Source of the DNA: Desulfotignum sp.
GTDB taxonomy: Bacteria; Desulfobacterota; Desulfobacteria; Desulfobacterales; Desulfobacteraceae
Assembly: GCA_011389575.1 (NCBI GenBank)
Contig: JAABUB010000025.1
Span: forward strand, 1 to 39,298
Reading direction: 5' to 3'
Length of the DNA: 39,298 nucleotides
Shown here: in pieces, positions 1-39,298 of the stretch
Position numbering within the stretch: position 1 is the first letter of the stretch
How the letters are laid out: every line of letters starts with the position of its first letter
Program-made: the position numbers and the translations under genes
The notes under the pieces: model-generated
What the model was told of the DNA's origin: nothing
Database searches by the model: none
What the model saw: only the letters and a program-made list of their open reading frames with translations

Positions 1-2469
1 AAGGGCCCTGCGGGTACCCACAAACACCGCAAGCTTCTTTGCCCGGGTGATGCCGGTATAGATCAGGTTGCGGAACAGCATCTTGAAATGCTGGGTCATC
101 ACCGGAATAATCACCGTCTCAAATTCCGATCCCTGGGATTTATGGATGGTCACGGCATAGGCCAGGTCCAGTTCCATGATATCGGCCTGGCGGTAGAGCA
201 CGGGCGGGACGTCAGAAGAAAAAGCGACCGACAAGGTCAGATCCGTTGTATCGATGCGGGTGATGGTACCGATATCGCCGTTGAACACGTTCAGGTCATA
301 ATTGTTTTTTCGATGAATCACCCGGTCCCCCTTCCGGAATATGCGCTGTCCCACGGTGAGCTGGGCTTTGCCCGGTGCTTGCGGGTTGGCGGCTTCCTGA
401 ATCACCTGGTTCAGATTCACCGTACCCAAAGAGCCCCTGGTCATAGGGGACAGCACCTGGATCTCCGGGGAAGGCCCGTGGTATCGGGGGATCCATTCCA
501 TATACAGTTTTTTGATGACATCCACGGCTGTCAGCCCGTAATGCAGCGAAGACCAGGGATGGACCTTCTGGAGTACTGACAGCAGTTCTTCCACCCGGTT
601 GCCGGCTTTTGCCACCTGCTTCAGATTCACATGGGCAAATTTTTCAGGGATCTGGATCTCGGTTTCATAGGGATGCACCGATTCTTTGACCCGGAATTCG
701 AACAGGTCCGGATCTTCCATGTCCTGGAGCACCTGTTTTTTCTCCCGCTGCATCAGGGCCTTGATACGCTGGATAAATTGCAGCTGCTCTTTTGTGGCTT
801 CATCTGCATCCATAAACAGACAATCAATTTTTTTGGACCATACAGACGGATCCTTGAACGGGGAAGCAACCCAGGGCATTTTCCCTGCATTGATCTGGTG
901 GGCATATTGGATGATCAAAGACTGGGCCGCCTGCCGGAAGATCTGTGTCAGCCGGAAACAGGCGATTCTGCCAGAGGCGATCAGGTCTTTGAGCACATTG
1001 CCGGCCCCCACTGAGGGCAGCTGGTCGTAATCACCGATAAACACCACCTGGCAACCCGTGGGAACCGCCTTGAGCAAAGATGCGGTCAAGGTGATATCCA
1101 GCATGGAACATTCATCCACCACCAGAAAATCCATTTCAAGGGGGGTATCTTCATTTTTTTTGAACCGGCCGTTCTGCCATCCCAGCAGCCGGTGAATGGT
1201 TTTGGCTTCTTTACCGATCACCTCTCCCATGCGCTGGGCTGCCCTGCCCGTGGGTGCCGCCAGAAGCACACGGCGCTTCATCGCCTCAATAAGTTCCACC
1301 AGAACCCGGGTGGTGGTGGTCTTGCCGCAGCCAGGGCCGCCGGTGAGAATGGACATCCCTTTGCCTGCAATACCCTGGACCGCTGCTGCCTGTTCATCGC
1401 TCAACTGCAATTGCCTGGCCCTGGTAAACAGCTTGATCCACCGGCTGATCCGGGAAATGTCCACATCCGGGGGATCGGTCATTTTTGCAATGCGCCTGGC
1501 CACATATAATTCATCAAAATACAGGGATCTGGCATAATAACAGTCCCGGGGGGCCTCCCCGTCCTCCAGAACCAGGCGCCTTCGCATGAGCAGGCGGTCA
1601 GTTTCCATGGTTTCCAGAATCTGTGCAAGAACGCCGGAAAGATCCAGTTCCAGCAATTGTCTCACCTGGTCCAGGATCTGGGAAAAGGTCAAAAAGCAAT
1701 GGCCGAAATCCCTGGCTGCAGACAGCACATGCCGAATGCCGGCGGTTATCCGCTCGGGACTGTCCACAGCCAGCCCCATACTCAGGGCCACCTTGTCTGC
1801 GGAAAAAAAACCGATGCCGTAAAAATCATCGGCCAGACGGTAGGGATCTGCCATGACATTGGCAATGGCATCATCGCCGTATGCCTTGTAAATACGCACC
1901 GAAAACAAGGTGGAAATGCCATGGGACTGCAGAAACATCATCACATCCCGGATAGCTCTGTGCTCGGTCCAGGCGGCAGATATCATTTCCAGCTTTTTTT
2001 CGGCAATGCCCGGCACCTCCATGAGGCGATGGATGCGGTTTTCAAACACATCCAGGGTCTGGTCTTTAAAATGTGCAACAATTTTTTTGGCGGTCTTCGG
2101 CCCCACCCCTTTTATCAGGCCGGACCCGATATATTTTTCCAGAGCAGCGGCTGAAGCGGGTTTGTGTTCCTGGGCCCGGGTGGCAGAAAACTGGCGCCCG
2201 TATTTGGGATGCATCTGCCAGGCCCCTTCAAATGCCATGGTGGCACCGGCAAACACCCGGGTCTGGTGCACCAGCACAGTTTCGCGCTTTGCCGGCGCGT
2301 CAAAAGGCAGTACCTGAAGCACAGACCATCCATTATCAGGGTTATGAAAGGTCACCCGGTCAACCACCCCTTTCAGTTGCTCTTTGATAACCCCCCGGTC
2401 CGCGGGAATATCGGATTGTCTGTCCGGCGGGGCCTGAACCGCCGGGTATGCATAGTTCCGGTCTTCCAT
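1..2469 (-). CDS. recD2: RecD2-type superfamily 1B DNA helicase, 3' end cut by the window edge
   Basis: This is an uninterrupted minus-strand reading frame of about 823 codons that runs off the left edge. The N-terminal part has an OB-like segment (VTFHNPDNGWSVLQV) and helix-hairpin-helix repeats around residues 120-190 (GLIKGVGPKTAKKI, VPGIAEKKLE), as in RecD2. Walker A is TGGPGCGKT at about residues 376-384, motif II is VVDECSML, motif III is FIGDYDQLPSVGAGN, and the late motifs are AVTIHKSQGSEF and IYTGITRAK near the edge, so little is missing. RecD2 proteins are 5'-3' DNA helicases acting in repair without RecBC. Residues about 535-665 are longer than I expect for the family. ATG at 2469 is chosen; an in-frame ATG at 2481 is also possible. 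It is divergent from the gene at 2627. Confidence 0.93.
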   Translation of the reverse strand, partial: MEDRNYAYPAVQAPPDRQSDIPADRGVIKEQLKGVVDRVTFHNPDNGWSVLQVLPFDAPAKRETVLVHQTRVFAGATMAFEGAWQMHPKYGRQFSATRAQEHKPASAAALEKYIGSGLIKGVGPKTAKKIVAHFKDQTLDVFENRIHRLMEVPGIAEKKLEMISAAWTEHRAIRDVMMFLQSHGISTLFSVRIYKAYGDDAIANVMADPYRLADDFYGIGFFSADKVALSMGLAVDSPERITAGIRHVLSAARDFGHCFLTFSQILDQVRQLLELDLSGVLAQILETMETDRLLMRRRLVLEDGEAPRDCYYARSLYFDELYVARRIAKMTDPPDVDISRISRWIKLFTRARQLQLSDEQAAAVQGIAGKGMSILTGGPGCGKTTTTRVLVELIEAMKRRVLLAAPTGRAAQRMGEVIGKEAKTIHRLLGWQNGRFKKNEDTPLEMDFLVVDECSMLDITLTASLLKAVPTGCQVVFIGDYDQLPSVGAGNVLKDLIASGRIACFRLTQIFRQAAQSLIIQYAHQINAGKMPWVASPFKDPSVWSKKIDCLFMDADEATKEQLQFIQRIKALMQREKKQVLQDMEDPDLFEFRVKESVHPYETEIQIPEKFAHVNLKQVAKAGNRVEELLSVLQKVHPWSSLHYGLTAVDVIKKLYMEWIPRYHGPSPEIQVLSPMTRGSLGTVNLNQVIQEAANPQAPGKAQLTVGQRIFRKGDRVIHRKNNYDLNVFNGDIGTITRIDTTDLTLSVAFSSDVPPVLYRQADIMELDLAYAVTIHKSQGSEFETVIIPVMTQHFKMLFRNLIYTGITRAKKLAVFVGTRRAL

Positions 2470-2626
2470 GCATGTCACCATATCCCAAACCAGGGTAGAG
2501 GACAAGTCCCGGAAGACACACTTTTTTTCCCTGTCGCTTAATCCTTGACAGATTTTCCGGGTAAATGGTACCTGTTTGGGAGATACTGCATTTGTCACGC
2601 CAATTTCATTTAAAGGGGGGCAGGCC

Positions 2627-4411
2627 ATGGAAATTTCCGGGATGAAACAAAAAAATCTTATTTCCCAATGGGCCTTTGACACCCGCCCCATTCTGGGCAG
2701 GCTCCACCTGTGGCTGGAAGATGTGCGCATAGAATGGATGCGGGGAAATCCTGAAGACAAGGTTCTGGATACCATCTCTTTTACCGATGACCGTACTGAA
2801 AAAATGCTGGCCATGACCCTGGCGGTTACTGCACTGGGCACCCGGCTGTTCGGCCATTTCGGTAAGGGGGCCGGACTGGAGAAAAAACACCTCAATGTCA
2901 TTAAAAAAGATGCAGACGCCATTTCCGCTTATGCCATGAGTGAAAGCCTGTGGTATCTGTCCCGGACCCTGCCGGAAAACCATGCCATCATGGTCTGTTT
3001 AGGGGAGGGCCTTATGCCCAAAGGCGGAGAAACTGCAGAAATGGGCGCCAACCCCCTGCTGGGATTCGGCCGGATCTATGCCCGGCCTCAGGTGGCAAAA
3101 TTCCTGGAGGACTGTGTGTTGAAACTGATCAATGATCCCGGCTATGTGTGGGATGATTTCAGACGGGCCACAGCCAAAAAGGATATCACTGTATGGGGCG
3201 CTGCCATCGATACCCTGGAGAACACCTCCAGATTTGCCAAGGGTGAAGAAACCGGTCCCATGACCATTCTTCACCTGTTTGATCAGCCGTTGGCCATCTG
3301 CGACCAGTATGAAGGGTATATTGCCAATCTGGTGATACCAAAAAAAATTGTGGACCGGGCAGCAGAAGATTCGGTTCTCATTGATTTTTTCACCCCCAGG
3401 CATCTGGTGGTCAAAGCCATCCAGAAAACCTATCCCGGCATTCAGCCCTGCAATATCCATGTGTGGACCCTTACAGGAGAAAACCGGTCCCCCCGCATCG
3501 GACTGATCTGGGACCAGTGGAAAAATGCCGGTGCCCACCTGGTTGACGAGGCGTGGACACTGCCTTCCGGATTTACCCCGTTCACCGATTCAGGTACCTA
3601 TGCCCCGACTTTGGCGGTGGGGGACTGGAAAGATGAAAACCAGGACACCCATTTATTTATTGTGGACGGATATGCTGCATCAGCCGAAGCTATCCAGGCA
3701 GCCAGCCTGGCCCCGATTCTGGATCTGTCTGTTTCCCTGGCAGTGCTCTCCTCCAAATTCAGATTCGCTGCCCACATGGATGCCGCCGCCATGAAACTGG
3801 ATGCTGACAGTTCCGCTTTTGCCGGTTTGCTGCAGAAAATCATCAACCATGATCTGGATCCCGATACTGTCGCGACCTACCGGGAAAGCATTCAACTGGC
3901 CAAAAAAGCAGGGATTCCTCTGGACAAACGTACCATCAGCGCCGATGACCTGATCTCGGAAAAAAAATGGCAGTCCCTGGCAGGGGCGGGATATATGCTG
4001 CCCGACCCCTATACAGGGGCGCCGGGCGTCACACAGATTTCTGAAGACACCTATGAGGTCACAGTACGCCTGACCTCTGCCAGAGGCGACAAACGCATTA
4101 CCTTTGCCTTGCGCCTGCTGGAAAGCTTTGAAGAGAGCAAGCTGGTATTCAGTCCTCTTTTGAACCGGTTTCTCAAGGGAGAGGATTTCCTGCACCGGGC
4201 TGTGAAGATTTCCGACTCCGGGCGTATCCGCAATGAATTGCAGACCCTTTGTTCAGATGCCCTGACCTATTTCGGCAACACAGTGGAACTGGAATTTGAC
4301 AAAATATCCAGGGCCACCATTTCCCCGGAAAACCAGGAAAAGCTGCGGCAGATATTAACCTGGTATAAAGAAAATTATCCCATCTGGTTTGAGTGGCTGG
4401 AAATCAGGTGA
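2627..4411 (+). CDS. Large protein of unknown function (594 aa)
   Basis: I do not recognise this family. The start is set at ATG 2627 because a G-rich Shine-Dalgarno (AAAGGGGGG) ends six bases before it; an earlier in-frame ATG at 2576 lacks one. No signal peptide, transmembrane helix, Walker motif or cysteine cluster is evident. The product is soluble-looking, acidic and rich in Trp. Segments such as HVWTLTGENRSPRIGLIWDQW and LHLWLEDVRIEWMRG stand out as possibly conserved. Codon use and GC content match the neighbours. It stands alone, divergent from recD2, and its TGA is only nine bases from the end of the convergent GntR gene, so co-function with either neighbour is not implied. Confidence 0.8.
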   Translation: MEISGMKQKNLISQWAFDTRPILGRLHLWLEDVRIEWMRGNPEDKVLDTISFTDDRTEKMLAMTLAVTALGTRLFGHFGKGAGLEKKHLNVIKKDADAISAYAMSESLWYLSRTLPENHAIMVCLGEGLMPKGGETAEMGANPLLGFGRIYARPQVAKFLEDCVLKLINDPGYVWDDFRRATAKKDITVWGAAIDTLENTSRFAKGEETGPMTILHLFDQPLAICDQYEGYIANLVIPKKIVDRAAEDSVLIDFFTPRHLVVKAIQKTYPGIQPCNIHVWTLTGENRSPRIGLIWDQWKNAGAHLVDEAWTLPSGFTPFTDSGTYAPTLAVGDWKDENQDTHLFIVDGYAASAEAIQAASLAPILDLSVSLAVLSSKFRFAAHMDAAAMKLDADSSAFAGLLQKIINHDLDPDTVATYRESIQLAKKAGIPLDKRTISADDLISEKKWQSLAGAGYMLPDPYTGAPGVTQISEDTYEVTVRLTSARGDKRITFALRLLESFEESKLVFSPLLNRFLKGEDFLHRAVKISDSGRIRNELQTLCSDALTYFGNTVELEFDKISRATISPENQEKLRQILTWYKENYPIWFEWLEIR

Positions 4412-4420
4412 TCTTCTGCA

Positions 4421-5131
4421 TCAGATGGGTTTGATATGCTTTTCATCCAGGGCCCGCTGGATGCATTCAATGGCATGCTGTTTAACGTTGGAAATATGCC
4501 GGGACAAAATTGTCCGGGCCTGGTGCACCTCTTTTTTTACAATAGCTTCATACAATTGAATATGCTCGCTGTCCACCCGGTCCATGGGGGTGACGAACAA
4601 AATATTGCCCCGGTATTTGAGATACAGCAGATCAAACAGATATTTCAGGGTATTGATCTGGATCCGGTTCCCGGACAACTGGGCCAGATGTAAATGAAAT
4701 TCCATGTCTTTGAGCAGCCGTTCCTTGAGATAGATGTCCCGCACTGCTGCCAGATGGCTGTCCAGGGCTTTTTTCAACTGGTTCAACCCCCGTTTGCCAA
4801 TGGTTTTAATGGTGGTTTCCAGCAGTGATATCTCGATCAGTTCCCTGAAGTCATAAATTTCTATGATCTCTACCAGGCTCACATTTTCCGTATAATATCC
4901 CCGGTTGGGTTCATGCCGGACCAGGCCCTGGAACTCCAGGTGTTTCAACGCCTGAATCACCGGAGTGGTACTCATGTTCAGCCGTTTTGCCAGATCACCG
5001 TAGGAAATTTTCTGTCCCGGAATGATCTCGTTGTGAAAAAACATCCGGCGGATGCCCATATAGGCTTCTTTTGTAAAATCTTCCTTGGTTTTTCCGGCCC
5101 CTGTTTTTTTTGTGTTTTCCATGACCGTCAT
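4421..5131 (-). CDS. GntR-family transcriptional regulator, FadR/FCD type
   Basis: This 236-aa protein has a winged helix at about residues 20-88 (EAYMGIRRMFFHNEIIPGQKI, then DLAKRLNMSTTPVIQALKHLEFQGLVRHEPNRGYY), which is the classic GntR recognition helix and wing. It is followed by an all-helical FCD ligand domain. Candidate metal or ligand residues are in MEFHLHLAQLSGN, SEHIQLYEAI and LSRHISNVKQH, the three usual FCD positions. FCD regulators generally sense small carboxylates. It is divergent from the 2-oxoacid oxidoreductase genes at 5296 across a 164-bp gap holding a strong promoter and an inverted repeat, so it probably controls them and itself. That target is inference. Confidence 0.92.
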   Translation of the reverse strand: MTVMENTKKTGAGKTKEDFTKEAYMGIRRMFFHNEIIPGQKISYGDLAKRLNMSTTPVIQALKHLEFQGLVRHEPNRGYYTENVSLVEIIEIYDFRELIEISLLETTIKTIGKRGLNQLKKALDSHLAAVRDIYLKERLLKDMEFHLHLAQLSGNRIQINTLKYLFDLLYLKYRGNILFVTPMDRVDSEHIQLYEAIVKKEVHQARTILSRHISNVKQHAIECIQRALDEKHIKPI

Positions 5132-5163
5132 CCTTATACCAAGACCAGGATAAAATCAATTAA

Positions 5164-5188
5164 AATTATGGGAATTATGGGAATTATG
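5164..5188. repeat. Short 9-bp tandem repeat upstream of the oxidoreductase promoter
   Basis: AATTATGGG occurs at 5164-5172 and 5173-5181, followed by a partial copy AATTATG at 5182-5188. The array ends two bases before the -35 element at 5191, in the gap between the divergent regulator and oxidoreductase genes. It could be a regulator-binding array or simple slippage. Confidence 0.6.
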
Positions 5189-5190
5189 AC

Positions 5191-5219
5191 TTGACATATG
5201 TGTGTGCACCCGGTAAAAT
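5191..5219 (+). promoter_or_regulatory. Sigma70-type promoter of the oxidoreductase operon
   Basis: TTGACA at 5191-5196 and TAAAAT at 5214-5219 are separated by exactly 17 bp. This is the best promoter match in the window. The predicted transcription start is near 5226, giving a leader of about 70 nt before the ATG at 5296, which has a good AAAGGAGAA ribosome binding site. Confidence 0.75.
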
Positions 5220-5241
5220 TCTGGCATAATTTAATCAGATA

Positions 5242-5276
5242 TTTGATCAGATTTTACCTGCCTTTGTCTGATCAAA
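5242..5276. promoter_or_regulatory. Inverted repeat, candidate operator downstream of the promoter
   Basis: TTTGATCAGA (5242-5251) and its exact reverse complement TCTGATCAAA (5267-5276) are separated by 15 bp. The sequence ATCAGAT also occurs as a direct repeat at 5234-5240 and 5246-5252. The arms lie downstream of the predicted transcription start. That suits a repressor site for the adjacent GntR regulator, or a leader hairpin. No T-run follows, so it is not a terminator. Confidence 0.55.
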
Positions 5277-5295
5277 AAAGCAAAGGAGAACCATT

Positions 5296-6414
5296 ATGGC
5301 ATTTGTATTCATGGAAGGCAACGAAGCGGTTGCCAGGGGGGCCATGGCTGCCGGCTGCAATTTTTTTGCCGGTTATCCCATCACACCGGCCACCACCATA
5401 TTCAATAACATGCTCCAGATGCTGCCCCCAAAGGGCGGCACCTGCATCCAGGGAGAAGATGAGATCGCATCCATGGGATACTGCATCGGCGCAGCCATGG
5501 CCGGGAAAAAAGTGCTCACCGCCACCTCCGGCCCGGGCATCAGCCTGTACAGCGAACACATTTCCTTTGCCATCGGCAGTGAGATCCCCCTGGTGATCGC
5601 CAATGTCCAGCGATTAGGGCCCTCCACCGGATCTGCCACACGGGGGGCGGATTCCGACATCCAGTTCATGCGGTGGGGGTCCACTTCCGGCGCCCCCGTA
5701 ATTGTCCTGGCTCCCAAAGATGCGAAAGACTGCCTGGAGTTGACCGTGCATGCCTTCAACTTTGCCGAAGAGTTCCGGTGTCCGGTGTTCATCGCCTCCA
5801 ACAAGGAGATCGGCATGACCAAGGAAAGCTTTGATATGGACGATCTGAATTTGCCGCCACTGGTGGAACGTACCCCGTATACCGGTTCCGACCCGTATGT
5901 GCCTTTTGCCGCCGACCCGGACAAGGCCCCGCCGTTTCTGCCCATCGGGGGCAAAACCCTGGTGCGCCAGACCTCCTCCACCCACGGCCCGGACGGTTAT
6001 ATCACCATTGATCCCCAAATCATTGCCGACATGCAGCAAAGACTGCACACCAAGCTGAATGCAGCCATGGACCGCATCACCCTGTATGAAGAAAACATGG
6101 TGCCGGACACCGACACCCTGGTGATCTCCTACGGCCTCACCTCCCGGGCTGTGACGGATGCAGCCGCAGCCCTGGCAGAAAGGGGCCGGCCCGTATCCAC
6201 ATTGTCGTTGAAAACCTTGTGGCCGGTACCTGAATCCCTGCTTCTGGAAAAGGCGGCCCCGTTCAAACGGATTGTGGTGATCGAGATGAACCTGGGCCAG
6301 TATGTCAATGAAATCAAGCGTGTGCTGTGCGGCAAAAAGGTGGATTTTTACGGCCAGATGAACGGTATTCTGATTCCCCCTGCCAAAATTATGGAGGCCA
6401 TTGAAAATGAATAG
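5296..6414 (+). CDS. 2-oxoacid:ferredoxin oxidoreductase, alpha subunit
   Basis: This 372-aa protein is the pyrimidine-binding half of a TPP-dependent 2-oxoacid oxidoreductase (KorA/VorB-like). YPITPATTIF near residue 28 and GEDEIASMGYCIGAAMAG near residue 53 are the characteristic TPP motifs, with the activating Glu in the second. TSGPGISLYSE and the C-terminal transketolase-C-like domain (VVIEMNLGQYVNEIKRVL) complete the subunit. The reaction is 2-oxoacid plus CoA to acyl-CoA plus CO2, with reduced ferredoxin as electron product. The actual substrate (2-oxoglutarate, branched-chain or other) cannot be told. The stop codon is TAG, notable in a Pyl-decoding genome; readthrough would add 16 sense codons before TGA. 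It overlaps the next gene by 8 bp. Confidence 0.9.
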   Translation: MAFVFMEGNEAVARGAMAAGCNFFAGYPITPATTIFNNMLQMLPPKGGTCIQGEDEIASMGYCIGAAMAGKKVLTATSGPGISLYSEHISFAIGSEIPLVIANVQRLGPSTGSATRGADSDIQFMRWGSTSGAPVIVLAPKDAKDCLELTVHAFNFAEEFRCPVFIASNKEIGMTKESFDMDDLNLPPLVERTPYTGSDPYVPFAADPDKAPPFLPIGGKTLVRQTSSTHGPDGYITIDPQIIADMQQRLHTKLNAAMDRITLYEENMVPDTDTLVISYGLTSRAVTDAAAALAERGRPVSTLSLKTLWPVPESLLLEKAAPFKRIVVIEMNLGQYVNEIKRVLCGKKVDFYGQMNGILIPPAKIMEAIENE

Positions 6415-7696
6415 TTTTTTAAATACCAGCCGACCCCCTGTATTCTGCCCGGGATGCACCCATGACCGCATCACAAAATCCCTGGATGCGGCCCTGGTGA
6501 AACTGGGCATCCCGGACAACAAAACCGTGATCGTCACCGATATCGGGTGTTCGGGCCTGTTTGACACCTTTTTCAATGTCCATGCCCTGCACGGGGTCCA
6601 CGGCCGGGCATTGACCTATGCTGCCGGCCTGAAGCTGGCAGACCCCTCTTTGAATGTCATCGTGACCATGGGAGACGGCGGCATGGGCATCGGCGGGGCC
6701 CATGTCCTGGCCGCCTGCCGCAAGAACCTGGACATGACCCTGATCATTTTAAACAACTTCAACTTCGGCATGACCGGGGGCCAGTATTCCGCCACCACCC
6801 CCAGTGATGCCCAGGTGGGATCCGAATTTCTCAACCAGGCGGAAATTCCCATGGATATCTGCGGCGTGGTGGAAAGTGCCGGTGCCACCTATGTGTCCAG
6901 AATTTCCGGTCATGATGACGGCCTGTCCGACGAACTGGTCTCAGCCATGCAGTACAAGGGGTTTGCCGTGGTGGAAACCCTGGGGTTGTGCACGGGAAGG
7001 TACACCAAGCGCAACCAGCTCACCCCCAAAGTCATTGACCAGATGATTGAACAAAGACCGTCCCCGGGCGGGATGATTGCCAGAAACCAGCGGCCTGAAT
7101 ACGGGGAACGGTACCGGCAGCTGGCAAAGGAAAAGGGGAAATTTCCCGAACCCTTTGTGGTCAAAAAGCAGTTTGACATGCCAGATGCCAGACGGCACGA
7201 AGTGGTGATCCTGGGATCAGCCGGCATGCGCATTGTCACTGCCGGGGATATGGTGTGTTTTGCCGGCATTTCCGGCGGGCTGAACGTGTCCATTAAAAAT
7301 GACTACAACATCACCGTGCTCCGGGGCCAGTCGGTCTCGGAAATTTTGCTGTCCCCCGACACAATCGGGTACACCGGTATCGAGTCCCCCACCGTGGTAC
7401 TGGCCTTGAGTGATGAAGGGGTGGCAAGGCGCCAGAAGATTTTTGCCGGGCTTTCTTCTGACACCTATGTGCTCAAAGAAGCCAGTGTGGCCATTCCCGA
7501 CACACCGGCACAGGTGGAGGAGATCGATTTCAAGGCCATGAAGATCAAGAAGACCGACTGGGCACTGGCTTCTCTGGCTGTTCTGGCCAGCCAAAAAAGA
7601 GTGCTCAACAAAGATATGCTTGTATTTGCCCTGAAATCCCGGTTTAATGAAAAGGTGTTCAACCTGTCCATGGAGACAGTGGAAAAAATTTTGTAA
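6407..7696 (+). CDS. 2-oxoacid:ferredoxin oxidoreductase, beta-gamma fusion
   Basis: This 429-aa protein fuses two subunits. Residues about 1-255 are the TPP-binding beta subunit: CPGC (C14, C17), DIGCSG and CTGRY supply the four cysteines expected for the [4Fe-4S] cluster, and GDGGMGIGGAH followed by NNFNFGMTGGQYS is the TPP/Mg motif. Residues about 265-429 resemble the gamma subunit (VVILGSAGMRIVTAGDMVCFAGI). The ATG at 6407 follows GGAGG with good spacing and sits inside the end of the alpha gene, implying coupled translation; an in-frame TTG at 6401 is less likely. No separate ferredoxin-like delta subunit is nearby, so electrons presumably go to a free ferredoxin. Confidence 0.9.
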   Translation: MNSFLNTSRPPVFCPGCTHDRITKSLDAALVKLGIPDNKTVIVTDIGCSGLFDTFFNVHALHGVHGRALTYAAGLKLADPSLNVIVTMGDGGMGIGGAHVLAACRKNLDMTLIILNNFNFGMTGGQYSATTPSDAQVGSEFLNQAEIPMDICGVVESAGATYVSRISGHDDGLSDELVSAMQYKGFAVVETLGLCTGRYTKRNQLTPKVIDQMIEQRPSPGGMIARNQRPEYGERYRQLAKEKGKFPEPFVVKKQFDMPDARRHEVVILGSAGMRIVTAGDMVCFAGISGGLNVSIKNDYNITVLRGQSVSEILLSPDTIGYTGIESPTVVLALSDEGVARRQKIFAGLSSDTYVLKEASVAIPDTPAQVEEIDFKAMKIKKTDWALASLAVLASQKRVLNKDMLVFALKSRFNEKVFNLSMETVEKIL

Positions 7697-7742
7697 GCAT
7701 TGACAAAACACCCGGATGCGGGGACAGGATTTCAGGGGCGCC

Positions 7743-9041
7743 ATGACAAAACCCGACAGCATGCGCAGAACAGCGGTTGAACCATCGCCTGGGCCCCTGC
7801 CCCCCGCCCTCCTGCTCCGGGTGTTTCTGCCCTTTGCCGGCGGGTATTTTCTGTCCTACCTGTTCCGGGTGGTCAATGCTGTAATCGCACCGGACCTGGC
7901 TGCTGATGTGGGGGTGGACCCCTCTCAACTGGGCCTGCTTACCGCCACCTACCTCATCGCCTTTGCCGCATTCCAGCTGCCCCTGGGCATTCTGCTGGAC
8001 CGGTTCGGCCCCAGGGTGGTGGAAGCGGTGCTGCTGATATTCGCAGCTGCCGGAGCCGCCGTGTTCGCCCTGTCCCATACCCTCACCGGTCTGATCATGG
8101 GCCGGGCCCTCATCGGGTTCGGGGTGTCCGCCTGCCTGATGGCGGCATTCAAATCCTATGTCATCTGGTTTTCGGGCCCTGTATTGTCCCGGATCAACGG
8201 ATTCCAGATGGCGGCTGGCGGCCTGGGAGTCCTGGCCGCCTTCACCCCGGTGGAATTTGCTTTGCGATTCACAGACTGGCGGGGGGTGTTCCTGGGTCTG
8301 GGGGTTCTGTGTGTCCTGATGGCGGTGACAGTGTTCACGGTAGTACCGGAATCGAAAAAAAAACCGGAGCCCGAGCCTTTTTCCCGGCAGATCCAGGGGG
8401 TTGGTCAGGTATTTAAAAGTCTCTTCTTCTGGCGGATCGCGCCGTTGACCATGTTGTCCCAGGCCGGATTCATGGCTGTCCAGGGCTTGTGGGCCGGCCC
8501 CTGGCTGCAGGATGTGGCATCCCTGGACCGGGCAGGGGCTGCTCAGTGCCTGTCCATATCCGCCCTGGCCATGATTGCCGGTTTCATCATTCTGGGATTT
8601 GTTACGGAAAAAATGGCACAAAAAGGCATCCCGGTCCTGTACTCCGCTGTATCCGGCATGACGGTCTTCATCGGCGTACTGGCACTGATGACCTTTGGCG
8701 CCCCTCTCTCTGCCCAGGTACTGATGGCATTGTTCGGATTTTTCGGCACCACCGGGATCCTGTCCTACACCGCCCTGACCCTGGGCTTTCCCGCCCGCCT
8801 GTCCGGCCGGGTCACCACCGGCATCAACCTGCTGGTCTTTCTGGGTGGATTCGGCCTCCAATGGGCAATGGGCACGGTGATCAACCAGTGGGAACCGCCC
8901 CTGCCCGGCCAGTATAACCCGGCCGGATACCAGGCCGCCTTTCTCATGGTCCTGGGCTTCCAGGTGCTGGGCCTGGTCTGGTTTTTCATCTCTCCGCTGC
9001 TGAAAACCAGATCGTCGGATCATGCAGATAACTGCCGATGA
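7743..9041 (+). CDS. Major facilitator superfamily transporter
   Basis: This 432-aa integral membrane protein has about 12 hydrophobic helices and the MFS loop 2-3 signature (GILLDRFGPRVVE, near residue 85). A hydrophilic central loop (ESKKKPEPEPFSRQ) divides the two six-helix halves. The start at 7743 follows AGGGG; an in-frame ATG at 7716 has no ribosome site. It lies 46 bp after the oxidoreductase beta-gamma gene on the same strand and is probably cotranscribed, so it may import a carboxylate used by that enzyme. The substrate cannot be predicted. It is convergent with pylSc, and its 3' end overlaps the DUF2442-like remnant on the other strand. Confidence 0.9.
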   Translation: MTKPDSMRRTAVEPSPGPLPPALLLRVFLPFAGGYFLSYLFRVVNAVIAPDLAADVGVDPSQLGLLTATYLIAFAAFQLPLGILLDRFGPRVVEAVLLIFAAAGAAVFALSHTLTGLIMGRALIGFGVSACLMAAFKSYVIWFSGPVLSRINGFQMAAGGLGVLAAFTPVEFALRFTDWRGVFLGLGVLCVLMAVTVFTVVPESKKKPEPEPFSRQIQGVGQVFKSLFFWRIAPLTMLSQAGFMAVQGLWAGPWLQDVASLDRAGAAQCLSISALAMIAGFIILGFVTEKMAQKGIPVLYSAVSGMTVFIGVLALMTFGAPLSAQVLMALFGFFGTTGILSYTALTLGFPARLSGRVTTGINLLVFLGGFGLQWAMGTVINQWEPPLPGQYNPAGYQAAFLMVLGFQVLGLVWFFISPLLKTRSSDHADNCR

Positions 9042-9135
9042 GAACCAAACGAAAAGATAGCGACAGGCTGAAAGTATTGTCAGTAAAGGTTACATCCCTG
9101 ACCCGTTCCCCAGCCTTAGGTTCCAAAGTATTCAT
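8986..9135 (-). pseudogene. Probable remnant of a DUF2442-like small gene
   Basis: On the minus strand a GGAGG precedes an ATG at 9135, and the first 26 or so codons (GERVRDVTFTDNTFSLSL) resemble the N-terminus of DUF2442 proteins, which are often paired with DUF4160 toxin-antitoxin-like genes. After that the similarity is lost: the frame reads into the complement of the MFS gene end and stops at 8986, giving 49 aa, where the family usually has about 80. I read it as a decayed leftover of an inserted small gene in the gap between the MFS gene and pylSc. The family call is by eye from a short stretch and could be wrong. Confidence 0.35.
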
Positions 9136-9220
9136 GCCACGCCTCCAATAATTTGTTTTGATTTTTCGAAGCGAGCGCCCGTTTAGGATGAAAGGGGTCA
9201 GGACAGAGTGGCAAGGAAAT

Positions 9221-10066
9221 TCAGATACGCAGCGGGATGCCGTCCAGATAAGACAGGCTTTTGGCCCACCGGCCCATGGTGGTATCCTTGACAGATGCCA
9301 TCAACAGCCGTTCCATACCAAACCCCATGCCCACCCAGGTATCGGTGATGGCCCAGGCCGCATCCAGGGGATGGGGCCCCATGGCACCGGATCCCAGTTC
9401 CAGGCCGGAAGGATGGGCCACCAGATCCAGGGTGGTGCCGTACACCGCTGAGCTTTCTTCCTCAAACCGAATATCCGCTATTCCTGCGGTGTAGGCCACC
9501 ATGCCTGCCAGTTCTTTGAGCCGCTCAAGGCGCTCGGATTCAGGCGTTCCCATCTCCACCAGGTTGAGCATGGTAAATTCATTGCTGTGGCAGGCCCCGT
9601 CCGATTCCTTCCTGAAGCAGGATCCGATTTCATAAAACCGCACCGGCCGGAAATCCAGGCGGGAAAAATCCTTCATCAGGCTGTACAAACCCGCTGCCAG
9701 CATGGGCCGCAGGCACTGGGTGTGATTGATCCAGAAAATCTGTTCATTCAGGGGATGGGTCTCATCAATACCCATTTTTGCCAGGGCTGCTCTGGTGGTG
9801 ATGGTCGGGGTGGTCACCTTTGCAAAGCCCTGGTCCCGCAACAGACCGTCAAGGTCCTGCGCCAGCTGAAAGGCCCGGGTTGGCCGGCGGCATGTCAGCC
9901 GGTCTGCCAGTTCTGTATGCAGGGATTTTACCTGCTTTTTTTCAATGGCCTGGAAGGCCCGGTTTCTTTGGGCAGGGGTGTGAAACCCGTCCGCCATAGT
10001 GCCGGGATCGAGTCCCAAATTTTTCAATCGGGCGGCCTGGGTGTCTGTCCAGTATATCTTTGTCAT
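9221..10066 (-). CDS. pylSc: Pyrrolysyl-tRNA synthetase, catalytic subunit (PylSc)
   Basis: This 281-aa class II synthetase catalytic domain charges tRNA-Pyl with pyrrolysine. Class II motif 2 is CFRKESDG (Arg152) and motif 3 is GFGMERL (248-254). By alignment with methanogen PylRS the Pyl pocket is kept: Tyr128 in LAAGLY (M. mazei Y306), Asn168 in FTMLN (N346), Tyr209 in VYGTTLD (Y384) and Trp244 in TWVGMGFG (W417); the C348 position is Val170. There is no fused N-terminal tRNA-binding domain, as expected for bacterial split PylS. The ATG overlaps the pylD stop (ATGA), so it is the last gene of the pyl operon. Those alignments are from memory. Confidence 0.97.
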   Translation of the reverse strand: MTKIYWTDTQAARLKNLGLDPGTMADGFHTPAQRNRAFQAIEKKQVKSLHTELADRLTCRRPTRAFQLAQDLDGLLRDQGFAKVTTPTITTRAALAKMGIDETHPLNEQIFWINHTQCLRPMLAAGLYSLMKDFSRLDFRPVRFYEIGSCFRKESDGACHSNEFTMLNLVEMGTPESERLERLKELAGMVAYTAGIADIRFEEESSAVYGTTLDLVAHPSGLELGSGAMGPHPLDAAWAITDTWVGMGFGMERLLMASVKDTTMGRWAKSLSYLDGIPLRI

Positions 10067-10917
10067 CTGTTTATCCGGATCGATTCACAGAAAAGGGACA
10101 CAGCCATGACCGCCACCCCGATCTCCAGGGTGTCGTGAACCAGGTGCGGTCCCAGCATTGCTGCGGCTTCAGCAGATACCCCCAGAGGCACCCCCGGGGC
10201 CGCCACCCGCATGTCCGGCGACACCAGAGTACCGGTGATGATATCTGGAACGGGGGTGGCTTCCAGTATGAAGCGGTGACCAGACAGGGCAGTCTCCAGA
10301 TCTTCTTCAATAGTAATATCGGTGGTCCGGTACCGGCCTGACACGGTTTCTTTCACCCACTCCGCAGCGCGCCTGTCCTTGTCCAGCAGAGCCACCCGGG
10401 CGCCCAGAGAGGCCAGCAGGTCTGCCCCGGCCGCCCCCACAGGACCACAGCCCAGCACCAGGACATCCCGGCCCCGGATACCGCCGGCCATCAGATCCAG
10501 GGCTGCGGCAAACCCCCTGCCCGTGGCATCGGCATTGTCTATCACCTGCCGGGCATGCAGGTCAATGGCCATAAACCGATTGTCATCCGCCATCATGAGG
10601 GCATCATATCCGATTGCAAAGGCATGGGCCACCCCGGCCACATCGGGCTGGTCCGCCACTGCTGCCCGGCATCCCAGAAAGGTCAGAATGGCGGCCACAG
10701 TATCGCTGAACCGGCTGATAATCCCCAGGCCGGCGGTCACCGGTACCACACAGATTGATTTGTCCAGCTGACGGTTCTTGAATGCCTTCTCATCCATGCC
10801 GCAGGCGTGACAGGCGATACCCAAAAGCGACCGGCCGGTTTTAATTTCCAGGTTCCGGTTGTAGTCTGCCAGGCTTGGGGTAATGTGACAGATATCATCT
10901 GGCTGCAGCCGGGTCAT
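10063..10917 (-). CDS. pylD: Pyrrolysine biosynthesis dehydrogenase PylD
   Basis: This 284-aa protein catalyses the last step of pyrrolysine synthesis: NAD-dependent oxidation of (3R)-3-methyl-D-ornithinyl-N6-L-lysine followed by cyclisation to the pyrroline ring. The Rossmann dinucleotide site is VLVLGCGPVGAAGADLLASLGARVALLDKD at about residues 150-180, which has GxGxxG spacing. Upstream, VTAGLGIISRFSDTVAAILTFLG and the MMADDNRFMAID segment are PylD-like, and the C-terminus carries GVPLGVSAEA and HDTLEIGVAVMAV. It starts 23 bp inside the end of pylC and overlaps pylSc by 4 bp, so translation is likely coupled through all three genes. Confidence 0.96.
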   Translation of the reverse strand: MTRLQPDDICHITPSLADYNRNLEIKTGRSLLGIACHACGMDEKAFKNRQLDKSICVVPVTAGLGIISRFSDTVAAILTFLGCRAAVADQPDVAGVAHAFAIGYDALMMADDNRFMAIDLHARQVIDNADATGRGFAAALDLMAGGIRGRDVLVLGCGPVGAAGADLLASLGARVALLDKDRRAAEWVKETVSGRYRTTDITIEEDLETALSGHRFILEATPVPDIITGTLVSPDMRVAAPGVPLGVSAEAAAMLGPHLVHDTLEIGVAVMAVSLFCESIRINR

Positions 10918-12289
10918 GATCCTGGTTCCCCTGTTCTGAATTTTCCATTGCTGACGAATCCTGCATTGCTTTTGGTTGATTCACGGCAGTTTTCACGAAC
11001 CTGCCAATATCCTTTCGAATCTGCCTGTAACAGGCGCTGCGTGCGGCAGCCATGTCTTTTGGGCTGTCTGCACAAAATATCAGGGTGGCCTCCCAGCGGG
11101 ACCGGCCCGGCCCATAATTGGTCAGGGCCTCACAGCTGCCGAAAAATCCGGGCTCCAGCCTTAGGGAACCGGCCCGGCCGATGATGTGTTCGCCCAGAAA
11201 CCGGATACGGTCCGGGCCGGCCTGGATATGTTCCACCACCACCCACCGGCCCGAAAGCTCCCCGGAGGAAGAGGTTTCTCCCATGGGCTGCCCGGGGCAA
11301 AGTGCCTGGCCAGGGAGCTGTCCGGGTGACGTTTCCGGGCCTCGTCCGTGTTCCAATTTTTCCGTATGGGCTGAATGGTCCGGGGCCTGCCCGAAGATAG
11401 GTAACCATCCCGTACCATATTTCAATCTTTGCGTATAGGCACTCTGGACCGGGACAAACCGTTCCGCCAACAGCTGGACCATGTTGATCCCGGTGGCCCA
11501 GTACACGGCCATGGGGGTCTGGCTGGGAAACCTTGCATCGATCTCCAGCAGTTTGAGGTCTCCGTCATGAAGGATCACTTCCAGATCCATGATCCCTTTC
11601 AGATCGATTGCTTCGGCCAGGACCAGGGCCATCTCTTCCAACCGTGTGACCTGTTCGGGGGACAGGCGGGTGGGGGCGGACACCCGCTTGCAGTCATGGA
11701 CTCGGTCCATGTGAAGGTCGGTGATACACAGGGACACATACTGTCCCGGCATTCCCACGACTTCAATGGAAAACTGGGGGCCTTCCAGGTATTGCTGTGC
11801 CACCAGGATATCTGGTACCCGGCCGCCGGGAAATGCGGCATAAAAGGCGGCCGCATCAGGGTACAGGCACACCCCCTGGCTGCCGCTGGCCTGATCCGGC
11901 TTGACCACCACGGGAAATCCGCACCCGGGCCAGGTTTTGGGGACCGGCAGATGCATGGTGTCAAACAGGGCGTTTGACCTTTGTTTGGAACAGGTCAGGG
12001 AATAGGCATCACTGTCAAAGGCCAGGGGAACCTTTTTTAATTGCGCCCATTTTTCCACCAGCGACAGCACCACTTTGTCCTCGATGGCCGGAATAATCAG
12101 GTCCACGCCCGGACAGTCATCCGGCACAAAGCACTTGCGGGTGAATTCAAACCGGACAAACCGGTCACATATGCCGGCAGCCGGGACATCCCAGGACTTG
12201 TCAATGACCAGGGTGTGGTATCCGGCTTTTTTTGCCAGATACACCACTTCCAATCCCTGGAGCCTGCCCCCGGCAACGGCTATGCGCAT
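10895..12289 (-). CDS. pylC: 3-methylornithine-lysine ligase PylC (ATP-grasp), with an unusual insertion and tail
   Basis: PylC joins (3R)-3-methyl-D-ornithine to the epsilon-amine of L-lysine using ATP. The N-terminus MRIAVAGGRLQG is a Rossmann-like strand-loop. The ATP-grasp core includes FPVVVKPDQASGSQGV (about residues 125-140), VAQQYLEGPQFSIEV, and the metal-binding LKGIMDLEVILHDGDLKLLEIDARFPSQTP (about 230-259). At 464 aa it is about 100 aa longer than the archaeal enzyme (about 364 aa). The extra length is a Gly/Pro/Ser-rich insertion at about residues 300-346 (DNA about 11251-11389) and a hydrophilic C-terminal tail from about 435. The start at 12289 overlaps the pylB stop by 10 bp; an in-frame extension further upstream lies within pylB and is rejected. 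Confidence 0.95.
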   Translation of the reverse strand: MRIAVAGGRLQGLEVVYLAKKAGYHTLVIDKSWDVPAAGICDRFVRFEFTRKCFVPDDCPGVDLIIPAIEDKVVLSLVEKWAQLKKVPLAFDSDAYSLTCSKQRSNALFDTMHLPVPKTWPGCGFPVVVKPDQASGSQGVCLYPDAAAFYAAFPGGRVPDILVAQQYLEGPQFSIEVVGMPGQYVSLCITDLHMDRVHDCKRVSAPTRLSPEQVTRLEEMALVLAEAIDLKGIMDLEVILHDGDLKLLEIDARFPSQTPMAVYWATGINMVQLLAERFVPVQSAYTQRLKYGTGWLPIFGQAPDHSAHTEKLEHGRGPETSPGQLPGQALCPGQPMGETSSSGELSGRWVVVEHIQAGPDRIRFLGEHIIGRAGSLRLEPGFFGSCEALTNYGPGRSRWEATLIFCADSPKDMAAARSACYRQIRKDIGRFVKTAVNQPKAMQDSSAMENSEQGNQDHDPAAAR

Positions 12290-13410
12290 GGCACCACTTT
12301 CCCGGCGGGTGCGTGGCAAAAAAGGCCTGACCGCCGATGCATTGCCTGCCGGTGGGTCACCCAGGCCTGATAGTCGCCGGCCGCAGCCGGCACCAGGCCG
12401 CACCTGTGAAGCACTGGCACCACCTTTGCCAGGGTCCGGCCGGCTTCGGCTATATCCAGGACCGGGTTGGCCACCCCGGCCAGACCGGCCAGAGGAGGCA
12501 CAATGGAGGTCACCACATTGGCACCGGCATCAAGGCGCTCTGCCAGCCCGGCCAGGCCGTCCACATCCAGGGAGGCCGGGATCAGCACATCCGGCATCAC
12601 CAGGCGCATCACGGCAATGGTCACCAGTTCGTTTCCTCTTTCAGTCGTTGCAGTTCGGGCCATGGGAATACCGGTCTGGGGCACAAAACGCATCACCCGG
12701 GCCTGGTCCACTGCAAACCGTTTCATGAACGCAATGGAATCCGCCAGGTCTGCGGCGGTTTCTCCCACTCCGGTCAGGATGCCTTCTTCCACCAGCAGAC
12801 CCAGGTCCCGGGCCCGGTATTTTGCAGACAGGCGGTAGTGGTAATCCTGCCCCGGCCGCAGGGTGTCATACAATTGTTCATTATGAGTTTCCTGATAACA
12901 GGCATACCAGGTGACTCCGGCCCGGCCCAGATCTGCAAGCACGTCACTGGAAACGGTACCGGGAGAAATCATCACCGGCAGATGCGTGTGCTGCCCCACC
13001 GACCGGATCATTTCCAGCCACTCCTGAATTTGAGATTGTGTCCCGCCGACAATATCCGGGTCTTCCCCCATGGTCAGGTCAATCAGGTGGACCCCGGCCG
13101 CCGCCATCTCCATGGCCGCAGACAGGACCTGTTCCCTGGTTTTGCGGTATCGTTTCAGGGAGGTGTTGGCCTGCCGGTACCGGCAGAACCGGCAGTTGTT
13201 GCGGCAATGGGTGGAAAAATACAAAAACCCGTAGAAAAACACCTGGTTGCCAAAATATCTCTGCCGCACCGCCCGGGCCGCAGCAAACAGCCGATCCGTG
13301 TCTTCGGGGTCCCGCTGTTCCAGCAGCCAGGCGATATCCGGTTTTTCAAGGGTTATTCCCTGTTCTATAGCCGTCAGAAGGGTGGTGAGTCTATCAATGT
13401 GAGCAGACAT
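12280..13410 (-). CDS. pylB: Methylornithine synthase PylB (radical SAM)
   Basis: This 376-aa radical SAM mutase converts L-lysine to (3R)-3-methyl-D-ornithine, the first step of Pyl synthesis. The [4Fe-4S]/SAM motif is THCRNNCRFC with cysteines C69, C73 and C76 (CxxxCxxC). IDLTMGEDP, ACYQETHN and RFVPQTGIPM fit the biotin-synthase-like TIM barrel. The start at 13410 shares one base with the pylSn stop (TGATG); the longer frame to 13602 would lie inside pylSn and is rejected. The gene ends in TAG at 12282-12280, inside the overlap with pylC. If Pyl were inserted there, the protein would gain an unrelated tail of roughly 55-60 residues before a TGA. Whether UAG terminates here is worth testing. 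Confidence 0.96.
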   Translation of the reverse strand: MSAHIDRLTTLLTAIEQGITLEKPDIAWLLEQRDPEDTDRLFAAARAVRQRYFGNQVFFYGFLYFSTHCRNNCRFCRYRQANTSLKRYRKTREQVLSAAMEMAAAGVHLIDLTMGEDPDIVGGTQSQIQEWLEMIRSVGQHTHLPVMISPGTVSSDVLADLGRAGVTWYACYQETHNEQLYDTLRPGQDYHYRLSAKYRARDLGLLVEEGILTGVGETAADLADSIAFMKRFAVDQARVMRFVPQTGIPMARTATTERGNELVTIAVMRLVMPDVLIPASLDVDGLAGLAERLDAGANVVTSIVPPLAGLAGVANPVLDIAEAGRTLAKVVPVLHRCGLVPAAAGDYQAWVTHRQAMHRRSGLFCHAPAGKVVPCA

Positions 13411-13778
13411 CAGGCACACGGTTTCCGGGTCGGATCTTCCAGCATGGAGCCGTGATGCCGTTTGAACCGGGTGGCGGCATATTTTTCCAGTTTCCATGCC
13501 GGTACGTTGCACACCGGACAGACCGTCACCGCCCATTTGTTTCTGATCCACCTGCCGGCTCTGCTGTTCAATGAGTTGCGGATCACAAACACCTTGTTGC
13601 AATGGGTGGTGAGTGTTGCCATATCACCGGTCACGTCAATGGTGCGGATGCCGTGGAGCTGTCCGGTACGGGACGGCCAAAGTTTGATCTTGGCGATCAG
13701 GTTGAACAGCCGAACCCGTTTCCGGTAAAACCGTTTTTTTGCAGGTTTGGTCTGTTTGTTTTGCGCTGTTGGTGCCAT
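13410..13778 (-). CDS. pylSn: Pyrrolysyl-tRNA synthetase, N-terminal tRNA-binding subunit (PylSn)
   Basis: This 122-aa basic protein is the separate tRNA-Pyl-binding domain that supports PylSc in bacteria. KLWPSRTGQLHGIRTID matches the methanogen PylS N-terminus (GLWMSRTGTLHKIK), and the later CPVC pair in WAVTVCPVCNVPAWKLEKYAATRF belongs to its zinc site. The start is uncertain: ATG 13778 lies only 15 bp after the tRNA-Pyl 3' end and has no visible Shine-Dalgarno; the frame also reaches a GTG at 13817 inside the tRNA gene, which is unlikely to be used. The gene overlaps pylB by one base (TGATG). Confidence 0.95.
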   Translation of the reverse strand: MAPTAQNKQTKPAKKRFYRKRVRLFNLIAKIKLWPSRTGQLHGIRTIDVTGDMATLTTHCNKVFVIRNSLNSRAGRWIRNKWAVTVCPVCNVPAWKLEKYAATRFKRHHGSMLEDPTRKPCA

Positions 13779-13793
13779 GTCATATAGAGAAAC

Positions 13794-13866
13794 TGGCGGA
13801 GAGTCCGGGAGTCGCACCCGGCTGCATGGATTTAGAGTCCATGTGATCCCGTCCGATCCACCCTCC
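13794..13866 (-). tRNA. pylT: tRNA-Pyl (anticodon CUA, amber suppressor)
   Basis: The 73-nt gene folds into the tRNA-Pyl shape. The acceptor stem is GGAGGGT/ACTCTCC with one G-U pair, a single base G separates acceptor and D stems, the D stem is GATC/GATC with a 6-nt loop, the anticodon stem is six base pairs (CATGGA/TCCATG) around the loop CTCTAAA, the variable loop is three bases (CAG), and the T stem is CCGGG/CCCGG. The T loop TGCGACT lacks the usual TTC. CCA is encoded at 13796-13794. The anticodon CTA is at 13835-13833 and reads UAG. It sits 10 bp after the oxidoreductase gene and 15 bp before pylSn, inside the operon, so it must be cut out of a polycistronic transcript. Confidence 0.97.
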
Positions 13867-13876
13867 GGCTGTCACA

Positions 13877-16342
13877 TCATCCCTTTACTCTTTTCATTTC
13901 AGGATCATATAACGGTGTCAGAGAAACAGCTGCCGGACTGGTTTTTCCGGCAATATCGATCTCCCATCTGCCATTTTTTACATATGCCTCATCCACGGGC
14001 GCATCCGCCTCGATCATGAACAGTCCCACAGCCCCGCCCAGGGTGTATCCGTAGGAACCGGACCTTACATACCCGGCCGGTTTCCCGTTCCGGAAAATGA
14101 CCTCGCCATGGTGCAGCAAGGGCTCCGGATCCTTGACCAGAATTTGGGCCAGCCGCCGTTTCAATGGCCCGGCCGCTTTTTTGGCGATACACGCCTCTTT
14201 TCCGATAAAATCGCCCGGCTTGTCCAGCCGGACCGTGAAGCCAAGGCCGGCTTCGTATGGATCATCTGTATTGTCCATATCATGACCGTAATCCCGGTAT
14301 CCTTTTTCCAGGCGCAGGCTGCCTAAGGCCTTCAACCCGGCATGGGTCAGGTCAAATGTTTTTCCGGCCTCCACCAGGGTGTCATACACGTGCACCGCCT
14401 GTTCCGTAGGGATATACAGTTCATACCCCAGTTCCCCCACATAGGTGATGCGCACACACAGGACCCGGCCGTATCCGATGGCGACCTTTTGTGCATGCCG
14501 GAAGGGAAAAGCCGTATTGGACAAGTCGGTGTCGGTCACCGACTGCAGCAGGTCCCGTGACCGGGGTCCCTGGACATTCACCTGGGCATAGGCCGAGGTC
14601 ATGTCCGTTACAAATGCATGGGCGGTGTCCGGTATATGTCTTTGGATATAGGCCAATGCATGGCGGTGGATGGTATCGGTCACCACCACGAAAAACCGGT
14701 CTGACGAAAGCTTGGTGACGGTCAGATCCGCCATCAGCTGGCCATCTTTGTTCAAACAGGTGGTGTAGGTGATCCGGCCCGCAGGGCCATCCACTGCATT
14801 TGCGCAGATATAATCGAGCACCTTCCCGCTGTCCTTTCCCTGGACCAGGAATTTGGGCATGAATGACATATCCATGAGCACCACGTTTTCCCGGGCAGCC
14901 CTATGCTCCGCCTCCCAGAACCCGAACCAGGGCTCCCGGCCCCAGGCATGTTTTTCGATGACCGCCTGCTGCGGTGTCGGGGCAAACCAGTCCGCCCCTT
15001 CCCAGCCGCTGACATCCCTGAAATACGCGCCGTTTGCCTTCAGCCGCTCATAAACGGCCGATCTCTTGGCCCCCCGGGCGGTTTTCATGGACTGGTAGGG
15101 ATAATGACACTGGTAAACCATGCCCAGGGATTCCACGGTCCGGTGCCGCCGGTATTCCGGGTTGTTCTGAAAGGTGTGCAGCCGGGCCATATTGAACCCG
15201 GTGATATCCACCTGGGGATTTCCGGTCATGATCCACCGGGCCATCATCTGTCCGAGACCCGGCCCCATGATGATCCCCACCGAATTCAACCCTGCGGTCA
15301 CAAAATAGTTTTTCAGCTCCGGGGCTTCTCCGATGATGGCCTGGAGATCAGGGGTAAAGCTTTCCGGGCCGCAGAAAAACTTTTTCACGCCCAGCTCCAT
15401 GGTCACCGGCACCCGGGACATGGCTTTTTCCAAAAAGGGTCCCATGCGGTCCCAGTCCGGTTCGATCTCCCCGAAAGTGAAATTTTCCGGCACCCGGCCG
15501 ATCTTCCAGGGGGCGCACTTCGGCTCGAACAACCCGATCATCAGTCCTCCGACCTCTTCTCTGTAATACCCGTAATGAGAAGGGTCTTCGAGCACCGGCA
15601 TGTTTTTGGGGATGTCGTCCAGCTCTTCGGTGATCAGATAATAATGTTCCGCCGCCTGGTTGGGAATGTTGATACCGTCCACCGCTCCCAGCTGCCGGGC
15701 CCACATGCCGGCGCAGTTGACCACTTTATCGGCAATGATATCCCCGTGCGCGGTTTTCACGCCGGCCACAGCCCCGTTCTTTTTGATCAGACCGGTCACT
15801 GCCGTTTTTTCAAGTATTTTCACACCGAAATTTCTCGCACCCCTGGCCAGGGCCATGGTGGCATCCACCGGGTTGACCCGGCCGTCCTCTTTGACATAAA
15901 ACCCGGCCAGAAGATCATCCACCCGGGCCAGGGGGAACAGGTCTTTGATCTCTTTGGGAGATATTTCATGCACATCCACTCCGCAGTAGCGGTTGAAAGC
16001 CGCCACCCGGCGGTATTCTTCCAGCCGGTCTTGATTGGCGGCCGCCTCGATGAACCCCACGGGGGTGAATCCGGTGGACAATCCGGTTTCTTCTTCCAGC
16101 CGAGCATACAGGTCCCGGCCGTAAATCCGCATCTGTGTGGCGGTTTCAGACAAAGACCCGAAGGTCACCATCAATCCGGCCGCATGCCAGGTGGTGCCGC
16201 TGGTCAGTTCATCTTTCTCCAGGAGTACCACCTCTTTGCACCCCATTTGTCCCAGGTGATAGGCAATGGAACAGCCGATAATCCCGCCCCCGACAATGAC
16301 CACCCGGGCCTGTCCGGGCAGGTCCATATGTTTATTATTCAT
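13877..16342 (-). CDS. FAD oxidoreductase/aminomethyltransferase fusion, dimethylglycine-sarcosine dehydrogenase type
   Basis: This 821-aa protein has an N-terminal DAO-type FAD domain (VVIVGGGIIGCS, G18-G23) with TTWHAAG, whose His53 is the position of covalent FAD attachment in dimethylglycine and sarcosine dehydrogenases. A middle FAO-type segment follows. The GcvT-like folate-binding half starts at about residue 440 (VVLMDMSFMPKFLVQGKDS; YVGELGYELYIPTEQA). Such enzymes oxidatively demethylate N-methylglycines and pass the one-carbon unit to tetrahydrofolate. It lies 41 bp after the Pyl-containing mttB and 10 bp before pylT, so it belongs to the operon. The exact substrate (dimethylglycine, sarcosine or another secondary/tertiary amine) is not decided by sequence. 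No signal peptide is seen; a cytoplasmic location is likely. Confidence 0.9.
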   Translation of the reverse strand: MNNKHMDLPGQARVVIVGGGIIGCSIAYHLGQMGCKEVVLLEKDELTSGTTWHAAGLMVTFGSLSETATQMRIYGRDLYARLEEETGLSTGFTPVGFIEAAANQDRLEEYRRVAAFNRYCGVDVHEISPKEIKDLFPLARVDDLLAGFYVKEDGRVNPVDATMALARGARNFGVKILEKTAVTGLIKKNGAVAGVKTAHGDIIADKVVNCAGMWARQLGAVDGINIPNQAAEHYYLITEELDDIPKNMPVLEDPSHYGYYREEVGGLMIGLFEPKCAPWKIGRVPENFTFGEIEPDWDRMGPFLEKAMSRVPVTMELGVKKFFCGPESFTPDLQAIIGEAPELKNYFVTAGLNSVGIIMGPGLGQMMARWIMTGNPQVDITGFNMARLHTFQNNPEYRRHRTVESLGMVYQCHYPYQSMKTARGAKRSAVYERLKANGAYFRDVSGWEGADWFAPTPQQAVIEKHAWGREPWFGFWEAEHRAARENVVLMDMSFMPKFLVQGKDSGKVLDYICANAVDGPAGRITYTTCLNKDGQLMADLTVTKLSSDRFFVVVTDTIHRHALAYIQRHIPDTAHAFVTDMTSAYAQVNVQGPRSRDLLQSVTDTDLSNTAFPFRHAQKVAIGYGRVLCVRITYVGELGYELYIPTEQAVHVYDTLVEAGKTFDLTHAGLKALGSLRLEKGYRDYGHDMDNTDDPYEAGLGFTVRLDKPGDFIGKEACIAKKAAGPLKRRLAQILVKDPEPLLHHGEVIFRNGKPAGYVRSGSYGYTLGGAVGLFMIEADAPVDEAYVKNGRWEIDIAGKTSPAAVSLTPLYDPEMKRVKG

Positions 16343-16383
16343 CTGTTTTCCTTTTCCATTTTTTCTTTTCTATGCCATGGATA

Positions 16384-17856
16384 TTAACTGTGAATCCCCA
16401 TCTGTTTTTCGGTGTCCGCAACTATGGACCGGATTTTTCCCAGCACATCCGCAGACAGCGGTTCCGGTTCATGGTGCTCCAGAATATACCGCACTTTTTC
16501 CATGGCCCGTTCATAAGCGGTGGAGGAGCCAGCTTTTTCCCAGGTTCCCCTCATTTTTCTGTCTATCAGTTCCGGACGGGACTGGCCTCTCATATGGGTG
16601 AATGTGTGCTTGTGCATGAGAAAATCTGCGCCTGATCCTATCTCCTTGATGGGATCTATGGCAAGCGTCTCATCATTCACGGGAATGCCCTGGATGGTAT
16701 GTTTTATCATACGCGCAAACTCACAATCCAGTACCAGCTGACCGTAATCAAAGGTGATGCCGCTTTCAAGCATCCCCGGACCGTAAATCATATTGGCACC
16801 TGCCAATGCGGGAATCAGTCCGGTGAGTGTCTTTTCATGGCCAGTCTGGACATCGGATATTTTGCTGTCGCCCTACCCGCCCGCCACATAGCTGGGCAGG
16901 GCATAGTACCTGGCAAGGCGGGCCACGGCCCCGGATATCACCGCACATTCCGGGGTGCCCACACTGGCGGATGCCAGTTTCAGATCCATGGCCGTGGTGG
17001 AACTGCCATAAATCACCGGCGCGCCTTTCCGGGTCAGCTGTGCCAGGGTAATCCCGGACAATACCTCGGCATTGTGGTTCACCAGGGTCCCGGCAAGGGT
17101 CACCGGGGCCGTGCCCCCTGCCATGGCCATGGACAAAATATTGCACACCACATTGTTTTTTGCCGCTGTCATGATGATGTCACAGCAGTCGGCAATCAGT
17201 TTCAAGGGGCTTACCGGACAGGTGGTGAACGACACAATAGGCCGGTTCTGAAAGGCTTTCACCCCGCCGGCAATGGCTTGGGCCATTGCAATGATCTTTT
17301 CCAGAAACCCGCCGTTTCCCGGCCCGAATGCGCAATGCTTGGATGTATGGGTTAAATAAGCTTCCGCATTGTGCAGGGGTACGGTGCGCTGGTCCACATC
17401 ATGTGCCCCCAGGGCTTTTTCACAAAAATCGATTTCATCCAGATAATCGATGACCCTGGCGGAATCGACCAGGTCCTGTTTTAAGGGGGGCCTGTTTTCA
17501 CCGGTATACGGGTCATTTACCATCACCCCCTCGCTGAAATTGGTAAAATGCACCCGGGTATTTTCCAGAACAATGTCATGGGCGGGGTTGCGGCCGTAAA
17601 GCACCACCTTGGCAGGGGCCGATCGTATGGCATCCTCCAGCACGTGGGGAGGGATCCGGACGTTTTTTGTATCCCGGTCAACCACGGCCCCCCCGTTTTC
17701 AAAACAATCCAGAGCTGCATCATCTTCCACAAAAACGCCTGTTTCATTGAGCACCTCAAGGGTGCCGTAGTGAATCTCATCCAGTTCGTCATCGGTCAGG
17801 ATATTGAGACTCAGTCCTGCGCTGCGCTGCCCTCCTGCGTGAAAATTTCGTTTCAT
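16384..17856 (-). CDS. mttB: MttB-type trimethylamine methyltransferase with in-frame amber codon (pyrrolysine)
   Basis: A 327-codon frame from ATG 17856 meets TAG at 16875-16873 and continues in the same frame to TAA at 16384, giving 490 residues with Pyl at 328. M. barkeri MttB has about 495 residues with Pyl near 334. The flanks LPSYVAGG-Pyl-GDSKISDVQTGHEK match the active-site context of MttB, and family similarity runs through both halves (N-terminal LNILTDDELDEIHYGTLEVLNETGVFV; C-terminal GANMIYGPGMLESGITFDYGQL). MttB moves a methyl group from trimethylamine to a cognate corrinoid protein; none is encoded here, so the substrate could also be a related amine. A GAGGTGGG ribosome site precedes the ATG. 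It is the first gene of the pyl operon. Confidence 0.95.
16873..16875 (-). other. UAG sense codon for pyrrolysine in mttB (residue 328)
   Basis: The minus-strand triplet is TAG. The frame is open for 327 codons before it and 162 after it, with MttB-family conservation on both sides. The complete tRNA-Pyl and pylSn/B/C/D/Sc set lies in the same operon. A search for a specific downstream RNA element was not attempted. Confidence 0.93.
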
Positions 17857-17966
17857 CTGATTCCCACCTCGTCACCATGTTTCATCAATTATCCCCCCAT
17901 GCATACAGCCCTAAAAGGGGGTGTCAGCCTGCGTTTCACAAAAAACCGCCCAAAGCGCCTGAAGGG

Positions 17967-18021
17967 GTGCTCTGGATAGTTGCCATAAGCATGCCAGGTT
18001 TTCGTTCGCTCTTTGCAGCAC
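17967..18021 (-). ncRNA. Second stem-loop in the mttB operon leader
   Basis: GTGCT (17967-17971 on the plus strand) pairs with AGCAC (18017-18021), and inside it CTGG (17972-17975) pairs with CCAG (17994-17997). It lies between the large structured element and mttB. A T6 run follows on the minus strand at about 17940, but the hairpin just before that run is weak, so an attenuator is only a possibility. Confidence 0.3.
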
Positions 18022-18030
18022 TCTGTACCA

Positions 18031-18198
18031 AGCCCCGCCCCCGGTGGTGTCCTGTGCCCGGCCCGAGATCTGCGGGGGCCTGTTTGCCTAAGAACAATGA
18101 AGAGCGGCAACCCGCCCTCTGGTTGAAAACCATCCCGGCATATTTCACCAGGCCCCCTCCGGCTCTGACGGTCCGTTCACAGGACACCACCAGGGGCT
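18031..18198 (-). ncRNA. Unassigned structured RNA element in the mttB-pyl operon leader
   Basis: On the plus strand GGTGGTGTCCTGTG (18043-18056) is the exact reverse complement of CACAGGACACCACC (18178-18191). The stem extends outward with AGCCCC (18031-18036) and GGGGCT (18193-18198). Inside, GGGGGCCTG (18074-18082) pairs with CAGGCCCCC (18149-18157), enclosing small hairpins at 18101-18120 and 18121-18131. A minus-strand extended -10 at 18223-18218 would start a transcript about 13 nt before this element, making it the 5' leader of the operon. It could be a riboswitch-like element, a 6S-like regulatory RNA or a small inverted-repeat mobile element. I found none of the conserved boxes of the cobalamin riboswitch. 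The strand is inferred from the promoter only. Confidence 0.5.
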
Positions 18199-18217
18199 CC
18201 CCATAAAAGCGCACGCG

Positions 18218-18223
18218 ACTATA
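18218..18223 (-). promoter_or_regulatory. Extended -10 promoter candidate for the mttB-pyl operon
   Basis: The minus strand reads TTTGCTATAGT, that is TGC followed by TATAGT, an extended -10. The -35 region is AT-rich but has no good match. Predicted start is near 18211, giving a leader of about 350 nt before mttB. Confidence 0.45.
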
Positions 18224-18250
18224 GCAAATATTCAGGGGCGATATTTATAC

Positions 18251-18277
18251 TTGACATCCCTACAAAACCTTTATACG
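18251..18277 (+). promoter_or_regulatory. Promoter candidate for the ABC transporter operon
   Basis: TTGACA at 18251-18256 is followed by TATACG at 18272-18277 with a 15-bp spacer, shorter than the ideal 17. The leader then runs about 125 nt to the ATG at 18408. The palindrome at 18290-18306 lies just downstream, where a repressor could block transcription. Confidence 0.45.
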
Positions 18278-18289
18278 TTTGTCAATCAA

Positions 18290-18306
18290 AAATTGTTCAA
18301 CAATTT
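18290..18306. promoter_or_regulatory. Perfect 17-bp palindrome, candidate GntR/FCD operator
   Basis: AAATTGTT-C-AACAATTT is a perfect inverted repeat with one central base. Its core TTGTTCAACAA fits the T-N-G-T-N3-A-C-N-A pattern known for FadR/FCD-type regulators. An FCD regulator is encoded in the same operon at 21003. It lies just downstream of the transporter promoter candidate. Confidence 0.55.
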
Positions 18307-18407
18307 ATGGATGGCACCAGAGACAGAACCAATAATGTTCGCTTAGTTACCGGCAGCATTTCGCTTCCGGAAATAATAACCAACAGGAGATGAACAGGAG
18401 GTTTACC

Positions 18408-19256
18408 ATGAAAAAATTGTCTTGGACCCTTGCAGTGATCGTATCCACCTGCCTTTTTTTTACCGCAATATCTTTTGCCGAACAGTCAGTTCTCGATGAA
18501 ATTATGGCAGCAGGAACCATTGTGGTGTCCACCGATGCCAATTACGCCCCCCAGAGTTTTTTGAACGAAAAGGGCGAGTTGGAAGGGTTTGACATCAGTG
18601 TTGCCAGAGAGGTGGCCAAACGGATGGGGGTTTCCGTCAAATTTGTCACACCGGACTGGGACCTGATCACCGCCGGCAAATGGGGAAAACGATGGGATAT
18701 TTCCATCGGGTCCATGACCCCCACCAAGGAAAGAAAAAAAGCACTGCTGTTCACCCTGCCCTATTACAGCTCTCCTGCCCAGTTTGCTGTGCATGAGGAC
18801 AACACTTCCATAAAGACCCTGGCAGATCTGGCCGGCAAAAAAATCGGTGTTGCCAGTGAAACCACCAATGAAAGATATCTGCAAAAAGATCTGTCCATCG
18901 AAGATGTGGACATTGTGTTTCAGGACTGGGAAGCAGACCTGGTGACCTATCCCACCGATGCCAACCACATCGAAGACCTGACCCTTGGCGACGGCGCGCG
19001 CCTGGATGCCGTGTTCACCTCCCGGCAGACCCTTGCCGAAGCCATAAGTTCCGGATGCAAAAACGGCTGCCCTATCAAAATGCTGGGAGATCCCCCCTAT
19101 TACGAACCGTTAAGTTTTGCACTGGACAAAAGCCGGGCCAACAGCCAGCCCCTGGTGGACAAGCTCAATGAAATCATTCTGTCCATGAATGCCGACGGCA
19201 CCCTGGTGGCCCTGTCTGAAAAGTTCTACCAGACCAATTTGATTCCAAAGCTCTGA
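18408..19256 (+). CDS. ABC transporter periplasmic substrate-binding protein (polar amino acid type)
   Basis: This 282-aa protein has a Sec signal peptide (MKKLSWTLAVIVSTCLFFTAISFA, cleavage about residue 24) and a family 3 solute-binding fold: GTIVVSTDANYAPQSFLNEKGELEGFDISVAREVAKRMGV, DISIGSMTPTKERKKALLFTLPYY and LADLAGKKIGVASETT are the usual landmarks. Family members bind polar amino acids or opines; a methylated amino acid or betaine-like ligand is possible given the neighbours but not shown. The start at 18408 follows AGGAGG by six bases; an in-frame ATG at 18390 overlaps that site and is rejected. It is first in an operon with permease, ATPase, regulator and MttB-like genes. Confidence 0.93.
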   Translation: MKKLSWTLAVIVSTCLFFTAISFAEQSVLDEIMAAGTIVVSTDANYAPQSFLNEKGELEGFDISVAREVAKRMGVSVKFVTPDWDLITAGKWGKRWDISIGSMTPTKERKKALLFTLPYYSSPAQFAVHEDNTSIKTLADLAGKKIGVASETTNERYLQKDLSIEDVDIVFQDWEADLVTYPTDANHIEDLTLGDGARLDAVFTSRQTLAEAISSGCKNGCPIKMLGDPPYYEPLSFALDKSRANSQPLVDKLNEIILSMNADGTLVALSEKFYQTNLIPKL

Positions 19257-19266
19257 TGACCAGAAG

Positions 19267-19327
19267 CACAAGCAGTTTCTTTCCAGACTGTATCATGATA
19301 TCGGGCTGAAACTGCTTGTGTTTTTTT
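19267..19327 (+). terminator. Intrinsic terminator/attenuator between binding protein and permease
   Basis: CACAAGCAGTTTC (19267-19279) pairs perfectly with GAAACTGCTTGTG (19308-19320), followed by seven T residues. It lies inside the transporter operon, so partial termination would give more binding protein than permease, a common arrangement. Confidence 0.75.
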
Positions 19328-19361
19328 GTTTCTTTTTTATCACAGAACAAGGAAACCAAAA

Positions 19362-20228
19362 ATGAAGGCCGATACAAACTTATCTGAAGGCAGCGGTATT
19401 CCTGCAGAGGCCAGAAAAATCCTTACACAGATTGAAACAGACAGAGCCGCCTACAAACGAAAACTGGTCATATCCTTTATCATTCTTGCCATCGCCATGA
19501 TAATGGTGCTCATCGCTCTGAAACTGGATTTCCGGTTCATGAAAAACCAGCTGCCCTTTATCTTTGCCGGCATGGGGTACACCCTTTTGGTCTCATTCAT
19601 GGCCATCTCCCTGGCCTGTTTTCTGGCCGTTGTCGGTGCCCTGGGGCGGTTGTCCAAAAACCCGGTGTTCAACAGCATTGCCTCCTCTTATGTGTCCCTT
19701 ATCCGGGGAACACCGCTTTTGGTCCAGGTGTACATGTGGTACCTGGCCCTGCCCCAGATCGGAAAGGCCTTAGAAGGGTACGGGTTCACCGGTATCCAGG
19801 CATTCTTTACCCTGCCGGCTTTGACCGCCGGCATTCTGGCTTTAGGGGTATGTTACGGGGCCTACATGACCGAAACGGTCCGGGCCGGCATTCAATCCAT
19901 TGATCCGGGCCAGACCGAAGCGGCCAACGCCCTGGGCATGACACGGTCCCAGACCATGAAACGCATCATTTTTCCCCAGGCATTGCGGGTGATCATCCCG
20001 CCGGTTTCCAATGAGTTCATTGCCATGATAAAAGACTCGTCCCTCGTGTCCCTCATGGGCGTCTGGGAGCTGAGCTATCGGGCCATTAAAATGGGCAGGC
20101 GGCATTTTCAGTCCCTGGAAATGCTCATCACCGTAGCCCTGATTTACTGGATGATGTGCATCCTGCTCCAGTATTTCCAGGAAAAACTTGAAACCCATAT
20201 GGCCCGGGGCGACAGGAGTATCAGATGA
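19362..20228 (+). CDS. ABC transporter permease (polar amino acid type)
   Basis: This 288-aa inner-membrane protein of the HisM/GlnP family has a hydrophilic N-terminus, one TM helix (LVISFIILAIAMIMVLIAL) and a BPD_transp_1 core starting at IFAGMGYTLLVS. The EAA loop is EAANALGMTRSQTMKRIIFPQALRVIIPPVSNEF, which docks the ATPase. MYLALP-like and YVSLIRGTPLLVQ segments are typical of amino acid permeases. The start at 19362 follows AAGGAAA. Its stop overlaps the ATPase start (ATGA). Only one permease gene is present, so the channel is probably a homodimer. Confidence 0.93.
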   Translation: MKADTNLSEGSGIPAEARKILTQIETDRAAYKRKLVISFIILAIAMIMVLIALKLDFRFMKNQLPFIFAGMGYTLLVSFMAISLACFLAVVGALGRLSKNPVFNSIASSYVSLIRGTPLLVQVYMWYLALPQIGKALEGYGFTGIQAFFTLPALTAGILALGVCYGAYMTETVRAGIQSIDPGQTEAANALGMTRSQTMKRIIFPQALRVIIPPVSNEFIAMIKDSSLVSLMGVWELSYRAIKMGRRHFQSLEMLITVALIYWMMCILLQYFQEKLETHMARGDRSIR

Positions 20229-20989
20229 TGGAAAACGATTCTCCCATGGTGAAAATCACCAATATCCACAAGGTGTTTCCTCAGGACGTGCATGTGCTGT
20301 GCGGCATTGACCTGGAGGTGAAAAAAGGGGAAACCGTTGCCATCTTAGGGGCATCCGGTTCCGGGAAAAGCACGCTGCTGCGGTGCATCAATTTTCTGGA
20401 AGAACCCACTGCCGGTACGGTGGAGGTGGATGGTATCACGATTGAGGCCGGGGAAAACGACAAACTGAGAAACGGCCGCATCAGGGATATACGCAAGCGA
20501 ACCGGCATGTGCTTTCAGGCATTCAACCTGTTTCCCCATATGACAGTTCTGGAAAACATCATTGAAGGCCCGGTCACTGTTTTGCGCCAGAAAAAGGAGG
20601 CTGCCACAGCCTATGCCGAACAGCTGCTGCAGTGGATCGGGCTTTCGGAAAAAAGCGATGAACACCCTTCTCGCCTGTCCGGAGGCCAGCAGCAGCGGGT
20701 GGCCATTGCCAGGAGCCTGGCCATGAAACCCAAGGTGATGCTGTTTGACGAGCCCACTTCTGCTCTGGATCCTGAGCTGGTGGGAGAGGTGGTGGAGGTC
20801 ATGGAAAGACTGGCAAAGGAAGGGATGACCATTGTTGCCGTTACCCATGAGCTGCATTTTGCCCGGGATGTGGCAGACCGGATTCTGATCATGGACAACG
20901 GCAACTGGGTGGAGCAGGGACCGCCGGAAAAGATTTTCAACAATCCGGAACAGGAGCGCACCCGGCAGTTTCTGGCCCATATTCTGTAA
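20225..20989 (+). CDS. ABC transporter ATP-binding protein (polar amino acid type)
   Basis: This 254-aa ATPase energises the adjacent permease. Walker A is GASGSGKS at about residue 41, the Q-loop is CFQAFNLFPHMT, the signature is LSGGQQQRVAIARSLA, Walker B is VMLFDEPTSALDP, and the H-loop is VTHELHF. It resembles the GlnQ/HisP family. It overlaps the permease by four bases and ends TAA, followed after 13 bp by the GntR gene with its own AGGAAGG ribosome site. Confidence 0.95.
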   Translation: MMENDSPMVKITNIHKVFPQDVHVLCGIDLEVKKGETVAILGASGSGKSTLLRCINFLEEPTAGTVEVDGITIEAGENDKLRNGRIRDIRKRTGMCFQAFNLFPHMTVLENIIEGPVTVLRQKKEAATAYAEQLLQWIGLSEKSDEHPSRLSGGQQQRVAIARSLAMKPKVMLFDEPTSALDPELVGEVVEVMERLAKEGMTIVAVTHELHFARDVADRILIMDNGNWVEQGPPEKIFNNPEQERTRQFLAHIL

Positions 20990-21002
20990 TAGGGAGGAAG
21001 GA

Positions 21003-21671
21003 ATGGCCCTCAGTTTGGAAGACCAGGCCTACGATAAAATCAAGATTGCCATCAGCAAAGGGTATATCCAGAAGGGAAGCAAACTTAAAGAGGTCGCTCT
21101 GGCAAACAGTCTGGGCATGAGCCGGGCCACGGTAAAAGGTGCCATCAAACGGCTGGTGTTTGAAGGGCTGGCTGATTTCTCCCCCAACAAAGGGGCTTCG
21201 GTTGTGAACCCTTCCCTTGAAGAGATCAAGGCTTGTTTTCAGGTGCGGGCCCGGCTGGAAAAGATGGCGGTCTCTCTGGCGGTGCACCACCTTGATCCCG
21301 GGGATTTTTATACCCTTCACCACCTGATCGAAAAGGAAAAAAAAGTGTTCAATGTCCGTGAGCTCGACCGGTACTATGAGATCAATGATGCCATCCATCT
21401 GTTGATCGCAAAAAAGGCGGCCAACCCGGTTCTGGTTCATTACATCAGGGAACTGATCCAGAAAACCACCATTTACCTGATTTTGTTCGACCCGTTTTAC
21501 CAGCTGCTGGAGGCCAACAACACCTCTCCGGATGAGCATGACGCAATTGTGTTTTTCCTGGAACAAAAAGACAGTGCCCGGGCGGAACAGGCCATGGAAC
21601 AGCACCTCACTAATACGGTGAGCGGCATTGATGTGAATCGGATAACCCCTGATGATTATTTAACTGTCTGA
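21003..21671 (+). CDS. GntR-family transcriptional regulator, FCD type
   Basis: This 222-aa protein has an N-terminal winged helix (residues about 8-75: AYDKIKIAISKGYIQKGSKLKEVALANSLGMSRATVKGAIKRLVFEGLADFSPNKGASV) and a helical FCD domain with candidate ligand/metal residues in EINDAIHLLIAKKAANPVLV, SPDEHDAIVFFLEQKD and AMEQHLTNT. It lies between the transporter ATPase and an MttB-family gene on the same strand and probably senses the transported or demethylated compound. Its candidate operator is the palindrome at 18290-18306. It is only distantly similar to the GntR protein at 4421. Confidence 0.9.
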   Translation: MALSLEDQAYDKIKIAISKGYIQKGSKLKEVALANSLGMSRATVKGAIKRLVFEGLADFSPNKGASVVNPSLEEIKACFQVRARLEKMAVSLAVHHLDPGDFYTLHHLIEKEKKVFNVRELDRYYEINDAIHLLIAKKAANPVLVHYIRELIQKTTIYLILFDPFYQLLEANNTSPDEHDAIVFFLEQKDSARAEQAMEQHLTNTVSGIDVNRITPDDYLTV

Positions 21672-21718
21672 ACCAGTAGGCCCCCCCTGTGAACCTTGCT
21701 GTAAAGGAAAAAAACCAT

Positions 21719-23137
21719 ATGTTTGATCTGAAACCCAGAACCCGGGTCATGACCAGAGAACAGATTGAAAAAATCCACCATGATGCGCTCTTAATTCTTC
21801 ACCAGACCGGGATAAAGGTGGATGATCCCGGGGCACGGAAAGTGTTTGAAAACGCTTTGGGAAAATCCGCACACGCCCCTGTGATCCATATCCCGGAAGA
21901 CCTTGTTCAGTGGGCAATCGAATCAGCCCCTTCATGCATCCCCGTATATGACCGCATGGGCCGGTCCTGCTTTGCTCTGAAGGGCGATGAAAACCAGGAT
22001 GCAGTGTTCGGCATCGGTGTTACCAATCTGCAGTATCACGACCCGTTTACAGACAAAATCCAGCCGTTTCTGCGGCACCACATGGGCCTTGCCGCAAGCC
22101 TGGGCCATACCTTGAAAAATTTTGATTTTATTTCAACCCCGGGGGTAATCCAGGACCTGCCCCCGGAAACAGCTGACACCCTGGGGGTCCTGGAAATGCT
22201 GGCCCATACCACAAAACCGGTGGTGATGCTCATATCCAACCCGGATTGCTTTGCAACCGCCCTGGACCTGTGTGAACATCTCACCCGGGATCTGGCTGAT
22301 CACCCCTTTGTAATCCCTTATGTGAATCCCATCACCCCGCTGGTGTTGAATGCGGACACTACCCGGAAAATGGATCTGTCCATTCAAAAAGGGCTGCCGT
22401 TTATCTTTTCCAATTACGGGATGTCCGGTGCCACCTGTCCCATCACCCCCGGGGGCACCCTGGCCCTGCTCACAGCGGAACTGGTGGCAGGGCTGGTATA
22501 CAGCCAGCTGGTGAAACAAGGGGCTCCCATCATCCTGGGCAGCCTGCCTGCCGCCTTTGACATGAAACATGCCGGCAGTTTTTATTCGCCCGGCACCCTG
22601 GTGCTGAATCTGGCCTGTGCTGAAATGATGGCCTTCTACAATATTCCCCACTGCGGCACATCCGGCAGCGGCAACGGCTGGGGCGCAGACCTGCTTGCCG
22701 CCACCACCCTGTGCATCAACCACCTCACCAGCTGCTCCGGGGCCGCGGGCATGGTCCCGTTTGTGGGGGGCAGCTTTGATTCCCTGGTTTTTTCTCCGGA
22801 ACTGGTTGTTTATTCCGATGATCTCATTTGCCAGTCCAGACTGTTTGCTGCCGGATTTTCCATTGCAGATGACCATATCGGGTTTTCCGACATTGAAACA
22901 CTTGGCCCGGGGGGAAATTTTCTGTTGTCATCCCTGACCGGCCGACATTTCAGAAAATCCCAGTTTTCAAGCACGATCTGGCCGTTTCTATCCCTTGACA
23001 AATGGCGGAACAAAGGGGCTCCCACCGCCGCCGGTACGCTGCACGACAAAACATGTGACCTGCTGGAACACCTTGTAATTCCAGAGGACCATGACTCTAT
23101 CATGGCACAGGGAGAAGCCTTTCTGGCATCTGTTTGA
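21719..23137 (+). CDS. MttB-superfamily methyltransferase without pyrrolysine (paralogue 2)
   Basis: This 472-aa protein is similar along its length to trimethylamine methyltransferase MttB (TREQIEKIHHDALLILHQTGIKVDDPGARKVF; GGTLALLTAELVAGLVYSQLVKQGAPIILGSLP). Its frame has no TAG. Aligning IPHCGTSGSG with the Pyl flank of mttB puts Ser at the Pyl position, as in the non-Pyl family that includes glycine betaine methyltransferase MtgB. The residues after that position diverge from both other copies here. The substrate is unknown; a quaternary amine is the best guess from context. ATG 21719 follows AAGGAAAA; an in-frame GTG at 21689 is less likely. It follows the GntR gene by 47 bp. Confidence 0.85.
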   Translation: MFDLKPRTRVMTREQIEKIHHDALLILHQTGIKVDDPGARKVFENALGKSAHAPVIHIPEDLVQWAIESAPSCIPVYDRMGRSCFALKGDENQDAVFGIGVTNLQYHDPFTDKIQPFLRHHMGLAASLGHTLKNFDFISTPGVIQDLPPETADTLGVLEMLAHTTKPVVMLISNPDCFATALDLCEHLTRDLADHPFVIPYVNPITPLVLNADTTRKMDLSIQKGLPFIFSNYGMSGATCPITPGGTLALLTAELVAGLVYSQLVKQGAPIILGSLPAAFDMKHAGSFYSPGTLVLNLACAEMMAFYNIPHCGTSGSGNGWGADLLAATTLCINHLTSCSGAAGMVPFVGGSFDSLVFSPELVVYSDDLICQSRLFAAGFSIADDHIGFSDIETLGPGGNFLLSSLTGRHFRKSQFSSTIWPFLSLDKWRNKGAPTAAGTLHDKTCDLLEHLVIPEDHDSIMAQGEAFLASV

Positions 23138-23348
23138 ATTCTTTGTAAAAAAAAACGCCGGCATCCAGGCGTTCAAGGGCATACGCAACCTGAAAATCAT
23201 CCGGTCGTTTGCCGCGGTCACAGGACAGGCATGGTCTCTGGCTGCCGGATATCAGGAAAAAAACATCTGGCTGTGGATTTTGATTTTGATATTTTCCCTA
23301 TTTAATGATATGTGGCTGTACTGGCGAATCAAATCAACCCGATATTGA
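23091..23348 (+). CDS. Possible small membrane protein (85 aa or shorter)
   Basis: I do not recognise this ORF. It overlaps the end of the MttB-like gene by 47 bp in another frame and ends 18 bp before the phosphorylase gene. The C-terminal half has a convincing single hydrophobic helix (IWLWILILIFSLFNDMWLYW) followed by RIKSTRY. A later start after 23137 is possible, but no standard start with a good ribosome site was seen. A short hairpin lies at 23154-23173. It may be a real small inner-membrane protein of the operon or chance. Confidence 0.35.
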   Translation: MTLSWHREKPFWHLFEFFVKKNAGIQAFKGIRNLKIIRSFAAVTGQAWSLAAGYQEKNIWLWILILIFSLFNDMWLYWRIKSTRY

Positions 23349-23366
23349 GGAAGGAACCAATACCAG

Positions 23367-24218
23367 ATGCTTGCAATTATCGGCGGTACCGGATTTTATC
23401 AGATCCAAGGACTTGAAATCAAAGCGGAACAGACAGTTGACACCCCGTTCGGGAACCCGTCCGCCCCCATTGTCCAGGCGGTATTCAACGGCAGGGACCT
23501 GCAGTTCATCCCCCGCCACGGCTGCAACCACGAATTTCTGCCCCATGAGATCAACTACCGGGCCAATATCTTTGCATTAAAAAAACTGGGGGCCACCCGA
23601 ATCATAAGTGTTTCCGCCACCGGCAGCCTGCAGGAAAACCTCCATCCCGGAGATCTTGTCATACCGGATCAGTATTTTGACTGGACCCGGGGCCGGCGCC
23701 AGTCAAGCTTTTTCGGAGACGGTCTTGCCGCCCACATATCAACGGCTGAACCTGTCTGCGACAGCCTCACCCGGTGGATCGCAGACCATGCCGCAAACAT
23801 GGAGCTGCCCCTGCACACCGACAAAACCTATGCCTGTGTGGAAGGCCCCCGGCTGGGCACCAAAGCGGAAAGCCATTTTCTGCGCCTGGCCGGATGCGAC
23901 CTGGTGGGCATGACCAATGTCCCGGAAGCTTTTCTGGCCAGGGAGGCCCAGATGTGTTATGCAGCCATCTGCATCATCACCGATTATGACTGCTGGATGG
24001 ATGATCCGTCTCACCATGCCAGCCTGGCATCGGTGCTGGAACGGTACAGCGAAAGCATCCAGAAAGTTCAGGACCTGCTGCGCACACTTATGGGCTCCAG
24101 CCTGCCCCAGGCAGAGACAGATCCTGACTGCCGCACGTCACTGAAAGAAGCGTTGATTACAGCGGATGATGCAGTACCGGAATCCAAAAAAGCAATTTTA
24201 CAAATTCTGCAGGAATAA
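23367..24218 (+). CDS. mtnP: S-methyl-5'-thioadenosine/thioinosine phosphorylase family protein
   Basis: This 283-aa protein belongs to the PNP/MTAP phosphorylase family 2. It has the phosphate-binding GGTGF near the N-terminus, IPRHGCNHEFLPHEINYRANI, VSATGSLQ, YACVEGPRLGTKAESHF, VGMTNVPEAFLAREAQMCYA and TDYDCW. These enzymes split methylthioadenosine (or methylthioinosine) with phosphate to base plus 5-methylthioribose-1-phosphate. Base preference is not settled by eye. It is the last gene in the run that begins with the ABC transporter, which is unusual company; it may salvage methylthio-nucleosides from SAM use or simply be cotranscribed. The C-terminal about 40 residues are hydrophilic and variable. 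Confidence 0.9.
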   Translation: MLAIIGGTGFYQIQGLEIKAEQTVDTPFGNPSAPIVQAVFNGRDLQFIPRHGCNHEFLPHEINYRANIFALKKLGATRIISVSATGSLQENLHPGDLVIPDQYFDWTRGRRQSSFFGDGLAAHISTAEPVCDSLTRWIADHAANMELPLHTDKTYACVEGPRLGTKAESHFLRLAGCDLVGMTNVPEAFLAREAQMCYAAICIITDYDCWMDDPSHHASLASVLERYSESIQKVQDLLRTLMGSSLPQAETDPDCRTSLKEALITADDAVPESKKAILQILQE

Positions 24219-24287
24219 AAGCCCTAAACAAAGCGCTTCCAGGGGCGGACTTCAAACCAAAGGCTTTCATTCTGACAGGGACAAAAG

Positions 24288-24725
24288 TTAGCTGCTTTTT
24301 TTGGCCGTTGCCTTTTGGTCGGGAAACACAAAAGGGGGGCTTCCTTTTTTTTTGCGGATCCAGTTCAAGGATATCTGGATATGCCCTATATGGATCAACC
24401 GCAGAATCAATTTTTTTTTACCGGGAAAATCCATGACCACAAGCCCCAGAAACAGGGTCAACAGACCCTGTCCGGGCACGAACAGCATCACAAAACCCAG
24501 AAAAACCAGAACCAGTCCTGCCAGATTTTTTGCCAGTCGGAACCGCCGGCGCAACAGTTTCGGGGCGGGACCCGGCGTACCATAAACCATAAAATAGGTG
24601 CTCGGCAGCCGGCAAATCACTCTGGACACCGCCAGCAGGCCGAAAACAAACCCGGCAACCGAAACAAGTGTCACCAGAGCCAGAATTTCCTGGTATTCTC
24701 TGAGCATATCTAAAACCATGTTCAT
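24288..24725 (-). CDS. Small membrane protein, PGPGW-like
   Basis: This 145-aa protein has two or three hydrophobic helices: ILALVTLVSVAGFVFGLLAV near the N-terminus, and LAGLVLVFLGFVMLFVPGQGLLTLFLGLVVMDFPGKKKLI, which resembles the putative transmembrane PGPGW family (VPGxGLLTLxxGL). The C-terminus is basic. Function is unknown. It is convergent with the phosphorylase gene (69-bp gap) and downstream of surE on the same strand with a 148-bp gap, so cotranscription is uncertain. Confidence 0.75.
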   Translation of the reverse strand: MNMVLDMLREYQEILALVTLVSVAGFVFGLLAVSRVICRLPSTYFMVYGTPGPAPKLLRRRFRLAKNLAGLVLVFLGFVMLFVPGQGLLTLFLGLVVMDFPGKKKLILRLIHIGHIQISLNWIRKKKGSPPFVFPDQKATAKKSS

Positions 24726-24873
24726 CTGCAGCTATATTCCTCTGATTCCTCATTCCCCTGTTTTTGGTACACGGTTTTCACAGAACTTCTGCCAGTGCTG
24801 AAATTTTTCCGGCCCCGGGCATTTGTTTGATAAAAATCCATCCCCACACTTGAGCAAATACACCTATCGGTTT

Positions 24874-25647
24874 TTAAGATTTCTGCCGGCTGGACCAGTC
24901 TATTAAAAAAACCGGCATTTCCGCCATGGCTGTGTAATCGGTCAGATCACACCGGAGGGGCGTGATGGAAATATAATTCTGGGCAATGGCATTGACATCG
25001 GTATCCGGGCCTCCGGATACCGGTTCCTGACTCCCGTACCAGTAATAACGCCGTTGTTTCGGATCTTTTCGTTTTTCAAAACGGCTGGACAGGTTGTCAA
25101 AGGCCTGGCAGGTGATTTTCACCCCTTTGATTCCAGAAAAAGCAATGCCCGGAGCATTGATATTCAAAAAAGTGCCGGAAGGAAGATTGTGTTTCCGAAT
25201 GGTTTTGGCTATATCAGATATGAACCAGGCCAGTTTTTCATAATCCATGACATTTCCGATCTTCATGGAAACCGCCAGGCTCACGATGCCGTTCAACGCC
25301 CCTTCCCGGGCAGCGGCAACCGTGCCGGAATAATTGATGTCAATGCCGATGTTGGTGCCCGGATTGATGCCTGAAATCACCATATCCGGCGGGGTTTCAA
25401 CGCATTCTGACAACCCCAGCTTGACACAGTCAGCCGGGGTACCGTCCATTGCAAATATACTGCCTTTTCCCTCGCTCGGCATTTGCTGGAGCCGCATGGG
25501 GTGATGCAGGGTGATGCCATGGCTCACCGCGCTTTTCTCCCGGTCCGGAGCCACCATCACCACATGGTGGTTTTGGGACAACACCCCAAACAATGCCTGG
25601 ATGCCTGTGGCCTGATACCCGTCATCATTGGTAAGAAAAATATTCAT
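24874..25647 (-). CDS. surE: 5'/3'-nucleotidase SurE
   Basis: This 257-aa metal-dependent nucleotidase/polyphosphatase has the SurE signature at the N-terminus (MNIFLTNDDGYQATGIQAL, with the paired Asp metal ligands), then VVMVAPDREKSAVSHGITLHHPMRL, GTPADCVKLGL and SGINPGTNIGIDINYSGTVAAAREG. Length is normal for the family. It hydrolyses nucleoside monophosphates in the cytoplasm and is linked to stationary-phase survival. It follows the DUF1847-like gene by three bases, so the two are probably one transcript. Confidence 0.96.
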   Translation of the reverse strand: MNIFLTNDDGYQATGIQALFGVLSQNHHVVMVAPDREKSAVSHGITLHHPMRLQQMPSEGKGSIFAMDGTPADCVKLGLSECVETPPDMVISGINPGTNIGIDINYSGTVAAAREGALNGIVSLAVSMKIGNVMDYEKLAWFISDIAKTIRKHNLPSGTFLNINAPGIAFSGIKGVKITCQAFDNLSSRFEKRKDPKQRRYYWYGSQEPVSGGPDTDVNAIAQNYISITPLRCDLTDYTAMAEMPVFLIDWSSRQKS

Positions 25648-25650
25648 ATC

Positions 25651-26343
25651 TTATGGCTTGCGGATCTTTTGGTAATAGGAGTCTGCCTGGTATACGGCTG
25701 CCAGGGGGTTGTGTCCGGTAACCCGGTCCTTTACCGCCAGCACTGTGGTGGGAATCTGTGAAAATTGGAAAAAAAGGGAATCATGTCCCACACACAGACC
25801 CAGCAGGATATTGAAATCCACCTGTTCTTTGTTCAGCAGCTTTGCCTGGAATACGGGATTGCACATGGATTCATCTGTTCCCTTATATATTTTATCCGCA
25901 TCAGTGATGCCGATGATATCCTTGGAAGTTCTGCCGGCTTTACAACACACAGAGACCACATCAAATCCATGGGCTTCAAAAATTTCTCCAACGATTTTCG
26001 CCTCAGCTGACAGTCCCAGGCAAAAAGCCAGCCCTATGCGCTGATACCCCATTCTTTCGGCAAATTCACAGGTTTCAACAATCCGGGTCTTCACAGGCTG
26101 CATCACATAGGGCTGCTGGTCCCGATTGGCATAACAGGCAGCCTCCTGTACCGATGCAGTATGGGCAAATTTCCGAATATCATCGGCCCTGTAAACCTGG
26201 TTTGCCTCTTCCAGAACGGATTTACAGGTGACGGTGGGACATCCCTTGCGCCCTTTTCCCTGTTCTGTATAACATGTTTTTTCCCCCACCGGGCTGTCAC
26301 ATGCAGCACATGCAGGAGGCGTACTCCTATTTTTATCCGCCAT
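25651..26343 (-). CDS. DUF1847-like cysteine-rich, probable metal-binding protein
   Basis: This 230-aa protein has an N-terminal cysteine cluster (CAACDSPVGEKTCYTEQGKGRKGCPTVTC) that could hold a metal or Fe-S centre, followed by a globular part with further conserved-looking Cys (IGLAFCLGLSAEA, VVSVCCKAGRTSKD, MCNPVFQAKLLN, LLGLCVGHDSLFF). The pattern is that of DUF1847, common in anaerobes, with no assigned function. The start at 26343 follows AGGAGAACAAG; an earlier in-frame ATG is rejected. It is three bases upstream of surE and 136 bp downstream of tRNA-Arg. Confidence 0.8.
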   Translation of the reverse strand: MADKNRSTPPACAACDSPVGEKTCYTEQGKGRKGCPTVTCKSVLEEANQVYRADDIRKFAHTASVQEAACYANRDQQPYVMQPVKTRIVETCEFAERMGYQRIGLAFCLGLSAEAKIVGEIFEAHGFDVVSVCCKAGRTSKDIIGITDADKIYKGTDESMCNPVFQAKLLNKEQVDFNILLGLCVGHDSLFFQFSQIPTTVLAVKDRVTGHNPLAAVYQADSYYQKIRKP

Positions 26344-26479
26344 CTTGTTCTCCTGATTTGTATAAAACAACCCAAAAATCTTACCCTACAGCCTTTAATA
26401 ATAAAAGTATCCCCACACAAAACACAGCACAATTATCTTTTCAAAGCATGCTTCCGCCAGATGAGAACACCCATAAAAC

Positions 26480-26556
26480 TGGCACGCCCGGAGGGATTCG
26501 AACCCCCGACCCTTGGATTCGAAGTCCAATGCTCTATCCAGCTGAGCTACGGGCGC
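26480..26556 (-). tRNA. tRNA-Arg (anticodon UCG)
   Basis: The 77-nt gene has a complete cloverleaf. The acceptor stem is GCGCCCG paired with CGGGCGT (one G-U), the D arm reads TAGCTCAGCTGGATAGAGC, the anticodon arm is TTGGA-CTTCGAA-TCCAA with anticodon TCG at 26522-26520, and the T loop is GTTCGAATC. CCA is encoded at 26482-26480. No integrase or attachment site is seen beside it. Confidence 0.95.
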
Positions 26557-26818
26557 ACAGGGTGATCAATAGGAAAAAATAACACGATTGTGAACTTTTC
26601 ACAATATGTGGGATCATAATGAAAAAAAACAGATTTGCACAGCATTGCAGCGTATAAATTCCAGTGATTACAGCGCTTGTATTCACTGTGAAAAAGATAT
26701 TGCCATAAAAGGGCTGTAAGCGGATCTTGATTCCCTGTGCGCTGTATCACCGGCGTTATGGCGGCGGATCCGGATAGTGCCAGTCAGGCGCTGCGCACCA
26801 TACCTGTCACAAAAATAT

Positions 26819-26850
26819 AAGCCGGGCAGGTCATATATCCTGCCCGGCTT
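26819..26850 (-). terminator. Intrinsic terminator downstream of pstS
   Basis: AAGCCGGGCAGG (26819-26830) and CCTGCCCGGCTT (26839-26850) form a 12-bp GC-rich stem with an 8-nt loop. On the minus strand it is followed by TATATTTTTG. It lies 23 bp after the pstS stop. The roughly 260 bp from here to the tRNA-Arg gene shows no supported gene. Confidence 0.8.
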
Positions 26851-26873
26851 ACAATACGGCTTACAGCAAAAGA

Positions 26874-27926
26874 TTACAGGTCAGATGCGGAAAGCGGGGT
26901 CAGATTTTCCACTGCCTTTCTGAATTTTTCTCTTTCCGCTTCAGGCATGGGGATCAGGCCCTTATCAGTCAGATAACCCTCATCTCCCCAGGCTTTTTCA
27001 CTGGTGAACTCAGCCAGAAATTCCTTGATACCCGGGATACTGCCCACGTGGGCTTTTTTTACATAGAAAAACAAAGGACGGGATATCGGATAACTGCCGT
27101 CTGCAATGGCCTCAAATTCCGGGGCAACACCGTCAATAATCGCACCCTGAAGTTTGTCCGTGTTCTGGTCCAGAAAAGAGAACCCGAAAATCCCCAGCGC
27201 GTCCTTGTTGGCATCCAGTTTCTGGACAATCAGGTTGTCGTTTTCACCGGCTTCAATATAGGCACCGTCCTCACGGATGGTATGGCAAAGGGCTTTGTAG
27301 GCTTTTTTGTCTTTTTTCTTCAAATCCTTAATCCATGAAAATTTTTTGGCACCGCCTTCCATAGCCAGTTCCACAAATGCATCCCTGGTACCGGAAGTCG
27401 GGGGCGGCCCCAGAACTTCAATTTTGATATCCGGCAGTGAAGGGTTCACATCTTTCCAGGTTTTGTTGGGATTGGGAACGGTTTTGCCGGCCACGTTTCC
27501 TGATGGCACATCCTTGGCCAGGGCAAGAAAAATGTCCTTGCGGCTCAGCTTGAACAGCGGGGCTTTTTTGGAGTTGGCAATAACAATACCGTCATATCCG
27601 ATTTTTACTTCAACGATTTCTTTGACACCGTTGGTTACGGCTTTTTCAAACTCAGATTTCTTGATCCGCCGGGAAGCATTGGTGATGTCCGGATATTCCA
27701 CACCCACACCGGCAGCAAACAGTTTGAACCCGCCGCCGGAACCGGTGGATTCGATGGTGGGGGTTTTAAACTTGGTGGATTTACCAAAATTTTCCGCAAC
27801 AACCGTTGCAAACGGATACACGGTTGAGGACCCGACAATGGAAATATAATCCCTTGAAGCAGCCCATCCATTACCAAGCCCCACTGTGAAAATCAGGGCC
27901 AGACTTGCAATCAACACCTTTTTCAT
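26874..27926 (-). CDS. pstS: Phosphate ABC transporter substrate-binding protein PstS
   Basis: This 350-aa periplasmic protein has a signal peptide (MKKVLIASLALIFTVGLGNGWAA). SIVGSSTVYPFATVVAENF is the PstS phosphate-binding start (GSSTV), followed by ESTGSGGGFKLFAAG, DITNASRRIK and the later PPTSGTRDAFVELAM, where the Ser/Thr/Arg phosphate ligands sit. The start at 27926 follows GGAG. It is the last gene of the pstC-pstA-pstS run, 44 bp after pstA, and is followed by a terminator. In many bacteria pstS comes first, so the order is unusual. Confidence 0.95.
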   Translation of the reverse strand: MKKVLIASLALIFTVGLGNGWAASRDYISIVGSSTVYPFATVVAENFGKSTKFKTPTIESTGSGGGFKLFAAGVGVEYPDITNASRRIKKSEFEKAVTNGVKEIVEVKIGYDGIVIANSKKAPLFKLSRKDIFLALAKDVPSGNVAGKTVPNPNKTWKDVNPSLPDIKIEVLGPPPTSGTRDAFVELAMEGGAKKFSWIKDLKKKDKKAYKALCHTIREDGAYIEAGENDNLIVQKLDANKDALGIFGFSFLDQNTDKLQGAIIDGVAPEFEAIADGSYPISRPLFFYVKKAHVGSIPGIKEFLAEFTSEKAWGDEGYLTDKGLIPMPEAEREKFRKAVENLTPLSASDL

Positions 27927-27970
27927 TTGTTTCTCCTTACACATTTTTGTTAAAAAACATTTACAATTAC

Positions 27971-29296
27971 TTACCATCTTCGTTCAAATTTTTTCCGCAG
28001 AAAAACCGCCACCGCATTCATGGTCACCAAAAATGCCAGAAGCACCATGATAGCGGCAGAGGTCCGCTCCAGAAAAGCACGTTCCGGACTGTCCGCCCAC
28101 AGAAAGATCTGTACCGGCAGCACGGTCGAGGGATCGGTAATCCCCCCTGGTATGTCCACGATAAATGCCACCATACCGATCATCAGCAGCGGGGCTGTTT
28201 CACCAAGGGCCTGGGCCATGCCGATAATGGTGCCGGTGAGCATGCCGGGCAATGCCAGGGGCAGCACATGGTGGACCACCATCTGGGTTTTTGAGGCACC
28301 CACGCCCAGGGCCGCCTCCCTGATGGAAGGGGGAACCGATTTCAAGGCAGCACGGCTGGCAATGATGATGGTGGGCAGGGTCATCAGGGTCAGCACAAAT
28401 CCGCCCACCAGGGGAACCGATCTTGGCAGTCCAAAAAAATTCAAAAAAACCGCAAGACCCAGCAGGCCGTAAACAATGGAAGGAACCGCTGCCAGGTTGT
28501 TAATGTTCACCTCAATAATGTCTGTCCACCGGTTTTTGGGGGCAAATTCCTCCAGATAAACCGCTGTGGCCACACCAACGGGAAAAGACAATAACAAGGT
28601 GACGATCAGGGTATAAAAAGATCCGGTAACCGCACCCAGGATACCTGCCAGTTCAGGCTCACGGGAATCGCCGGCAGTAAAAAAAGTGGTGTTGAACCGT
28701 TTTTTGAGCCGCCCCTGTTCCTGGAGCCTGTCAATCCAGGATAACTGAATATCTTTGATCCTGCGTTCAGTTTCAGGTACATCCCGGGGTATATGACCTT
28801 TCATCAGCATGTCCACATCATCATCGGCCGGCACCCAAAGTTGGATAACCGATCCTATCATTTGCTGGTTTTTGCGTACAAAATCCTGCAACTGGTAGGC
28901 AGCACCTGTACTGATCATGTCATATAACTTTCGCTTGTGGCTCCTGGTTTTCACCTCAGGAAACATGTCTCTGAGCGAATTTTTCACCATTGCATGATAG
29001 TTGGCATCATGCAGTGCCTGGGTATCAATGGTGTCAGGGTCTAAAAAAAAATCCAGCTGGACATAGGTCTGCTGAAAAGCGGTATACCCGTTGGAAATGA
29101 TGCTGATGAAAAGAATGGACAAAAAAGCCATGGAAAGGATGATGGCGGACAGACCATACAGGCGGAACCGCTTTTCAGCCTTATAGCGCCTGGCAAGCCC
29201 CTTGCTGACAATATCCATGGTCCGCACTGATGCAGTTTTTTTGTTCGTATCCTTAGATGTGTTGGCAGTATGGGTGATATCGGAATGATTATTCAT
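27971..29296 (-). CDS. pstA: Phosphate ABC transporter permease PstA with long N-terminal extension
   Basis: This 441-aa inner-membrane permease has an N-terminal cytoplasmic stretch, a first TM helix (LSAIILSMAFLSILFISII), and a long periplasmic domain of about 150 residues of the DUF3333 kind found in the longer PstA proteins. The BPD_transp_1 core begins near ILGAVTGSFYTLIVTLLLSFPVGV; the EAA loop is EAALGVGASKTQMVVHHVLPLALPGM. The start at 29296 follows GGGAGC and overlaps the pstC stop by 8 bp, indicating coupled translation. Confidence 0.94.
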   Translation of the reverse strand: MNNHSDITHTANTSKDTNKKTASVRTMDIVSKGLARRYKAEKRFRLYGLSAIILSMAFLSILFISIISNGYTAFQQTYVQLDFFLDPDTIDTQALHDANYHAMVKNSLRDMFPEVKTRSHKRKLYDMISTGAAYQLQDFVRKNQQMIGSVIQLWVPADDDVDMLMKGHIPRDVPETERRIKDIQLSWIDRLQEQGRLKKRFNTTFFTAGDSREPELAGILGAVTGSFYTLIVTLLLSFPVGVATAVYLEEFAPKNRWTDIIEVNINNLAAVPSIVYGLLGLAVFLNFFGLPRSVPLVGGFVLTLMTLPTIIIASRAALKSVPPSIREAALGVGASKTQMVVHHVLPLALPGMLTGTIIGMAQALGETAPLLMIGMVAFIVDIPGGITDPSTVLPVQIFLWADSPERAFLERTSAAIMVLLAFLVTMNAVAVFLRKKFERRW

Positions 29297-30680
29297 ATTG
29301 CTCCCTGTATTTACGCACCACCACCAGGGCAATGACATTCAGAAAAAGTGTGATGACAAACAGCATCAGGCCCAAAGCAAAGGCGGCCAGGGTCTTGGGG
29401 CTGTCAAATTCCTGGTCTCCAACCAAAAGGGTGACGATCTGAACAGTCACAGTAGTTACGGTTTTCAAAGGATTTACCGTCAAATTGGCAGCCAGCCCCG
29501 CTGCCATCACCACGATCATGGTCTCGCCAATGGCCCTCGAAACCGCCAGCAGCACACCACCGACAATACCGGGCAGTGCTGCTGGCAGCACCACAAGACG
29601 TACCGTTTCACTGTGGGTGGAACCAAGGCCCAGGGCACCGTCACGCAGGGACTGGGGAACCGCATTAATCACATCATCGGAAAGGGAGGACACAAAGGGA
29701 ATGATCATGATTCCCATGACCAGACCGGCGGCCAGGGCACTTTCCGAGGACACATCCAGGCCCACGGAGACCCCGGCGTTGCGGATGAGGGGAGCCACCA
29801 CCAGGGCGGCAAAAAATCCGTATACCACCGTGGGAATACCGGCCAGAATCTCCAGCAGCGGCTTGGCAACGGCCCTGAATCGTTTGTTGGCATACTCAGA
29901 CAGGTAAATGGCGGACATCAGACCGATGGGAACCGCCACACACATGGCAATGGCTGATATGAGAAGCGTTCCCATAAACACGGGAATGGCACCGAATGCT
30001 CCGGACGATCCCACCTGATCTGCGCGGATAGCCATCTGGGGACTCCAGTCCAGACCGAAAACAAACTCATGAAAAGGAACAATCTTGAAAAACCGGATGG
30101 CTTCATACAAAACAGACAAGACAATGCCGATGGTGGTGAATATGGCAATGGTAGAGCAGGCGATAAGCAGATATTTGACCGTGTTTTCCACATGGTTCCT
30201 GGCCCGCAGCTTTGGAGAAATCATTTTCCGCACCCACAGAATTCCGACAAGGGCAATGGTGGTGACCATTACTGCCAGAGCAGCATGACTCAGGGTTTTA
30301 AGCCGTGTGTAATGGGCAGCTGCCTCCTGGATGGCAGGACTGATCTCCTGGGGGACAATATGGCCGAAAACCAGGTTGCGGATATCATTGATCACAAGGC
30401 CCAGACGGTCTGCCGGCAGACTCTGCATATCAGGTGGCAGACCGCCGATCACCAGGTGGGTGATAACATGGGATTCAAAGAACCGCCAGAAACAAAAAAC
30501 GATCAGGGAAGGGAGGGCACACCAGAGCGCTGCAAGGGCACCATAATAGGTGGGTCTGGAATGCAGAATATGCTGGCCTCTGCCGCTGGTATCAGCAACG
30601 GCAAATGCCCGCCTGCGGCCCAGAAAATATCCGCCGGCAGTGAGCATCAGCAAAACCAGCAGCAAGTTGGAAGAAGACAT
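29289..30680 (-). CDS. pstC: Phosphate ABC transporter permease PstC
   Basis: This 463-aa permease has an N-terminal TM helix (LLLVLLMLTAGGYFLGRRRAF), a periplasmic region, and the permease core with the EAA-like loop GALGLGSTHSETVRLVVLPAALPGIVGGVLLAVSRAIGETMIVVMAAG. It is longer than E. coli PstC (about 319 aa) because of N-terminal additions, as in many Desulfobacterota and marine proteobacteria. ATG 30680 is preceded by TAAGG; an in-frame GTG at 30710 is possible. It is first of the pst genes here. No pstB or phoU follows. Confidence 0.93.
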   Translation of the reverse strand: MSSSNLLLVLLMLTAGGYFLGRRRAFAVADTSGRGQHILHSRPTYYGALAALWCALPSLIVFCFWRFFESHVITHLVIGGLPPDMQSLPADRLGLVINDIRNLVFGHIVPQEISPAIQEAAAHYTRLKTLSHAALAVMVTTIALVGILWVRKMISPKLRARNHVENTVKYLLIACSTIAIFTTIGIVLSVLYEAIRFFKIVPFHEFVFGLDWSPQMAIRADQVGSSGAFGAIPVFMGTLLISAIAMCVAVPIGLMSAIYLSEYANKRFRAVAKPLLEILAGIPTVVYGFFAALVVAPLIRNAGVSVGLDVSSESALAAGLVMGIMIIPFVSSLSDDVINAVPQSLRDGALGLGSTHSETVRLVVLPAALPGIVGGVLLAVSRAIGETMIVVMAAGLAANLTVNPLKTVTTVTVQIVTLLVGDQEFDSPKTLAAFALGLMLFVITLFLNVIALVVVRKYREQYE

Positions 30681-30745
30681 GGATAACCTTACAATTAAAA
30701 GATTGTTCACTAAACTGGCTGTGAAAATACAGATCTTTTATAAGG

Positions 30746-30760
30746 TTTTGTTTAACAAAA
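30746..30760. promoter_or_regulatory. Perfect 15-bp palindrome upstream of pstC
   Basis: TTTTGTT-T-AACAAAA is a perfect inverted repeat with one central base, 66 bp upstream of the pstC start. Its core TTGTTTAACAA has the same form as the palindrome core at 18293-18303 (TTGTTCAACAA). A TTATAAAA on the minus strand just downstream could be a -10. A second inverted repeat, AACCATT-AGAA-AATGGTT, lies at 30769-30786. I see no convincing Pho box. Confidence 0.4.
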
Positions 30761-30888
30761 GATGAGCAAACCATTAGAAAATGGTTAGAAACCCGTTATC
30801 GGAAAGATAACTGTCTTGAATAACTATAAAGAGTTGGCATGAAAACAGGTTTTTTATCGGTAAAAAAAGTTTTATTGAACACAGACGA

Positions 30889-31494
30889 TCAGGAGCTTGC
30901 GGAAATCTTTTCTTCCAGTTGTTTGATCAGCACATCAAAGGAATCAGAATCCAGTATCCGGGCAAACTGGGACCGGTAATTTGCCACCAGGCTTACCCCT
31001 TCCACTACCATATCATATACCCGCCACTGGCCGTCAGCTGCTGCATACATTCTGTAATCAATGGGGATTTCAAGGGAATCGCCCACCACAATTGTGTTGA
31101 TCTGCGCTTTTTTATTTCTGACCTGTTCTTTGACATAGCGCACCTTTTCATCATTATATGATTCAATTTTTGCCACATAGGTATCTTCCAGCAGCCGGGA
31201 AAACAACTGAACAAAGGTCTGCCGTTCTGCGGAAGTTCTGTCCCGCCAGTGACGGGCCAGACTAAGCTGGGACATCTTTTCAAAATCAAACCGCTCATAG
31301 ATCACTTCCCTTAATGCTGCTCTTCGACGGGCCGCATTGGCCTCTCCTTTGAGGGTGTCATTTTCCAAAATTTTTATAATGCTGTCAATGGTGGCTTTGA
31401 GCTGGTCCCGGGCCGGAGACGCTTGCACATTTCCGACAATGAAAAACAATACAAAAATTGTCACTAAAATGGGTCTGGCAATCAGGTGATACAT
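30889..31494 (-). CDS. mlaC: Phospholipid-binding protein MlaC (Ttg2 family)
   Basis: This 201-aa periplasmic protein has a signal peptide (ILVTIFVLFFIVGNVQAS) and the MlaC/Tol-toluene-tolerance Ttg2 fold: FDFEKMSQLSLARHWRDRTSAERQTFVQLFSRLLEDTYVAKIESYNDEKVRY and a C-terminal WRVYDMVVEGVSLVANYRSQFARIL. MlaC shuttles phospholipids between the outer-membrane MlaA complex and the inner-membrane MlaFEDB complex. It starts one base after the mlaB stop and is last in the operon. mlaA is not in this window. Confidence 0.93.
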   Translation of the reverse strand: MYHLIARPILVTIFVLFFIVGNVQASPARDQLKATIDSIIKILENDTLKGEANAARRRAALREVIYERFDFEKMSQLSLARHWRDRTSAERQTFVQLFSRLLEDTYVAKIESYNDEKVRYVKEQVRNKKAQINTIVVGDSLEIPIDYRMYAAADGQWRVYDMVVEGVSLVANYRSQFARILDSDSFDVLIKQLEEKISASS

Positions 31495-31495
31495 A

Positions 31496-31858
31496 TCAGC
31501 TTTCTTTCATATTTTTTTTGGTTACGGCTTCAAAAGCCTGGTGTACATTTTCATGGATGGTGAACACATTGTCCAGTTTGGTTAAAGAAAGGGCATTGTA
31601 TACAGTGTCTCCAAGACCGGCCAGAATAAAATGCCGTTTCTGCTTTTTGCTCCATTGCAGCCCTTCCACAAGGGTTGCTATGCCGGAACTGTCCATAAAT
31701 GAAACGTTGGTCAGGTCCACGACAACAGCCGTGATATTGTTTTTAAAAAGCCTGGCCAGTGTATCCCTCAGACTGGGGGAAGAATACATATCCACTTCCC
31801 CCTGAACCTGAACCAGGGCAGTATTTTTCTTTTCCGTGGTTTTTATGTCAAACTGCAT
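31496..31858 (-). CDS. mlaB: STAS-domain protein, MlaB-like
   Basis: This 120-aa single STAS domain has VQVQGEVDMYSSPSLRDTL and ITAVVVDLTNVSFMDSSGIATLVEGLQWS; the DSSG motif carries the conserved Ser of STAS domains. In the Mla complex this subunit stabilises the ATPase MlaF. The anti-sigma-antagonist form (SpoIIAA/RsbV) is the alternative, and a RsbW-like kinase is encoded at 34106, so a partner-switching role is not excluded. It lies 29 bp after mlaD and one base before mlaC. Confidence 0.88.
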   Translation of the reverse strand: MQFDIKTTEKKNTALVQVQGEVDMYSSPSLRDTLARLFKNNITAVVVDLTNVSFMDSSGIATLVEGLQWSKKQKRHFILAGLGDTVYNALSLTKLDNVFTIHENVHQAFEAVTKKNMKES

Positions 31859-31887
31859 TGCCCATCTTCCCTGTGTCAGGATATTTG

Positions 31888-32325
31888 TTATTGATCAAAG
31901 AGATATTTATTGACCAATTCCTCAATGCTGATGGCGGATTCCGTGTCCATGAGCACATCATTGTCTGAAAGATATTCCTCAGACCAGCCTGGTGCCAGTT
32001 TAATGAACTTGTCGCCGATTATGCCTTTGGTTCGGACCGAAGCAATGGTATCATCGGAAATTTTGGTACTGTTTCTTATCTCCATCAAAACCCGGGCATC
32101 GTTTTCTTCCAGGCGGATCTGTTTGACTTTGCCCACTGGCACCCCTGCAATTTCCACAGAAGCTCCCGGTTCAAGGCCTTCTACCGACCTGAAACTGGCT
32201 TCAATGGTATAGGTGTCAGGTCCGAACCATGCAACCCCGCCCAGGTTAACCGAAAGATATACCAGACAAGCCATCCCCAGGATCATGAATATCCCCACTG
32301 AGATTTCTGTTTTTCTGCCGTACAT
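31888..32325 (-). CDS. mlaD: MlaD, MCE-domain phospholipid transport protein
   Basis: This 145-aa protein has an N-terminal membrane anchor (ISVGIFMILGMACLVYLSVNLGGV) and one MCE domain (YTIEASFRSVEGLEPGASVEIAGVPVGKVKQIRL; VRTKGIIGDKFIKLAPG). MlaD forms a hexameric periplasmic ring that carries lipid. It is shorter than E. coli MlaD (about 183 aa), lacking most of the C-terminal helix. Its ATG lies 15 bases after the mlaE TAG and in the same frame, with AGGAT as ribosome site. Confidence 0.93.
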   Translation of the reverse strand: MYGRKTEISVGIFMILGMACLVYLSVNLGGVAWFGPDTYTIEASFRSVEGLEPGASVEIAGVPVGKVKQIRLEENDARVLMEIRNSTKISDDTIASVRTKGIIGDKFIKLAPGWSEEYLSDNDVLMDTESAISIEELVNKYLFDQ

Positions 32326-32340
32326 AAATGATATTACATC

Positions 32341-33114
32341 CTATAGCAATAAAGATGTCAAGATATAATCCACCACCAGAATGGACAGGGATGTCACCAC
32401 TACAGTCCTGGTGGTGGCTTCACTCACCCCTTCGGTGGTGGGCCGGGCGCTGAATCCCATAAAACATGCGATCCAGGAGATCAGCAGGCCAAAGCACAAA
32501 GATTTGATTACCCCGCCATAGATATCGGCAAAAGTGACAGCTGTAATCATTTTGCCGAAATATACCCCCTCATTGATCCCAAGCAGATGCACCCCCACCA
32601 GGTATCCGCCCAAGATGCCCACCACATCAAAAAAAGCGGTCAACAGCGGCAGGGAAATGATACCGGCCAGAATTTTCGGGCTTATCACATATTTGACCGG
32701 CTCAATGGCCATCATTTCCAGGGCCGGGAACTGATCGGTTATTTTCATGATACCGATTTCTGCAGCTATGGCAGATCCGGCCCTTCCGGTCACCATCAGG
32801 GCACACAAAACAGGGCCCAGCTCCCGGATAATGGAAAGCGCCACAGCAGACCCTAAAAGGGCCTGGGCCCCGAACTGGGTCAGGGTATGGTAGCCTTGCA
32901 GCGCCAGCACCATGCCTGTGAACAGGGCGGTGACAAATACGATCAAAAATGACTTTGATCCAATAAATTCGATTTCCTTGAGTAACCGGGACATCCGAAC
33001 CGGCCTTTGAAAGGCCTGAAAAACCGCAAGAAATAAAAACACGCCGCTTCTGCCCACAATCTGTATCCAGGACACTGTGGTCCGGCCGATAAAAGCAACA
33101 ATATCAAGATTCAC
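32341..33114 (-). CDS. mlaE: MlaE, phospholipid ABC transporter permease
   Basis: This 257-aa inner-membrane permease of the MlaE/Ycf63 family has a coupling segment (SRLLKEIEFIGSKSFLIVFVTALFTGMVLALQGYHTLTQFGAQALLGSAVALSIIRELGPVL) and several TM helices (PLLTAFFDVVGILGGYLVG; VVVTSLSILVVDYILTSLLL at the C-terminus). It starts with GTG overlapping the mlaF stop (GTGA). It stops with TAG at 32343-32341, followed by five sense codons and the mlaD ATG in frame. Confidence 0.94.
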   Translation of the reverse strand: MNLDIVAFIGRTTVSWIQIVGRSGVFLFLAVFQAFQRPVRMSRLLKEIEFIGSKSFLIVFVTALFTGMVLALQGYHTLTQFGAQALLGSAVALSIIRELGPVLCALMVTGRAGSAIAAEIGIMKITDQFPALEMMAIEPVKYVISPKILAGIISLPLLTAFFDVVGILGGYLVGVHLLGINEGVYFGKMITAVTFADIYGGVIKSLCFGLLISWIACFMGFSARPTTEGVSEATTRTVVVTSLSILVVDYILTSLLL

Positions 33115-33923
33115 AGCATTTTTCCTGTTGTTTTATCATTATCGGTCAAAAGCGCGTCAATATAACTTGCATCAGTGCGGGTAAAAGAAATCGGGCCTTC
33201 AGGGGCCCCTGTGACAAACTGCACCACCCGCTCATCAGTACTGTTCTGAATCTGTGCCACGGTTCCCTGGGCAATGATGTCTCCGTAATAGAGAATAATA
33301 ATGTTGTCGGCAATCTTGAAACTGGATGCAATATCATGGGACACCACCACTGAAGTAATACCCAGTTTGGTGTTCAGATCCTTGATCAATTTGCCGATCA
33401 CGCCGGTGGAGATGGGATCCAGGCCGGAGGTGGGCTCATCATAAAAAATCACCTTGGGATCCATGACAATGGCACGGGCCAGACCCACCCGTTTCATCAT
33501 TCCTCCGGACAGCTGGGAGGGCATCAGGTGTTCGGTTCCCCGCAATCCCACCATTTCAAGCTTCATGGTGACAATATTTTTAATGACATTGTCTGCAATT
33601 TTGGTATGTTCGCGCAGGGGAAATGCAATATTTTCAAAAATGGTCAGATAATTGAACAGGGCAGAGCCCTGGAAGAGCATGCCCATTTTTTTTCTTTTTT
33701 CGTACAACGCTTTTTTGGTGGCGCAGGTCAGGTCCATACCGTCAAAAAACACCGACCCGCTGTCAGGTTTTTCCAGGCCTGTGACCTGGCGCAAAAGCGT
33801 GCTTTTACCGGACCCGCTACCCCCGAGGATCACAGTCACTTTTTTTTCTTCAAGCCGGCAGCTCACGTTGTTGCAGGCCACGATCCGGCCATAGGTTTTA
33901 ACAAGATTTTCAACGCGTATCAT
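33111..33923 (-). CDS. mlaF: MlaF, phospholipid ABC transporter ATPase
   Basis: This 270-aa ATPase has Walker A (LGGSGSGKSTLLRQV, about residues 37-51), a Q-loop (MLFQGSALFNYLTIFENIAF), the signature LSGGMMKRVGLARA, Walker B VIFYDEPTSGLDP and the H-loop VVVSHD, all in the MlaF pattern. It powers lipid movement through MlaE. ATG 33923 (MIRVENLVKTYG) is chosen by family fit although its ribosome site is weak; the open frame continues upstream to 34022. It is first of mlaF-E-D-B-C and divergent from the kinase gene at 34106. Confidence 0.94.
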   Translation of the reverse strand: MIRVENLVKTYGRIVACNNVSCRLEEKKVTVILGGSGSGKSTLLRQVTGLEKPDSGSVFFDGMDLTCATKKALYEKRKKMGMLFQGSALFNYLTIFENIAFPLREHTKIADNVIKNIVTMKLEMVGLRGTEHLMPSQLSGGMMKRVGLARAIVMDPKVIFYDEPTSGLDPISTGVIGKLIKDLNTKLGITSVVVSHDIASSFKIADNIIILYYGDIIAQGTVAQIQNSTDERVVQFVTGAPEGPISFTRTDASYIDALLTDNDKTTGKML

Positions 33924-34105
33924 AGGGCATAAATAGCCTACCGGTTCCGGGGTGTCAACGATAATCCCCCGGCAAATGTGCATCTGCTCGTACCGGGGGG
34001 TAAGATTGACAAATAAGACCACGATGGATATATATCTTGTATTACAAGAAAAAAAATAAGCTGGCCCGGTCAGGTTTGTCGGTCAGCCTGAGAACTGGGC
34101 AGCCT

Positions 34106-34549
34106 ATGACAGATACCATGACCACAAACCCTGAACACCTTATCCTGAGTATTCCATCTCATCCCAGATATCTGCAGCTGGTAAGGGGGATGTTCAAAAA
34201 AGTTGGTGCCATTATGGATCTGCCCGGAACCGAGACAGAAAACATCATTCTGGCGGTTGACGAGGCCTGTGCCAATGTTATCAAACACAGCTACATGAAC
34301 CAGCCCCATGGAAAAATAAATCTGTACCTGGAAATTCTTCCTGCAAAACTGCAGGTCACCATTGAAGACTTTGGCTGTAAAAGTGATCCTGCCAGAATGC
34401 ATCCCAGAGATATCGATGATATCAAACCAGGCGGTCTGGGCTTGCATATCATCGATTGTGTAATGGATTCCGTACATTTTGACTGCGCTTCCAAAACCCG
34501 GAATCAGCTGAAAATGGTCAAGCAGTTTGGTCATAATAAAAACCCATGA
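34106..34549 (+). CDS. RsbW-like serine/threonine kinase, anti-sigma factor type
   Basis: This 147-aa protein has a single HATPase (GHKL) domain: the N-box is ILAVDEACANVIKHSY, G1 is VTIEDFGCKSD, G2 is GGLGLHIIDCVMDSV, and the rest is short, as in RsbW/SpoIIAB. Such kinases phosphorylate STAS-domain antagonists and bind sigma factors or response partners. The nearest STAS protein is MlaB at 31496, on the other strand. The start could be 34106 or 34118; ribosome sites are weak. A palindrome CTTGTA-T-TACAAG lies upstream at 34036-34048. Confidence 0.87.
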   Translation: MTDTMTTNPEHLILSIPSHPRYLQLVRGMFKKVGAIMDLPGTETENIILAVDEACANVIKHSYMNQPHGKINLYLEILPAKLQVTIEDFGCKSDPARMHPRDIDDIKPGGLGLHIIDCVMDSVHFDCASKTRNQLKMVKQFGHNKNP

Positions 34550-34572
34550 TCCGTTTTTATCCCGGATCATGG
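34544..34572 (-). terminator. Intrinsic terminator for the minus-strand gene at 34592
   Basis: CCATGATCCG (34544-34553) and CGGATCATGG (34563-34572) form a 10-bp stem with a 9-nt loop. On the minus strand it is followed by GTTTTTATTATG. It overlaps the stop codon of the convergent kinase gene. Confidence 0.65.
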
Positions 34573-34591
34573 ATCAGATTATATTCACAGG

Positions 34592-35149
34592 CTATGCACT
34601 TTTTCTTTTTTGCCCAAGGACATTTTCAATCACTGCCCGGGAAAACGGGAGAGAAATATTTTTTGTTTTGCCGGCATCAGGCTTCTGGCTGGGTTTGTGG
34701 CTGGATCCGCTGAAAGAAGTGATGGTTTTATCGCTGAACTGAATCTGGTAGTTGGGACGAATACCCTTTCCTGTGGTGCCCAGACACGCGGCAGCCCCTT
34801 GGTCGGTTCCCATGTTCTGGATTACTTTTTCCAAAAACGGGGTGGCAAGCTGGGCCAGCCGTTCCTCATCCCAGACAATGCCGGAGCTACCCGCTTTTCT
34901 GGAAGCTGCGGCCTTGGGTTTCAATTTGCGGATAAGTGTGGACAGATTCTTGAGTTTGAGCCCCAGATTCTTGACAGACCGCTTCTGGATCTCTCCTTCT
35001 GCCTGGGGTTTGAGGCTGTCCAGCCGTTCATGAACCTTTTCATATCCTTCTTTGGATTCTTCCAAAGCTTTTTTGTCAATAAGGGCATAAACATTTCTGC
35101 ACATGCGGTTTATTTCCTGTCTGGATTCCCGGAATTTGTCAGGCTCCAT
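34592..35149 (-). CDS. Basic hypothetical protein ending in TAG (185 aa)
   Basis: I do not recognise this family. The N-terminal about 85 residues are charged and helical, likely coiled coil (RMCRNVYALIDKKALEESKEGYEKVHERLDSLKPQAEGEIQKRSV), and the C-terminal half is low-complexity, Ser/Lys-rich and probably disordered. No signal peptide or TM helix is seen. The start at 35149 has AAGGA upstream. The stop is TAG at 34594-34592, followed five codons later by TGA, so UAG readthrough would add six residues (Pyl plus five). It is monocistronic, downstream of kbl but separated by 132 bp. Confidence 0.7.
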   Translation of the reverse strand: MEPDKFRESRQEINRMCRNVYALIDKKALEESKEGYEKVHERLDSLKPQAEGEIQKRSVKNLGLKLKNLSTLIRKLKPKAAASRKAGSSGIVWDEERLAQLATPFLEKVIQNMGTDQGAAACLGTTGKGIRPNYQIQFSDKTITSFSGSSHKPSQKPDAGKTKNISLPFSRAVIENVLGQKRKSA

Positions 35150-35281
35150 TCCTTTTTCTCCTTGTCAAAATATTTGGATCATGCCCGGCCATATTGTACA
35201 GACCAAGCCAATTTTTTTATCATACACTGATTCTGCACCAAATTCAAGGAGTTGAGAAAAAACCCCGAACAGGAAATAATT

Positions 35282-36505
35282 TCAGGCAAATCCAGCCAAA
35301 AGACCCAGGACCTGATTGATATCATCGGGGGTATGGCAGGCATTGATCTGGAACCGGATGGTTTCATCTCCCTTGGGCACCACCGGGAATGTCAGTCCCA
35401 CCACCAGCACACCGTTGTCATACAGGTATGTGACAAGGTCATGGGTTTTGGCGGTATCCCTTACCATCAGCGGCACCACCGGGTGCGGCCCTGCAATGGA
35501 TTCCATTCCCAGTCTGTCCAGGCCCTGCCGGAACCGGGCTGTCTGTTCTTTCAGGTGCGCCAGAAGGTTTTTCCCCTGGCTGCTGTCACAGATATCAATT
35601 GCTTTGACAGCAGCTGCGCAGTCAGCCACACTCAGGGGATTGGTGTAAATATAGGTGTCTGCTTTCTGGCGCACCGCCTCCACAAGGCTCTGGCTGCCGG
35701 CGATGAACCCGCCGTTTACCCCGAATGCCTTGCCGAATGTCCCCACCACCACATCAGGCCAGGCATTGCAGAACTCCGGGGTTCCCCGGCCGGTATCCCC
35801 GAATGCGCCGATGCCGTGGGAATCATCCACCACCGTTATCACGCCGTCTTTGAACCTGCCTTCATAGTTTTTGCAAATGCCCACAATCTCGTTTATGGGA
35901 GCATAATCCCCCCGCATGCTGAAGATGCCGTCAAACACCACCACCACCCGTTCCATGTCTGAGCCCACTGCATCCAGGCAGCGTTTCAGGTCTGCCATGT
36001 CATTGTGCGCAAATATCCCCTTGTTGGCACTGGGCACGTTGCTGATGCGCATGGCACGGATAATACTGTTGTGGTTCAGCTGATCCCCTATCCAGTGGGT
36101 TTTTTTGCTGGAAATGGACAGGGCCAGTCCGCAATTGGCTGTATAGGCGGAATTGAAAATCTTTGCCCCCGGTTTTTTTACAAACCGGGCAATGCGCTCT
36201 TCCAAACGGACATGGTGAATAAAGGTACCGTCGATAAACCGGACAGCCCCGGGGCCCACCCCGAAATTCCGGGTAGCCGCATCTGCCGCCTGGATAAGTT
36301 CCGGATGGTTGGACAAAGACAGGTAGGCGTTGGAATTGAACCGCATAAATTCCCGGGAACTGTTTGCCAGCCGGTACCTGGGTCCTTTTTCCCCCCTGGG
36401 CGGTATATATGCTTCAATGATTCGTTCCGGTGATTTGCCTCTTCCTTCTGCCTTTAGGGATGACAGCTCCTGTTCCAGGCTTATATCCAGTTTGTCTGTG
36501 CTCAT
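35282..36505 (-). CDS. kbl: 2-amino-3-ketobutyrate CoA ligase (glycine C-acetyltransferase)
   Basis: This 407-aa PLP enzyme of the alpha-oxoamine synthase family cleaves 2-amino-3-ketobutyrate with CoA to glycine and acetyl-CoA. Landmarks are FNSNAYLSLSNHPELIQAA, GVGPGAVRFIDGTFIHHVRLE, IWDxLNHNS-like IGDQLNHNSIIRAM, the PLP-contacting VVDDSHGIGAFGDTGRG and the Schiff-base lysine in VGTFGKAFGVNGGF. ATG 36505 follows GGAGAAATAAAA; an in-frame ATG at 36523 lies upstream of that site. It is the last gene of mttB-like/tdh/kbl, 92 bp after tdh. Confidence 0.93.
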   Translation of the reverse strand: MSTDKLDISLEQELSSLKAEGRGKSPERIIEAYIPPRGEKGPRYRLANSSREFMRFNSNAYLSLSNHPELIQAADAATRNFGVGPGAVRFIDGTFIHHVRLEERIARFVKKPGAKIFNSAYTANCGLALSISSKKTHWIGDQLNHNSIIRAMRISNVPSANKGIFAHNDMADLKRCLDAVGSDMERVVVVFDGIFSMRGDYAPINEIVGICKNYEGRFKDGVITVVDDSHGIGAFGDTGRGTPEFCNAWPDVVVGTFGKAFGVNGGFIAGSQSLVEAVRQKADTYIYTNPLSVADCAAAVKAIDICDSSQGKNLLAHLKEQTARFRQGLDRLGMESIAGPHPVVPLMVRDTAKTHDLVTYLYDNGVLVVGLTFPVVPKGDETIRFQINACHTPDDINQVLGLLAGFA

Positions 36506-36597
36506 TTTTATTTCTCCAAACATATAATCAACAGGGTTAAAACACTTTCTTTCCGCACGGGAGGTGTTCAGCAGATAATATTGTCATCTTTTGACGG

Positions 36598-37644
36598 TCA
36601 GTTTGTGCGGGTCCAGTCCAGAATGACTTTTCCTGATTCTCCGGACCGCATGGCGGCAAACCCCTGTTCAAACTGTGTATACGGGAACCTGTGGGTGATC
36701 AGGGGGGTTATATCCAGACCGCTCTGGATCATGGAGGTCATCTTGTACCAGGTCTCATACATCTCCCTGCCGTAAATGCCTTTTATGGTCAACATATTGA
36801 ATACCACCGTGTTCCAGTCAATGGCGGTCTCATCAGGCATGATCCCCAGCATGGCGATTTTTCCGCCATGGCACATGTTGTCCAGAATGGCATCCAGGGC
36901 TGCCGGGCTGCCGGACATTTCCATGGCCACATCAAACCCTTCTTTCATGCCCAGTTCTTTCTGGGCATCTGCCACCGACTGCCTGGTGACATCCAGGGCC
37001 AGGGTGGCCCCGGCCTGTCTGGCCAGATCCAGGCGGAAAGGGTTGAGATCGGTCACCACCACATACCGGGCACCGCTGTGCCTGGCAATGGCGGCCGCCA
37101 TGCACCCGATGGGACCGGCACCGGTGATAAGGACGTCTTCGCCCAGCACATCAAAGGAAAGTGCCGTATGGGTGGCATTTCCCAGCGGATCAAAGCAGGC
37201 CAGGGTTTCCAGGGGGATGGCGGCATCGCAATACCAGACATTGGTGACCGGAATGGCCAGGTACTGGGCAAACGCCCCTGCCCGGTTGACCCCCACCCCT
37301 TTGGTGTCCCTGCACAGATGCCGGCGGCCGGCCAGACAGTTGCGGCAGTGTCCGCACACCAAATGGCCTTCCCCGGACACCAGGTCCCCTTTTTTAAAAT
37401 CAGCCACATGGGACCCCACCTTTTCAATGGTGCCCACAAATTCGTGGCCGATATGCATAGGCACGGGAATGGTTTTTTGGGACCAGCTGTCCCAGTTGTA
37501 TATATGGACATCCGTACCGCAGATGGCGGTGCGCAAAATTTTTATCAACACCTCGTTGTGCCTGATTTTTGGCACCGGCACATCCTGGAGCCACAACCCC
37601 GGTTCAGGCTTTGCCTTGACTATTGCTTTCATGGTCTGCTGCAT
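36598..37644 (-). CDS. tdh: L-threonine 3-dehydrogenase
   Basis: This 348-aa zinc alcohol-dehydrogenase-family enzyme oxidises L-threonine to 2-amino-3-ketobutyrate with NAD. The motifs match E. coli Tdh closely: [30 protein letters not shown], the structural-zinc loop [66 protein letters not shown], and [14 protein letters not shown]. The pair tdh-kbl converts threonine to glycine plus acetyl-CoA. It is 40 bp downstream of an MttB-family gene on the same strand. Confidence 0.96.
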
Positions 37645-37684
37645 GGCACTCTCTCCATGGTTTCAATATTTGCTGTGTACTGTC

Positions 37685-39115
37685 TCAATAATACAGCGGC
37701 AGGGCATCAGGGTCCACCCCTTTTTGCCGCATGAAATCATCCATGTTTTTCAATACACCCGGATCAATGGCAGGGGCCTGGTATTCGGCCAGCATCTTTT
37801 CTCTGGTATCCTGGATATTTTTCAATAATCTTTCTGCCGGCGACATGCCCAGGAGGTTTCTCCGCAGGGCCACTGCAGGATTCCAGGTATGGGTTCTGCA
37901 TTTTTTCATGGTGTCCATGGTGGTTAAAAACAACCCCCCGGGCCCCACCGACTGGATCAGATCAAAATTCAGGGTATGGTCATCAATCACCATATCATCC
38001 ATGTAAAACTGGATCATCTGGATTATTTCCAGGTCCATGATGAATTTTTCAAAGGAGACGGCACCGAAACTGTCCAGGATTCCGGCACTGTGAACAATCA
38101 GGCTCACCTGATTTTCCATGGCGGTAAACATGGAGAACATGCTTTCATATCCAGCCTGGGCAGACAGGTTTCCGGCATCTGTCACAGCCCCGCCGGCCCT
38201 GCTGGGCAGGCCGTAATACCGGGCCAGGGCAGCACAATATTTTGCCTGGAGTGCATATGCCGGGGATCCGATGGAGATATTGCCTGATTTCATGTCCGAT
38301 CCGTAGCATTGGAGACCGAAAATCACCGGGGTTCCGGGATTCAGGGTCTGGGCAATCATGATGAGACCCAGGGCCTCGGCTGCCGCCATGGCCACATTGC
38401 CGGCCAGATCAATGGGGCCGGTGGTTCCGGCTGCCACCCCCGGAGAGATGATCACCGGCTGGTGATACTGTCCTGCCACGAACAGGGCCTCCAGCCCGGT
38501 TTCATCCACCTGGAGCGGACTTACCGGGCTGATCATGGTGAGTATCCGGGGGGTCTGGGCAAGGTGCTGCACGCCCCCTGAACGTATGGCTGCCAGGCCC
38601 ATGATATCTTCCATCCGGTCCCGGCTGCACTGGATTCCGAAAATACATTTATCCGAATATTTCAATGCCGCATACATCATGGCCAGGTGGCTGTGGTGGG
38701 CTGCCACATCTGAAGGCTGGGCCAGAATACCGCCGTTGATTCTGAAGACAGGACTGGCATGCACCAGTTTGACAAGATCCACATGGTCCTGGAAAATCGC
38801 ATCCCGCATGTTCCCGTCCGGATCCATGATGGCGGCACAGCCGTATCCTGCTGCAATCTTTGATGCGCCTCTGCCGATGGTTATGTCATGGACCGGGTTG
38901 ATGCCGTGGAGGGTAAAGGTATCCGGTGCCTGTGCCAGCAGCGCAGGGATCTGGTCCGGAGAAAATACCACCCGGTCATCTTTGATGCAAAGACCCTTTT
39001 CCGCCAAAAGCGCCAGAAAAGGCCTGCTCAAAACCCGTATCCCGATTTCAGCCAGAATCTTTTTCGCCATCTGGTCCAGTTTGTCAAGTTTTTCCCGGGA
39101 AACTGATCCGGTCAT
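37685..39115 (-). CDS. MttB-superfamily methyltransferase without pyrrolysine (paralogue 3)
   Basis: This 476-aa protein is an MttB homologue with no TAG in frame. SREKLDKLDQMAKKILAEIGIRVLSRPF and GAVTDAGNLSAQAGYESMFSMFTAMENQ keep the family layout; ungapped alignment from the conserved Q-x-G-x-E puts Val at the Pyl position. SVGPGGLFLTTMDTMKKCRTHTWNP is typical of the C-terminus of the superfamily. It is closer to the Pyl-containing copy than paralogue 2 is. The non-Pyl branch includes glycine betaine and other quaternary-amine methyltransferases; the substrate here is unknown. It leads an operon with tdh and kbl. The ribosome site (GAAAG) is weak. Confidence 0.87.
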   Translation of the reverse strand: MTGSVSREKLDKLDQMAKKILAEIGIRVLSRPFLALLAEKGLCIKDDRVVFSPDQIPALLAQAPDTFTLHGINPVHDITIGRGASKIAAGYGCAAIMDPDGNMRDAIFQDHVDLVKLVHASPVFRINGGILAQPSDVAAHHSHLAMMYAALKYSDKCIFGIQCSRDRMEDIMGLAAIRSGGVQHLAQTPRILTMISPVSPLQVDETGLEALFVAGQYHQPVIISPGVAAGTTGPIDLAGNVAMAAAEALGLIMIAQTLNPGTPVIFGLQCYGSDMKSGNISIGSPAYALQAKYCAALARYYGLPSRAGGAVTDAGNLSAQAGYESMFSMFTAMENQVSLIVHSAGILDSFGAVSFEKFIMDLEIIQMIQFYMDDMVIDDHTLNFDLIQSVGPGGLFLTTMDTMKKCRTHTWNPAVALRRNLLGMSPAERLLKNIQDTREKMLAEYQAPAIDPGVLKNMDDFMRQKGVDPDALPLYY

Positions 39116-39142
39116 AATGCATTCTTTCGTTTTATATGAAAG

Positions 39143-39154
39143 CAGTATTTACTG
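39143..39154. promoter_or_regulatory. Short palindrome upstream of paralogue 3
   Basis: CAGTA-TT-TACTG is an inverted repeat with a 2-base spacer, 28 bp upstream of the start codon. CATATAAAAC between them could serve as a -10. This is weak evidence for an operator. Confidence 0.25.
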
Positions 39155-39252
39155 ATATCGGCAATACCATAAAAACAGCAGCTCCACCAGACCATGGCAT
39201 GAATTTTTTTTATCCAGCTGGAAACAAAAACAGATGGGTGCAAAAAAAAGAG

Positions 39253-39271
39253 GTCCTGGGGTTTACAGGAC
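39253..39271 (-). terminator. Intrinsic terminator for a gene beyond the right edge
   Basis: GTCCTG (39253-39258) and CAGGAC (39266-39271) form a 6-bp stem with a 7-nt loop. On the minus strand it is followed by CTCTTTTTTTT. It would end a minus-strand transcript entering from the right. Confidence 0.6.
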
Positions 39272-39298
39272 TTTGGGAACTTTTTATAGTACCATCAT

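Follow-up and report, generated by a model that had tools for sequence, protein, structure and literature searches.

Bacterial pyrrolysine (Pyl) genes have been named in the orders pylTScBCDSn and pylSnScBCD (PMC3941956), and in a deltaproteobacterial symbiont pylBCD lie apart from pylTScSn (PMC2933860). Expression of a pyl operon is described as dependent on trimethylamine (TMA) in a bacterium (PMC11467909) and, in marine Pyl-using Desulfobacteraceae, a gene for a lysine/arginine/ornithine-binding protein adjoins mttB (PMC8318568). The archaeal pylTSBCD operon also keeps tRNA-Pyl and the Pyl genes in one row, with a methylamine methyltransferase gene nearby. On the other hand, archaeal pylS is one gene, and in Methanosarcina the neighbouring methyltransferase operon is transcribed separately, according to PMC2933860.

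The locus considered here comes from a sulfate-reducing bacterium of the genus Desulfotignum and lies in a stretch of 39,298 nucleotides that is called the window throughout. It is best explained, with a probability of about 75%, as a complete operon for the use of TMA that carries its own code-expansion cassette, and in which the junction between a dimethylglycine dehydrogenase-like gene (DMGDH) and the tRNA-Pyl gene (pylT) is of long standing in Desulfotignum and neighbouring genera. A suppressor tRNA that could read through any UAG stop poses a real problem of control for the cell, and the placing of this tRNA in one row with its client enzyme is a simple answer to it.

Gene content and order

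Eight elements follow one another on the minus strand from 17856 to 9221. They had been proposed in an earlier note on this DNA, and profile searches, ARAGORN and the coordinates agree with it on all eight, on their strand and place and on their tight packing, with pylT 10 bp after one protein gene and 15 bp before the next. The row starts with mttB (16384-17856, 490 aa), coding for TMA methyltransferase, and continues with the DMGDH-like FAD dehydrogenase/aminomethyltransferase (13877-16342, 821 aa), pylT (13794-13866, CCA encoded), pylSn (13410-13778; TIGR03912), which encodes the tRNA-binding part of a split PylRS, pylB (methylornithine synthase, 12280-13410; TIGR03910), pylC (3-methylornithine-lysine ligase, 10895-12289; TIGR03909), pylD (3-methylornithyl-lysine dehydrogenase, 10063-10917; TIGR03911) and pylSc (catalytic part of PylRS, 9221-10066; TIGR02367). 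The products of pylSn, pylB, pylC, pylD and pylSc all exceed the curated cut-offs of their profiles. The gap between mttB and DMGDH is 41 bp, and the overlaps pylSn/pylB, pylB/pylC, pylC/pylD and pylD/pylSc measure 1, 10, 23 and 4 bp, respectively. This row is not due to chance, because its order recurs in other Desulfotignum and partly in other genera.

The layout is common to all six of the 13 Desulfotignum genomes in which the junction is readable, with DMGDH-pylT-pylSn spacings of 10 or 13 and 15 bp. The full order is found in the window and in four other genomes of the genus; a fifth relative, G069, lacks pylB and most of pylC, a half-dismantled state known from one assembly. Outside the genus, the DMGDH-pylT junction is present in G054 and G052 (genus g5) and in G004 (genus g3), and etfBA stands between both genes in G061 and G044. 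G065 was not counted as carrying the system: the PylB found there lies at a contig edge and is only 59% identical to that of the window, neither a PylD over the cut-off nor a PylSc match was obtained, and the assembly has 6% contamination. G071 yielded neither a pyl gene nor a tRNA-Pyl match, nor was the locus seen in it.

With pylB, pylC, pylD, split pylSn and pylSc, and a methylamine methyltransferase gene whose conserved site carries a UAG in frame, the row has the genes and the client codon of a bacterial pyl system. It shares with bacterial split-PylRS clusters, as these are described in the papers cited, the same genes, the division into PylSn and PylSc, a tRNA-Pyl placed with the pyl genes and a UAG-containing methylamine methyltransferase nearby. 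It is unlike them in the order pylT-Sn-B-C-D-Sc, in having mttB and a demethylase before pylT, and in the 10 and 15 bp that separate the tRNA from protein genes. Thus the earlier note's opinion that the arrangement is not a standard one stands in so far as this order differs from both of those named in PMC3941956, and has to be narrowed in that it is usual in this genus, recurs in the family, and an mttB homologue within the pyl cluster had already been published for Acetohalobium (PMC2933860). Gene order is not essential for membership of the bacterial pyl systems, and apart from an order unlike those found in print the system is a known one. The marine Desulfobacteraceae of PMC8318568 resemble the present case in family, Pyl-containing MttB, conserved local gene organisation and type of neighbour beside mttB, whereas the parts of its main text considered here, supplementary tables apart, do not describe an embedded tRNA, a junction with DMGDH, a promoter block, a loss series or tRNA fossils such as are presented below.

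The mttB gene is a single frame of 490 aa only if the UAG at codon 328 (16875-16873) is read through. Its product scores 736 bits against the TMA methyltransferase equivalog TIGR02369 (cut-off 525), and the UAG region scores 81.7 bits against the Rfam family PYLIS_3 (gathering threshold 38). The UAG has the same position in nine relatives that were read and in G072. An apparent frameshift 3' of the UAG in G072 and the division of mttB between contigs in G068 mean that not every copy is shown to be intact. A possible second Pyl client in the own genome, an MttB fragment at a contig edge (L011), is a C-terminal piece without match to the Pyl-type MttB and resembles the third MttB, which lacks the UAG; the UAG region of the fragment falls outside the assembly.

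The embedded tRNA and its transcription

ARAGORN calls a tRNA-Pyl with CUA anticodon at 13866-13794, where the general tRNA model of Rfam stays below its threshold. The molecule has the anticodon stem of 6 bp, the single base between acceptor and D stems and the variable loop of 3 bases that are expected of tRNA-Pyl, and in the 22 pairs of the structure that we assigned, 374 of 374 cells are paired across 17 sequences, that of the window included.

A conserved divergent promoter/operator block of 60 bp (18249-18308, unstranded) is predicted before mttB by cross-genome alignment. It contains a palindrome-like site, TTGTTGAACAA, and TTGACA boxes on both strands. Its ungapped identity is 59/60 in four genus members, 55/60 in G070, 51/60 in G061, 47/60 in G004 and 36/60 in G020, the last value being weak since the best matches in ten unrelated control loci reach 28-33/60. 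On the plus strand, the block is followed by genes for an amino-acid-type ABC substrate-binding protein (18390-19256; profile and domain matches), an ABC permease (19326-20228) and an ABC ATPase (20225-20989), both recognised from their translations by eye and as conserved neighbours, a GntR-family regulator (21003-21671; profile search), which is a candidate for binding the palindrome at 18293-18303, and mttB2 (21689-23137; profile and domain matches), a member of the MttB superfamily without UAG. A match to the substrate-binding gene at E 1e-90 or better was obtained in seven of the 13 Desulfotignum genomes, and each of the seven carries pyl genes of the genus type. The block and this divergent row appear to be part of the operon's unit, beyond the range of the earlier note.

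From this region, which the operon shares with the transporter-GntR-mttB2 row, one promoter would give a transcript mttB-DMGDH-pylT-pylSn-pylB-pylC-pylD-pylSc. RNase P and 3' processing may excise tRNA-Pyl from it and thereby part the catabolic message from that of the pyl genes. PylBCD would then make pyrrolysine, PylSn and PylSc would charge the tRNA, and codon 328 of mttB would be read as Pyl, as the protein families suggest. Expression of a pyl operon that depends on TMA is known from the bacterium Acetohalobium and speaks for this reading. No Shine-Dalgarno sequence for pylSn was seen within the 15-nt spacer after pylT.

From the sequence, a single transcript out of which the tRNA is cut is likely. 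The claim of the earlier note that pylT has to be released from an mRNA can be kept as a probable one, with indirect support from the conserved block before mttB, from the close packing kept across genera and from the region upstream of pylT described here. The alternative, which we consider unlikely, is a promoter of its own for pylT in the 3' end of DMGDH, so that tRNA supply would be independent of mttB transcription and the packing mere compaction. A tRNA gene commonly has a promoter of its own, a TATGAT word is visible by eye about 40 nt upstream of pylT, and a weak, terminator-like hairpin with a U-rich tail lies inside DMGDH at 13953-13930 (terminator-like sites number 28 in the region, shuffled sequences giving a mean of 9.9). 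However, the minus strand immediately before pylT, at the 3' end of DMGDH, shows no two-box sigma-70-like site, and the last 41 DMGDH codons differ at four-fold sites by 0.277, the fourth highest of 14 bins and close to the most variable ones; there is thus no synonymous constraint that would betray a hidden promoter. Moreover, the gene upstream differs among genomes, being DMGDH or etfA, while the close spacing does not change. A dip to 0.078 at four-fold sites in codons 421-480 was considered as a hidden promoter and discarded, as 20-codon bins between genus and outgroup give 0.73, 0.48 and 0.46, within the 0.41-0.81 found elsewhere.

Between the promoter block and mttB, the window carries about 270 bp of extra DNA (17964-18234, unstranded; leader comparison) that is absent from the leaders of four other Desulfotignum and of G061; the leader of G072 runs off its contig. 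Its core (17972-18225, about 254 bp) has 19 matches of at least 190 bp in the own genome, itself included, and folds strongly as RNA (z -5.7). An inverted repeat in it (18037-18065/18169-18197) was rejected as an operon riboswitch: the segment is absent from the relatives' leaders and multi-copy in the genome, and is therefore taken as a repeat element. It could lower expression of the operon.

The stop of pylB is a UAG (12282-12280) nested in the start of pylC (ATGCGCATAG), and no other protein gene of the row has this stop. The nesting is found in 5 of 5 genus members that retain pylB, and the overlap ATGCGnnTAG recurs in Pelosinus, Sporomusa and one Synergistaceae genome; most other loci compared end pylB with UGA or UAA. 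It is conceivable, at very long odds, that the operon senses its own product here: abundant charged tRNA-Pyl would cause read-through, less termination-coupled restart at pylC and a throttling of Pyl synthesis. Against this reading, the PylC start M-R-I/V-A allows no other stop in this register. Read-through would lengthen PylB by 24-80 residues across loci (60 here), a length that is not conserved. UAG also terminates KorA and an MlaE-type gene among the 29 window ORFs of at least 200 aa, and in G067 mttB itself ends in UAG.

The dehydrogenase and trimethylamine breakdown

MttB would demethylate TMA and so form dimethylamine, working with a corrinoid protein whose gene lies elsewhere. No corrinoid gene adjoins mttB or is matched by tblastn in the window, and a corrinoid-methyltransferase pair was found only on another contig (C154), beside a different MttB homologue. 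The DMGDH-like protein, with the domains DAO, FAO_M, GCV_T and GCV_T_C typical of dimethylglycine dehydrogenases, may carry out an oxidative demethylation of the MttB product or of another N-methylamine. It is left as a candidate for the next step because MtbB, the dimethylamine methyltransferase (PF09505, E 1e-20), is absent from all 13 genus genomes, several of which are incomplete.

The earlier note had called it the likely downstream enzyme, a role that is weakened by three Pyl-less sister genomes whose locus still holds DMGDH (94% identity) but neither mttB nor pyl genes. The enzyme must therefore also function without these genes, and its substrate need not derive from MttB. It is thus a possibility of some weight, while still the less favoured one, that the gene simply resides at the locus, coding for a dehydrogenase of dimethylglycine or sarcosine between the two halves of the TMA unit, and has no part in TMA breakdown. 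This fits its retention alone at the same locus and its nearest solved structures, which are dimethylglycine dehydrogenases (447 bits), but not the conserved adjacency of mttB and DMGDH in G054, G061, G044, G020 and G004, nor the etfBA genes that join both in G061 and G044. Of 13 genomes of the family in which DMGDH was seen next to mttB or pylT, one has MtbB, as against 8 among the 18 remaining tRNA-Pyl carriers of the family (Fisher p 0.045). This is a weak test from a hand count that ignores kinship, with DMGDH not searched genome-wide in the 18; in two of these (G041 and G037) etfA precedes pylT, so that they may have to be placed with the 13.

Probable remnants of the system in sister species

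Within one genus, the Pyl genes are found intact, half dismantled (G069), and gone with a tRNA stump left behind (G062, G063 and G073). In these last three genomes, DMGDH lies at the same place and is followed by a decayed tRNA-Pyl scoring 73, 73 and 44 bits (87-102 in the other copies of the family), while mttB, the pyl genes and the transporter are gone from this place and a MazEF-type pair adjoins. They are called Pyl-less from a genome-wide search for PylB, PylD and PylSc, none of which gave a match over the cut-off. The MttB homologues of G062 and G063 were flagged as having one TAG inside; in G062 this TAG is merely the terminal stop, and that homologue is therefore not taken as UAG-containing.

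The decayed copies are likely fossils of a contraction of the genetic code, an event usually inferred from absence alone and here visible at base level. The pyl unit would have been lost in a sister clade that kept DMGDH and the decayed tRNA, the direction being suggested by tree and synteny, and the series tells the part that is retained (DMGDH) from those lost together (mttB, pyl genes and transporter). In the DMGDH DNA tree, the fossil loci fall with five Pyl-carrying species under a 95/98 branch, with the Pyl-carrying G070 outside. They form one clade in the DMGDH trees (94/99 for DNA, 99/99 for protein; a 42% DMGDH-like match, L084, was omitted) and in that of the flanking KorB (100/100); besides, one spacer sequence is common to the Pyl-carrying G068 and the fossil genomes, and the flanks of the fossil loci are syntenic.

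All this argues against a scenario, which we regard as improbable, in which the decayed tRNA arrived on a DMGDH segment donated by a Pyl user, in species that never used Pyl themselves. In its favour, the stretch of G070 that was read shows none of the usual neighbours KorAB, MFS and MTAP, so the block may move, and in G066 the DMGDH of the locus is accompanied by no trace of the tRNA. Moreover, nesting of the fossils inside the Pyl-carrying species comes from the DMGDH DNA tree: the protein tree does not settle how the species of the genus branch, and the KorB tree, which does not include G070, allows the Pyl-carrying species to occupy one side of a branch (74/77).

A degenerate copy has also been described in Methanomassiliicoccus luminyensis, whose third tRNA-Pyl is a likely pseudogene according to PMC3941956. 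That organism keeps its pyl clusters, whereas the decayed Desulfotignum copies sit in genomes without matches over the cut-off for PylB, PylD and PylSc. Among tRNA-Pyl matches of 40 bits and above across the order, the mid-score ones G397 (47 bits) and G105 (40 bits) are both tRNA-Gln(CUG), whereas ARAGORN confirms as tRNA-Pyl those of G291 and G227 (75.9 bits), which have PylSn/PylSc next to them. Decay is therefore assumed for the three Desulfotignum copies only.

The operon and its layout in relatives

In the window, mttB, a DMGDH-like FAD demethylase gene (DMGDH), the tRNA-Pyl gene (pylT), pylSn, pylB, pylC, pylD and pylSc follow one another on the minus strand from 17856 down to 9221. The 490-codon frame of mttB is open only with UAG at codon 328 read as sense and scores well over the TIGR02369 cut-off, and in profile searches every pyl protein lies over the cut-off of its own family. 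The spacing is 41 bp between mttB and DMGDH, 10 bp between DMGDH and the tRNA and 15 bp between the tRNA and pylSn; from there on the genes overlap (pylSn/pylB by 1, pylB/pylC by 10, pylC/pylD by 23 and pylD/pylSc by 4 bp). The tight cluster of mttB(UAG), demethylase, tRNA-Pyl and five pyl genes described in the earlier note is real, and that first reading of the locus was mostly right. The Rfam PYLIS_3 match in mttB is mostly mttB homology restated and no independent proof of an insertion signal. The UAG stop of pylB is nested in the start of pylC (12280-12289), an overlap also observed in Pelosinus, Sporomusa and one Synergistaceae genome. The window is the whole of contig C85 from a genome of 3.56 Mb that is 83% complete. 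Its near relatives are Desulfotignum MAGs: of the 19 loci from the PylSn search, five show 83-95% identity, and these five are titled Desulfotignum. NCBI places Desulfotignum in Desulfobacteraceae.

Forty-five loci (L042-L086, some being one place fetched twice) were mapped with the window's proteins and ARAGORN, and the tRNA junctions were re-read. The order mttB-DMGDH-pylT-pylSn was found in 6 of 13 Desulfotignum genomes (G000, the window's own, and G067, G068, G069, G070 and G072), which are all those with a readable junction. The tRNA of these six lies 10 bp (13 in G068) after the preceding gene and 15 bp before the next, and pylB-C-D-Sc continues after pylSn in five, G069 being without pylB and most of pylC. 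mttB is divided over two contigs in G068; the G072 copy begins at a contig edge and seems to be frameshifted 3' of the UAG. Two genomes of another genus, G054 and G052, carry DMGDH-pylT-pylSn-B-C-D-Sc, the tRNA being preceded by gaps of 25 and 15 bp. In G061 and G044, etfB and etfA stand between DMGDH and pylT, and G004, of a third genus, has a transporter gene, mttB, DMGDH and pylT (9 bp), pylSn being absent after pylT and PylSc on another contig. The pylSn-pylB interval of several relatives holds a gene for a corrinoid protein, with or without one for a methyltetrahydrofolate methyltransferase. Among 22 inspected tRNA-Pyl loci, a subset of those in the family that includes G004, a same-strand protein gene ends at most 25 bp upstream in 12, and some others start at a contig edge.

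Two bacterial pyl gene orders are given in PMC3941956. PMC2933860 describes an mttB homologue within the pyl cluster of Acetohalobium, pylT and pylS separated by a RamA-like gene in D. acetoxidans, and pyl clusters that are split in a deltaproteobacterial symbiont; PMC8318568 reports that marine Desulfobacteraceae have Pyl and a conserved local gene organisation. A search of open-licence literature gave no match for the order "pylTSnBCDSc", which is weak evidence of its absence there. The suggestion that the arrangement is not standard holds in that it is unlike the two published orders; on the other hand, it is common to six Desulfotignum genomes and partly to other genera. Rather than being peculiar to this genome, it is a new but conserved version of a system already known.

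mttB-DMGDH-pylT of G004 is intact (L162:9426-10676) and followed by unrelated sequence with a frame that looks HigA-like by eye; a second break lies near the tRNA-Pyl 3' end. G081 has two tRNA-Pyl (L079:4870-4942 and 7696-7768), 2.8 kb apart in one pyl cluster and flanking pylB on both sides.

tRNA-Pyl remnants and probable loss of the system

A stronger result than the arrangement is the presence of tRNA-Pyl fossils, which place loss of the Pyl system within the genus. PylD exceeds its cut-off in 27 of the family's 86 genomes, 6 of them among the 13 of the genus. Genome-wide, G062 (98% complete, 5 contigs), G063 (96%) and G073 (87%) gave no PylD or PylB over the cut-off and no PylSc match. 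In gene order they match the window for KorA-KorB, MFS remnants, DMGDH (94% identical) and MTAP, and at these loci no match was found to mttB, pylSn-Sc or the divergent transporter row (ABC binding protein, permease, ATPase, GntR, mttB2). Their best genome-wide MttB matches reach about 35%, and the binding protein has no match at E 1e-90. Directly 3' of the DMGDH stop lies a decayed tRNA-Pyl in each (L115:6364-6436, plus strand; L116:4475-4547 and L117:4306-4371, minus strand), which ARAGORN calls in G062 and G063 and not in G073. A covariance model built from 17 tRNA-Pyl sequences and run on the 86 family genomes scored G062 and G063 at 73.0 bits and G073 at 44.3, other family copies at 86.7-101.7 and the next match at 34.2. 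Among 389 genomes drawn from across the order, the lowest-scoring inspected tRNA-Pyl beside pyl genes reached 75.9 bits; 73 bits is thus not sharply apart from distant intact copies by score alone, and it is place, absent pyl genes and sequence that separate the fossils.

The G062 tRNA differs from that of the window at nine positions, seven of which lie within the 3'-terminal 19 nt (binomial P 0.0017, with the cut chosen after the data were seen). Its fold has one broken acceptor pair and four G-U pairs, and CAA stands in place of the CCA end. This pattern suggests a T-arm breakpoint or replacement more than uniform decay. In G062 the fossil is followed by a MazE/MazF-type pair, and in G063 and G073 by similar DNA. 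The spacer before the tRNA is common to the fossils and G068, which has pyl genes. Among open-licence papers retrieved on tRNA-Pyl pseudogenes and Pyl loss, no title or opening of an abstract describes a remnant of tRNA-Pyl in a bacterium lacking Pyl, which is weak evidence.

A tree of DMGDH DNA groups the three fossils as a clade (94/99) and unites them with five pyl-bearing species under a 95/98 branch, pyl-bearing G070 (beside G066) and then G004 falling outside. The protein tree keeps the fossil clade (99/99) and does not settle the branching inside the genus; that of the flanking gene KorB gives the same clade (100/100), which it does not itself nest among pyl-bearing species. Since the DMGDH-pylT junction also occurs in two other genera, the simplest reading is that it predates the genus and that the loss is derived. 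In G066 DMGDH is present and no tRNA trace was found, either because the loss was cleaner or because this state is the older one. G064, whose contig ends carry pieces of PylD/PylSc and of the transporter, was counted as pyl-bearing; G065 and G071 were counted neither as such nor as losses. The seven genomes in which the binding protein was found are precisely those that have genus-type pyl genes.

Partial losses were also found. In G069 (96% complete, one assembly) two deletions, mutually in frame, leave a 151-codon pylB-pylC remnant (L103:4300-4760); mttB with its UAG, pylT, pylSn, pylD and pylSc are kept, and the rest of that genome gave no PylB match. This is either ongoing loss, a strain needing Pyl import or an assembly fault. 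G058 (100% complete, 2 contigs) has an intact tRNA-Pyl, PylSn and PylB (L157:9896-12116) and no PylD or PylSc match.

Putative promoter region and transcription

Ungapped comparison of the interval that separates mttB from the divergent transporter gene revealed a conserved 60-bp block (18249-18308), identical at 59/60 positions in G067, G068, G069 and G072, 55/60 in G070, 51/60 in G061, 47/60 in G004 and 36/60 in G020. The last is unconvincing on its own, because ten control loci not expected to carry the block reach 28-33/60. The block has TTGACA boxes on both strands and contains TTGTTGAACAA, which fits the GntR-family operator form TNGT-N3-ACNA; a GntR gene is present in the divergent row. 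Between promoter and mttB lies a strongly folding 254-bp repeat with 29-nt inverted arms (17972-18225), which has 19 matches of at least 190 bp in its own genome, this copy included, and is absent from the five other leaders read.

A separate strong promoter and terminator bounding pylT had been named as refuting a single transcript. A scan of the minus strand immediately 5' of pylT gave no sigma-70-like two-box site, and the stretch from pylT to pylSn has no terminator-like site; DMGDH itself contains one weak hairpin (13953-13930). In the last 41 DMGDH codons, 27.7% of 4-fold sites differ among pyl-bearing members of the genus, the fourth highest of 14 bins. Read by eye, the spacer from tRNA to pylSn shows no Shine-Dalgarno sequence in any of the six Desulfotignum loci and no clear one in most of the 11 other loci listed, which would fit weak pylSn translation from a processed end. 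Together with the conserved block, this indirect evidence favours one transcript from mttB to pylSc.

Predicted function of MttB and DMGDH

MttB should demethylate trimethylamine (TMA). TMA-dependent expression of a bacterial pyl operon is reported in PMC11467909. The nearest solved structures to DMGDH are dimethylglycine dehydrogenases. Nine of the 86 family genomes gave a match to the Pyl-dependent dimethylamine methyltransferase (PF09505) and none of the 13 Desulfotignum did, so DMGDH may serve the second demethylation step. Its proposed role as the likely downstream enzyme of MttB gains from this absence and is weakened by the Pyl-less species that keep DMGDH alone. The window's genome has 11 MTTB-family matches, one with a UAG inside; one of the remaining ten is a fragment, located where contig C154 ends, that is missing the part in which a UAG would lie. 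Two further MttB-superfamily genes without UAG lie in the window at 37685-39115 and 21689-23137.
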